A DNA stretch of 64,000 nucleotides from Buxus sempervirens (lineage: Eukaryota > Streptophyta > Magnoliopsida > Buxales > Buxaceae), in NCBI GenBank assembly GCA_947561395.2, contig OX387182.1:54273283-54337282 (forward strand). The letters run 5' to 3'. A model generated the notes under the pieces. The model saw only the letters and a program-made list of their open reading frames with translations, did not search any database and was not told where the DNA came from. This document shows, one piece after another, positions 1-64,000 of the stretch; the first letter of the stretch is position 1, and the number at the start of each line of letters is the position of its first letter. The position numbers and the translations under genes were made by a program.

Positions 1-965
1 AATATATGACTTCTTATTTGGTAATGGAAGCTGTCATTTTATGTGAAGGGTATGGATTGATGTGAATAAATTTAATGAGTTCAATTTCGAATGTAAGTAT
101 ATTGAATTATGAACTATAGGACAGCGTGGTCCATGTACGAATTATGAACTATAGGACAAGGTGGTCTATGTAGGGAAAATTTTTTAAATTTTATTCATTA
201 AATATTAAAAAAATTTTAGTGGCATTTCTAAAGCATCGCTAAAAACAAAAACAAAAAATCATTAAAATATAAAATTAATGACGCTTTATTATAAATGTCA
301 TCTATAAATGAATTTAGTTACATTTTGTAAACATCACTAAATTTTCAAACAAATATCACAAATAACAAATATAATTAATGGCATTTTACATAAACATCAC
401 TAGAGAAACTTTTGTGGCATCTTACAAACATCACTATAAAGAATTTAAATATCATTTTTAATAAATCAATGATGCTTAGAAACATCACTGAATACCAAAA
501 CAAATGTCACTAATGAATATTTTAGTGGCTATTCATAAACATCACGAAAGAAAATTTAGTGGCATGTTACAAATGTCACTATCGAGAATTTAAATATCAT
601 TTTTACTAAATCTGTGATACTTAGAAACATCACTAAATACCAAAACAAATGTCACTAATAAATATTTTAGTGGCAGTTTATAAGCGTCACGAAAGAGCAT
701 TTAGTGGCATTATGCAAACATCACTATAGATAATTTAAGTATCATTTCTAATAAATTCGTGATGCTTAAAACTATCACTAAATACCCAAATAAATATCAC
801 CAATAATTTATATAATTAATGTCATTTTATATAAGCGTCACTACAACAATCCGTGACGGCCTTGTCATTGACGTTTGTTACAAACGTCACTAAACTTTTG
901 GTGACGTTTATTTATGCATTAGTGACGTTTGACAAACGTCGCTAAAAGGTACATTTCTTGTAGTA
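1..965. mobile_element. CACTA-like DNA transposon end with subterminal repeats
   Basis: The stretch is filled with degenerate short repeats of the form AGTGGCATTT...AAACATCACTA, becoming AGTGACGTTT/AAACGTCACTA near the right end. It finishes with TTTCTTGTAGT, the complement of the CACTACAAGAAA-type terminus of plant EnSpm/CACTA elements, except that the last base differs. The junction at about 965 falls inside P450 exon 2: the sequence resumes at the Glu codon of the ExxR motif. The left end is outside the window, so length and autonomy are unknown. No coding sequence is visible, so this is either a non-autonomous copy or only the end of a larger one. Confidence 0.7.
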
Positions 966-1409
966 GGAATCTATGAGACTACATCCAATGACTCCTTGCT
1001 TGTTCCTCATGAGTCCATGGAGGACATCACCATCAACAGAATGTTCATACCCAAGCAGTCTCGTATCATTGTGAATGCATGGTCAATTGGACGAGACACG
1101 GAAGTCTGGTCTGCTAATGTGAACAAGTTCTTCCCTGAGAGATTCCTGGATTCCGATGTAGATCTCCGGGGACGCCATTTCCAACTTATCCCATTTGGAG
1201 CAGATTGCAAAGGATGCTCGGGTTTGCAGCTAGGTCTTGCTCTGGTTCAACTGGTGCTGGCACAGATGTTGCATTGCTTCAATTGGCAGCTTCCTAATGG
1301 CATATCCCCTACTGACTTGGATATGAATGAGAAATTTGGCCTTGCAACGGGAAGGGCCAGCCATCTTTTCGTTATTCCGTCATATCGCCTACATGACAAC
1401 AATTCTTAA
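966..1409 (+). pseudogene. Cytochrome P450 (CYP71 clan) 3' exon fragment, copy 1
   Basis: Only the C-terminal half of P450 exon 2 remains. It starts at the K-helix ExxR (ESMR, where the CACTA-like element joins), passes through the FPERF motif and ends with the family-typical IPSYRL tail and a TAA stop. The reading frame is open throughout, but the haem-binding loop reads FGADCKGCSG where the intact copy at 33112-36675 has [10 protein letters not shown]. The conserved Gly and Arg are therefore changed although the Cys ligand remains. Without the N-terminal half and with a degraded haem loop it cannot make a working enzyme. It is the upstream member of the tandem array. The missing part may lie beyond the CACTA-like element, outside the window. 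Confidence 0.9.
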
Positions 1410-1473
1410 GGAGAGCCAGCTATCTTGTCAGGAATATAATTTAAAGTTTAAAAGTCACCAAGACCATTTTTTA

Positions 1474-1742
1474 GTGTAAATTACACTTACCTCCCTTGAG
1501 GTATGCTATAATTACACTTACCTCCCTTGAGGTTTCTAAAATAACACTTTTCCCCCTTGATATTTGTGTATGGGTCAAAATAACACTCTTTCATTAAAGT
1601 TTCTATTAAAACAGTAGTGATAGTTAGTAAAATAATTTGAACTAGACAAGATTACCTCAAGGGAGGTAAGTGTTATTTCAGAAACCTCAAGGGAGGTAAG
1701 TGTAATTATAGCATACCTCAAGGGAAATAAATGTAATTTACC
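1474..1742. mobile_element. Palindromic MITE (about 270 bp)
   Basis: The left arm carries GTAATTACACTTACCTCCC-like units, each ending CTTGAGG. The right arm carries the complement (CCTCAAGGGAGGTAAGTG) in reverse order, so nearly the whole element can fold back on itself. The spacer at about 1560-1650 is AT-rich. The copy 3 upstream region, otherwise collinear from position 1743 on, lacks this stretch, which supports insertion. The target-site duplication cannot be read because the flanks are T-runs. The superfamily is not assignable by eye. Confidence 0.7.
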
Positions 1743-2424
1743 CTTTTTTTTATAAAAATATTTTATCACCGAAATTATATCTTTAGTTTACCCAAAGAAT
1801 AAGATTCTTTACAAACTTGATTAAATCATTTATATTTAGATCCATTGATGTTCTTGCTAGCATCTAGAATAAGTTTCCGTTGATAAATGGGCATTTCATT
1901 CGGTGGGGGTTTCTCCCTAAACAAAGAATGAAACCTACACAAGCCATGTGGATTTATGTTTGTAGCATCGCTGTTTGTTAAAAAGCAGGGACGCCGACGC
2001 GTGAAGGAAAGCTAGATTTTCGTTTTTTTTTTTTTTTTAAAGGAAATAAAGAAAATTTACTACTAATCAGTCAATGAAGATACAAAGCGGGGATGAGTGA
2101 ATCCAAGGAAGTCTCCATGCATGTTCCCCCTAATAGAAATAGGCACATGCTTAATCCAAAAACAAGAAAATCAGACCACGTAATCTCTGGCTTCTTCTAC
2201 GAGATAGGCACATGCTTAATTCTTCCTTCAACAAGCCGCACACTATGACTTTGGAGCCACTTCCTTTTTCCAAGGAGGTAATTCTTCCTTCAACAAACCG
2301 CACACTATGACTTTGGAGCCGCTTCCTTTCGATGAAAACCTTTCTCCGAGGAGAGCTAGCTACTTCAGAGAAACCTTTTTTTGTCATCTTCATTCGTGCC
2401 ATTCCCAAGCTCACACTGCCACCA
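1743..2424 (+). promoter_or_regulatory. 5' flank of P450 copy 2, duplicated upstream of copy 3
   Basis: This stretch is collinear with the flank of copy 3 (about 32385-33111), showing that the array arose by duplication of units that include upstream DNA. It contains a local direct duplication: units starting at 2219 and 2281 (period about 62 bp) share ATTCTTCCTTCAACAA and following bases. No clear TATA box decides the transcription start. The open frame extends upstream of the chosen ATG, but the N-terminus conserved among copies 2, 3 and 4 begins at MS(F/S)WALPLL. Confidence 0.5.
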
Positions 2425-3105
2425 ATGTCATCTTGGGCCCTTCCCCTTCTCATAACCCTCTGTGGAGTCCTCTTCTCACTCGCCTATCTCCGACGAAGGA
2501 GACATGACCAGCGACTACCACCAGCACCCCGGAGGCTTCCCCTTATCGGAAACCTACACATGCTGGGCAGCCTTCCACACCAGGATCTCCACCGTCTGGC
2601 CAAGAAGCACGGCCCCATCATGTATATGCAGCTTGGCCTCGTCCCGGCGGTGGTAGTCACCTCACCTGAAGCCGCCGAGCTATTCCTCAAGACCCATGAC
2701 CTTGTATTCGCTAGCAGACCCAGCATCCAAACCTCTCAGTACATGTCTTACGGACGTAAAAGCATGGCCTTCGCCGAGTACGGTCCCTATTGGCGTAACA
2801 TGCGCAAGCTCTGCACTGTAGAGCTCCTCAGCAGCTCAAAGACTGAGATGTTCAAGCCCATTCGGAAGGAAGAATTGGGTCTCCTGGTTCGATCTCTCAA
2901 GGTTGCTTCGGACTCTGGAGCCATGATCAACCTTAGCTCTAAGCTTAAAGATCTTGTCCAGGACATGACATACCGAATGGTTTTGGGTTGTTCGAGGGGT
3001 GTCAAAAGCTTTGAGTTCGCTGAAATCATTGAGGAGGCGATGACGTTGTTGGGAGCTTTTAACATAGCAGATTTCATTCCCTTTGCCGGTGCACTTGATC
3101 TCCAG
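2425..3105 (+). pseudogene. Cytochrome P450 (CYP71 clan, CYP736/CYP71AU-like) exon 1, copy 2
   Basis: This exon has 227 codons and an intact frame. The start at 2425 gives MSSWALPLL followed by a hydrophobic ER-anchor segment, a basic RRRR stretch, the proline-rich hinge (LPPAPRRLP, with Ala where copy 3 has Gly) and the substrate-recognition region with WRNMRKLC near residue 120. It ends in LDLQ at a GT donor in phase 0, exactly as in copy 3. The rest of the gene lies at 6765-7005 and 29981-30579, interrupted by nested LTR elements, and the haem loop carries a stop codon. The gene is therefore dead even though this exon looks fine. Family members are ER-anchored mono-oxygenases of specialised metabolism; the substrate is not predictable. 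Confidence 0.9.
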
Positions 3106-3627
3106 GTATGATTTTTATCCTTTTTATACCAGGATGTTAATATGGATCAGAAGTTTAAGAGGTTAGTGACGATTGACACTAGGCGATTATGACCTTATTA
3201 TGTTTTTCACCAAAAAAAAAAAACAAATATATATATATGACCTTATATTATAATCTAAGTGGCATTTTCACTTTTTTCTTAAAAAAAAATTTTATTTTAA
3301 TGATTAAATTATTCACATATTCAACACGGAACTAGATAATTAAATAATCTTACAAAAGTTGACAAATTACAAGCATCATTTTATTTAAACTAGCCAAGTG
3401 CACGTGTAGTACTGCACATATGAAAAAAGAGAGGAACAGTTTTATAATTGATTATTTAATTTTCAAAAAATTTGAATCAATTTAACTATTGTACCCTCTT
3501 ATTAATGATTCTTCACAATGATATATAAGGGTTGTTTTGAAAACTAATCACATTTTGTTGGCGCAATTCGAAGGGAGCGCGTCAAGTTATATGTGGTATA
3601 GATTATTGCAAGCATTCATTTTGAATA

Positions 3628-4726
3628 TGTTTACACCCTATATAACCGACGAATAAGAGAAGGACACGTGGTGCCTAGGTGGCTTGATTAGGCCATGACA
3701 TCAAGGCCCATAGACTTTGAAGGGTTGAGCAGGCCACGTCAGCACGCATACAGAAGAATGCGGTTCGAGCCACGCAAGCCAAATACGACAAAACCATAAA
3801 TATCAAAGGATCGTGCCATCGGCCGTTCAAGAATAAAACTATTTTTAGATCATGGCCGGGCGGTTATCACTTTGAAACAGAGAACTGAAGATAACCAACC
3901 GCCATGAAGATCGTGCGAGAGTAGGACGTTGAGCAACCGTCAAGGAGCGGCTATAAAAGGCCCCAATTCGAAGAGCTCAAGGACACAATCCACACAACCG
4001 CAACCGGTTATTATATTATTTTGATCAACCGTGATCCTTTATCTCCTCTAATACAGACGGATAAATTAGGACTTCTCTCACTGCTTCCAGTCGCAGTGAC
4101 ATCTTCGACCCCTCTTTACTCCGACTAACACCAGAATCCTGCCACCGGAGAGTAAGATGAGGCCGCCCCTGACTCGCAGTTCTGTCTTTACAGAATCCCG
4201 AGCAGCCGGTCCCGAGACTCGCTCTGTTCACGCCAAGTGACTTGTGTATTTTCGGGTAAGCAGCAATCCAAGGTGAACCCCCTGAATTGGCTTTGCTAGC
4301 AGCCGCCCCCTTCCTCCTGCGCTTATACCCGATCACGGTTATAAGACCAGGACAGGCCGGTCCTGCAAGCCCTGTCAATTTTCTTTTGTACTTTTGTTTC
4401 CATTTTGAGGATTATCTGTTGTCGCTTTCGGCTATTCGGCCGATTTATTAATAAAGGATTTGTGTGCCGTTAGTTGCTTTCGCTTTCAAACACTTACAAG
4501 AACCCGAAACGAAGACGGAACCCCTAGTCTTCATACCATCGCCTGACCGATTTTATTACAGGTGACTTGCAGTACGACTGAACCGATCCCGGTTCAGATT
4601 CGGAACAGGTGCCCGGGGTCAGGAATCGACTCGAAAATCATTGTATCAAACGATACTGGCACGCCCGTGTAGAGACACATCACCACCTTCGACACGTGTC
4701 CACACCGGCCCATTTTTGGAGCAACA
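3628..4726 (+). mobile_element. Solo LTR, family unassigned, TSD GAATA
   Basis: The element begins TGTTTACACC and ends GGAGCAACA (TG...CA), flanked by GAATA at 3623-3627 and 4727-4731. It is absent from the otherwise collinear intron of copy 3. It is 1,099 bp long. A TATA-like CTATAAAAGG at about 3951 and an AATAAAGG polyadenylation-like signal near 4450 suggest + orientation. No internal region or partner LTR is present, so it is a solo LTR left by recombination. Lineage cannot be told without a primer-binding site. Confidence 0.85.
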
Positions 4727-5485
4727 GAATAATTATTGTAAAAGTTGACTAATTATTCATTTTGAATAATCTTAACAAATGATTGCAAGCATTCGTGTTG
4801 AATTGAATTCATTCCCCAGTGAGTTTGCAAAAGTTGAAGGAGAGTTGGGTACGACGTTTGGTTAAGGATGTTGGGCTCTTGTAAAACTTATAGATATTAT
4901 AATTTTGACATTGTTTAACTTGAAAGAAGATTTATAAATAACAAGTCTGTCATTATCATATAAAAGAGTTTTTAAAACATCTTTCAAGTATATCCTTCAC
5001 AACTTCCACATGTTACAATTCTGATACTGTACTTCTGCAAAAGTCATTCTCAAAATCCAAAAACAGGTCTTAGGATGATTCTAGGTTGTAGAGTATTTTA
5101 CAAAATTCATCTGGAGAAAACTCATTCCCCAGATGAAACCAAACACCCATATAACCCCTCAAATACATTTTAACCCTTGGAAGTCATTCCGAGCTTTGGA
5201 ATAAGTTCCAAAATTGAAAGCCAAAGGATATATAAGTAAATTAAGTAAATGGTGTGGAAGAAATTGTATGTTATTTAAGTGAGAATTAGACAAGTGTAGC
5301 ATCTTACCACTAATGTTTTTATAAATTAAAAAAACATTTCTTTTTATTGAAAAAGCACTTTGCTGCCTAACTGTTTTTTTTTTAAATGGAACTTAGCTAC
5401 CTAACTAACTCAAGTAGCAAAATTTGCTAGAGGAGGCCGGAAGAAACATCCAAAATGGTCATTATAAAAGACAAAAACAAAGTAT

Positions 5486-5996
5486 ATCTCGTGCCTATCG
5501 TGCCAAGTTGGCCCGATAGGCACGTTTAACTCATGCCTGGTGGGCCGCACGCTGGGCACAGCACGGCCCACCTGGAAGATGGGTTATGCAATGCCTGACC
5601 CGTAACCCAATAGCCAAGGCACGGTCCAACCGGTGGCACAGTGAAGGCTAGGCCGTGGCACGCGGGACCCCAAGGGCTGTATAATAAACTTATTAAAAAT
5701 TTCAGAAAAATAAAAAAACAAGGTTTAAAAATTGTAAAAAAGAACAAGGTTAAAAAACCTACTTCTTTTTAATACAGGTTGGCTTGGTAGGCCGCACTTA
5801 AAGCATGTCGTTATGCCCATGTGCTTTGCAAGCCACGATCTACCGGGCTATTATGCCTTGACGACCCCAGTGCACGATACCCTAGGCACGGCACGGCACA
5901 TTAATAGGTGTTGGGTCGTACTCAACACAAGCGAGCATGTTTTAAGCTTGTTGGGTCGTGCCAACCCGACCTGATAAGCTACCCTATCCCCACGTC
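5486..5996. mobile_element. GC-rich insertion (MITE-like) in intron of copy 2
   Basis: About 0.5 kb is present here and absent from the copy 3 intron. It is rich in GGCACG/CGTGCC words. A perfect short hairpin (GTGCCTATCG ... CGATAGGCAC) lies near the left end at about 5490-5524 and GGGTCGTGCCAACCCGACC near the right end. Ends and target duplication are not clear. The repeated GGCACGG words resemble non-autonomous plant DNA elements, but the family is not certain. Confidence 0.5.
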
Positions 5997-6764
5997 AAGA
6001 AATTCTAGAAACCACTACGGACTGATATCATTCACAGTAGCCTATCCAGACCTGAAGAAGTTTATAAAAAAGATTTATTTTCTCAATTCAAAAAACACCG
6101 ACCCAAAGATTAACTAAAACATCAACCAAAAACCAAAATACTTTAGTTCACGCTAGAGAATTAGAATCCAAAACGGAACTAAATGTTTTCAAATGCAAAC
6201 AAAACTGACCCAAAGTCAGAGCATGGCATCCTGGAATTTGTTCAAAATGACCCAACAAGGATTGAGATTATCCACTACATGTTGAGCATTTAAAGGGCTT
6301 AACAGAACTCAATAATTGCTTGATTTCTCTCCTTTTTCTCTCCTTCTTTATTGGAGCTACTTGCTAATGCAGCAAACAGCTATTAAGTATTATCAAGCTC
6401 AACAATAGATTATCTCAATCCCTCCTACGAAGGAAAAGGGGAGTACCGAATATATATATTACAAAGAATGATCCAAATCAGTGTCTAATATCTAATAATT
6501 CCACAGTTAATAATACTTACTCTAATAAGATTTTGAGAAAAAGCAAGATTGTGTAGGAACAAGAGGACATAGACGTAAATAAATCATAATGTAAAGGTAT
6601 AATGTAGAAAGATTGAAAGACAAAACGCTTGGAAGCAATTGAGATCCATCGCCACATATTGGAACCAAAAAAGAAAAGAAAAAGTAAAGTTCGAGAAGCT
6701 TAGAAAAGCTTAGAACATTAGATTTATTATCAACTGGGTAACCCATTTGAATTCTCACTTTTAG

Positions 6765-7005
6765 GGACTCAATCGCCGTGCGAGGGTCGTTAGCAAGGTC
6801 TTTGATCAGTTCTTGGAGAAGATGATTGACGAGCATGTAAAAAACGCTGCAGGAAACCAATCTGGCCAACATAGAGACCTCATTGATGTAATGTTGTCCT
6901 TGATGAAGGAGACCCAAGTTGGAGAACATGGGAACCAATACAGCATTGATCGGACCAACATCAAAGCCATTCTCATAGACATGCTCGAAGCTGCAACCCA
7001 CACAT
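6765..7005 (+). pseudogene. Cytochrome P450 exon 2, 5' part, copy 2
   Basis: After the acceptor TTTTAG the frame opens with GLNRRAR and runs to the start of the I-helix (DMLEAATHT), where the oxygen-activating AATDTS motif of copy 3 should follow. It is cut at 7005 by the outer solo LTR. The CACAT at 7001-7005 is repeated at 29976-29980 on the far side, where exon coding resumes. Against copy 3 (35836 onward) this part is collinear without gaps. Confidence 0.9.
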
Positions 7006-7713
7006 TGTAGACACCCCAAAGTTGCACGATTTTTGATAAATCTTAAAGGAGAGAAATATTTTATTGGAATTTTCAATTCTTTCCATTGGGTTTGAGATAC
7101 TTAACCCATTTGAATCCAAAACCGTAAAGGAAAAGACCCGAATTCAATCTTTTGTGCAAACTCAAACTTTTTCCGGTTGAATTTTGTTGACTTTTGACCC
7201 CAGAAAATGAAATATTTTTTAAAGCCAGATTTCAAGATAATTTTTCCCGGTAATCAAGTTTTTAGCCATGTTATTGCATAAAAGAATTTTTTGAGATTTT
7301 AAATCTTGACGAATACCTTGGTTTTAACATATTGAACCTTTTTTCCAAACCTGAAAAACCGGAATTTTGCCTTGAACTGAAAAGTTGACTTTTTATTCAC
7401 TTGGAATTTGGGTCTGAAACTATTTTTAATGGATTCAAATTGGGGGGGGGGGGGGGGGGTGTTTACTTATTTACATGTAATATCTTAAGTAAATGTCCTC
7501 GTCCATTTACTTAAACGATATTACATGTAAATAAGTATTGCCTGTGTTAAAATTCGGAAAAAAAGGCTTTTTTCCTTGTATCCGGCAACTCAGGCCGGAT
7601 ACAAGTATTTTCCTTTGTATCCGGTGGAACATACCGGATACAAACAATCCTTAGTATATCCGGCATTATATGCCGGATACATTAAGACCCTTTTGTATCC
7701 GGCCTGATATGCC
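7006..7713 (+). mobile_element. Outer Tat-family solo LTR, left part
   Basis: The LTR begins TGTAGACACCCC directly after the CACAT target duplication and is the left piece of a solo LTR that resumes at 27890 and ends CATGTCTCACA at 29975. It includes a G-run of about 18 at 7441-7459 and, at 7575-7713, four hairpins of the type TATCCGG...CCGGATA. The fourth hairpin is interrupted by the inner element. Its orientation (TGTAGAC first) is opposite to the inner element. The sequence is clearly related to the inner LTRs but diverged, so it is the older insertion. Confidence 0.88.
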
Positions 7714-10025
7714 TGTGAGACATGGGAAAAAATCACCGGAATGATCATCCCTCCGTCAACACACGGGCTCAACGCAAAAATTGGGAGAGTCGCCACCATT
7801 CATGATTTTGGGGTGAGAATGGACACCAAAGAGATTCAAAAAAAAGCAAAAAAGAGACAAAAGAAACATTCTAGGATAAAAATAATCCTACTTGAAAATC
7901 AAATCCAGAGATGGGTAAGGGGATTAGATTATGAACGGGGGAAGGTGTTAGGCACCCCCATTCATCCACACGAAGTGGTTGCCAAGTGTATGTTCATGCT
8001 AAAAAGAAAATAAGAAGCTTGCTAAAAATCATGAAAAAGCCTTGAAAAAGGAACAAGTGTATGATATATTCACATGAAGATCTAAATGGATTTTAGATCC
8101 TCTCTTATGTCAATATCATTTCTGGAATATCTCAAAAGATAGAAATCCAAATCTCAAGTTGCTTAAGACCAAGTTAAATCAAATCCGAAAAATTCGGTAA
8201 AAAGTATGCCATTTGCCTTGAAATCATTCAAATCCAATTCTAAATTGAACCAAACCAAATCCATTTGAAAGATTAGGGTAAATAAGAGTCTCATGCAAAA
8301 TTTCACTTCATTCCGATGAAAGATCTAGGAGTTATGCTCCTTTGAAGTTGCTGCTGGGGATTTTTAAAAGTGGTAAGTGGGCAACTTTGGAAAATTGTCT
8401 AGAAAAATCCACTACATAAAAGTCCATGAAATTTGGTGTGAATGAAGTCTGTATGGCCATCTTTCCATAGAAACTAGCCTCATACAAAAATCCCTTCGGA
8501 TGTGCCTTGGGTGGTCTCCCGAACAGGCCCCGAAGATCACAGATTTACCCAGAAAAGTACAAATGAACAGTTCTGAGTAAATCGGTTACCAATAATTCAA
8601 ATGGAATTCAAAAATTATGAAACCAACTGGATTTGAAAATAGACTCATAAAGGAATACTCAGAAACAAAAATCACTCGAATCGGACTTAAAACGAACACA
8701 TGGCGGTCCGTCGAAGTGACAAGTTCTGTACTTGAACCTGAACTGTCCACTTAACTTCGACAGAGAGGTATCAAAAATCCGCTAGATAGAAATTCATGAA
8801 ATTTGGTGGACATAAACTAGACAGCCTCACCTTTCCCATGGTTCTGTAATCGCCCCAAAATTCATCCGGATGATGAAGTTATGGGCATCCGAAGTAAGGG
8901 TACAGGTGCTGTCAAGCTAAGCCACTTTTGAAGAAAACCAAATCCGAAAATTGATAAAATGTGTGTGATCTGTGTGAGATGAATCCAAAACCTTTGAAAA
9001 ACATTTTAAAACACTCCAGAATTTGATTGAGGCCATTTATTGGAGATTTATCACAATGAATGTAATAAATCCCCAAATGTGAGCCTATTCACCAAAAAAA
9101 AGTGTAATATGTGTGCAAGAGTGAAAAACCAAACAAGATTAATACACATGCATATAGATTCAACAAAATAGGTTCTAGCATAGCCTAGGGTTCCGTTCCA
9201 TTATCGTTTCCCTCTGTTCTCTCTCCCCGTTAAAAACGGATCTTCAAAATAATCAAGGGTACTTTGATTATAGAACGGTTTTCAAACATTCAAAAGCCTT
9301 ATGCTACATGGGTTCTAGCACTAGGGTCAATCCCCAGTCTCGTTTCTCCTAGATCCGCCTTCACGTTTTACGGCTAGGGGAGTCTTGAGATACTTTGAGC
9401 CGGGGAAGGATTTCCACACATACAAACAAGGCTTTACACTACAGAAAGGTAGAAGAAGAGATCTAGATCTAGGAATGTAAAGACAGAAAATAAAAAGAAA
9501 AGTTGAGGCTTACCTGAGTTCTGGAGGCGATTCCACAGCGGTTTTCTTCTTCTCTTGGAGTTCTTCTTTGCGAGAATTCAAAACAAGAGTTGAGTGCCAT
9601 TTTCTCAAGGAGGAGGCTCCTATTTATAGGCAAAGGCTAAGGTCATTGGTAGACACAACTTAATGTCTAGAACCCCTCCAACCTTAACCCTAAGGTCATT
9701 TCCGAGATTTCCCCTCATTTAATGAGGGACATGATGGTAAAAGTGAAAAGCTCTCGGAAAACCCTAATTTTGAGCAAACTTAAGGTATCCGGTATGTCAG
9801 ACCGGATAAAAAAGGGCCTTAAGGTATCCGGTACATTTTACCGGATACACTAAGGCTCACATGTATCCGGTATGAGTATCCGGATACAGGAAGGAGCACT
9901 TGTATCCGGATTATCCGGATTGAGTATCCGGATACAGGTAAAAGTTTATTTTCTTCAAATTCTGTGCAGGCTTTCCAGGAGATAATGATTTTTTATGATT
10001 GTTTGTGCAATTTGGGGTGTCTACA
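7714..10025 (-). repeat. 3' LTR of the inner Tat element
   Basis: This LTR is 2,312 bp, starts TGTGAGACAT and ends GGTGTCTACA in + reading. A TATA-like box reads CTATAAATAG on the minus strand at 9620-9629. TATCCGG/CCGGATA hairpins cluster at 9785-9935. The purine-rich tract next to its inner edge (complement of ACTGCCCCTCTTTG at 10026-10039) fits a polypurine tract for plus-strand priming. Confidence 0.93.
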
Positions 10026-10722
10026 ACTGCCCCTCTTTGCGGGAGCTGCGAAGCAGTGAGCTGCAAAGAGTAGACAAGCCCAAATTGCATTCCCTTGAGC
10101 ATGATTTGCTCGGTTCAATTCAATTTTTGTTGAAAACAATTTTTGAGTGGAGATTTGCCAAAAAGCCCTCACTTTAAGGGGGGCATCTCTCCAAGAGTTC
10201 TTAAATTCCACTGAGCTCTCGTGGCTATGAAGTGGATTTTAAGCCCAAAAATAGGATTTTTTGAAAAACTGATTTTTTATCAAACCAAGTTGAAAATTGA
10301 GTGGATATCATCCTTTTGGCCAGGCACATTTCCCAAAGTTGTCCCAAATTCCACAGAGCTCTCGTGGCTGTGAGGCGGATTTCAAGACAAAAATAGGATT
10401 TTGAGGAAATAGTAAGAATTATAGCACAAGTTTTCTTTTTTCTTTTTTTTTCTTTTCTTCTTCTTCTTCTTCTTTTTTTTTCCTATTTCTTTTCTTTTCC
10501 TTCTTTTTCTTTTCTTCTTTTTCTCTATTTTTCCCTGCTTTTTCTCTATTTTTTCTGTTTTTTCCTGTTTTTTCTATTTTGTTTCTTCTTTTTTTTGTTT
10601 TTTTTGTTTTTGGCAATGTGCTGACATATCTCTCTTCCTTTGCAGCTTTGGCTACTTGATCATTTGAGCCAGATTGAAGAGATCAATCGACACTTCTTCC
10701 CGAGTCTAAAAGTCCCCTCTTG
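10026..10722 (-). other. Non-coding 3' region of Tat element, with homopurine/homopyrimidine tract
   Basis: It lies between the LTR and the antisense ORF. It contains a direct repeat of CCACAGAGCTCTCGTGGCTGTGA-like words at about 10207 and 10351, and an almost pure pyrimidine tract at 10430-10600 (purine on the element's sense strand). Short open frames here are artefacts of the tract. No gene is seen. Confidence 0.6.
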
Positions 10723-11523
10723 ATGAGCAACAGGGGGTGCCCCGATATTCCAGGGGGCAAACAGGGCTGGTTCACTTTCTTGGGCTCGCTTCAGGATGAC
10801 CAAGTAAGATGGCCTGGTACTTATCAGCCTAATGCGGAGACAGTGATTAGCTTCCGAGACCGCAACTTTCTGATTCTGGCTGGCCTGAGGCATGCAGTGC
10901 TTTATCTTCCTCTGCGGGTCCTTCGTCAGTTCCGTGCGACCCAGGGGATTATCATCCCATGTGGATATGAGGATCGTCTTGGGCCCCTTTCTATGAAGCT
11001 GAATGCCTGGTTGATGAAGGAGTGGTCCTATGTCCGCTTCATGCATGGTCCAGTCTTTTCAGAAGCCCATGTGAAGGATTATCTCTTCTGGATCAAGGAA
11101 CAGATACAGACTCAGGCCCCGGTACCCGAAGATCCTCCTGTAGTCTTGGTTCCTACTTATGAGGACATTCTAGAGTCTGAGCGGGCTTCTCATAAGAGGC
11201 TTCAGCAGATATGGGTACGGGAGGCCCAGGAGCTCAGGATACAGGGCGCTTATCTGGAGAGGCAGCTTGAGGAGCAGATCTCACGCCGTATTGCCGTGGA
11301 AGAGAAGCTGGAGGAGCAGAGGCAGGCTCGTTGCTTTGAGGTCCGTATGATCCGGCAGAAGTACCAGGATACTTTGGCCATCCTTAGGAGTATGAGGATC
11401 AAGCAGGCCCTTTCAGATGAGGTCATTTCCTTCCTGAGTGATCCCGCTGCAGAGGGGGCTTCAGGAGTCATTGCAGCTCAGGCGGCTCGGATTCAGGAGC
11501 TTGAGGAGCGGCTAGGAGACTAG
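10723..11523 (+). CDS. Additional antisense ORF of the Tat element (266 codons)
   Basis: An ATG at 10723 opens a frame to TAG at 11521-11523, antisense to gag-pol. The product has a globular N-terminal part with aromatic-rich motifs (WFTFLGSL, FRDRNF, RFMHGPVF) and, from about residue 140, a long Glu/Arg/Gln-rich helix of likely coiled coil (ESERASHKRLQQIW onward). This position and orientation match the extra ORF known for some Tat (Retand-like) elements, where such ORFs have been linked to plant-mobile-domain-like proteins. I do not see enough motif to assign that domain here. It would be read from its own promoter or from flanking DNA. Function is unknown. Confidence 0.65.
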   Translation: MSNRGCPDIPGGKQGWFTFLGSLQDDQVRWPGTYQPNAETVISFRDRNFLILAGLRHAVLYLPLRVLRQFRATQGIIIPCGYEDRLGPLSMKLNAWLMKEWSYVRFMHGPVFSEAHVKDYLFWIKEQIQTQAPVPEDPPVVLVPTYEDILESERASHKRLQQIWVREAQELRIQGAYLERQLEEQISRRIAVEEKLEEQRQARCFEVRMIRQKYQDTLAILRSMRIKQALSDEVISFLSDPAAEGASGVIAAQAARIQELEERLGD

Positions 11524-12455
11524 CTTTATTTCCTGCACATTTTTCATACCTTTGTACAAAATTGAACTCCAATAGTGGAAATACAAAGCATTTAATTCAA
11601 AATAAAGTTTTTATATTATTGGCCTCAGAATGCTCAGATGCTTGTAAAAACAAAGGTTTTATGAAAAGTATTTGATTTATCATCACTGGCCAAAGTATAA
11701 TTTTTCCTTTTTATATTTTTTTTTGTATTTTTTGAAATTTGGTCCATGCACTTAATCACCTATAATTAAAGGAATTAAAACCAGGTTAAATAATGAAAAG
11801 GGTAGTCCAGAAAATACTGAGGGATCAGAACCGTCCATCTCAGGACCTTTAGAGTCATTCCCAAATGCCAAAACTGCCCCATTCTGCTCATGCCAACTTT
11901 GCTTAAGGCTCAGATCTCCATGATCAACTCAACCTTTGATTTTCTTTCATTTTGCTTATTTTTTCTTTTTGCCAATGTTGCCCCTAGCGCCAGTTACGGT
12001 TTTCACTAGGGCCGGCTTCTGAATTCCGTCATCACCCATCTTACTCTGATATTTGAATGAACAAACTAAGATCACCAAGGGCTTAAAAATAGGACGAAAT
12101 AAAGGCTAGGCTCAGTTTATGAAAGAAAGGGTATTAAAGGCCCAAAATTTTCAAAGGTGGAAATAGGTCAACCGGATTTACAGTCATGATAAATTTACCC
12201 ATTTTTTCCCAAATTGCATTTTTTTGCATCTTTTCCACACTTGGCTTTCATTTGCCATTTTTCATTGCTTTTCCTCTCTTTTTTTTTCTTTTTTCCTTAA
12301 CTTTGCCCCAATTTGTTTTGCCCCCCATTTAAAACTGTAAATCTGGTCTGGGTTTATCAAAGAAACGACCCGGCTCAACTTGGCTAGGCTAGGGATTAAA
12401 ATTTTTGAAGGAAATAGAGAAAAATGGCCTCGGATCATTTCCCAGAAATATTCAC
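11524..12455. other. Spacer between antisense ORF and integrase end
   Basis: The spacer is AT-rich with T-runs at 11700-11745 and 12280-12300, and no convincing frame. It probably carries the 3' ends of both the antisense ORF and the pol transcript. A short overlap of pol with the + strand word near 12424 is a shadow frame. Confidence 0.5.
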
Positions 12456-14560
12456 TCAAGGGAAATACCTTTTTACCGCATCAGAGTTAATGGGCTCAGG
12501 AAAATCTGACCCATCCATTTCTGCTAAGATGAGTGCACCCCCTGATAGGACTTTCTTGACGACATATGGGCCTTCCCAATTGGGCTTGAACTTACCACGA
12601 GGATCTTCCAAAAATGGTAAGATTTTCTTTAGCACTAAGTTTCCTTCTTGGAAAGTTTTGGGCCTCACCTTCTTATTGTAGGCTCGGGCCATTCTCTTCT
12701 GGTACAACTGGCCATGGCAAAGTGCTTTCAACCGCTTTTCTTCTATCAGGTTAAGTTGATCATGTCTTGATTGGACCCATTCGGCTTCTTCTAGTTCTGC
12801 TTCCATGAGCACTCGGAGTGACGGGATTTCTACTTCCACTGGCAAGACTGCTTCCATTCCATAGACTAGGGAATACGGGGTTGCCCCAGTTGAAGTTCGG
12901 ATCGAGGTTCTGTAAGCATGTAGAGCAAGTGGTAGCATTTCATGCCAATCCTTCTAGCTCACTACCATCTTCTGAATGATTTTCTTTATATTCTTGTTGG
13001 CTGCTTCTACTGCCCCATTCATCTTTGGCCTATACGGAGCTGACTTGTGGTGGGTGATCTGAAACTGCTCACACATTTTCTTCATGTCCTTGTTCTTGAT
13101 ATTTGAAGCATTGTCTGATACTATGGCACTTGGCAGTCCATAGCGACAAATGATATTGTGCTTCAAAAATCTAATAACATGGTTGCTTGTGATATTTGCA
13201 TATGATACTGCTTCCACCCACTTAGTGAAATAATCAATTGCCACCAAGATGAATCTGTGCCCGTTCGATGCCTTAAGGGAGATCATGCCGATGACATCTA
13301 TGCCCCACATAGAGAAGGGCCAGGGTGATGTCATGTTGTACAACTCACCTGGGGGTGCATGCTTGTTATCTGCATATATCTGACATTGGTGGCACCTCCT
13401 GACATGTATACAGCAATCATGTTCCATGGTCGTCCAGTAGTATCCCAACCTCAAGATTTTCTTTGCAAGCATGTGCCCACTCATATGGGGCCCACAGACT
13501 CCTCCATGTACAGTCTCAATCAGCCTTTCCGATTCAGCCTTGGCAACACATCTGAGCAGAATGTCGTTATGTGATCTCTTGTACACATGTCCACCACTTA
13601 GCAAAAACTGACCCGCCAATCTCTGTATTGTCCTCTTCTCAGTAGCAGTGGCATTTTCTGGCAAACTCCGATTGTTCAAGAAATTTTTGATATCTTGAAA
13701 CCATGGTGTTTCTTCTTCTGGTGCTCCCTCTAGAACGAGACAGTAAGCCGGTTCATCTCTAACCTCAATTTCCAGCGGTCTGATGTCTACTCCCTCTGGT
13801 ATGCTGACCATTGAAGCCAAGGTTGCTAGAGCATCCGCAAACTGATTCTTGGCCCTTGGCATATAGTTGAAGGAAATTCGAGTGAAATTTGTGCTTATTT
13901 CTTCCAAATACTGGTGATAGGGGATCAATTTGTGATCCTTGGTTTTCCACTCACCAGTTGTTTGGAAGATGATAAGACTCGAATCCCCGTATATGTCAAG
14001 TTCCTCTACTCCATGATCCATGGCTGCTTGCAATACAATTATGCATGCCTCATATTCTGCTATGTTATTGGTGCACTGGAATCTCAGCTTTACTGCAATC
14101 GGGATGTGTGAACCATCTGGTTTAACCAAGACTGCCCCTATTCCGTTCCCATTCATATTGGCGGCCCCATCAAAGAACATCTGCCAAGAACTCTCACTTT
14201 CCTCCTCTTCAGTGTACAGAATTGCCTCATCTGGAAAGTTGGTCTTCAAGGGTTGATATTCTGGCAAAGGATGTGCAGCCAGGTGATCAGCTATGGCTTG
14301 ACCCTTGATCGCCTTCTGGGTGATGTATGTGAGGTCAAATTCGGACAATAGCAGTTGCCACTTTGCTGTTCTGCCAGTCAGTGCCGGTTTCTCAAATAAA
14401 TACTTCAGCGGGTCCATCCGGGATATCAACAGTGTGGAGTGACTAAGGAAATAATGCCTTAGCCTCTGAGTGGCCCACACTAGAGCACAACAAGTCTTCT
14501 CCAATGATGAATACTTAGCTTCATATTTCGTGAATTTTTTACTCAGATAGTAAATTGCCC
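12456..14560 (-). mobile_element. pol part of Tat element: RNase H, second RNase H, integrase
   Basis: Reading on the minus strand from 14560, the first part shows RT-linked RNase H features (SKKFTKYEAKYSSLEK). It then shows a separate RNase H with FDGAAN, NIAEYEA and GDSSLI motifs, the archaeal-type RNase H that identifies Tat elements. The integrase follows, with an HHCC-type finger (HVRRCHQCQIYA) and core motifs WGIDVIG, DYFTKWVE and YRPKMNGAVEAANKN, then a C-terminal portion ending near 12456. The region is a fossil and is not whole. Confidence 0.88.
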
Positions 14561-14565
14561 TTTCT

Positions 14566-17381
14566 TGTGACATACACCAGTTCAATTCCAGTATCTTATG
14601 GATTAAACCACAGAATTACTAGAATTGGTATGTCGGGCGACAAGTAAATTCGAGTCTTAATTAAAATTTAAGACAATAAATCCGAATTCACTCATCTATG
14701 AACACTACCAATCATCTGATACCAACAGATAATCCATGCTCATCAAATATATCAGAGTGCAATAAATCAACTAATGATAAAGCGGAAGATTTAATATAAT
14801 ATCAATCTTGAATCATAATCTCAGAATGTAAAATCACTGAAATGAAATATAATCAAGTACAATGAATAAAAAAATGAAAATTTCTATACCTCTAAATCTG
14901 GATCCACCCGTAACCAACTGCTAACACTCTGGAATCTGCACAGTCTATATATAATAAACTAAATGAGATCGGAGATCCCAGTAAGTCATCATATGATAAA
15001 TTAAATACACATGCGGATATATCTCAAATCATAATACATCACAAGTAATCAAGTGCAAGTGAGACAACCCCGTATCCCACTAAATAATATGAATTCACAA
15101 CAAGGTTCAGAAGAATTACAATAATCATCAACTGGAATATATAAATCAATTTATAACTTAGAACCAGACCAATTCGATTAATCCGATAAACCATATCATA
15201 TTATTCACAAGACTAATTAAAGTAATGTCCAGCCGGAACTATAGACATCGGCCAGAACTACAACTATAGTATTCAGATTGGGATGCACAATCCTTGGATC
15301 ACAAGATCACCACACACACACATTTCGGGTAAATCCCCTTCTACCGGGAAGTACCAATCACATCGCTCACACTGCCAGGAGGAATCAAACGTCTCGACTG
15401 GCTCTGTCAGGAGGAAACACATCTCGACTGACTCACATCACAAAATAAACAAAAACATGCCGGGAGGAATCCTCAACTCAACCAGCTTCGTCGCTCCAAT
15501 CAGTACGACTCCCTCTACTCCCATACTGATGAGCCCTCACACACTCAAGTTTTAATTATCTTTTTAAGCATCCACACAAACTACTCAATATCCAAAACAT
15601 AATAAGGATCTCTCTTGAGATCAAATAGGGAAATTCATTTTTCTACCTTACATACCGGTAAAGTGCTAACCCGCTATTGATAAGTTAAACTTATCGCAGG
15701 GTAAAACAAATTTAATTAGGGTGCAATATACACAAATCAAAACTATGAATACTCATGTGTGTGTCATCCTATTCAAATATGCATATTTTTCTCAAAATAA
15801 TAATATTATAATATAAATGCAATTTAGGAATCATGCTAGTGGAATTCACATGAAATATTTAATAACAAGGACAAACATCATTGTTTGAAACTTGCTATAC
15901 ATATATAATCGATGAAATCCAATTTAGGACCCTCTGATGCAAATAAATAAATCAAACAGAAATTGACCAAAATTCTCTTTCATGCAATATGTTAAATTTA
16001 ACTTAAATTACAATTTTTCTCTTGACTTTTATTAAATTGACCTTATCTTATTTTTAAAGTAATTTATAAATCCTAAAAATCACTTTTAGACACTTTTTCT
16101 TTAAATTTTAATTTTTCTTTCAAAATGTGACTAAAATGTAATTATGTATTGCGGTTCGAACTTATTTGTTGAATTTATCTAACATCTGAACTGAAACTTA
16201 ATTCTTTATGTATTATACACAAATTTAATAATAACTATCGCATTATATATTAAAAATTGAATACTTATTCCACATACGACTGTTTTCACATTAGTATATA
16301 GATTTTGTACCGAAATTTAACATCTTCTCATACGTTACAGAAGAACTGTTCATCATTTCCTGTGATTATGTGGCTTACTTTGAGGATTTTTACAGGTCGA
16401 TCCAGGAACCCTATTACCCTGAAATCAGTTCCTACGTATTCTAGATCTGGCAAACAAATTTTGGAGCTAGTAATCTGAGATTTATCATACCCATGCATAA
16501 ATTGGAAGACATCTAAATACCTCCCAAAAACCATCTGCAACTGCACTGTTTTTCAATTTCTGTGATTAAATGGCTGACTTTGAGGATTTTTCTACATCAA
16601 TCCAGGAACCCTATTTACCTGAAATCAGCTCCTACGTATTCTATATCTAACAAACTAATTTTGGAGCTACTAATATGAGATTTATAATACAAAGGCATAA
16701 ACTTAAAGACATCTAAATACCTCCCCAAAAATAAAACTATCTGCAACTGTTATGGAAAACCCAGAACAGAGCATCCGTATGATTCCAAAACTTTAACAAA
16801 GCTTCTAATAAATCAGCTAAAAACCAAATGAGTATAATAATTAGACATTCAACAAGCAAATTACCTACTTTAAATCAAATTAAATTGATGACTTACAGTT
16901 TGTGCAGATTCTTAAACTTTTACTGAAACTGCTACTGTAAATCACCTACAGCAACTCTCCCTTCTTCAAATTACAAGTACTGCTATAAACTCCCCACATT
17001 GAAAAAGAAAATAAAAAAAATGGGGAAGGAGGAATAGGAAGGGAGAAGATAAGAGGAGGGAAGGGCAGCTGGATGAAGTTGGTTCTTTATTTTCTCCACG
17101 TAGCAGGTTCGTGTCATTGAGCTGCTATTCTTCATTTAACAAACAAAAAATGGTTTAGCCAAGCCAACCCAATAAGGGAACCGGTTCACTTAAACTGAAC
17201 CACATTAAACCGAACCAACCCAAAATCAACCCAAACTAAACTAAGTTAACCAATTAGAACCATTAGTTTATTAAACATATTTAATTAAAATTAATGCAAT
17301 AAATTCCTCAATGATTAACAAAATTTCCAAATTATCTAAAACACATACAAAGACCAAAATTCCAGATTCTGGGATGTTACA
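14566..17381 (-). mobile_element. Solo LTR nested in the Tat pol region, chromovirus-like, TSD TTTCT
   Basis: The ends are TGTGACATAC at 14566 and GATGTTACA at 17381, with TTTCT duplicated at 14561-14565 and 17382-17386. On the minus strand it starts TGTAACATCCC, a start often seen in Tekay-like chromoviruses. It is 2,816 bp with no coding region. An internal direct duplication of about 200 bp, sharing TTTGAGGATTTTT and ATCCAGGAACCCTAT, lies at about 16358-16740. It interrupts pol between the reverse transcriptase and RNase H parts and is thus the youngest layer of the nest. Confidence 0.85.
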
Positions 17382-17386
17382 TTTCT

Positions 17387-18702
17387 TTTCTACCAGTCTC
17401 ATCATGCTGCCCCAGGACGCATCCCATTGATGTTTCCAACACTGACAAGTACAGGATCAGTGGTCTTCCTGGAGTTGGTGGCACTAGCACAGGCGGGTTC
17501 AGCAAATACCTCTTTATTGTGTCAAATGCCTGCTGGCAGTCCTCATTCCAGACCGTCGGGTTATCCTTCCTTAGAAGTTTGAAAATTGGTTCATAGATAG
17601 CAGTGAGCTGTGCTATGAACCGGCTTATGTATTGAATCCTTCCAAGAAAGCCCCTGACCTCCTTCTCGGTTCTGGGTGCTGGCATTTCAATTATGGCCTT
17701 GGCTTTAGCCGGGTCAATTTCAATTCCTCTTCGGCTCACTATAAACCCCAGTAACTTCCCTGATGTAGCCCCAAAGACGCACTTAGCCGGGTTAAGCCGT
17801 AGACTGTACTTCCTGAGCCGATCAAACACTTTCTTCAGATTGATCAAGTGGTCCTCCTCTTTGCATGATTTGGCAATTATATCGGCCACGTAGACCTCCA
17901 TCTCCTTATGGATCATGTCATGAAATAGTGCAGTCATGGCCCGCTGGTATGTTGCCCCAGCGTTCTTAAGCCCAAACGGCATGACTGTATAGTGGAATGT
18001 GCCCCAAGGTGTGATAAATGCTGTTTTCTCTTGATCCTCCTTAGCCATCTTGATCTGATTATATCCTGAGAAACCATCCATGAAGGAAAACAGGCTATGT
18101 ACCGCAGTATTATCGACCAGAATGTCGATGTGTGGAAGCGGAAAATCGTCCTTTGGGCTTGCCCTGTTTAAGTCTCTATAATCCACGCACATTCGGACTT
18201 TCCCGTCCTTCTTTGGTACCGGCACTATGTTTGCGAGCCACTCAGGGTACGTAGAGACTGCCAAAAATCCGGCTTGGAACTGTTTGACCACTTCATCCTT
18301 GACCTTCAAAGTCCACTCAGGTTTCAATCTTCTCAGCTTCTGCTTAATCGGCTTAACCCCTGGTAAAATCGGCAACTTATGCACCACCATGTCCGTGTCC
18401 AACCCCGGCATGTCCCGATATGACCAAGCGAACACATCTTTGTAGTCTGCCAAGAATTGTGACATTTCATTTTTCTGCACATCAGACAAGCATGACCCGA
18501 TTTTTACAATTTTTGGGTCATCTTTGGTCCCAAGGTTTATGGATATGGTCTCCTCAATATTAGGTTGGACCCCCTTTTCATGACGTTCCAATAGGTATTC
18601 AATTTCTTTTGGAACGTCTTCTTCTTCGACCTCGGTCTCTTCTTCGACCCCCATGAGATCAAAGTCGAGCTCAAGGTCGAAGTCATATTCAACCTGGTCC
18701 AA
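17387..18702 (-). mobile_element. pol part of Tat element: reverse transcriptase
   Basis: The minus-strand frame carries classic Ty3 reverse transcriptase blocks: a DMPGLDTDMV-type N-terminal block, PVPKKDGKVRMCVDYRDLN, FSFMDGFSGYNQI, TPWGTFHYTVMPFGLKNA, the catalytic-centre region near residue 300, and LGFIVSRRGIEIDPAKAKAI. An acidic stretch precedes the domain (VEEETEVEEEDV). The frame stops where the nested solo LTR enters. Confidence 0.9.
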
Positions 18703-21440
18703 TTCGGTCTGATTATATGGTTCATAAGTGGTTTGGACCTTTTTGAAAAATTTAAATTTTCTAGAAAAAATAGAAAAATCTTTTTGGTTTTTTTGTGGGC
18801 CTTCTAAACATAATTCCCCTGAAGACGAAGGCCCATTAGAACCTTCAGGGAAATGGCATTCTACTATTGGAGTTTTTTTTTGGAAGCCGCGTTAGTTTGC
18901 CGAACAAACGCTGCTTCAAAGGTAAGGGGAGTTTCCTCCCAATTGTTCATTACAAAATTTTCGGGAGCAGGGGAAATAGGGAAAGCCTGCTCCTCAAGCC
19001 CAGCATCCGATGCCATCATCACCGGGTGGGTACTGCCCTTTTCTGCTACGGGGCTCAATCCAGAAATGACCTTGTCTGGAATCTTTACTGCGGCCCAGTC
19101 AATAAACGGCAGTTCCATGTCTGCCCCTGTCTTTTCGCCTTCAGTCATGGCGAAGAAGGCCCCAACATCCTCAGAATAGTCTAACTGCTGCTCGGGCTGT
19201 GGCCTAGGCCCATCTGCTGCTCCCAGTATTGGAGATGGGTTGTATGGTTGCAAAGCCGAAACGACAAGCTTCTGAAATGGGTTGATGTTGTAGTAGGGAG
19301 GCTTGGACTAATCCATAGGAGGAGATATTTGGATTATGTAGGAGGGTTTTGGAAAGTTCACCCTCAGATGCGGGAGTTTTCCTCTGCTTCTGCTCTCCCC
19401 TTCTTCATATTTCATTCTTCTCCAGCCTCTGGGCTTGAAGCCCAACCCTACCTTGGGGATCAGTTTCTTAGCCGTGATTGGCTCCACCATCCCCTGCAGA
19501 TTGATCCCCAGGCCTTTCCCCGGGTGAAAGTGGTATTTCTCCATCACTTTCTTGACCATCTTTTCTGCAGTGGTCCCCTTTTCCTTCTTTTTCTCACACC
19601 CCCCAGGTATGTAATTGACCGCCTCAAATTGAAATGAGTGGAATGCAATCTTGTCGACAGTTAGGTCCACGTTGATTAAGGGTACATCAGGTGACACGAT
19701 GGGCGGCACCAAGTTTTCAGCTAGGATTGTTATCACCCTTTGCCCTCTTATATATTTCACCCTCTGGTGGAGCGTGGATGGTATTGCCCTAGCCGAATGT
19801 ATCCACGGCCTTCCTAGGAGCAGATTGAAGGCTGCGGGTATATCCATCACTTCAAATGTGATGTTAAAGATATTCGGCCCAATTGTGACCGGCAGTTCAA
19901 TCTCCCCTAGGGAGTGGGTCTTGGAGCTATCAAAAGCCCTAACTATCCGCCCATTTCGTTTGATCCTTGACTGGTCCAGACCCAGCTTGGTAAAAGTGAT
20001 TAACAGGCAAACGTTTAACGCTGACCCGTTGTCAATCAAAACCCGTGCAACCATGCAGCCCTTACAAAGCACAGTGATGTGCAAAGGGTCCACATGATAA
20101 CACCCACCTGGGCTGATCTCACCTTCTGAGAAACTTATCACATTATGTGACAAGATTTGACCAACCATTTTACCAAGCTGGTCCGGATCAATGGTCTGGG
20201 ATACGTGTGCACTCTGTAGCACCCTTAACAATGCATCCCTATGCTTTTCAGAATTCAGCAAAAGGCCCAGTATTGAAATCTGGGCTGGGACCTTGTTCAG
20301 CTGATCCACAAGATTGAATTCACTTTTCTTTATTATTTTTATGAGGTCGGTTGCCTCATTTTCTGCACCCTGGGGGGTGTTTTCTCCCACTTTATTTTTT
20401 CCCTTCTGTTTTCTTTTTTCTTCATTTTCTTTTTCTATTTTTTCTTTTTCTGTTTCTGTCTCCTTCTCTTTCTCTTCACCCCCTGCACATCTCCCTGACC
20501 TCGTCATTAGGTTCACCTCCTCCTGGTTCTGGTTCCTGACCATTGGAACCGTAGCCGTGATTCCCTCGCTGTAATTCCATGGTACAGCAGCCTCAGAATA
20601 GGCTAGTTTAGGGATGTTAACCACTAGTGGCTGGAGTTTGGATCGGGATGTATGGGCCGGTTTAGGGATAGTATGGGCTGGCTGCACATTTACAACCAAG
20701 GGTTGAAGTTTGGAATTTGTGGGGACAGAAGAAGTGATGGAAGCAGTGGTGGGGTCAAGGTTGATGACCAGTGGAGCCTTAGATGGCTTGGATGGGGAAT
20801 AAGTGGGTGGACTACAATTGAAGACCAATGTGGGCCTTGCAGTATTCATCTGGGTCATAAGAGATGAGACCCGGTTTAAAGAGGAACTTATGTCCTCAGC
20901 AGCTGTATTATTTTTTTGGGAGACCATGTTGATCTCCTCTTCTTCCTCTTCTGGGAAAAATCGGACCTGGACTGTAGTCCCCACAGGTGCTATAAGCTGA
21001 GATGGGTCAAAGCCCCTTCTCGTGGTGGATATGGCAGTGATGGAGTTGGATGGGCCTGCCCCATTGTGGTAAGGCAGAGGGTTCTGCCCAATATCATTCC
21101 CGGACGGGGCCGGTGCAGCAGTGTTGAACCCCAAGGCCTTCTGGTCCAACAAATCCTGGACTGCATGCTTCAATACCCAGCAGTTATCAGTAGAATGCCC
21201 CGGTGCACCCATGTGGAAATCACAGGTGACCGATGTGTCAAAATTTCTCCCCCTGGTGGCATTCGGGTTGGGCTCTTTCAGAGTCAAGTATTCACCCTTT
21301 AGCAGGGTTGGCAATAGTTGGGAAAGAGATATGGGTAGAGGGGTGAAAACCCGGTTCTTCCTTGCTGCGAACCAGGCATCCCGTTCCTCCTTAGTAAAGG
21401 TCCTCCTTGTGTTAGCTGGCACAGAGGGAGAGAAGTTGAC
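18703..21440 (-). mobile_element. Tat element protease region and linker
   Basis: The minus strand at 19308-21422 shows a start resembling MPANTRRTFTKEERDAW, a small zinc-knuckle-like HMGAPGHSTDNCW block, and a retropepsin-type active site with VLIDNGSALNVC and LLGRPWIHSA, followed by a G-patch-like KGLGINLQG motif. The stretch 18703-19307 is a linker rich in acidic residues toward the reverse transcriptase. The parts are in order for a Tat gag-pol but not in one unbroken frame. Confidence 0.85.
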
Positions 21441-21452
21441 ATTCAGCGGGGT

Positions 21453-22610
21453 CTAGTATGACTGATGGGCCTGCTGGGCCTGTTGGGGTGCCGAGATGTT
21501 CACATGAAGTGGCTTCTTGGCTGGAGGAGCCTGGACCAGGTTCACCTCCCCTTCTTTTCGGGCCCCTGTCTTCTTGAATCCGGCCCCTTTCTTCTGGGCC
21601 ATGGAGGCCGAGGAATCAGACTGCCCAGCCAGAGTAGAGTAGTCTATCAGCCTTCCTAACCTGACCCCTTCCTCGATCCGGTCCGCCACCTGCACTAGGG
21701 CTGCAAAGTTGGTGGTTATCTGACCCACCAGATGGTTGTAGAAGGGCTGGCCCAGTGTGCCCATAAATGTGGAGATCATCTCCGGCTCTTGCATAGGTGG
21801 CCTGACCTGGGAGGCGGCCTCTCTCCATCTCTTGGCGTATTGCCGTACTGGCTCATCTTTGCCCTTGGTCATCCTCATCATGTCGTACCGGTCGGGCACA
21901 ATCTCCGAGTTGAACTTGTACTGGTCCAAGAAAGCGTCGGCTAGGTCCTTCCACCTCCTGATCCTTCCATGGTCCACTGTAGCGAACCACCGAAGGGCTG
22001 ACCCGGTCAGACTCCTCTGGAAGAGCTGGATCAGTATGCCATTATCCCGGCCAAACTGGCACAGGGCCCCACAGTATAATTTGAGATGGCTCAATGGGCA
22101 GCCCGTGCCATCAAATTTATCGAAGTCTGGGCACCTGAACTTAGCCGGTAGACAGACGTCCGGGTACATGCACAGGTCCTCGAAGGTGGTGCCTGCATGG
22201 CTGCCTCCCCCCTTCACTTCCTTCAGCTCTGCCTGGATCCTCTCTATCCTGAGCAGCATTTTCTTTTCCATCTCATCTCGGGCCTTTTCTTTTTCCAGCT
22301 CTTTCTCAGACTCCGCTGTATTTTCCCTGATCAGAATGGGTTCATGGATTGGTTCAGAAATGGGCTCAGGCATGGGCTGAGCCGGAGGCGGAATGTAGGC
22401 CTGAGGTGGTGGTGCCTGATGGGAAGTAGATGCCTGGTTCTGGGCTTGGGCCTGTTGGGCCTGAGCCGCCAGTAGGTCCCCCGGCATCTTGGCCAGACCT
22501 GCCACTTGCTCCTGCAGCTGAGTAAAGTCCTGAGCAGGGACAGTAGCTTGGGCTTGGTTCTCTTCAGTATTCATGGCTCTTGCTTTGGATCTGGTCACGG
22601 GAGCAATGAC
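21453..22610 (-). mobile_element. Tat element gag
   Basis: The likely gag begins with VTRSKARAMNTEENQ near 22600. A glutamine/proline-rich N-terminal segment and a charged helix (EKELEKEKARDEMEKK) follow. The capsid core has CPDFDKFDGTGCP, LSHLKLYCG, WFATVDHGRIRRWKDLADAFLD and YDMMRM motifs, shared by Ty3 capsids. It ends with a basic/proline tail near 21453. Confidence 0.85.
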
Positions 22611-22819
22611 TGCAAATAAGTGCACCTGTGTTGAAAGTAAATGTACCTGATTAAGAAAAACAAAGACATAAGTCAGCTTCCATTTAATTTGAAACACACC
22701 CCTATAAATGTAGACAAATAGGTCAGGTGAACACCAATCCAGATTTTTTCTTGTTTTTTTTTTTTTTGTTTTTTTTTTCTTTTGTTTTTTTTTTTTTTGT
22801 TTGTTTTTTTTTTGTTGTT

Positions 22820-23600
22820 TTGATTTTGTGTTGGAATATTCTAGGGCTTCCAAGGGTCCCAAATTTTTTTTGATTTGATTGATAAAAATAACCAACCAAG
22901 GTTTTCATGGAATATTCTAGGGCTTCCAAGGGTCCCAATTTTTTTTGATTTGATTGATAAAAATAACCAACCAAGGTTTTCATGGATTATTCTAGGGCTT
23001 CCAAGGGTCCCAATTTTTTTTGATTTGATTGATAAAAATAACCAACCAAGGTTTTCATGGAATATTCTAGGACTTCCAAGGGTCCCAATTTTTTTTTGAT
23101 TTGATTGATAAAAATAACCAACCAAGGTTTTCATGGAATATTCTAGGGCTTCCAAGGGTCCCAATTTTTTTTTTTTTTTTGATTTGATTGATAAAAATAA
23201 CCAACCAAGGTTTTCATGGAATATTCTGGGCTTCCAAGGGTCCCAATTTTTTTTAATTTGATTGATTGATAAAAATAACCAACCAAAGGTGTCTTGGAAT
23301 ATTCTAGGGTTTCCAAGTATCCCACAAATGCTTTGATTTGATTGATAAAAATAACCAACCAAAGGTGTCTTGGAATATTCTAGGGCTTCCAAGTATCCCA
23401 CAAATGTTTTGATTTGATTGATAAAAATAACCAACCAAAGGTGTCTTGGAATATTCTAGGGCTTCCAAGTATCCCACAAATGTTTTGATTTGATTGATAA
23501 AAATAACCAACCAAAGGTTTCTTGGAATATTCTAGGGCTTCCAAGTATCCCACAAATGTTTTGATTTGATTGATAAAAATAACCAACCAAAGTTTTCTCT
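22820..23600. repeat. Ten-copy tandem repeat, about 76-bp unit, in the Tat leader
   Basis: The word TATTCTAGGGCTTCCAAG (with variants) recurs near 22835, 22913, 22987, 23062, 23137, 23221, 23300, 23376, 23452 and 23528, giving units of about 74-84 bp. Each unit ends in GATAAAAATAACCAACCAA. Two variant classes are blocked: the first units share GGTTTTCATGG and a T-run of 8-20; the last four share TGTCTTGG or TTTCTTGG with ATCCCACAAATG. The open frames on both strands (FYQSN..., IDKNNQ...) are periodic by-products. Confidence 0.93.
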
Positions 23601-25557
23601 TTTTTTTTATTCTTTTTTTTCATTTTTGCTGAATTTTCTCAGTTTTCAAGTTCCAAAGTTTGACTGGCACATGTTTGAGTTGAGTTGGTGTCAAAAAATA
23701 TGACACCTTGGTTTCCTCTTTGATTTTCAAACTTAGGTTAAATCCTGAAAGAATATTTTATTTTATCCTTTTTTGTTTTTCTTTTTTTTTTTTTTTGTTT
23801 TTGTATTTTTGGGAACATTTCTTATGTTCTTTTCGGGGTGCCTAAGGATTATTCACAGTGTTTTAGGCATTTTATTCTGAAAATTTGGGCTGAAAAGCCA
23901 ATTTGTGCATTTTTTGAATGTATCCGGTATACTATACCGGATAAGAATATGCCTTATTGTATCCGGTTACCCTAACCGGATACGCGCATATGCCTTTGTA
24001 TCCGGAAATACATACCGGATATGAATAGAATTGTTATTAACCGGCCTGAGTTGCCGGTTATTGCCGAAATGGCCCTTTTTGACTCATTTTTTCACCCGAT
24101 TAGTTTTTTTTCATTCCCAATTGGTGTTCACCTTAATTTGACCTTCAAAACTTGCCCCAAATTGGGCTTGGACATCATACTTGCAAAATTCCCTAAACTT
24201 AGGAAAAGAACATGGCTTTACCTTGCCACCTTGTATTACCTTCATTCAATATGGTATTCACATTATACCTTGGCCTGTAAAACATGCAAACGGCCTTCCC
24301 ACATTTACACCCAATTCCCCAAACGCAATTGTGTGCTTTTAGCCGAAAACGTGTTTCTCCACCTTCAAGCGTATGGTTTTTGGGTTTTGGCTTAATTGGC
24401 AACTTAGAACTCAAGTCTAGTGATGCCCGAAATCAAATCACAGATCCCATTGTCATCACATCATTGACTCAAATTCTAAGGTAAATGTTTTCACTTTCGC
24501 TTTCCGAAGTCACGACCTCAGTGCGCCAAGCTACACACATTCATGGTTCAACTTCCTAATAGGTAAAGGGTAGGCTGTGCAAACTGTTTCAAGTGCTCAA
24601 GTGCAATTTTAAATTGTGGTAACATTCACAACGTCCCAGCCCCTTGCCACTCTTTTTCGTAGCCATGCATTCAATTTCAAGCCAAGGTACAAATGACAAA
24701 AATAATGAAGCTAAATACAAGCAAGCAAGCACCAAAGCAACTAAATATGCACAAAAAATATTACATGCCCAAAAAGTGGTATACAAAACATGTTATTTGC
24801 ACAAACAACAATTAAATCATGTAAACATGCTTGAAACCCAAAAGCATTCCTAAAATTCCAGATTTTCATGCTCTTTTTCATGCTCAAAGTGTACCATTTA
24901 CCCCAAATTGAAGCCTAAAATTTTAGCACTTACTTGGCATGGTTCAAAAGTGTTTCAAGGAGGTACAATATGCTTTAAAATCTCCAGAAATATGCACTAA
25001 AATTTTCAGATTTCTCATGCTTAAAAGTGCATCCCTTATACCCCAAATTAATGCCTAAAAGTTTAGCAACTACTTGACATGGTATATTGGTGAACATGCT
25101 AAAAAAAATCTACAATGTGCACTAAAATTCCAGATTTCATGCTCTTGGTTTTCATGCTCAAATTGAATTCCCCTATACCCCAAATCAAAGGCATGGCATA
25201 ACAAAAAAAACTTTTAAGCACAAAAAAGCATGCTTTATAGGAATCATGTTTGAATACCCAAAAATTCTGAACTCCTAGGTTTCATGCTACTAATTCTCAT
25301 ATTCAAACCATGGTATTCAAAATTGAAATTAGAGCATGTTATCACCAAACACAACCAAATCATGCTTCAGAATAGGCTTTTCCTAAATCAACCTTTAGGC
25401 AACATCAAGCAAAACATACATGACTTGATTCATATAAAATTCAAAAGCATCCCAATCTGATTTGAAATACAAGAATATATACAAATGAATTAAACAAAGT
25501 AGCAAGCATTCAAAAATAATTAAAAAGCATGAATATACACAAAAAGGCTTAAATCCA
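23601..25557 (-). other. Long leader of the Tat element
   Basis: About 2 kb lies between the tandem repeats and the primer-binding site with no convincing frame. It holds a cluster of TATCCGG/CCGGATA hairpins at about 23920-24025, matching those in the LTRs, and several repeats of CATGCT/GCACTAAAATT(C/T)CAGATTT-like words at 24850-25300. Short frames on the + strand at 24021-24395 look spurious. Confidence 0.6.
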
Positions 25558-25580
25558 CAAGTCCCCAGCAGAGTCGCCAG
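25558..25580 (-). other. Primer-binding site of the Tat element
   Basis: It lies next to the inner edge of the 5' LTR and reads on the minus strand TGGCGACTCTGCTGGGGAC. The TGG start and position are those of a tRNA-primed site, and this string is common in Tat/Ogre-type elements. The exact tRNA (I would guess Arg-type) is not established here. Confidence 0.75.
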
Positions 25581-25581
25581 T

Positions 25582-27884
25582 TGTGAGACATGGGAAAAAA
25601 TCACCGGAATGATCATCCCTCCGTCAACACACGGGCTCAACGCAAAAATTGGGAGAGTCGCCACCATTCATGATTTTGGGGTGAGAATGGACACCAAAGA
25701 GATTCAAAAAAAAGCAAAAAAGAGACAAAAGAAACATTCTAGGATAAAAATAATCCTACTTGAAAATCAAATCCAGAGATGGGTAAGGGGATTAGATTAT
25801 GAACGGGGGAAGGTGTTAGGCACCCCCATTCATCCACACGAAGTGGTTGCCAAGTGTATGTTCATGCTAAAAAGAAAATAAGAAGCTTGCTAAAAATCAT
25901 GAAAAAGCCTTGAAAAAGGAACAAATGTATGATATATTCACATGAAGATCTAAATGGATTTTAGATCCTCTCTTATGTCAATATCATTTCTGGAATATCT
26001 CAAAAGATAGAAATCCAAATCTCAAGTTGCTTAAGACCAAGTTAAATCAAATCCGAAAAATTCGGTAAAAAGTATGCCATTTGCCTTGAAATCATTCAAA
26101 TCCAATTCTAAATTGAACCAAACCAAATCCATTTGAAAGATTAGGGTAAATAAGAGTCTCATGCAAAATTTCACTTCATTCCGATGAAAGATCTAGGAGT
26201 TATGCTCCTTTGAAGTTGCCGCTGGGGATTTTTAAAAGTGGTAAGTGGGCAACTTTGGAAAATTGTCTAGAAAAATCCACTACATAAAAGTCCATGAAAT
26301 TTGGTGTGAATGAAGTCTGTATGGCCATCTTTCCATAGAAACTAGCCTCATACAAAAATCCCTTCGGATGTGCCTTGGGTGGTCTCCCGAACAGGCCCCG
26401 AAGATCACAGATTTACCCAGAAAAGTACAAATGAACAGTTCTGAGTAAATCGGTTACCAATAATTCAAATGGAATTCAAAAATTATGAAACCAACTGGAT
26501 TTGAAAATAGACTCATAAAGGAATACTCAGAAACAAAAATCACTCGAATCGGACTTAAAACGAACACATGGCGGTCCGTCGAAGTGACAAGTTCTGTACT
26601 TGAACCTGAACTGTCCACTTAACTTCGACAGAGAGGTATCAAAAATCCGCTAGATAGAAATTCATGAAATTTGGTGGACATAAACTAGACAGCATCACCT
26701 TTCCCATGGTTCTGTAATCGCCCCAAAATTCATCCGGATGATGAAGTTATGGGCATCCGAAGTAAGGGTACAGGTGCTGTCAAGCTAAGCCACTTTTGAA
26801 GAAAACCAAATCCGAAAATTGATAAAATGTGTGTGATCTGTGTGAGATGAATCCAAAACCTTTGAAAAACATTTTAAAACACTCCAGAATTTGATTGAGG
26901 CCATTTATTGGAGATTTATCACAATGAATGTAATAAATCCCCAAATGTGAGCCTATTCACCAAAAAAAAGTGTAATATGTGTGCAAGAGTGAAAAACCAA
27001 ACAAGATTAATACACATGCATATAGATTCAACAAAATAGGTTCTAGCATAGCCTAGGGTTCCGTTCCATTATCGTTTCCCTCTGTTCTCTCTCCCCGTTA
27101 AAAACGGATCTTCAAAATAATCAAGGGTACTTTGATTATAGAACGGTTTTCAAACATTCAAAAGCCTTATGCTACATGGGTTCTAGCACTAGGGTCAATC
27201 CCCAGTCTCGTTTCTCCTAGATCCGCCTTCACGTTTTACGGCTAGGGGAGTCTTGAGATACTTTGAGCCGGGGAAGGATTTCCACACATACAAACAAGGC
27301 TTTACACTACAGAAAGGTAGAAGAAGAGATCTAGATCTAGGAATGTAAAGACAGAAAATAAAAAGAAAAGTTGAGGCTTACCTGAGTTCTGGAGGCGATT
27401 CCACAGCGGTTTTCTTCTTCTCTTGGAGTTCTTCTTTGCGAGAATTCAAAACAAGAGTTGAGTGCCATTTGCTCAAGGAGGAGGCTCCTATTTATAGGCA
27501 AAGGCTAAGGTCATTGGTAGACACAACTTAATATCTAGAACCCCTCCAACCTTAACCCTAAGGTCATTTCCGAGATTTCCCCTCATTTAATGAGGGACAT
27601 GATGGTAAAAGTGAAAAGCTCTCGGAAAACCCTAATTTTGAGCAAACTTAAGGTATCCGGTATGTCAGACCGGATAAAAAAGGGCCTTAAGGTATCCGGT
27701 ACATGGTACCGGATACACTAAGGCTCACATGTATCCGGTATGAGTATCCGGATACAGGAAGGAGCACTTGTATCCGGATTGAGTATCCGGATACAGGTAA
27801 AAGTTTATTTTCTTCAAATTCTGTGCAGGCTTTCCAGGAGATAATGATTTTTTATGATTGTTTGTGCAATTTGGGGTGTCTACA
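25582..27884 (-). repeat. 5' LTR of the inner Tat element
   Basis: This LTR is 2,303 bp and almost identical to the 3' LTR. It differs mainly by about seven substitutions and one 9-bp length change in the hairpin cluster near 27770. A TATA-like box is at 27488-27497 on the minus strand. The hairpin cluster at 27650-27800 reads alternately TATCCGG and CCGGATA. Confidence 0.93.
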
Positions 27885-27889
27885 ATGCC

Positions 27890-29975
27890 GGATACATAAG
27901 TTTTGCTCAAAATTAGGGTTTTCCGAGAGTTTTTCACTTTTACCATCATATCCCTCATTAAATGAGGGGAAATCTCGGAAATAGCCTTAGGGTTAAGGTT
28001 GGTGGGCTACAGACATTATGTTGTGTCTACCATTCTCACCAACCCTAACCCTAACCTTTGCCCATAAATAGGAGGCTCCTCCTTAAGCAAATGGCAATTA
28101 ACTCTTGTTTTGAATTCTCGCCAAGAAGAACTCCAAGAGAAGAAGAAAACCGCTGCGGGATCACTTCCAGAACCCAGGTAAGCCTCAAACTTTTCTTTTA
28201 TTTTCTGTCTTAACTTTTCTAGATCTAGATCTCTTCTTCTACCTTTCTGTAGAATAAGGCCTTCTTTGTGTGTGCAAACCCTTCCCCGGCTCAAAGTATC
28301 TCGAGACTCCCCCTAGCCGTAAAACGTGTAGGCGGGATCTAGGAGAAACGAGACTGGAGATTGACCTTAGTACTAAAACCTATGTAGCATAAAGCCTTTT
28401 GATTGATTGTAAACCGTTTCATATTCAAAGTACCCTTGATTATCTTGAAGAACCGTGTTTAACGGGGAGAGAGAACAGAGGGAAACGATAATGGAACGGA
28501 ACCCTAGGTTGTTTTAGAACCTTATTTTGATGAAAATGTATGCATGCTATGTTGTTCTATTGATCTTATATGGTTTTCCACACTTGCACATACATAGCAC
28601 TATTTTGGCGGGATAGGCTCATATTTTGGGTTTATTGCATTTATTGTGATAAATCTGAAATAAATGGCCTCAATCAATTCTGGAATGTCTTTGAATGATT
28701 TTTAAAGTATTTGTGTTCATCTTGCACGGATCACACATTTTTATCAATTTTCGGATTTGGTTTTACTCAAAAAGGGCCTAACTGGACAGCACCTGTACCC
28801 TTACTTCGGACGCTCATAACTTCATCGTCCGGATGAATTTTGGAGCAATTCTAGAACCATGGGAAAGGTGAGGCTGTCTAGTTGATGTCCACCAAATTTC
28901 ATAAATTTCTATCTAACGGAGTTTTGACACCTCTCTGTCGAAGTTGATTGGACAGTTCAGGTTCAGATATAGAACTTGTCACTTCGACGGAGCGCCATGT
29001 GTTCGTTTTAAGTCCGATTCGAATGATTTTTGTTTTTGGGCACTCCTTTATGAGTCTATTTTCAAATACAGTTGGTTTCATAATTGTTTGACTCCATTTG
29101 AATTATTGGTAACAGATTTACTCAGAGCTGCTCATTAGTACTTTTCTGGGTAAATCTGTGATCTTCGGGACCTGTTCGGGAGACCACCCAAGGCACATCC
29201 GAAGGGATTTTTGTATGAGGCTAGTTTCTTTTGAAAGATGGCCATACAGACTTCAATCATACCAAATTTCGTGGATTTTTATGGAGTGGAGTTTTCTAGA
29301 CAATTTTCCAAAGTTGTCCACTTATCACTTTTTGATTATCCCCAACAGCAACCTTAAAGGAGCATAACTCCTAGGATTTTTATCGGAATGAAGTGAAATT
29401 TTGCATAGGTTCCTTATTTACTATAATCTTTCAAATGGAGTTGGTTCGGTTCAATTTAAAATTGTATTTGAATGATTTCAAGACAAATGGTATTACTTTT
29501 CATCGAATTTTCCAGATTTGATTCAACTTGGTTTTTGAGCAACTTGTGCTTTGATTTCCATCTTTTGAGATATTCCAGAAATGATATTGATATAAGAGAG
29601 GATCTAGAATCCATTTAGATCTTCATGTGAAAATATCATACATTGGTCCTTTTTCAAGGTTTTCTATGATTTTAGCAAGCTTTCTTATTTTTGCATGAAC
29701 ATACACTTGGCAACCACTTTGTGTGGATGAATGGGGGTGCCTAACACCTTCCCCCGTTCATAATCTAATCCCCTTACCCATCTCTGGATTTGATTTTCAA
29801 GTAGGGTTATTTTTACCTTAGAATTGGCATTTTTGCACTTTTTGCTCATTTTTAAAAACTTTTGGTATCCATTCTCACCCCAAAATTATGAATGGTGGCG
29901 ACTCTCCAACCTTTATTTCGAGCCCCGTGTGTTGTCGGAGGGATGATCATTCCGGTGATTTTTCCATGTCTCACA
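27890..29975 (+). mobile_element. Outer Tat-family solo LTR, right part
   Basis: The LTR resumes with CCGGATAC, completing the hairpin cut by the inner element, and ends CATGTCTCACA at 29975. CACAT follows at 29976-29980. It is the inverted, diverged relative of the inner LTRs: a TATA-like CATAAATAGGAGG lies near 28062. With the left part (7006-7713) it makes about 2.8 kb without an internal region, so it is a solo LTR. Confidence 0.88.
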
Positions 29976-29980
29976 CACAT

Positions 29981-30579
29981 CACTTACGGCAATCGAATGG
30001 GCCCTGTCTGAACTCTTCCAGCATCCATCGGCAATGAAGAAGCTCCAAGAAGAGCTAACAACTGTAGTTGGAACAGGTCGAATAGTAGAGGAGACAGATT
30101 TGGGGAAGTTACAATACTTGGACATGGTGGTGAAGGAAACCATGAGACTGCATCCAGTTGGTCCCTTGCTTGTTCCCCATGAATCCATGGAGGACATCAC
30201 CATCGATGGAATGTTCATACCCAAGAAGTCTCGAATCATGGTGAATGTGTGGTCAATTGAACGAGACAAGAAAGTCTGGTCTGATAATGCGGACGAGTTC
30301 TTCCCCGAGAGATTCATGGGTTCTGATGTAGATCTCCGGGGACGCCATTTTCAACTTATACCATTTTGAGCAGGTCGTAGAGGATGCCCAGGTTTGCAGC
30401 TAGGCCTTACTCTAGTTCAACTGGTGCTGGCACAGCTGCTGCATTGCTTCAATTGGCAACTTCCACATGGCGTATCCCCTTTTGACTTGGATATGAGTGA
30501 AAAATTTGGCCTTGCAGTTGGAAGGGCCACCCATTTGTTCGCTATTCCATCATATCGCCTGCATATCAACAAAATCTAA
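29981..30579 (+). pseudogene. Cytochrome P450 exon 2, 3' part, copy 2
   Basis: Coding resumes after the target duplication with AIEWAL of the I-helix. It continues through KETMRLHP (ExxR), FPERF and the C-terminal tail [11 protein letters not shown]. At 30367-30369 a TGA replaces the Gly codon of the haem-binding [10 protein letters not shown] loop (TTTTGAGCAGG against TTTGGAGCAGG in copy 3), so the product would end just before the Cys ligand. Downstream of the stop the frame is well kept. Together with the LTR nest this makes copy 2 a pseudogene. The low divergence from copy 3 points to recent loss. Confidence 0.92.
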
Positions 30580-31035
30580 GGAGACTCAACTCTCAACTAT
30601 AGATATTATTCGTATGGTACTAGCTGCTGTTGTGTGCACACGTCTTGTTTTGGTTTCCTAAATAAATTGGGAGGTGGGCAAGGAAGGAAACCATCTGCAA
30701 TGCTTTACTGCATTGGATACTGTTGGTGTATTCTAATAAAAATAAAATAAATATATAAATAAAAGGAATGTTTGAGTTTGTTGAAACATTTCTTTCTTAT
30801 CGCCGTTTTGTGGATGCGTGCGTAACCTGAACTGTAATGTTGTGAAGCATCTCAAATTTGTGTACCTTGTTCTTTCTGAACAAAAATCAAGTGAACCATT
30901 CACCTATAAAATCCTCTTGAGACAAGAATTTTAAATATACAAAGCAAGTACTACAATTACCCTCTCAGTCAACGGCATTATCCCGAGAGAAACCTCACAC
31001 GGACACCGTGGTTCTCAAGATAAAGTAATCAAAAA
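30580..31035 (+). other. 3' flank of P450 copy 2
   Basis: This flank is collinear with 36676-37075 downstream of copy 3 (shared TATAGATATTATTC/TATAGATGTTATTC, TGCTTTACTGCATTGGAT, CACCTATAAAATCCTCT). It is part of the duplicated unit. AATAAAATAAATATATAAAT near 30740 may supply polyadenylation signals. No gene is seen. Confidence 0.6.
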
Positions 31036-31038
31036 ATA

Positions 31039-31200
31039 TATGCGTGATTGGTGCAGGACCTTTGGGCTTGCATGGTTGCTGCAAGGGACCTAAGAAAAGG
31101 TCACAATGTGGTGGTTATAGAACAAAACCAAGAAATTGGAGGCCAATGGCTCTATGAGTCTAATGTGCAACTTGTAGACCCTTCAGAAATCAGACATATT
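31039..31200 (+). pseudogene. Flavin-containing mono-oxygenase (FMO-like) 5' fragment
   Basis: The frame shows an FAD-binding Rossmann start (VIGAGPLGL) and then, one frame over, VAARDLRKGHNVVVIEQN and GGQWLYE, matching the N-terminus of plant FMO proteins such as the glucosinolate S-oxygenase-like group. A frameshift lies between GAGPLGL and VAARDL, near 31065-31075, and similarity ends soon after GGQWLYESNV. No downstream NADP-binding or FMO-identifying motif follows. It is a gene scrap beside the duplicated P450 unit. Confidence 0.75.
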
Positions 31201-33111
31201 AACCAATTTCTTGAAATAAATGCTACAATAAATACAAAATGCAAAAGCATTACCAATGAATTTAAAAGGTTTAGAAATCAGATCAAAGTTTAAAAAGTTG
31301 TTATGACTTGAGTGCATTGACCTCCTAATCCCCTGTAACGATCAGCTGCAAACTGAGGATATTTAAAAGTCCGTATCGAACAAAGCGAACACAAAAACCC
31401 ATTTTAGGAACCTACTAACCAAATTTTAAAAAGAAAGACCAGATGAGCTCAATCTTGTAATATAAATTAAAAAGAGATTCAAAAAACAATGATATAAATA
31501 AAGGGTTTAATAATACCGAAAATGTAATATTTGGGATTCACAGCCAGGTTCTACCACTCAGGGAAACCTCTGTGGTCCCATCTTTCAGTTTGGTAGAAAT
31601 CTAAAATGCTACCCAATCTTGTAACTTTAACTGACTCTTAAAGCAAATGCAATTTTTTTCCCCGGTTCAAGAAATCATGATCATGGTAAACATTGAATTA
31701 AAATATCTTGAACCTATGAACAAAATCAACAATGGCTGGAACAAGAGGTTCACCTGATTTATAACATGTTTACTTCATTTTATTTAAGAACTAAATACAT
31801 AGCAGCTTTTATCTATATTAGAAAATCTCACCTCTTCGTTTTTGCTGCTTGAACGAGAATGTCACCTTCTCAACCCCCAATCAAATCTATTTGAACGAGA
31901 AAGTTACCTCCTTCTACCTTCAATTAAACCTCCAATTTTTCTTTGGCGTTTCCTTCGAAAAAAGTCAGCAATGGTGGAATGGATTCAGTAATGGCGGAGT
32001 GGAGGTATCCCAAACCGAACAGATTCAACAATGGCGGAATGACGGGAAAGTTTAGCACCCAACCCTGCTTCGTTCAAAACAAGAGTTTGGGTTTTTGAAC
32101 TTTCTATTTTCTTTATTTTAGTAAAACGATTTAGGGTTATATATTACTAACGTTTCCACGAGGAAGACGTCCAAAGAGTTTTGCTTTTGACGTTGACGTT
32201 TTGCTACGTTAGGATGACGCTCCTTGGTGGAGTGGAGTGAGGGAGAGACCTCCCTCCATTTTTGGGACACCACGAGGGACAATCTTGCTCAGACCAGCCA
32301 TTCTAATTAACTGACAGATTCCACATTTGACGATAATGGGAAAATCATGGACCCGCCACCAATTAGAATCCTCACCATCAAGAGCCATTTTTTTTATAAA
32401 AATATTTTATCGCCGAAATTATATCTTTAGTTTACCCAAAGAATAACATTCTTTACAAACTTGATTAAATCATTTATATTTAGATCCATTGATGTTCTTG
32501 CAAGCATCTAGAATAAGTTTTCGGACTTGAAATCTGCTGGAGCATTTGGCTGGAAGATTTGCTGGTCCAATGGTGAAATACATGTTCACATAGGTGCATG
32601 AAGCCTACGTGTACGCACCCTCCACCGTTGGACCAACAGATATTTCAGCGTGAGGGACCAGCTAATATGGTCTCAAGTTTCCGTTGATAAATGGGCATTT
32701 CATTAGGTGGAGGTTTCTCCCTAAACAAAGAATGACGCGTGAAGGAAAGCTAGATTTTCTTCTCTCTTTTTTTTAAGGAAATGAAGAAAATTTACTACTA
32801 ATGAGTCAAAGAAGATACAAAGCGGGGATAAGTCAATCCAAGGAAGTCTCCAAGCATCGTCCCCCTAATAGAAATAGGCACATGTTAATCCATAAACAAG
32901 AAAATCAGACCACGTAACCTTCTGGCTTCTTCTACGAGATTATGAATTTTCCGAGGTAATTCTTCCTTCAACAAGCCGTACGCTATGACTTTGGAGTCAT
33001 TTCCTTTCGATGATAACCTTTCTCTAAAGAGAGCTAGGTACTTTAGATTTTCTGGAGAAACTTTTTCTTGTCATCTTCATTTGTGGCCTTTCCAAGCTTA
33101 CACCACAACCA
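31201..33111. other. Intergenic DNA upstream of P450 copy 3
   Basis: From 31201 to about 32380 I see no gene. A short imperfect direct repeat (CAGTAATGGCGGA / CAACAATGGCGGA) lies near 31990-32035. From about 32385 to 33111 the DNA is collinear with the copy 2 upstream flank (from 1743), except for a small insertion at 32521-32674. Confidence 0.5.
32521..32674. mobile_element. Small palindromic MITE (154 bp) upstream of copy 3
   Basis: It is present here and absent from the matching flank of copy 2, with AAGTTT on both sides (32515-32520 and 32675-32680). The inner arms are inverted: GATTTGCTGGTCCAATGGTG on the left pairs with the complement of CCACCGTTGGACCAACAGAT on the right. There is no coding capacity. 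Confidence 0.7.
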
Positions 33112-36100
33112 ATGTCATTTTGGGCCCTTCCCCTTCTCATAACCCTCTGTGCAGTCCTCTTCTCACTCACCTATCTCCGACGCCAAAGGCATGACCGGAG
33201 ACTACCACCAGGTCCTCGAAGGCTTCCCCTGCTTGGCAACTTACACTTGCTAGGCAGCCTTCCTCACCAGGACCTCTATCGTCTGGCCAAGAAGCACGGC
33301 CCCGTCATGTACATGAAGCTTGGCCTCGTCCCGACGGTGGTGGTCTCGTCACCTGAAGCCGCAGAGCTATTCCTCAAGACCCACGACCTTGTCTTTGCCA
33401 GCAGACCCAACAACCAGGCCGTTCAGTACATCACTTATGGGCGTAAAGACGTGGCCTTCGCCGAGTACGGCCCTTACTGGCGTAACATGCGCAAGCTTTG
33501 CACTATAGGACTCCTAAGCAACTCAAAGATTGAGATGTTCAAGCCCATTCGGAAGGAAGAACTGGGTCTCCTGGTTCGATCTCTCAAGCTTGATTCAGAC
33601 TCTAGAGCCATGGTCGACCTTAGCTCTAAGCTTAAAGATCTTGTCCAGGACGTGACGTACAGGACGGTTTTGGGTTGTTCAAGGGGTGCCAGAAGCTTTG
33701 AGTTCGCTAAAACCATTGAGGAGACGATGAATTTGGTGGGAGCTTTTAACATAGCAGATTTCATTCCTTTTGCCGATGCACTTGATCTCCAGGTATGATT
33801 TCTATCCTTTTTATATCGGGGCGTTAATATGGATCCGAAGTTTAAGAGGTTAGTGACGATTCATACAAGGCGATTATGACCTATATATTTTCCGCTAGAA
33901 AAAAAAAAGGATTATGACCTTATATTATAATCTAAGTGTCATTTTCACCTTTATCTTAAAAACATTATTTTACCGATTAAATTATTCATATATCCAATAC
34001 TGAATTAGATTATTAAATAATCTAAACAGTTGCCTAATTGCAGGCATGATTTTATTTAAATTATTGCAAGCATTCATTTTGAATAATTATTGCAAAAGTT
34101 GACCAATTATTGCAAGAGTTGAAGGAGGGTTGGGTATAACGTTTGGTTAAGGATGTTGGGTTCTTGTAAAGCTTATCTATATTACAAGTTTGACATTTGT
34201 CAAACTTAGAAAAAGATTTCATAAATGACAAGTCGGTCATGGTCATATAAAAGAGTCTTTAAAACATCTTTCAAGTATATCCTTCACAACTTATACATAT
34301 TACAACTCTGCCACTGCACTTTTGCAAAACTCATTCTCAAATTCCAAAAACGGATCTTAGTATGATTCTGGGTTGTATTGTATTTTATAAAACTCATTTG
34401 GAGAAAACTCATTTCCCAAATGAAACCAAACACCAATATAACCCCTGAAATACATTTTAACCCTTGGAACTCATTCCAAGCTTTGGAATAAGCTCCCAAA
34501 ATGAATGCCAAACAATGTATAAGTAAATTATGTAAGTGGTTCAGAATAAATGGTTTAAAATCATTTACTACTTCTTCCTATAACAGACGATGTTTCTTAA
34601 ATGAGAAGTAGACACATGTAGCGACCACTAATGTTTTTATAAATTAAAAAAACATTTTTTTATTGAAAAATACTTTACTACCTAATTCCTTTTTTGTTTA
34701 ATGGAACTTAGCTGCCTAACTCAAGTAGCATCATTTGCTAGAGGCACGAGCCCGGAAGAAACGAGATGAAATCGTCTACTACCTACATGCTACAGCAGAT
34801 CCTATAGCCACCTTGGGATGCTGCCATGTGTAAAATCCAATGGTGGTTGCTTTTTATAACATCAAATGTCATTGAAGTGATACTTTACATCGTAAAATGT
34901 CAAAAAGAAGCCACCGTTGGATGCTGCATGTGGCAGCATCCCAGGTGGCTGCAAGGTCTGTTGCAAACGATTACATTCCGAAAGAAACATCCAAAATGGT
35001 CATATTGTGGGACCCCACCTCATGTCATTAGAAAAGACAAAAATAAAGTATAATGCTCCCCACGTCAAGAAATTCTAGAAATTACTATGGATTGATATCA
35101 TCCACAGTAGTCAATCCTAGAAAAAGTAAATAAAAAAAAATTTATTTTTTCAATTCGCTAGAGAATTTGAATCCAAAACGGAACTGAATTTGAATCCAAA
35201 ACCGACCCAAAGTCAGAGTATGGCATCCTGGAATTTGTTCGAAGGGACCCAACAAGGATTGAGATTATCCACTATATGTTGAGCATTTAAAGGGCTTAAC
35301 AGTAACCAATAATTGATTGATTTCTCTCTTTTTCTTAATTTCTTTCTTTATTGCAGTTACTTGCTAATGTTGCACGCAACTATTAAGAACCATCGAGCTC
35401 TACAATAGATTATCTCAATCCCTCCCACAAAGGAAAAGGGGAGTACGGAATATATATGTATATATATACAAAGAATGGTCCAAATCAGTGTCTAATATCT
35501 AATAATCCCAAAGTTAATAATACTTACTCTAATAAGTTTTTGAGAAACAAACTTCATTTAGTAGCCAATAATCACTAATATTTGACATATCATAGTTAAT
35601 AGCTTTTTTGAATGCTATAAACATTTAAGATTGCCTAGAAACAAGAGGATATAGACATAAATAAATCATAATGTAAGTGTATAATATAGAAAGATTGAAA
35701 GAGAAAATGCTTGGAAGCAACTGAGATCCATGGCCACATATTGGAACCAAAAAAGAAAAGAAAAAAAATGCTTGAGAAGCTTAAAACATTAGATTCATTA
35801 TCAACCGGGTGACCCATTTGAATTCTCACTTGCAGGGAATCAATCGCCGTGCGAAGGCCGTCAACAAGGACTTTGATCGGTTCTTGGAGAAGATGATTGA
35901 TGAGCATGTAAAAGACAACGTAGGAAACAAGTCTCACCAACATATGGACTTCATTGATGTAATGTTGTCTTTGATGAGGGAGACCCAAGTTGGAGAACAT
36001 GAGAACCAATACAACATTGATCGGACCAACATCAAAGCCATTCTCATAGACATGATTACAGCTGCAACAGACACATCGTTTACTGCAATCGAATGGGCCC

Positions 36101-36675
36101 TGTCGGAACTCTTCCGGCATCCAAGGGCAATGAAGAAGCTCCAAGAAGAGCTATCAAGTGTAGTTGGAACAAGTCGAATGGTAGAGGAGACAGATTTGGG
36201 GAAGCTCGGATACTTGGACATGGTGGTCAAGGAAAGCATGAGATTGCATCCAGTCGCTCCTTTGCTTGTTCCTCACGAGTCCATGGAGGACATCACGATC
36301 AACGGAATGTTCATACCCAAGAAGTCTCGGATCATTGTGAATGCATGGTCAATAGGACGAGACACGGAAGTCTGGTCTGCTAATGCAAACGAGTTCTTCC
36401 CTGAGAGATTCAAGGGTTCTGATGTAGATCTTCGGGGACACCATTTCCAACTTATACCATTTGGAGCAGGTCGTAGAGGATGCCCAGGTTTGCAACTGGG
36501 CCTCACTCAAGTTCAACTGGTGCTAGCACAGCTGCTGCATTGCTTCAATTGGCAACTTCCGAATGGCGTATCCCATTCTGACTTGGATATGAGTGAGAAA
36601 TTTGGCATTACAGTTGGAAGGGCCACCCATTTGTTCGCTATTCCGTCATATCGCCTGCATATCAACAATTTCTAA
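33112..36675 (+). CDS. Cytochrome P450, CYP71 clan (CYP736/CYP71AU-like), copy 3, complete
   Basis: Two exons, 33112-33792 and 35836-36675, join in phase 0 and give 506 residues, the usual length for the clan. The intron has GT at 33793 and AG at 35835, the conserved position after LDLQ. Visible features are an N-terminal ER anchor (residues 1-20), a basic stop-transfer stretch (RRQRHDRR), the hinge [10 protein letters not shown]-helix WRNMRK, I-helix AATDTS (about 303-308, Ala in place of the usual Gly), ESMR (360-363), FPERF (about 415-419) and the haem loop [10 protein letters not shown] (436-445) with Cys 443 as ligand. It should be an ER-bound haem mono-oxygenase fed by cytochrome P450 reductase, acting in specialised metabolism. 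The substrate is unknown. It is the only intact member of the array in the window. Confidence 0.92.
33793..35835 (+). other. Intron of P450 copy 3
   Basis: The intron is 2,043 bp with GT-AG ends, and its backbone is shared with the copy 2 intron. It contains one MITE-like insertion (34763-34981). A short dinucleotide run (TATATATGTATATATATA) lies near 35451-35468. No other gene is seen. Confidence 0.75.
34763..34981. mobile_element. Palindromic MITE (219 bp) in the copy 3 intron, TSD AAGAAAC
   Basis: AAGAAAC flanks it at 34756-34762 and 34982-34988, and the copy 2 intron lacks it. The arms pair: GCCACCTTGGGATGCTGCCA on the left against the complement of TGGCAGCATCCCAGGTGGC on the right. The outermost bases (GATGAAATCGT against the complement of ACGATTACATTC) form an imperfect terminal inverted repeat. 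The 7-8-bp duplication suggests a hAT-like origin, but this is not certain. Confidence 0.72.
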
Positions 36676-37600
36676 GGAGACTCAGCTCTCAACTATAGAT
36701 GTTATTCCTATGGTACTAGCTGTTGTTGTTCGCACACATCTTGTTTTGGTTTCACAAATAAATTGGGAGGTGCACATGGAACGAAACCGTCTACAATGCT
36801 TTACTGCATTGGATGTACTGTTGGTGTATTTCGATAAAAATAAAATAAATATATAAATAAAAGGAATATTTGAGTTTGTTAAAATGTTGCCTTCTTATCG
36901 CAGTCTTCTGGGTGCATGCGTAACCTAAACTGCAATTTTGTAAAGCATCTCAAAACTATGTACCTTTTCTTTCTGAACAAAAATCTTCAAGTGAAACATT
37001 CACCTATAAAATCCTCTGAATGGAAGAATTTCAAGACACAAAGTGAGTACTACAATCACCCTCTCAGTCAACGATATGTATCTCTACGGGCCCAGCAACC
37101 AACAGGATTGGGCTCTGGCGCTATGCTGTACCGGCTTAATTAAAACGGTCCCTTGATTTAATTGAATTCTTTTTCATATTAAATTGAGAAAGCAGGAATT
37201 TGGAATTGATAAAATTAACCAGCTGCATGCCCAGACCACAGAAATGAATAAGATCAGATGTCTCGTCACAGTAGTCACTTCCATACCAGTCTGCATTCAA
37301 AGGAATTCAGACATTGGAGACTTGAAAGAATTTTGTTGACAAAACGCAAGGAAGGTATGAATGTATTTGAAGAATCTACACATTTCTCCATAATTGAACA
37401 TATATAGAAAGCTTTGCTGGCAATGAAGTCAACTGCGCGCCATGGAATGATATAAGAATCCAGTAGCTTAATATTTTTCATCAAAACACAGCAAGAAGCA
37501 GCTACCAAGGCCGTGTACAAAGCAAGATTCAACACATCATCCATTATTGTTCCTCAGGACAGCTTCTGCTACGTACGTAAGGTTCCAGAGAGGACCACCT
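36676..37600. other. 3' flank of P450 copy 3
   Basis: To about 37075 it repeats the copy 2 flank. Then follow about 500 bases without a recognised gene. A minus-strand frame (37275-37544, 89 codons, one ATG) matches no family I know and is probably chance. Confidence 0.45.
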
Positions 37601-38777
37601 TGTTAGGTTTAACATTTTAGTTTGGCTTTATTCAGTGTCAAAGAGAAAGTGTTTTAAGTGTGTTTAGAATGTTTAGTTTGAGTCCAAGAAGACATGGTTC
37701 AAACGGCGTCATCATCGGGGTCAAATTGAAGAAGTTATGCCCAACGTTTGATCAACGTTCGCTGGCCGTTCGAACGATCATGCTACAAAGCGAAAATAGA
37801 GACTAGCGTTCGACCAACGTTCTCTGAACGTTCGACCGTTGGTGACACACAGAGAAACCCGAGAGCAGCGTGGGATGAACGTTCGCTAAACGTTCGACCG
37901 TTGGTGTCACTCAGAGAAACCAGAGAGCAGCGTTCGCTGAACGATTGCTGACCGTTCGACCGATGGAGTTCCACAGAGAAACCCGAGAGCAGCGTTCGCC
38001 TCACGTTCTCTGACCGTTCGAACGAGAAGAGGAAAAGTGAGTTTTTGTCTTGAACGTTCGAGCCGCGTTCGCTGAGCGTTCGAACGTTCATTAACAAACT
38101 TCAGTTTTAGAATTCCGATCTTTTCTGATTTGTTTCCTATTCCGATTCTACCTTCTCCTAATCTATATAAGGAGTGTCTAGACTATTGTTAGGGGATCTC
38201 AAGAGGTTTTTAGAAACCCTAAATTCGTGTGTGAGAGCAAGAGTTCTTTCTCCTCTTCCTTCTCCTTTGTTGAACCATCAAAGCCTTTCTTCATCTTTCT
38301 TTTCTACCTTGGAGTTCCGGGTTTGAGAGTTTGTTCGTGGGAGTTCCTACGGATACCAGGCGAGTTCGTTTGGGTGATCGTGTGAGAAGATCTTCAGAGT
38401 TCTGAAGTGTTGCTGTGGAGCAAATCTGAGGAGTTCCTCAGATACTTTCAAGTCTGTGAGTTGCAGAGTCTAGCATAGGGATGTTGAGTCGTCTGAACTA
38501 CAGGTTGTAAGTCTTCTTTTCATATTGGATCTTTTAGGTGGATCCTGCATAGCCCGGAGGGTTTTTCTCTAGTGAGAGTTCTCATAGAGTTTTCCCTTCG
38601 TCACCAAAATTGCTTGTGTTGTTTCTTTTCTTTATTTGCAATTTTGTGTGATTGGTTATAGACTTATGCATGCCTATTAATTAAGAACTTGTTTTTAATT
38701 AGTAGAATTTTTATTCCGCTGTGCTTTACCTATTCACCCCCCTCTAGGTGTTATTAGAGTCAAAACCCTGTTTTTCA
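37601..38777 (+). mobile_element. Solo LTR A, Ty1-copia-like, TSD CACCT
   Basis: The LTR starts TGTTAGGTTTAAC and ends CTGTTTTTCA, with CACCT at 37596-37600 and 38778-38782. It is 1,177 bp. The 5' third is a patchwork of CGTTCGA/TCGAACG words in short degenerate repeats (37745-38090). A TATA-like CTATATAAGG lies at about 38163, followed by a U5-like region ending CACCCCCCTCTAGGTGTTA. The TGTTA start and the Cys-rich end fit Ty1-copia LTRs. No internal domain is seen. Confidence 0.85.
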
Positions 38778-38782
38778 CACCT

Positions 38783-39137
38783 CATGCCCATTCCATTACG
38801 AGATTCCAAAAATGAAAGCCCCCAAAGATTCAACACATATTTCCCATGTTGTGGCACCCAAATCTTTCAAATGGTCCTGGGCTGTCGACATGGATCTGTA
38901 TGATAAAACTAGTGCAGATCCCATTGATTTTGTGGGAACCCCAAAACAATGTTTTGGCGCAACTCCTTGTTAGCCTTGGATCGATGCTCTAAATTTACGA
39001 TTAGTGTGATTGGTCATTGGTGGGTATAGCAGCTGTTAAATCTCACAATCCACTATTAGGTTGCACGTAGGGGAGGGAATAGTTGCAACTATCATGGGGG
39101 TTTCAATTTAAAAGTGGAAGGACGGGTGGTTGTGGTG
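38783..39137. other. Spacer between the two copia-like solo LTRs
   Basis: About 355 bases of host or unknown DNA. It has short coding-like stretches but no frame or motif that I can assign. Confidence 0.35.
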
Positions 39138-39142
39138 GTTAT

Positions 39143-42100
39143 TGTTAAGTTTTATATTTTAGTTTGGCTTATTCAGTGTCAAAAAGTATGTGCTTAAGGT
39201 GTTCAAAGTGTTTGGGATAGGTTATAGGAATCTTGGTTCAAACGGTGTCTAAGTCGGAATCAAATCGAAGAAGTTATGATGAACATTAGATAGACGTTTG
39301 AAGCATCATTCGACCGTTCAAGTTCTGCAGACAAAACAGAGAGTTGCGTTCGACAACGTTGTGAGACATGGGAAAAATCACCGGAGTGATCATCCCTCCG
39401 TCAACACACGGGCTCATCGCAAAAATTGGGAGAGTCGCCACCATTCATGATTTTGAGGTGAGAATGGACACCAAAGAGTTCAAAATAAGGAAAAAGTGAA
39501 AAAAGAAACATTCTTGGATAAAAATAATCCTACTTGAAAATCAAATCCAGAGATGGATAAGGGGATTAGATTATGAACGGAGGAAGGTGTTAGGCACCCC
39601 CATTCATCCACACGAAGTGGTTGCCAAGTGTATGTTCATGCAAAAAAATAGAAAGCTTGCTAAAATCATAGAAAACCTTGAAAAAGGACTAATGTATGAT
39701 ATTTCCACATGAAGATCTAAATGGATTTTAGATCCTCTCTTATGTCAATATCATTTCTGGAATATCTCAAAAGATGGAAATCAAAGCACAAGTTGCTAAA
39801 AAACCAAGTTGAATCAAATCCGGAAAATTCAGTAAAAAGTATGCTATTTGCCTTGAAATCATTCAAATACCATTTTAAATTGAACCAAACCAAATCCATT
39901 TGAAAGATTAGGGTAAATAAGAGTCGCATGCAAAATTTCACTTCATTCCGATAAAAATCCTAGGAGTTATGCTCCTTTGAAGTTGCTGCTGGGGATTTTT
40001 AAAAGTGGTAAGTGGGCAACTTTGGAAAATTGTCTAGAACAATCCACTACATAAAAGTCCACGAAATTTGGTGTGATTGAAGTTTGTATGGCCATCTTTC
40101 AAAAGGAACTAGCCTCATACAAACATCCCTTCGGATGTGCCTTGGGTGGTCTCCCGAACAGGCCCCGAAGATCACAGATTTACCCAGAAAAGTACAAATG
40201 AACAGTTCTAAGTAAATCGGCTACCAATAATTCAAATGGAATCCAAAAATTATGAAACCAACTGGATTTGAAAATAGACTCATAAAGGAGTACTCAGAAA
40301 TAAAAATCACTCGAATCGGACTTAAAACGAACACATGGCGCTCCATCGAAGTGACAAGTTCTGTATTCGAACCTGAACTGTCCACTTAACTTCGACAGAG
40401 AGGTGTCAAAAATCCGCTAGATAGAAATTTGTGAAATTTGGTGGACATAAACTAGACAGCCTCACCTTTCCCATGGTTCTGGAATCGCCCCAAAATTCAT
40501 CCGGATGATGAAGTTATGGGCGTCCGAAGTAAGGGTACAGGTGCTGTCAAGCTAAGCCATCCTTGAAGAAAAACCAAATCCGAAAATTGATAAAAATGTG
40601 TGATTCGTGCAAGATGAACACAAATACTTTAAAATCATCCAAAAGACATTCCAAAATTGATTGAGGCTATTTATTTGAGATTTATCACAATAAATGCAAT
40701 AAACCCCCAATTGTGAGCCTATCCCGCCAAAATAGTGATATGTATGTGCAAGTGTAAAAAAACCAAACAAGATCAATAGCATGCATACATATTCATCCAA
40801 ATAGGGTTCTAAGATAGCCTAGGGTTCCGTTCCATTATCGTTTCCCTCTGTTCTCTCTCCCCGTTAAACACGGTTCTTCAAGATAATCAAGGGTACTTTG
40901 AATATGGAACGGTTTACAATCAATCAAAAAGGCCTTATGCTACATGGGTTCTAGCACTAGGGTCAATCCCCAGTCTCGTTTCTCCTAGATCCCGCCTCCA
41001 CGTTTTACGGCTAGGGGGAGTCTCGAGATACTTTGAGCCGGGGAAGGGTTTTCACACACAAAGAAGGCTTTACACTACAGAAAGGTAGAAGAAGAGGTCT
41101 AGATCTAGGAATGTAAATACAGAAATTAAAAGAAAAGTTGAGGCTTACCTGAGTTCTGGAGGCGATTCCGCAGCGGTTTTCTTCTTCTCCTGGAGTTCTT
41201 CTTTGCGAGAATTCAAAACAAGAGTTGAGTGCCCTTTGCTCAAGGAGGAGTCTCCTATTTATAGGCAAAGGCTAAGGTCATTGGTAGACACAACTTAATG
41301 TCTAGAACCCCCCAACCTTAACCCTAAGGTTATTTCCGAGATTTCCCCTCATTTAATGAGGGACATGATGGTAACAAGTGATTCCTCTCGGAAAACCCTA
41401 ATTTTGAGCAAACTTAATGTATCCGGTATATCAGACCGGATAAAAAAGGGCCTTAAGGTATCCGGTACATGGTACCGGATACACTAAGGCTCACATGTAT
41501 CCGGTATGAGTAACCGGATACAGGAAGGAGTACTTGTATCCGGCCTGAGTATCCGGATACAGGTAAAAGTTTATTTTCTTCAATTTCTGTGCTGGCTTTC
41601 AAGGAGATAATGATTTTTTATGATTGTTTGCGCAATTTGGGGTGTCTACAAACGTTAGCTATGGCGTTCGACCCGTTCAAATTCTGCAGACAAACCCAAG
41701 AGTTGCGTTCGTCAACATTCGATGTGTCGTTTGACCGTTCAAAGTCTGCAGAGAAACCCGAGAGTTGCGTTTGACAATGTGCGCATCGCCATTCGACCGT
41801 TCATGCGATTCTAACTCAACGTGAGGCCTTCGTTCGAACGAGAAGAGGTGAAGTAGATTTACATATTGAACGTTAGAGCCGTGTACGATGAACGTTCGAA
41901 CGTTCAATACAGAAAATCTATTTTAAAATTCCGATTTTTTCTGATTTGTTTCATATTCCTTCTCTACTTCTTTCTAACCTATATAAGAATTGTTTAGACG
42001 TTCCTTTAGGGTTACCTAAGTCATTTTTGAAACCCTAAATCTTTGTGTGTGAGGAAGAGAAACTCCTCTCTTTCTCTTTCTTTCATTGAGCCATCAAACC

Positions 42101-42636
42101 TTTTATTCTTCCTTGTTCAAAACCTTGGAGTTCCGGATTAGGGAGATTGAATTGTGAGAGTTTCTACAGATATCAGGCGAGTTCGTTTGGGTGATCGTGT
42201 GAAAAGATTTTCAGAATTCTGAAGTGCTGCTGTGGAGCAAATCTGAAGAGTTCTTCAAATACTTTCAAGTCTATGATTTGTAGAGTCTAACATAAGGATG
42301 TTAAGTCATCTAAACTACAGATTGTAAGTCTTCTTTTTATAGTTGATCTTTTAGGTGGCTCCTGCATAGCCTGGAGGGTTTTTCTCTTGTGAGAGTTCTC
42401 ATAGAGTTTTCCCTTCGTCACCAAATTGCTTGTCTTGTTTATCTCTTTACATGCTTTATTTGTTTTGTAATTTGGGTGGCTTGCTTCTTAGCAATTATTT
42501 TCTGGATTTATTTTGAGAATTTATTCATGCCTATTAATTAAGGACTTGTTTTTAATTAATAGAAAATTTTTATTCCACTGTGCTACACCTATTCACCCCC
42601 CTCTAGGTGTTGTTAGAGTCAAAACTCTGATTTTCA
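39143..42636 (+). mobile_element. Solo LTR B, same copia-like family, TSD GTTAT, interrupted
   Basis: The LTR starts TGTTAAGTTTTATATT and ends CTGATTTTCA, with GTTAT at 39138-39142 and 42637-42641. Without the nested Tat-family LTR it is about 1.2 kb and aligns with solo LTR A along its length, including the CGTTCGA-rich part, a TATA-like CTATATAAGAA near 41977 and the CACCCCCCTCTAGGTGTTG end. It is noticeably diverged from A, so the two came from separate insertions. Confidence 0.85.
39360..41650 (-). mobile_element. Tat-family solo LTR nested in copia-like LTR B, TSD AACGT
   Basis: The ends are TGTGAGACAT at 39360 and GGTGTCTACA at 41650, and AACGT is duplicated at 39355-39359 and 41651-41655. 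It is 2,291 bp, in the same orientation as the inner full-length element and closely similar to its LTRs, including the TATCCGG hairpin cluster at 41415-41565 and the TATA-like box near 41253. There is no internal region, so this is a solo LTR. Confidence 0.9.
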
Positions 42637-42641
42637 GTTAT

Positions 42642-43106
42642 ATATTGGGATTTTTTTGTTTGTGGGGTACAACGTTTGGGAAAGAAAAAGGGGACCAAAA
42701 TCAAAGAATATCGCCCCTAATTCTCTTTGTTAAGAGTATAGATGCGTAAATTAATTATAGTCCTAAATTCAAACACCAATGAAATTTTGATTGGGGCTTA
42801 CCATCAGCGTTTAATTTTGATATAGACTTACCATCAGCGTTTAACTTTTCTTAAAGTTACTACTAAGCGGTCGATAAGATACAAAGCGGGGATCATTGCA
42901 TCCAAGAAGTCTTGACGCATGGTCCCCTTGAGTCTATGAATTTTCCAAGGAGGTAATAATTCTTCCTTCAACAAGCCGCACACTATGGAAGTCACTTCCT
43001 TTCGATGATAACCTTTCTCTAAGGAGAGCTAGCTACTTTAGAATGTATGGAGAAACCTTTTCTTGTCATCTTCATTTGTGGCCTTCCCAAGCTTACACGG
43101 CCACCA
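42642..43106 (+). promoter_or_regulatory. 5' flank of P450 copy 4
   Basis: From about 42860 this matches the upstream flanks of copies 2 and 3 (GATACAAAGCGGGGAT, CTTCCTTCAACAAGCCG). The duplicated unit therefore starts upstream of the gene. The first 200 bases hold nothing I recognise. Confidence 0.5.
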
Positions 43107-43785
43107 ATGTCATTTTGGGCCCTTCCCCTTCTCATAACCCTCTGCGAAGTCCTCTTCGCACTCGTCTATCTCCGACGCCAGAAGCATGGCCGGCGACTAC
43201 CACCAGGTCCTCGGAGGCTTCCCTTGCTCGGCAACTTACACCTGCTAGGCAACCTTCCTCACCAGAACCTCCATCGTTTGGCCAAGAAGCATGGCCCCGT
43301 CATGTACGTGCAGCTCAGCCTCGTCCCGGCGGTGGTGGTCTCGTCACTTGAAGATGCCGAGCTATTCCTCAAGACCCACGACCTTGTATTCGCCAACAAA
43401 CCCAACGTCCAAGCTGTTCAATACATCACTTATGGGCGTAAAGGTGTGGCCTTCACTGAGTACGGCCCTTACTGGCGTAACATGCGCAAGCTCTGTACTA
43501 TAGAGGTCCTCAGCAACTCAAAGATTGAGATGTTCAAGCCCATTATGAAGGAAGAACTGGATCTCTTGGTTCAATCTCTCAAGGTTGATTTAGACTCTAG
43601 AGCCATGGTCAACCTTAGCTCTAAGCTTAAAGATCTTGTCCAGGACGTGATGTACCAGATGGTTTTAGGTTGTTCGAGAGGCGCCCAAGGCTGAGTTTGT
43701 TGAAAACACTGAGGAGGCGATGAAGTTGGCAGGAGCTTTTAACATAGCAAATTTCATTCCCTTTGCCGGTGCACTTGATCTCCAG
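43107..43785 (+). pseudogene. Cytochrome P450 exon 1 with frameshift, copy 4
   Basis: It starts MSFWALPLL as in copy 3, with anchor, hinge [17 protein letters not shown] and the following helices. Near 43690 the frame is lost after CSRGAQG: relative to copy 3 the stretch coding for ARSFEFA is shortened and out of frame, giving TGA at 43692-43694. The exon continues in another frame to LDLQ and a normal donor at 43786. No exon 2 is found before the window ends; the intron is left about 110 bases on, where unrelated DNA starts at about 43894. Confidence 0.9.
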
Positions 43786-43893
43786 GTATGATTTCTATAC
43801 TTTTTATATCGGCAACCATCGGCCGATGTCGAGACATTAAAATGGATCCGAAGCTTAAGAGACTAGTGACGATTGATGCTATAGGCAATTATG

Positions 43894-44399
43894 GCGCGCT
43901 CGGATCCTCTGTGAAGCGCATCCTCTGTGAAGCAACGCATCGTCTGTGAAGCGCAATCCAACGGACCAAAATAAGCGAAGGGTAGTAGCGTAATTTTGAA
44001 CGAAACGCTTAAAAAACTATTAAAATTCTCCTCGGCTTTGTCCTCAGCAATCTCCTCGTCTTGATGAAAACGTGCGAAACATATTATTTAATTTAGGATC
44101 CTCTCCACGTCCGCAACGTGCGAAACATATTATTTATTTTAGGATCCTCTCCACATCCGCACCTTACCCGACATTTCTGGACCTTCTTCGTCTTCGTCGT
44201 CCTCATCGCATACGAAAGGGACAGGATCATACTCCATTTGCTTCACAGAGGTTTCCTTTCTTACAAACGCGCGCGCCCACTTGACGAAAGAAAGGGACCA
44301 CCACCATCACAAGAACTTCGTAAGCGAGGGACCACCACGACAGCCACCAGCCTCATTGAAAGACGACTGTAAGCCCTTATTTAATTTTATAATATAATG
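43894..44399. other. Junction zone between P450 array and the large DNA-element region
   Basis: Similarity to the P450 intron ends at about 43893. The new sequence opens with three CTGTGAAGC repeats (43910-43960) and contains a 46-bp direct duplication (ACGTGCGAAACATATT at about 44070 and 44116). It may be the left terminus of the element that fills the rest of the window. I see no matching inverted terminus because the right end is outside. Confidence 0.45.
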
Positions 44400-45380
44400 A
44401 GTCAACGACCAAATGTATACATAAGGAGCCATGGGTACCAGGCGAAATAAGCCAAAGGTACTGCTCCAAATAACGATGGGTACCTGCCGAGTTAAGCTTT
44501 AGCGCTCGGGTACCTGCCGAGGTACGCCCAAAGAGCTCCCCCAAAAACATTTTCGTAGTCAACAAATAAACCTATGGTACCCTCCAAATAAGCATTAGCT
44601 ACATCTCCATTTAATTCACAGGCACCCCCAAATAAAGCGTAGGTACCCCCAGTCAAATAACCCATAAGTACGCCCCACAAATCAGATTAAGGTACCCCAC
44701 TCTAAGCCCAAGGAACCGCATATAAGCCTAAGGTAGCTCCCATACAAACCTAAGGTACCCCATGGTAAGCCAAACCCACTCACGAAAATTAGCCTAAGGT
44801 ACCCCTAAACCTACAGTACCCACAATATAAGCCCAAGGTATCCCCAATATAGGTCTAAGGTACTTCCTGAAATCGTGATTCGGCGATTTGCCCTGAGACC
44901 TAATCGCTACGGAATAGAGACAATGTTTCACTACTTACAGTTAATCGCAAATCCACGATTAGTCTTCTGATTAATCGCCGCACCTAATCGCCATGTCACG
45001 ATTAATCCTGTACTTAATCGTGGTGAAAATCTTGGGAAGTAAGGCTTAGATTCCTCTCCCCTCCCCAATTAATTCATAATTGGTGGGTTACCCAAGGCTT
45101 ATGGGGCTGGTACCTAAGGCTCACTTGTTTGTACCAAGGCATTTTTGGGGTGGGGTACCTAGAACATTTGGGGGGGGGGGATGATATTTGGGGATACCCA
45201 AGGCTTATTTGTGGGGTACGAAAGCCTTATTTTGTTGGGGGTACCGAAGGCTTAATTGGGTTTTGGTAAGCCAATTTGTAGGTGTAGGTAAACCAATTTA
45301 GGGGGCCTATTTGTGGGTACCCAATTCTTATTTGTGGGGTACAAAATGCATATTTGTGGGGTATGTAAGGCGTATTTCAA
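44400..45380. repeat. GGTACC-centred repeats in inverted arrangement
   Basis: At 44400-44870 short units of the form AAATAAGCCTAAGGTACCCC repeat in one direction. At 45060-45375 the complement form (GGGGTACC-AAGGCTTATTTG) repeats in the other. The centre (44870-45030) holds GATTAATCG/CGATTA words, including perfect GATTAATC at 44969 and 45000. A G-run lies at 45172-45181. It ends 90 bases before the ATG of the protease-like gene, so part of it probably acts as that gene's promoter. Confidence 0.75.
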
Positions 45381-45466
45381 TTTACATTTTGATTTTATAG
45401 ATGGCACATGTAAATAGTCACATTGCAAAGTTTTTTTAATCAATTTGTGTATTTATTTGTAGATAA

Positions 45467-48400
45467 ATGGCACCAAGCGGGGAAGGAGTTCGCAATAGAT
45501 GTAGTCCTCAACGACTGCTAAAAATTATCGAAAGGTTGAACGAGTCCCAGAGGCTAGCTGTTAGAGAAATTGGGCTGGGAAGCCTTCTTGATATGACAAT
45601 TAAACACTGTTATAAGGGCAACATTGTGTCCTTATTGGCTTCATTTGATCCCGAAAAATGTTGCCTTGAAGTAAGTGGAAGGACGTTTGATATATCACCT
45701 CCTGATGTTCAGCGGATATTGGGGGTGACCTCTGCCGGGGAGACTATAGAAATCGATGAGGTGGAAAACGACCTCACAGAATTAAAGAAAATGTATTGTG
45801 ATGGTAAGGGTAAGATACCTTTAGGAGAGCTGGAGAGAAGACTGCGAGAGAAGGAGACGGCGGATGAAGATTTTTTGAGGCTTTTTGTATTGCTTGCATT
45901 GGGCTCATTTTTATGCCCGCAAGCTAAGCCGGAGGCCAGCACAAAGTTTTTAAATCTTGTAATGGATATGGAGGGACTCCGTACCCTCAACTGGTCGAAG
46001 TTGGTTCTTGATTGGCTGATTGCCGCAATCCGCCGATACAAGGAGAAGCACCAAATATATGTCGGTGGTTGTTTGGTTTTTCTAAAGGTAAATTATTGTT
46101 ATACACACATTTCATATATTTGGTATGCTTAAATTGTAATGGAAAAATGTTTACTCAATCGCAGATGTTTTATTATGAATGTTTACGCATGGATGGGAGT
46201 GCGATAGAGTTGGATGCAACAGCTCCTCTCATCACCATGTGGAATGATGAGGATGTGTTGGAGAGGGAGAAAGAAGGAAAGGAAAAGGACATGAAAACTC
46301 CGGAAAATATTGAATATGAAAATGTTCCGGAGTCCGATAAATCAAAGGGGAGGAAGAAGGTATATTGTATTGTATTGTATTTATATTTTCGAATAGGGGG
46401 TACTCAATATCAATATTCATTATACGTACATGGACATAAATTTTACTTGATTGTGTGTTTTAGCAGGATAAACTGAGGGCAGCGATAAAGAAGCTAACAA
46501 AGGTAGTTGCTGCCCTTCAGCGTGAGGTAGCCGAATCCCCAAGATTGAAGGCTTTGGAGAAGGAGGTAATGGAAATCGGTTTTTGTCATTATTCATTATA
46601 AGTTCCAGATCTTATAGAAATGCAAATGTTTGTGGCTTGATTTGTTTAGGTGGAGAGATTGAAGTTGATGATAAGCAATCTTGAAGCAGGGCAAGCTGAA
46701 TTAATAGAGATGGTTCTCGAGCTTGTTGGATATGCTCGTGACTACCGAAGCTACCCTGCCCCTGAATGTCCACGTGAACCATTTGAGGTTCCAATGAACG
46801 TTGCTTCTGCACCGGAGGGCCCTTGCCCGGTGTCGCCGATGGAAGATACTGAACCTAGGGCGGAATGTATCCCGGATCCAACAGCGGGAGAATATGAAGG
46901 GTCAATCGTTCCATTTCAACCCGTTGAGGCTCCGAGATTGGAACGAATGAAGATGCCCGGCAAGGCAAAAAGGAGTCCTTTTACAACCATCACCGGGGAG
47001 AAAAAGAAGAGGGCCAGAAAGAGTAAGCAACCGCTCGATACCGAGAGGCCAACGCAAACGGTAAGTAGTATATAATTGGATGTCTAACTGCATGTCAACC
47101 ATTCATGTAAAACTTTACTATAGTAGATTGAAGAGCAAAATTGTTGATGTAATGATCGTGTGACCTACATGAAATATATATCAGGTACCATCTAACGATG
47201 AGGAACGTGCGGAGGCTAGGTTGTTGCTGGATCTGAACATTGCAGATCCGGCCATACAGCCATTGGTATGTTTGTTCTCAGTTTTTCTAAAGGAATTGTT
47301 TTTTGTTTTTCGGTTAGAATTAGGTTGACAGCCATATATTCATTTTTTGGAATTTTTAATAAACTTGTAGGCAAGCGAACCAGTGGATGCATCTTCTAGT
47401 AGGACTCCGGTGGATGCTGGAAGCGCGGTCTGCAACTATGCATTCCGTGAGGACCTCGATCCAGAGTACGTACTTTCGCATATTTATGTTTGACGCATTG
47501 TTTCTTTGTAAATTGTTGCGTATGGTTTGACTGTTTCTTTTGTGGGATATATATGTAGCGAGGTTTTGGTGAGATTCTTCGATGTCTTCATTGCCCGCAG
47601 TGAGTTCGAATTTTTGAAGCCTGAGAAATGGGTTACCAACTGGGTAGGAGTCTAACAACCTAAGTATCTTGTCTGATCGCATAAATATTTGGATTCTTAG
47701 ATTTTATTTTTTTCTATGTAGATCTTGGATTGCTACATGCGGATGCTGAATTTCCAGGAAGAGCAGGTTGGAGGCCCATGTTACTTCTTCCTGTCAGATA
47801 TTGGGGTAATTATTACGACATTCTTCAAAATCATTTGACACTGTCTATAATACTCCTGTTGAACTTATATTATAACTTTTCAGACTTTTTGCGCGGTAGA
47901 AGAAAACCGAGAACTTGCCAGACTTAATGATCAATTTGATCCATCGTACCTACTGAATATGGTGAACTACAAATTGGTAAGCTTAACTCACCATTGTTGC
48001 TGGGATCTTTTAATAGGGTAGGGCTAATAAATATGTTTGTATGCAGTTGTTTTCCCAATATTGGAGAAAGAACATTGGTACATGTGTGTTGTTGACATGA
48101 ATAAGAAGAAAGTATTTTTTTTGAACTCGATGAAGGTATGGAGAACCCGCGAAGTTCTCATTGGGGTGGTAAGTGATCAGCGTAATAATTTCTTGTGTCA
48201 CTAATGTTGTTATTAAGTATCAATTTTTATATTTCAGCTAAAAGCAGTAGATATTATATGCTCCTGGCAATGGGAAAAGGAAGTTTTAGTAATCAAATTT
48301 CCAAGGACGAAAGCAGAGACTCTTAAGCTTCCTCGGCAAGGCAACCCGTACGTTTTCCACCTATACTTTCTTTTCTATCCTTACTACGATATGATATTAA

Positions 48401-48691
48401 TAGCATTAACTTGTAATCGCATCTTTTGTAGCCATGACTGTGGAATCTTCGCCATGAAGTTCGCCGCTTACTGGAGAGGAGAACTTTCTCCTCGATTCAC
48501 GCAGGTACGCTACAACTCCTAACCTATCCAATTGTGTTTTCAAAAGCTCCAAATGATCACATTATTAATATAGTTTTGTTATTCTTGAATAGAATGATAT
48601 TCCGGCCTTCAGAAGAAGCATTGTGAGTGAGATGATCCTCCATGAAGAAAACACGGTGAAGGATGATATCGTGAAGAAGAGTTCTACCTAG
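45467..48691 (+). CDS. Ulp1/C48 SUMO-protease-like protein of a plant DNA transposon, 13 exons
   Basis: Proposed exons: 45467-46087, 46165-46359, 46467-46565, 46650-47060, 47185-47265, 47371-47465, 47559-47643, 47722-47805, 47884-47976, about 48047-48168, 48238-48347, 48432-48504, 48593-48691. All have GT-AG borders, and phases agree except into exon 10. The N-terminal part (IGLGSLLDM, LEVSGRTFDI, GGCLVFLK) is of the type found before Ulp1 domains in plant MULEs. The middle is a charged coiled coil plus a low-complexity linker with KKKRARKSK. The C-terminal domain has the C48 His (EKEHWYMCVVD), an Asn where the family has Asp (FFLNSMK), and Gln/Cys in RQGNPHDCGIF. Entry to exon 10 is two bases out of frame unless a later AG (before AAAGAACAT) is used. 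Likely nuclear; target unknown. Confidence 0.7.
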
Positions 48692-49395
48692 GGGGAGAGT
48701 TCGATGTATTAACATTTTTATCATGCATCAAACTAAAATTTTAATTTTTGGGGAATCTGTATGTATTTATTTGAGAACAAGGATGTTCCTGATATGAATG
48801 CTGTAGCTGAATCAAGCATTCACTTGGATTTTACTTTTATAGCATGTTTAGTTTTATATGATGTTTCACTATCAGATATTTGTAAAGTACTGTGTATATA
48901 GGACATTGTATCCATTGAATAAAAGCTTGGTTATTTTGATTGCTTAAGTTCTGCCACAGATTCGTCAAACTCATTGATCGTAAATTAATACGTAATATAA
49001 GCTGATTTGGGGGATACGTAGGCACGTTTGGAAGGGTATCTCAAGATTAATATGTAATATAAGCTGACTTTTTTTGCATTCCCCGTCTTCCCACAGCCTT
49101 CGCTGCAGATTTTAATCATTTCGTATAATACCTTAGTCTTATAGGTGGAAGTTCATTACCATAGGCTAATATAACCAGCACCTTGGACTGGTTGTTTTGC
49201 ATGTACACGCATTACGACATGCTAGACCCAATGTGTGTGTATTGGGGAGATAGAGGAATATGACAAATGAAAGCTGAGAGCAAACAATATTTGCTTTGCA
49301 TGCACGTATCGCAACGTTTTACAGGCACATAAGTAAAAAAAGATGGTCAAATTAGATGCATTCGATACTCAAATCACATGAAAAGAGGTTCAAGA
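48692..49395. other. Convergent 3' spacer between protease-like and transposon-protein genes
   Basis: AT-rich DNA, with AATAAAAGC near 48919 as a possible polyadenylation signal for the + gene. A direct repeat (TAATATAAGCTGA at about 48994 and 49059) is present. No gene is seen. Confidence 0.5.
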
Positions 49396-51132
49396 CTATG
49401 GGGCAGGCCCTGCTGGATCAGGAACTTTGTGTGCAGGCTCAAGGGATTCAAGCAACAAATGTTCATCTCGAATGTACTCCGCATCACTTGGAGGAATCTG
49501 GTCTCCAACGACACCTTGAGAAGCTGCATCGACAACTGTCCTCTGTTCTCCCCTGTCCCTATGCACCCTATGAAGCTCCTGATTTTCCAACTCAAAGTGC
49601 TTCATGGCCCGGCTGTAGTCTTGTTGCATCTCCCGATATATCTCGTTCAGCCTGGTCTGCTTCTCATGCACTGCTTTTAGTGTGTCATCAGCATTCCATA
49701 CTGTTGTCCTCACCCAATTCAACTTGGTGTCAATTTGTGCAAACTTCGGCTTAATCAGTTCTCGTACGTCCTTTTTCATAGAGTAGGTGTCACCTTCTAT
49801 GTTCTCAAGAAGATGTTCCATCTTAGCAACGTGGCGATCAGTTTCATGCTTGTATGCAAGCTGACCATTGTACAATTGTTTTATCTGCTGCTTCATCGTG
49901 TCCTGGTTCTCAAGAAGTAGCTTGGTTTGATTCATCAACTCACATTGCATGCCCATAACCTGTGAAAGGATTGATGCGAGTCCACGAGGAAATTGGGAAG
50001 AAGTTGTTTGGTCTATAGGAGCAGCAGCAGGAGCAGGCGCCGATGAGGATGGAATATCAGGTTCCACAGGTTGTTCATGTGTAGCAGACTCCGGGAGAGG
50101 AAGATCATGCTCATATCCTATAGAAACATTGGGGGGAGGAGATGGAGGAGCAGGAGCATCTTCACCAGCAGGGGGAGGAGATGGAGGAGATGGAGGAGCA
50201 GGAGCATCTTCACCAGCAGGGGGAGGAGATGGAGGAGCAGGAGCATGGACCCCTGGAACAGGGGGAGGGGGTGGAGGAGGAGGATGAGACTTGTTGTATT
50301 GCCCCTTGGACTTATTATATGTTGCAGTACTGATAGGAGGAAGGGAAGCAAGTAACTCATACTCAGGGAAGTCAATTTGATGCATCTTGACTATCTTTGC
50401 AATGGCACACCTGAGAGGAAGTCCAACCCTATGTTTGGGATCGAGAAAACAGTCAAGCATAAATGAAATCATGATGCTAGCAACATCAATTGAATGCCTC
50501 TTGACCAATGCATAAAGCAAGAGTGCTCTCATAGGAGGCACAGTTGATCTGTGACTCACCGGCGCAAGGTTAGAGCATTGGATTTTGTATATGAATGAGG
50601 TGTCAAATGTAAACTTGGAGGAATCCAGAGGTTTGCCCTCATAGTCCCCCTCCCCCTCAGTTGTCAGTAAAAATGCAGCCACTTCATTGAGCAAAGGTTG
50701 TAAAGGAGCATCAACATACGGGAATTCAGGATTTTCAACTCTCGGAATACCTAGGGCCCCAGCGATGGTATCAGAATCTACATGGATGGGCTGCCTTCTG
50801 AGAGAGGTATCGAAGGATGCGGGACCGTCTGTGATGTTGTGGATGTTTGAATAGAATTCATATACTAGGTGGTGGGATGGGAGCAGGAAGTTGGTGAAGA
50901 GGTTATCCCATCCTCTCCTGGTAAATGCTGCACAAATAGACTCGGGGAAGTCTTCTAGAATAACATCTCTTTCAAGCAAGATTTGTCTGTGGGTGATATT
51001 ATTCTCGTAGATCTTCTTGGCCCTCCGATTGATGAAGATTGAATTATCAAATGAATCAGTCCTGGGTTTCTTATTGGCTTTCCTGGAGGATGTCTTAGGT
51101 TTAGAAGATGAGGCTCTGGTCTTAGGGGCCAT
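49396..51132 (-). CDS. Plant transposon-associated protein (PF20167-like), intact, 578 codons
   Basis: A single uninterrupted frame runs from ATG at 51132. The first 70 residues are basic (nuclear-signal-like RKANKKPR). RGWDNLF at 73-79 and LVYEFYSNI at 89-97 match the hallmark of the 'putative plant transposon protein' family, followed by LGIP, RALLLYALVKR and LPLRCAIAKIV blocks. Residues about 283-350 are a proline-rich tract built from repeated PPSPPPAGEDAPA units, a coding minisatellite at 50140-50265. The rest (about 375-550) is helical and glutamine/charge-rich, probably a coiled coil. It is convergent with the protease-like gene and divergent from the gene at 59149. Function of the family is unknown; an accessory role in transposition is inference. 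Confidence 0.82.
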   Translation of the reverse strand: MAPKTRASSSKPKTSSRKANKKPRTDSFDNSIFINRRAKKIYENNITHRQILLERDVILEDFPESICAAFTRRGWDNLFTNFLLPSHHLVYEFYSNIHNITDGPASFDTSLRRQPIHVDSDTIAGALGIPRVENPEFPYVDAPLQPLLNEVAAFLLTTEGEGDYEGKPLDSSKFTFDTSFIYKIQCSNLAPVSHRSTVPPMRALLLYALVKRHSIDVASIMISFMLDCFLDPKHRVGLPLRCAIAKIVKMHQIDFPEYELLASLPPISTATYNKSKGQYNKSHPPPPPPPPVPGVHAPAPPSPPPAGEDAPAPPSPPSPPPAGEDAPAPPSPPPNVSIGYEHDLPLPESATHEQPVEPDIPSSSAPAPAAAPIDQTTSSQFPRGLASILSQVMGMQCELMNQTKLLLENQDTMKQQIKQLYNGQLAYKHETDRHVAKMEHLLENIEGDTYSMKKDVRELIKPKFAQIDTKLNWVRTTVWNADDTLKAVHEKQTRLNEIYREMQQDYSRAMKHFELENQELHRVHRDRGEQRTVVDAASQGVVGDQIPPSDAEYIRDEHLLLESLEPAHKVPDPAGPAP

Positions 51133-51840
51133 CTAAGAGTTCAGAAGAAGAGAGGAAGAAAAATAAATATGCACAAAACAACACAGAGCAAACGATAATG
51201 TTAGACACAGAAAATATGAGTGCTACCGAATGAAAATATTATAGAATGTGAATAATATGAATAATTGTGTGGAAAAAAACCCACTCCCTATATACATAAA
51301 AAAAAACCCCAACACTTGAGGAAAAAGTGCAGGCGTTATTCACGCGTTAGGGAGATAACAATAGGGATGTGTACTTGTCAAAGGCTTAAAGGAAAAGTGA
51401 ATAGTAACTTGATTGCAACCGATAATATAAACCATTCCGACAAAGATAAAGCAAAATGTACCTCTTCAAGACATTAGAATAAACACATAGATCGGAAACC
51501 CTAAATGAACAAATTAATACCCTAATCGTAACATATAAAATCAAAGCAGTAAAGTTCGTAAAGCATCTCGTACGTCCTTCGAACCAGAAATATAGGCTTT
51601 GGAACTCTTCCAGAAGAGAATAAAGTGGTACCCACCCTGAGAAGACTTTATCGTAATGAAGATGAAGCACTTCGGATGGCTTTGATTGCGCGCTTTGATT
51701 CACATGGACGAAATAACGCGCCAGACCTGTTTCTTTGTAAATATAGGCAAACGCGCGGACGCACGCGCCCAGCACGAGCGCGCGTTGATATTAAATATGT
51801 GTAAAAACATAGGGAATTTCTAAAAGTGTACCTTCGGTTT
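51133..51840 (-). promoter_or_regulatory. 5' flank of the intact transposon-protein gene
   Basis: A TATATA lies at 51289-51294, 157 bases upstream of the ATG on the minus strand, and could be the TATA box. Further upstream, at 51750-51790, ACGCGCG-type words cluster, including an exact CACGCGC at 51763-51769. The large repeat array starts directly beyond. No gene is seen here. Confidence 0.4.
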
Positions 51841-54800
51841 ATGTTTGGGGTACCTCAGGCAAAATGTGGGGATACCTCATGCAAAAAATTTGGGGTACCC
51901 ACACCCAAAGCGAACGTCCGAGCGTTCACGAGAGGGTGCGCGCGTTGATATTAAATATGTGTCGTACCTAGGGCCTCTTAACTTTTTTAAAGGATCCAAC
52001 GGATTTTTAAAGTGTCCCTTCGGTTTTTTAAAGGGAACCTTCGGCACAAGTACGAAGCAAAGTACATACAAGGTACCCCAAATATTACGTGGGTACCCAA
52101 GCAATAACATGAAGGTACCCCATACGTAAGGCGAAGGTACCCAATATAAGGAATCACTAAGACGCGTTAACGCGTGGACGTTAAAGTCCAACACGCGCAC
52201 GTTAAAGCTATAAATCGACAGTTGTCTTCTTCGGCCAGAACGTTCGCGCGTTAGACATTAACGTCCGCTCATTGAAGTCTGTCCCTTATCCTTCTAGGGG
52301 TACCTTCGCCTTAAGGTTGGGGTACCTTCGTATTTTCTCACGGGGTACCTTAGTTTTAATTGGGGTACTTGTGGCCTACGCTAATGTATGCGTCTGTGTA
52401 TGTACGTACATACATGTGTACACATACATACAAACAAGCCGATACACAAGTACGCAGGTATACATGTGTTTGCGTGTGTACATGTACATGTACACACGCA
52501 TATGTTCTTGTACGTGTATATCTACACACATGTGTACACATGTACACACATGTCTATATCTGTTCAAATGCATGTAAATGTACATGTATGTGTAGAAACG
52601 TACACACATGTACATGTGTGCACATATTTACATGTGTAAGTGTGTACACATGAGTGCACACACATGTACATGTGTGCACATCTACACATGTGTACATGTG
52701 TACACAGATGACAATGTGCATGTCTACATTTGTAAGGTACATCAGCAAATAAGCCAGAGGTGCCCCCAAATGATAACTTAAGGTAGGCACAAATACGAAG
52801 CAACGTATGTACAAGGTACCCCAAATAAAACGTGGGTACCCAAGCAATAACATGAAGGTACCCCATACGTAAGGCGAAGGTACCTAATATAAGGAATCAC
52901 TAAGACGCGTTAACGCGCGAACGTTAAAGTCCAACGCGCGTGCGTTAAAGCTATAAATCGACAGTTTTCTTCTTCGGCCAGAACGTTCGCGCGTTAGACA
53001 TTAACGTCCGCTCGTTGAAGTCTGTCCCTTATCCTTCTAGGGGTACCTTCGCCTTAAGGTTGGGGTACCTTCGTATTTTCTCACGGGGTACCTTAGTTTT
53101 AATTGGGGTACCTGTGGCCTACGCTAATGTATGCGACTGTGTATGTACGTACATACATGTGTACACATACATACAAACAAGCCGATACACAAGTACGCAG
53201 GTATACATGTGTTTGCGTGTGTACATGTACATGTACACACATGTGTACACATGTACACACATGTCTACATCTGTTCAAATGCATGTAAATGTACATGTAT
53301 GTGTACAAACATACACACATGTACATGTGTGCACATATTTACATGTGTAAGTGTGTACACATGAGTGCACACACATGTACATGTGTGCACATCTACACAT
53401 GTGTACATGTGTACACAGATGACAATGTGCATGTGTACATTTGTAAGGTACATCAGCAAATAAGCCAAAGGTGCCCCCAAATGATAACTTAAGGTAGGCA
53501 CAAATACGAAGCAACGTATGTACAAGGTACCCCAAATAACACGTGGGTACCCAAGCAATAACATGAAGGTACCCCATACGTAAGGCGAAGGTACCCAATA
53601 TAAGGAATCACTAAGACGCGTTAACGCGCGAACGTTAAAGTCCAACGCGCGTGCGTTAAAGCTATAAATCGACAGTTGTCTTCTTCGGCCAGAACGTTCG
53701 CGCGTTAGACATTAACGTCCGCTCGTTGAAGTCTGTCCCTTATCCTTCTAGGGGTAGTTTCGCCTTAAGGTTGGGTACCTTCGTATTTTCTCACGGGGTA
53801 CCTTCGTTTGTATTGGGGTACCTGTGGCCTACCCTAATTTATGCGTCTATGCATGTACGTACATACATGTGTACACATGTATAAAACCAAGCCGATACAC
53901 ATCAAAAATTGTACTTACATGTGAGCACACATGTGTGTGCGTGGGTACATCTACATGTACACAAGTACATGTTCTTGTACGCGGACATGTACAGACATGT
54001 GTACACATGTACACACATGTCTGTACATGTACATAGATGTACATGTACACGTATGTGTACAAATGTACTCATATGTTCACATGTGTACATGTGTAAACAT
54101 GTATGTACATGTACATGTGTACACACATGTACCTGTGTACACACATGTACATGTTTACACCTGTACACACACGGTCACATGTTTACACACATATACATGT
54201 GTGCACATACACATGTGTACATGTCTACCCATATATACATGTACATGTTTACTCATATACACATGTGTACATGTGTGTGCACGCATATATACATGTACAT
54301 GTGTACACATATACACGTGTACATATGTAAACATGTACATGTGTACATGTCTACTCATAAACATGTGTACATGTGTACGCATATACACGTGTACATATGT
54401 AAACATGTACACATGTACATGTGTACATGTTTACTCATATACACATGTGTACATGTCTACGCATATATACATGAACATGTGTACACATGTACACATGTAC
54501 ACACATGTGTACAAACACGTGCATATGTAAAGGTTCACGTACACATGTTTGTGCACAAGTACATGTGTACACGTGTACATGGCTCAGGTACCCAAGAAAT
54601 AAGACCATGGCACCCATCAAATAATTCTAAGGTACATCAGAAAATAAGCCAAAGGTGCCCCCCAATTATGCCTTACGTTAGCCACAATTAAGAAGCCAGG
54701 TACTGAATGGGTACCCCACATAACACGTAGGTACCTAACAAATAATATGAAGATACCCGATATGAAAGGCGAAGGTACCCGGTAAAAGGAACTACCAAGA

Positions 54801-54880
54801 AACGTATACGCGCGGACGTTAGAGTCCAACGCGCGAACGTTTAAATTATAAAACAAGATAACGCGCGAGCGTTTAGAAGA
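51841..54880 (+). repeat. Left arm of palindromic array: about four direct units
   Basis: The unit core (GGAATCACTAAGACGCGTT, then pairs of ACGCGCG...AACGTT words, then CTGTCCCTTATCCTTC and GGTACC-spaced sequence) begins at about 52149, 52893, 53603 and, diverged, 54787. The first two spacings are 744 and 710 bp; the third is 1,184 bp because its simple-sequence tract is expanded. Between cores lie tracts of TGTACA/ACATGTG words (52385-52735, 53120-53450, 53840-54580). Short frames rich in Cys, His, Thr and Tyr in these tracts are products of the repeat. Confidence 0.92.
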
Positions 54881-55080
54881 ACATCCGCTCCTTAATGTTC
54901 TTTACGCAGAGCATTTACTGAGGTACCTTCGGTTTAATGCGGTGTACCCCAATCTTCCTTGGGGAGTACCTGAATTTTACGTGGGGTACCCATATTTGAT
55001 TTTGTTACTTTTTTTCATGGGGACAACTAAACGCTTGTATGGGGGTACAATGGGCTGATCTGGGGGATAACCCAGATGCA
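54881..55080. other. Centre of the palindromic array
   Basis: About 200 bases separate the two arms. Three GGTACC-type words are present, but this part is not matched in the units. The inverted copies start beyond it. Confidence 0.6.
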
Positions 55081-58000
55081 AACAGGATGGTACCCTGCTT
55101 TATAGATACACGTGTACACCTGTGTACACATACACATTGTCATCTGTGTACACATGTACACCTGTGTTTATGCGCACACATGTACATGTGTGTACACATG
55201 TACACACTTACACATGTAAATATGAGCACACATGTACATGTGTGTACATTTGTACATTTGCACACATGTAAGTACATTTTTTGATCTGTATCGGCCTGCT
55301 TGTATGTATATGTACATGCACGTACAAGAACATATGCGTGTGTACATGTACATGTACACGCAAACACATGTATACCTGCGTACTTGTGTATCGGCTTGCT
55401 TATATGTATGTGTACACATGTATGTATGTACATACACAGACGCATACATTAGCGTAGGCCACAGGTACCCCAATTTAAACAAAGGTACCCCGTGAGAAAA
55501 TACGAAGATACACCAACCTTAAGGCGAAGGTACCCCTAGAAGAAGAAGGGACAGACTTCAACGCGCAGACGTTAATGTCTAACGCGCGAACGTTCTGGCC
55601 GAAGAAGACAACTGTCCATTTATAGCTTTAACGCGCGCGCATTGGACTTTAACGTCCACGCGTTAAGGCGTCTTAGTGATTCCTTATATTGGGTACCTTC
55701 GCGTTACGTATGGGGTACCTTCATGTTATTGGTTGGGTACCCGCGTCTTATTTGGGGTACCTTGTACGTACTTTGCTTCGTATTTGTGCCTACCTTAAGT
55801 TATCATTTGGGGGCACCTCTGGCTTATTTGCTGATGTACCTTACAAATGTACACATGCACATTGTCATCTGTGTACACATGTACACATGTGTAGATGTGC
55901 ACACATATACATGTGTGTGCACTCATGTGTACACACTTACACATGTAAATATGTGCACACATGTACATGTGTGTACGTTTCTACACATACATGTACATTT
56001 ACATGCATTTGAACAGATGTAGACATGTGTGTACATATACACGTACAAGAACATATGCGTGTGTACATGTACATGTACACACGCAAACACATGTATACCT
56101 GCGTACTTGTGTATCGGCTTGTTTGTATGTATGTGTACACATGTATGTACGTACATACACAGACGCATACATTAGCGTAGGCCACAGGTACCCCAATTAA
56201 AACAAAGGTACCCCTTGAGAAAAGATGAAGGTACCCCAACCTTAAGGCGAAGGTACCCCTAGAAGGATAAGGGACAGACTTCAACGAGCGGATGTTAATG
56301 TCTAACGCGCGAACGTTCTGGCCGAAGAAGACAACTGTCGATTTATAGCTTTAATGCGCGCGCGTTGGACTTTAACGTCCGCGCGTTAACGCGTCTTAGT
56401 GATTCCTTATATTTGGTACCTTCGCCTTACGTATGGGGTACCTTCATGTTATTGCTTGGGTACCCACGTAATATTTGGGGTACCTTGTACGTACTTTGCT
56501 TCGTACTTGTGTATCGGCTTGGTTTTATACATGTGTACACGTGTATGTACGTACATGCACAGACGCATAAATTAGGGTAGGCCACAGGTACCCCAATTAA
56601 AACGAAGGTACCCCGTGAGAAAATACGAAGGTACCCCAACCTTAAGGAGAAGGTACCCCAAGAAGGATAGGGGACAGGGGTCAACGCGCGGACGTTAATC
56701 GCTAAAGCACGAACGTTCCGGCCGAAGAAGACAACTGTCCATTTATAGCTTTAACGCGCGCGCGTTGGACTTTAATGTCCGCGCGTTAAGGCGTCTTAGT
56801 GATTCCTTATATTGGGTACCTTCGCCTTACATATGGGGTACCATCATGTTATTGCTTGGATACCCACGTGTTATTTGGGGTACCTTGTACGTACTTTGCT
56901 TCGTATTTGTGCCTACCTTAAGTTATCATTTGGGGGCACCTCTAGCTTATTTGCTGATGTACCTTACAAATGTACACATGCACATTGTCATCTGTGTACA
57001 CATGTACACATGTGTAGATGTGCACACATATACATGTGTGTGCACTCATGTGTACACACTTACACATGTAAATATGTGCACACATGTACATGTGTGTACG
57101 TTTCTACACATACATGTACATTTACATGCATTTGAACAGATGTAGACATGTGTGTACATATACACGTACAAGAACATATGCGTGTGTACATGTACATGTA
57201 CACACGCAAACACATGTATACCTGCGTACTTGTGTATCGGCTTGTTTGTATGTATGTGTACACATGTATGTACATACATACACAGACGCATACATTAGCG
57301 TAGGCCACAGGTACCCCAATTAAATAAAAGGTACCCCTTGAGAAAAGACGAAGGTACCCCAACCTTAAGGCGAAGGTACCCCTAGAAGGATAAGGGACAG
57401 ACTTCAACGAGCGGACGTTAATGTCTAACGCGCGAACGTTCTGGCCGAAGAAGACAACGGTCGATTTATAGCTTTAACGCGCGCGCGTTGGACTTTAACG
57501 TCCGCGCAATAACGCGTCTTAGTGATTCCTTATATTGGGTACCTTCGCCTTACGTATGGGGTAACTTCATGTTATTGCTTGGGTACCCACGTAATATTTG
57601 GGGTACCTTGTACGTACTTTGCTTCGTACTTGTGTATCGGCTTGGTTTTATACATGTGTACACATGTATGTACGTACATGCACAGACGCATAAATTAGGG
57701 TAGGCCACAGGTACCCCAATTAAAACGAAGGTACCCCGTGAGAAAATACGAAGGTACCCCAACCTTAAGGCGAAGGTACCCCAAGAAGGATAGGGGACGG
57801 GGTCAACGCGCGGACGTTAATCTCTAACGCGCGAACGTTCCGGCCGAAGATAACAACTGTCCATTTATAGCTTTAACGCGCGCGCGTTGGACTTTAACGT
57901 CCGCTCGTTAACGCGTCTTAGTGATTCCTTATATTGGGTACCTTCATGTTATTGCTTGGGTACCAACGTGTTATTTGGGGTACCTTGTACGTACTTTGCT

Positions 58001-58400
58001 TCGTATTTGTGTATCGACTTGCTTTTATACATGTGTACACATGTATGTACGTACATGCACAGACGCATAAATTAGGGTAGGCCACAGGTACCCCAATTAA
58101 AACGAAGGTACCCCGTGAGAAAATACGAAGGTACCCCTAGAAGGATAAGGGACAGACTTCAACGCGCGGACGTTAATGTCTAACGAGCGAACGTTCCGGC
58201 CGAAGAAAACAACTGTCGATTTATAGCTTTAACGCGCGCGCGTTGGACTTTAACGTCCGCGCGTTAACGCGTCTTAGTGATTCCTTATATTGGGTACCTT
58301 CACCTTACGTATGGGTTACCTTCATGTTATTGCTTGGGTACCCACGTGTTATTTGGGGTACCTTGTACGTACGTTGCTTCGTATTTGTGCGTACCTTTTA
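55081..58400 (-). repeat. Right arm of palindromic array: six inverted units with higher-order period
   Basis: The same unit occurs in complement. Its core marker (GCGTCTTAGTGATTCC) lies at about 55670, 56393, 56792, 57513, 57912 and 58268. The spacings are about 721, 399, 721, 399 and 356 bp: long units hold a tract of TGTACA/CATGTG words and short units have lost most of it. A long-plus-short pair thus repeats as a 1.12-kb higher-order unit. Copies are nearly identical by eye, which suggests recent amplification. With 51841-54880 it forms a palindrome of about 6.5 kb. Confidence 0.92.
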
Positions 58401-59148
58401 GTTATTAGACTAATTAAGTATTTGGGTTATGGAGATGAGGTAAATGTGGATTATTCTTGACGATTTAAACAAATCAATTGAACTTTTGAAGGTTATTGAG
58501 GTAATTTTAATTAATGTTATTTCTAAACTCCAATTCTCTAAGATACTCTCCAATTAGGGGGTACTCAGATTTGTATGTATTGAAGGTTCAAAAATACGTG
58601 CACATATCTTACATGAGTCACATTCATAACGTGACACGAATGTTATAAACTCTCACATCATTCAATCCCTTTCCCATGATTTGTAGACACATTATTATAT
58701 CATAAAAATATAATATTTTCATACAGCAAGTCGCTGTTTCATCAGGGTTAGGTCCCATGCGTAATCGGAACATGGCGATTAAGCATGCGATTAATCTACT
58801 GAATGTTACGACTAATCTTGCGGCCGTATGTATTATTTGTATGCGCGCAAGCGAGGGTTTATGTTTGGGTGTATAAATAGAGGGTTTCGCTCCACTTCGT
58901 ACTCACGATTAATCTAGGGTTTCCTACGCATGGGTCCCCATATTCCACTGTTCTCCTGCTGCCTCTCGCCTCCAAATCACGATTAATCTACGGTATCTTA
59001 TACGGACTTCCTGTTTCTTCCAGGGTTCTCCAAGTCTGTATACTCTCCAACTCAAGGCCAAATATACAGGGTTTACGGTTTGGCTCCACCAAGTTTCCAC
59101 TGTGAGTTGTGTCGAACATTGTTTTGTTCTCTGTCATTTTTTAAAATC
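58401..59148 (+). promoter_or_regulatory. Promoter region of the second transposon-protein gene
   Basis: About 350 bases of AT-rich DNA follow the array, then a region with CGATTA words. A good TATA box, TATAAATA, lies at 58872-58879, so transcription would start near 58905. Perfect GATTAATC palindromes occur at 58789, 58907 and 58981, on both sides of the presumed start. The leader to the ATG at 59149 is about 240 bases. Confidence 0.55.
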
Positions 59149-60444
59149 ATGCCTCGAACAAAGAATTCTAGCATGCGCCGTAAGAGGAGAAGGGATAGGA
59201 CTCCTGCACCTGCAAGTCCCTCATTATCTTCCGGCTCTCATTACAGCCCTTCTGAGACAGAGGAACCCAATCACTCTCAGTCTACCATCCACAGGGAGAC
59301 TTATTCTCCTGATAATTCCTCGTCTGCACCTTCTGAAGCCGAGCAGATTCGGCAGCGACCCTTGATTGTTGAGAAACCGGTTGTTAAATCATGTTTAGCA
59401 CCATATGTTATTGTACAGATTCTGGAAGCTGTTGGTTGGTCCGGCATTCTAGATTGGGGGGATGCTGCCAACTCCTCGACTGTTGCTCAACTTTACGCCG
59501 GATCCCGTAACTTGTCCACCCCTCCTTTTCGTGAGCCTGCATTTGAGATCAAAGTGGCAGACTCTACCTATACTGTCACACCTGACTTGATAAGTGATCT
59601 AATGGGTATACCTACATCAGAGGTCCGTTTCCTGAACCCACCAACGCAAGAGGAACTTGCTGAGGCCACTCAATGTCTGTGTGGGATTGATGCACCATGA
59701 AAAAAGACTGTGCTTCAAGCTAATCAGCTCTTCCCTAAGTATAGAATACTCCATCTCATCTTCACATTCAATGTCTATCCTAGGTGCGGTAATAAGTTCG
59801 AGCTGACCAAGGCCATGGTCGTCCTTCTCTACCGTCTCATTACTCAAACGCGCCTTTGTCTGCCCACATTCATTTGCAGACATATATGTCAAGTTGTCCA
59901 TTCATCTGGTCACAGAGCCCTTCCGTTTGCCTATCTTATGACCAGGATTGGGATGAGGTTTGGTTTACATGGACCTCCTGATTCCATGGTTATTTCAAGA
60001 CATTTTTCACAGATGAATCTAAATCAAATGCAACTTGCACCTTTGCACCACCACTGTCACGCGGCTCAGAGATCCGGAGAATCAAAGGCGCACCAACAGC
60101 AGCCACAACAAAGACAGGAAGCAGAGCCAGCACAACCTTCATCATCACATCCTCGTCCACCCACTTCTCAACCCAGCTCTTTCAAGACATATTCACGACG
60201 TGGACCGTCGTCAGAAGCCTTTCGTAGGCTTAGCCAAGATGTTGGAGAGATTCGAGAGGATTTTGGCAGTCTACGACGTGATTTTGGAATGTTTCAGGAA
60301 TCTATCACTAATGAAGTTGGTGGACTAAAGAAGCTGGTCAAGAAAGCCGTGAAGATAGTGACTCATCTCTTCACTTGCTCCAGTCAGCAGACTCCATCCC
60401 TCCCACCACTTCCCGGGTCTGATGACGATGACATTGCACCGTAG
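59149..60444 (+). pseudogene. Second plant transposon-associated protein, one internal stop
   Basis: ATG at 59149 (MPRTKNSSMRRKRRR) begins a frame with a basic, Ser/Pro-rich N-terminus. The conserved core shows VGWSGILDWG, VAQLYAGSRN and LISDLMGIP, corresponding to the RGW...LVxEFY...LGIP blocks of the gene at 49396-51132. A TGA at 59698-59700 interrupts it. The same frame continues with RILHLIFTFNVYPR, KAMVVLLYRLI and LPFAYLMTRIG, which are also family blocks. It then has a Gln/Pro/Ser linker, a predicted coiled coil (FRRLSQDVGEIREDFGSL) and an acidic end DDDDIAP. The whole is about 431 codons. It is a distant paralogue of the minus-strand gene, divergent from it across the array. Either a recent pseudogene or a truncated product. 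Confidence 0.75.
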
Positions 60445-61084
60445 TGTGCTGATTTTAGACTTACTTCTATGTTTTGGATATAAATGTATTTATCTCAACG
60501 CAACTCCGATGTATAGAATGTACTCATTTCACATAGTAAAAGTATTCGTAATTACAGCATCAGTTCCTTCTACTCCGAATCAGTTCCTTCTTTGAAAAGA
60601 TGATTGGCGGTGTACCGTACGCCTCATTTGGGGGCTATCCAAGGCATCATTGGGGGGATTCCTTGAGGACAAGGGCATAATTACAGGGAACAAAGTGGTA
60701 CGTTAGGAAGTAGGAAGAATTGCCTTCTAACGCGCGGACGTTACATTTGGTACATACACATCCTTGTACAATTAGAAAAAATGAACACTTACATTGCACT
60801 ACAAAAACAATATAATTACAGGACTAACATTGCCATCACATTCAATATACACAATTCACTCCCCCTTTTTTGTCGTACCAATATACAAAAGAATCACAAA
60901 TCTCCAGGGAAATGACCTAAATCTCCTTCTTGACGATATAAGCTCCCATCTCCACTATAAACTCCTGGAGATCTCCCTACAGTAGAGTTTGAACAGGAGC
61001 CAAATTGATTCTGGCCAACAGTATTGCTTGAGTTGGATTCTTGGAATATGTTTGGACTCATTGATTCCTGTCATTAATGGAATG
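60445..61084. other. Convergent spacer before the transposase gene
   Basis: It contains a 20-bp direct duplication (ATCAGTTCCTTCT at about 60560 and 60580), a GGTACC-like and GGGGG-containing patch at 60600-60665 similar to the repeats near 45 kb, and ACGCGCGGACGTTA at about 60728, identical to the array motif. No gene is seen. Confidence 0.5.
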
Positions 61085-61431
61085 TCATTGCAAAGCATTG
61101 AAATTCTTCACAAAGTATTGAAGAGTAGGATCTTCTAGAAAATATACCCGTAGTAGCTGTGTGTAAGTACCAGGTTGTTGGAATGGAGACAAAATTGCAT
61201 ATTCAGCCATAGGATATGTTCTCGATTGCATTCCCGTCACCACTCCATCTGTTCGAAACTGATGAGAGGCCTATGGAATAGATAAAATTCATAAAAAATC
61301 AGAAAATCCCCCATAAAACCATAAACATGATATGATAAAACAAATACATTAGTATTAGGTAAGTATTATACCATTGTCTCACTCCATCCAGAGCTTTGAC
61401 TTGCATATTATGTTTGTGGTGGAGTTTGAGT
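61085..61431 (-). pseudogene. Former C-terminal tail of the FAR1-like transposase
   Basis: In the transposase frame, coding-like sequence continues past TAG at 61432-61434: TQTPPQT, a TAA, then YASQSSGWSETM, to a good GT donor at 61371-61370. An acceptor at 61271 opens a second exon (61270-61085) in the right phase with ASHQFRTDGVVTGMQS and ending VKNFNALQ before TGA. The stops fit single C-to-T changes (CAG to TAG, CAA to TAA). The older gene thus probably had a tail of about 85 further residues that is now lost. Confidence 0.55.
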
Positions 61432-63636
61432 CTAAATTGTATTTGCCGTTTGAGTTGGTATGTCATGGTTCCTCTTCCTCTTTGGAGCCCTTTCTGAAAA
61501 ATGTTTTGGTCGACGTCCACTACGACCTCGACCCGGCTTCCTCTTCAATCCAGCAACGGTGATTTGAATATTTTCAGATAAATTCTCTACTTCATTCCCA
61601 TCCACTGTGCTCGGAGTCTTGTTCTTCAGCACATTTCCAACTTCGGTCATTAAAATGGCCAGCCCATTCGCAGCACATTCATATGCCTCGAAAGTTTCAG
61701 CAGCAATTGCTGATAATTTAATGGCATTATGGCAAAGTTCTCTGTACCGTTTAACCATGGACAGCTTTGCCACTTCCTCATCTAACATACGACTATAACT
61801 TGGGCTGCAACCCTTTGCATCCTTTGTCCACCGCTTTAATATGTATTGACTTGGGATCCTCTTAATATTTCGCATGTCAAGTACTTTGAGTGCATGGCTA
61901 CACAAAATCCCAACAAATTCAAACTTACGGCAACTGCATTTCAACATCTCATCCTCAGTGTTAACTGTAACAACATGCCCTCGAGGATTATCAAATAAGC
62001 TAACTTTATAGATTTTGGATGTCTCAGTATGTGAAGTCTCATTAACAACAAGATTCTGCGCTTTTGCATATTCCGATTGAAAAATCTCAAACAGCTTCGG
62101 TGTGTATACCTCCCTTGCATGCTTTAATATGATGATTTCCGCCATCATTCTTGGAATACGCTGGCTCATATTATAATTGTATTCCTGTTCCTTGTAACGG
62201 ATATCATCCAAAAGCCTTGAAAAATGCTGGAAAAAACACGAGACGTCCATGTTGTACTTCGTGTATTTCTTTAACCGGCTGTTGAAGCTTTCACTCAGTT
62301 GGGTGCTCTTCATGTCAGCACAAAATGTAGTTCTTCCATATACAAGGGCCCATTTCTCCTTTATCTTAAATATGCCCTTCAGCCACTCATTGTCTTGGAG
62401 ATCGTATTTTTGAATCATTGCATCCCACGCTTCCAAGAACTCAGCCTCTTCCTCGTAATCATATATACACCGATTGAAATCAAATGAAAAGGAGGTTCTC
62501 GTTTGGAATACGTGACCGAGATGTTTCAATGAATTTTGGTGCAAATGCCATACACATAACCGATGATAGGTGTTCGGCAAAACAAGAGCAATTGCAGCTG
62601 ACATAGCTGCATCTTGGTCTGTCAAGATGGTAACTGGCCTTTTCCCATTCATTGCCTTTATAAATGTTTCAAACAACCAAACAAAGGATGCCTTCGTCTC
62701 ATCATAAAGCATTGCGGCTCCGAACACTACCATTCGTCTGTGATGGTTGACTCCAACCAATGGTGCAAATGGCCTTTGATCTTCGTTTGTCCTATAAGTT
62801 GTATCAAAACAAACGACATCTCCAAAATTATTGTAGTCTTCTTGCATCTTCCGATCAGCCCAGAAAAAGTTTGTTATTTCATTGTTCTCATCAACTTGTA
62901 CAGCATAAAAGAAAGACGGATCGTCAATCAGTTGTCCTTCAAAATAAATTAATAACCTTGATCCGTCTCCTACTTTCATTGCTCTCCGTCTATCACGCAT
63001 CTGGTTCTTATGGTCAATAGGTAGGAAGCCCAAATTCTCTCTTCCGCCGACTTCTCTACCCATGAACTCAAAAGCATGCTTTGGTCGTATACCACTGCTT
63101 TCTGCTAATACAATTTCTGCTAATTGCGCCTCTGTAACTTTCCTCTGTGAAGGTAGCATGTGCGCCTTACTTGAGGTAACAACCTCATGATTATGCTCAT
63201 CCTCAAAGCTTGCTACAAAATACATGCCATTGTCTTGAGCTTTCACAGTCATGTGTGCCAAACAACCCGTACGTGTTTCCTTTCTAGGGTTCTTCACATC
63301 TTTATCCTGTTTGTCTGTTCCCTTCTTCCCTTCTTTATAGCAACAAAACTTCCTACACAACTCCTTACCATCTTTCCGAATTTTCCATCTCGTACTCTTT
63401 CGAATACTGAAGCCCTTCTGTGCTGCATAAGCATTGTAAAATCTATACGCTTCATCGGTACATGGGAACTCCATTCCCACGGATGGCCTAAAATTTTGAG
63501 TATGCCCTTCGCCGTCATCGAACCTTAGTGCTCTTACAACTCTAGGCACTGTATTTATATCCACTATATCATCACTGACCTCATCTCCACTTAATTGCTC
63601 ACTTCCACTTGTAGAAATGACTTGCTCAATTTGTCC
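61432..63636 (-). CDS. FAR1-like MULE transposase (5' exon missing)
   Basis: One open exon starts after an acceptor at 63637 (CAAATTGAGCAAG follows) and gives 734 codons. Counting from 63564: FAR1-type zinc finger at about 35-127 (C70, C101, H124/H126), MULE DDE domain with FDTTY (D254), TDQD (D316), CVWHLHQN and LSESFN (E425), SWIM finger CSC...CSH (C543, C545, C555, H557), and a basic AT-hook-like and nuclear signal tail (KRKPGRGRSGRRPK). GTG, not ATG, stands at 63564, and a TAG in the acceptor blocks further extension, so the true start is in an upstream exon that I could not define. All catalytic residues are present. It would cut and paste elements bearing its sites. It could also be a domesticated FRS-type regulator, but its neighbours argue for a mobile-element gene. 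Confidence 0.85.
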   Translation of the reverse strand, partial: GQIEQVISTSGSEQLSGDEVSDDIVDINTVPRVVRALRFDDGEGHTQNFRPSVGMEFPCTDEAYRFYNAYAAQKGFSIRKSTRWKIRKDGKELCRKFCCYKEGKKGTDKQDKDVKNPRKETRTGCLAHMTVKAQDNGMYFVASFEDEHNHEVVTSSKAHMLPSQRKVTEAQLAEIVLAESSGIRPKHAFEFMGREVGGRENLGFLPIDHKNQMRDRRRAMKVGDGSRLLIYFEGQLIDDPSFFYAVQVDENNEITNFFWADRKMQEDYNNFGDVVCFDTTYRTNEDQRPFAPLVGVNHHRRMVVFGAAMLYDETKASFVWLFETFIKAMNGKRPVTILTDQDAAMSAAIALVLPNTYHRLCVWHLHQNSLKHLGHVFQTRTSFSFDFNRCIYDYEEEAEFLEAWDAMIQKYDLQDNEWLKGIFKIKEKWALVYGRTTFCADMKSTQLSESFNSRLKKYTKYNMDVSCFFQHFSRLLDDIRYKEQEYNYNMSQRIPRMMAEIIILKHAREVYTPKLFEIFQSEYAKAQNLVVNETSHTETSKIYKVSLFDNPRGHVVTVNTEDEMLKCSCRKFEFVGILCSHALKVLDMRNIKRIPSQYILKRWTKDAKGCSPSYSRMLDEEVAKLSMVKRYRELCHNAIKLSAIAAETFEAYECAANGLAILMTEVGNVLKNKTPSTVDGNEVENLSENIQITVAGLKRKPGRGRSGRRPKHFSERAPKRKRNHDIPTQTANTI

Positions 63637-64000
63637 CTACAACATAAAACAGATATTCCACTTAGAATATCATACTAATAACAATATATAGTACCCATGA
63701 ACATCACATGGTAACCATTCTCTTCAACCATTTGCCAAGTTGGTGTATTTTGAGGGCTTATTACAAAACATGAGTACGTCGGAATAATTTCTTAGTACCT
63801 AGACACATGGTACCTACGAATTATTTTTACGGTATGCTAAGGGTACGAAGGTGGTACATAAGTTTTGGACCTTCTTCATTCCCATAGGTTTGGTTAAAAT
63901 AAGATAGAATATACTGGCAAAAAATAAAGTCAAAAAAAAGACAAAACCTGTCCGCGTGATTAGCCCAGAGATTAATCGTGAGATCCGCGATTAGAATTTT
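63637..64000 (-). promoter_or_regulatory. 5' region of the transposase gene
   Basis: It should contain the first exon and perhaps the promoter. An ATG at 63731 starts MVEEN, but its donor phase does not fit the next exon. GGTACC/GTACC words lie at 63775-63865. A GATTAATC palindrome at 63970-63977 is followed by CGATTA, as in the promoters near 45.0 and 58.9 kb. The element clearly continues beyond the window. Confidence 0.45.

Follow-up and report, generated by a model that had tools for sequence, protein, structure and literature searches.

What kind of unit is formed by a FAR1-like MULE transposase, a C48 protease gene and two PF20167-like genes that lie together in a 64-kb stretch of Buxus sempervirens DNA (the window, meaning the whole stretch analysed), and what could be the role of the short motifs crowded into the DNA between them? 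A sequence-only reading had favoured one element of at least 20 kb, with its genes arranged as two convergent pairs around a large palindrome, over separate insertions of several related elements next to one another. The first part of the question has a clear answer: the four genes form a single mobile element, inserted as one unit. For the second, our analysis points tentatively, with a probability of about 0.4, to a large FAR1 (Jittery-like) MULE endowed with its own VANC-like anti-silencing, exerted by element proteins on motif arrays.

A single element with defined ends

The MULE spans positions 43894-65293 (21.4 kb), with an exact left end at 43894 and a right end beyond the window. A left terminal inverted repeat (TIR) of ~157 bp (43894-44050, + strand) is matched at 88% by an inverted partner at 65136-65293, and a 9-bp target-site duplication, GCAATTATG, is found at 43885-43893 and again at 65292-65300, both partners lying to the right of 64 kb, where the sequence-only reading had advised looking for them. 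When joined, the flanks align across the junction to two P450 paralogues of the window (32941-33985 and 2266-3312), which match the empty site. A MULE transposase domain, inverted ends and a duplication within the 8-11 bp range of MULEs are thus all present.

Four further copies have the same set of parts, likewise ordered, three of them with exact 9-bp duplications; altogether, of five copies read from end to end, four have an exact duplication and the C11 copy an imperfect one, and the TIR alignments of the five cover 138-210 columns at 84-97%. Five probes (left end, gene 1, gene 2, gene 3 and transposase) were used, with 40 matches listed for each (200). Among the matches listed, another part of the element occurs within 30 kb for 34/40 left ends, 38/40 genes 1, 29/40 genes 2, 37/40 genes 3 and 36/40 transposases, and order and strand are concordant for every such partner, as had been anticipated for a single element. 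Copies of the transposase do not consistently lack the other three genes among these matches, and no element ends or duplications separate the genes inside 43.9-64 kb. Shortened copies also exist, such as C10:23.15M, where gene 1 to transposase takes only 4.0 kb, and each of the five copies read has at least one gene that is not open. PF20167 ORFs abound in other parts of the genome (2050 first-look candidates), which would fit related elements lying side by side or nested. This alternative is nonetheless highly improbable, and we reject it because of the single flanking duplication, the empty site in two paralogues and the constant order in other copies.

Four genes in two convergent pairs

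All four genes were recovered by domain matches, and the two convergent pairs flank an inverted-repeat region at 52.0-58.4 kb, in agreement with the proposed palindromic layout. Gene 1 (45467-48692, + strand) has 13 exons with GT-AG borders and joins a PMD/DUF1985-like N-terminus to a Peptidase_C48 C-terminus; its product has 722 aa in the C1:36.09M copy, and the studied copy carries a frameshift in exon 10. The Peptidase_C48 match, measured in another copy, exceeds the Pfam cut-off (1.1e-13), while those to PMD (7e-6, 25.8 of 34.9 bits) and DUF1985 stay below theirs. The protease aligns to SENP2 (1tgz, E 9e-14) with conservation of the H, D, Q and C columns, which we take to be the catalytic residues. 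Values of pN/pS were 0.42-0.55 in 10 of 12 deep pairs, 0.64 and 0.72 in the other two and 0.81-1.47 in three shallow pairs; judged from such sequence comparisons, the protease gene is under constraint, and the transposase gene seems constrained more weakly.

Gene 2 (49396-51132, - strand) encodes a 578-aa PF20167 protein (Pfam 5e-21) with a basic N-terminus, a proline-rich linker and a C-terminus modelled, at low confidence, as long helices. Gene 3 (59149-60444, + strand) encodes a PF20167-type protein of 431 aa with a weaker match, which in another copy (9e-11, 42.4 bits) falls just below the curated cut-off of 45; the frame is interrupted by a stop codon at 59698 in the studied copy and open in four others. 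AlphaFold2 models of proteins 2 and 3, built from three and four near-identical sequences as input, reached mean pLDDT values of only 37 and 33. Both genes resemble the 3' ORF of a Ty1/copia element, gene 2 at 28% identity over 243 columns (E 1e-18) and gene 3 at 21% over 226 columns (E 1e-7). A shared origin of genes 1, 2 and 3 was also considered and rejected, as profile comparisons gave weak probabilities of 19, 0.1 and 1; since direct comparisons are weak, we claim homology for genes 2 and 3 only by way of PF20167 and the copia ORF. No purifying selection was found on either gene in deep pairs (pN/pS 0.99 for both).

Gene 4 (61432-63564, - strand; open frame 61432-63636) encodes the transposase, with MULE (5e-28), FAR1 (1e-25) and SWIM (1e-7) matches and open frames of 756 aa in five other copies. 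Its FAR1 N-terminus and SWIM C-terminus place it, by domains, in the Jittery/FAR1-type set.

Motif arrays in the noncoding DNA

In the studied copy, GGTACC (95 sites) and GATTAATC (9 sites) are gathered in three blocks: a 5' array of gene 1 (44434-45321; 12 GGTACC, 2 GATTAATC), the central inverted-repeat region between the 5' sides of genes 2 and 3 (52043-58397), which holds most GGTACC and AACGCGCGNNCGTT sites, and a 5' array of the transposase (63809-64000, continuing to ~64768 beyond the window; 9 GGTACC and 4 GATTAATC in total). GGTACC counts per block are 12, 74 and 9, where a Markov chain predicts means of 0.6, 3.7 and 0.6. The motif starts ~540 bp inside the left end and is absent from the terminal inverted repeat; most of its sites are central, at about 8-14 kb from that end.

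The claim that three motifs pervade all intergenic parts needs correction, as the convergent spacers of the studied copy (48693-49395 and 60445-61431) contain neither GGTACC nor GATTAATC. These spacers are there about 590 and 500 bp shorter than in copies with spacer arrays, which occur in four of five copies for the first spacer (6-7 GGTACC each) and in three of five for the second (4-5 each); an arrangement restricted to the 5' sides of genes was therefore rejected. In each of the five copies GGTACC occurs in all three blocks (left, central, right), and no site falls wholly within the coding stretches counted, apart from one per copy at a gene 1 intron/exon border (47184 in the studied copy). 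In all five, GATTAATC is restricted to the three 5' blocks, and AACGCGCGNNCGTT is found in the centre and spacers and is absent from both end blocks.

Between copies, the central arrays are only 75-87% identical, compared with 94-98% for the genes, and the inverted-repeat arms are 97% alike within one copy. Among diverged arrays (74-80% identity), GGTACC was retained at 1340 of 1562 aligned sites (86%, against 0.273 for other hexamers), a statistic in which sites are not independent, because the motif is repetitive and the alignments used overlap one another. It ranks first among 107 hexamers; TGTACA and ACATGT, of similar frequency in these arrays, reach 0.53. The second motif, AACGCGCGNNCGTT, has 1096+1094 genome sites versus 6+8 for its reversed control, and 77 of the 95 distinct sites listed are at most 25 kb from a probe match, in zones amounting to ~0.7% of the stretch. 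As AACGCGC, this enriched motif differs by one base from the published FHY3/FAR1 site CACGCGC (PMC6000157).

Retrotransposons with PF20167 ORFs were rejected as motif carriers, since the one such copia element examined lacks GGTACC, GATTAATC and AACGCGCGNNCGTT. A second motif-bearing repeat family does exist, with 3389 first-look places; the 40 of them that were scored all lie at least 44.6 kb from any of the 150 listed PF20167 places, and no coding content was recognised in 2.4 kb of the repeat's sequence. Single-strand hairpin folding of motif pairs gave nothing remarkable.

What the arrays may do

Such densely packed and preserved intergenic motifs suggest a regulatory or anti-silencing system of the element itself. 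In the mechanism that we propose, the transposase would work on the element ends, and the C48 protein and both PF20167 proteins would act in trans, aiding transposition or opposing silencing. At least one element-encoded protein, probably dimeric, would bind to the dyad-symmetric motifs and hold the noncoding DNA in an active state, in the manner of VANC proteins on VANDAL elements; the protease would perhaps strip SUMO from silencing factors, and AACGCGC may be recognised by a FAR1 domain, either that of the transposase or that of host FHY3/FAR1 proteins. A more elaborate version, which we regard as rather unlikely, is a multi-protein, sequence-specific self-activation on GGTACC, AACGCGCGNNCGTT and GATTAATC, all dyad-symmetric and each with its own placement. 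There, the transposase of the element would recognise AACGCGCGNNCGTT through its FAR1 domain, GGTACC and GATTAATC would be bound by the PF20167 and/or PMD-C48 proteins, which have relatives in retrotransposons, and the otherwise unrelated repeat family with the same three motifs would be controlled or mobilised by these proteins.

The arrays could instead serve transposition, as binding sites through which the transposase and its accessory proteins would fold so long an element, or assemble it, before excision. Arrays of subterminal repeats are used by CACTA elements, and the Buxus arrays are present close to each end, in the centre and, for most copies, in the convergent spacers, besides including the enriched FAR1-like motif; indeed, the spacer arrays of other copies slightly lower the anti-silencing reading and slightly raise this one. 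It is still unlikely, given the central position of most GGTACC sites, their start outside the inverted repeat and the end blocks devoid of AACGCGCGNNCGTT.

Another reading is that genes 2 and 3 are passengers, perhaps together with the protease, and that array conservation results from repeat copying and homogenisation or from the binding of host transcription factors. The pN/pS near 1 of both PF20167 genes, arrays more divergent between copies than the genes and yet with nearly identical arms inside one copy, and the shortened copies would all agree with it. However, homogenisation alone leaves unexplained why GGTACC is retained over palindromes of comparable frequency in the same arrays, and both the gene order kept in all partner pairs among the matches listed and the low pN/pS of gene 1 in most deep pairs make this explanation doubtful. 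In the literature searched, sequence-specific anti-silencing by a transposon is described for the VANDAL elements of Arabidopsis. If the anti-silencing reading is true, the Buxus element, in which a FAR1-type transposase is accompanied by a protease, two proteins of retrotransposon type and a strongly conserved motif code, would add an independent example.

Comparison with known systems

The FAR1, MULE and SWIM transposase is common to Jittery/FAR1-type MULEs such as CitMule and grapevine Jitvine. CitMule of citrus (6.8-6.9 kb) has 9-bp duplications, as in Buxus (PMC4334395), and ULP sequences are described in some Jittery-like MULEs of grapevine and melon (PMC2528002). For the plant Jittery sub-group, a table in PMC6446971 gives TIRs of 39-292 bp, a range that includes the Buxus TIR, one ORF, versus four genes here, and a target duplication that is either 8 bp long or not indicated. 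From the type so described, the Buxus element also differs in its 21.4 kb, its two PF20167-type genes and its arrays around a central inverted repeat.

VANDAL and Ulp1-bearing Kaonashi (KIU) elements carry a MuDR-type transposase, instead of the FAR1-type of Buxus. The VANDAL/VANC (PMC5735166, PMC10398659) and KIU systems share with Buxus a MULE with a transposase and extra genes, and short motifs in fast-changing noncoding repeats. One of those extra genes joins a DUF1985-type part to Ulp1; in gene 1 of Buxus the C48 match is above its cut-off, the DUF1985 and PMD matches below theirs. VANDAL/KIU elements have no TIRs or degenerate ones, whereas those of Buxus are clear; their motifs are different, and PF20167 proteins are present in the Buxus element. 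As in a VANDAL-like system, the Buxus arrays are limited to noncoding DNA, a likeness in motif placement. Capture of the plant mobile domain (PMD) by MULEs, with a possible anti-silencing use, has also been proposed (PMC5418596); the PMD-like stretch of gene 1, a match below cut-off, is joined to C48 and not to the transposase.

PF20167 (Transposase_32) links genes 2 and 3 to LTR retrotransposons, as it occurs in the 3' ORF of a Ty1/copia element of this genome and in an ORF of sunflower Athila (PMC11728184). No tested role for this domain was found in the literature searched, and the anti-silencing reading, if true, would offer candidate functions for it, with ~2000 first-look places in the genome. 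The Buxus element has instead two diverged genes of this type inside a DNA transposon, and the same reading, if true, would reveal that retrotransposons and DNA transposons carry related accessory proteins.

A Single MULE Insertion

The window (C1:54273283-54337282) belongs to an assembly of 676.5 Mb, from which 10 kb to its left, 20 kb to its right and parts of five further copies of the element were also compared; its P450, copia and FAR1-type genes are those of a plant. The sequence-only reading had proposed as a check to look to the right of 64 kb for an inverted copy of the left end at 43894 and for a target duplication, and both are present: the inverted partner occupies positions 65136-65293 (88% over 158 aligned columns), and the 9-bp sequence GCAATTATG occurs at both flanks. 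Once joined at this duplication, the flanks align across the junction, and for 105 bp beyond it, to two P450 paralogues within the window, at 32941-33985 (86%) and 2266-3312 (82%), and therefore the intervening 21.4 kb arrived as one insertion, about 200 bp beyond the first P450 exon. Exact 9-bp duplications were found in four of the five copies covered to both ends, the window's copy counted, the other three being, from their end sequences, TGGAATAGC on C1 (36.09 Mb), CATTACACA on C3 (5.75 Mb) and CAAAGAGGG on C9 (28.05 Mb); the C11 copy has an imperfect duplication only. A copy on C19, partly read, has 21 kb between genes 3 and 4. The structure is firmly one MULE with a FAR1-type transposase.

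The two P450 paralogues form part of a tandem series that continues at 43023-43893 and, in the right extension, at 65301-66907, and the element sits directly beyond exon 1 of one of its members; no match to the second exon of this interrupted copy was found in the 20 kb taken to the right. The window also holds the remains of an LTR retrotransposon (gag, RVT_1, RNase H and integrase; 12954-22895, minus strand), among them a 704-aa G-patch ORF, a tandem array of ~76-bp units adjoining its gag end (22787-23641), and three direct copies of a ~2-kb stretch (7714-9973, 25582-27841 and 39356-41607), the first and second of them separated by 17,868 bp and identical in parts.

Recurrence, Genes and Selection

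Recurrence of the parts in the same order and orientation, which the sequence-only reading had named as a test, was borne out with DNA probes for the left end, genes 1 to 3 and the transposase, for each of which 40 places were scored out of 434, 156, 124, 135 and 237 first-look candidates, respectively. Among the matches listed, another part lay within 30 kb in 34, 38, 29, 37 and 36 of the 40 places, the strand and order of all such partners agreed with the window in every case, and the left end and transposase were 16.5-21.8 kb apart in 16 cases. The 200 hits fell into 90 clusters, 63 with at least two parts, 38 with at least three, 8 with at least four and one with all five, although a partner missing from a cluster is not evidence of absence, since these are the best 40 per probe. 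Shortened copies of the element were also found.

Gene 1 has 13 exons (GT-AG borders, by eye), and in the C1 copy at 36.09 Mb its product of 722 aa contains a C48 protease domain (1.1e-13) and a PMD/DUF1985-like stretch under the cut-off; residues 500 to 708 align to human SENP2 with retention of the catalytic H, D, Q and C columns. Gene 4 encodes the FAR1/MULE/SWIM transposase, and PF20167 is matched by gene 2 (5e-21) and gene 3 (9e-11, 42.4 bits vs. a cut-off of 45). This domain gave 2050 first-look places in the genome, of which 150 were scored, and the one read forms the 3′ ORF in a Ty1/copia retrotransposon (C4:43761000-43769500, 8501 bp) with copia gag, integrase and RVT_2; pairwise, this ORF is matched by gene 2 (E 1e-18) and gene 3 (E 1e-7). 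In the window's copy, gene 1 is frameshifted in exon 10 and gene 3 has a stop, gene 2 and the transposase being open; in all four of the other copies read, one or more genes are broken.

In deep pairs, pN/pS shows constraint on gene 1, at 0.42-0.72 (0.54 for the 15 pairs pooled; 0.81-1.47 in the three shallow pairs), and less clearly on the transposase, at 0.61 (0.69 over 28 pairs; 1.01 shallow), with no constraint found in genes 2 and 3 at 0.99 each, where neutral decay and fast change are not separable (gene 2, 0.96 over 10 pairs and 0.82 shallow; gene 3, 0.90 over 21 pairs and 0.59 shallow). By part, gene 2 gave 0.72 in its PF20167 part and 1.69 in its proline-rich part.

Intergenic Motifs

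The initial proposal that three motifs are shared by all intergenic parts stood only in part. The window's copy holds 95 GGTACC in 12.9 kb of intergenic DNA (left block 12, centre 74, right 9), none wholly inside exons or gene 1 introns and one across a gene 1 intron/exon border (47184), against 6 in 62.6 kb of flanks, and none was found in its two convergent spacers. These are ~590 bp (spacer 1) and ~500 bp (spacer 2) shorter than in the C11, C1, C3 and C9 copies, with loss of the GGTACC arrays; across the five copies spacer 1 carries 6-7 GGTACC in four and spacer 2 carries 4-5 in three. In all five copies, GATTAATC is restricted to the three 5′ blocks, with 2, 2-3 and 4 sites, and AACGCGCGNNCGTT occurs in the spacers and the centre but is absent from the ends; its core, AACGCGC, is found 14-52 times per copy vs. 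0 in 43.9 kb of flank. Adjacent GGTACC are most commonly spaced by 20-23 bp (gaps of 100 bp or more set aside), and inverted repeats, variable in arm length and likeness, make up 55-82% of the central region in all five copies.

In alignments among these copies, where hexamers with at least 150 occurrences were ranked, 1340 of 1562 GGTACC were retained where identity was 74-80% (0.273 for other hexamers; 1st of 107) and 2023 of 2352 where it was 80-85% (0.339; 2nd of 200, below only AAGGTA, which overlaps the extended GGTACC site), counts that are not independent, as sites are repeated and compared in both directions. Retention was 0.846 vs. 0.519 at 85-90% identity and 0.905 vs. 0.828 above 90%, and the internal control palindromes TGTACA and ACATGT gave 0.53 at 74-80% (similar numbers) and 0.67 at 80-85%. 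This retention while the DNA changes fast, together with the intergenic placement, points to binding of the motifs by a protein, on evidence that is good although not independent.

Outside the element, GGTACCN14-17GGTACC occurs 10264 times in the genome vs. 995 for the reversed control, a count to which the element's copies, with 14-43 pairs each, contribute a large share. A 2.4-kb locus picked for its GGTACC array (C1:1700200-1702600) gave no match to the element's proteins, its DNA likeness being array matches of 54-81 bp only, and contains three AACGCGCGNNCGTT, two of them exact and the third with a single mismatch, along with four GATTAATC; the locus is a member of a different repeat family, for which 40 of 3389 first-look places were scored. 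Over the first 9.19 Mb of C1, a GATTAATC pair lies no more than 2 kb from 7 of the 13 GGTACC-pair loci, where random placement gave a mean of 0.17 and at most 3 in 5000 draws. For six of the seven the distance is 658-708 bp, and two of the 13 also have AACGCGCGNNCGTT within 3 kb; the seven may all belong to a single repeat family and would then not be seven independent cases. Short repeats in which the spacer of a GGTACC pair is fixed as GATCCAGTCCAAAAT, or nearly so (C1:4858708, 4936527, 4990427 and 5018179) are probably unrelated to the element.

Relation to Known Systems

Jittery-like MULEs with Ulp1 sequences were already known (PMC2528002); the additional PF20167 pair, the layout with four genes and the code of motifs were not found in the open literature searched. 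The FHY3/FAR1 site, CACGCGC (PMC6000157), differs by one base from the AACGCGC core. Our best guess, not a result, is that the motif-binding protein would be encoded by the element itself, with an anti-silencing effect, because of the likeness to VANDAL elements and VANC.
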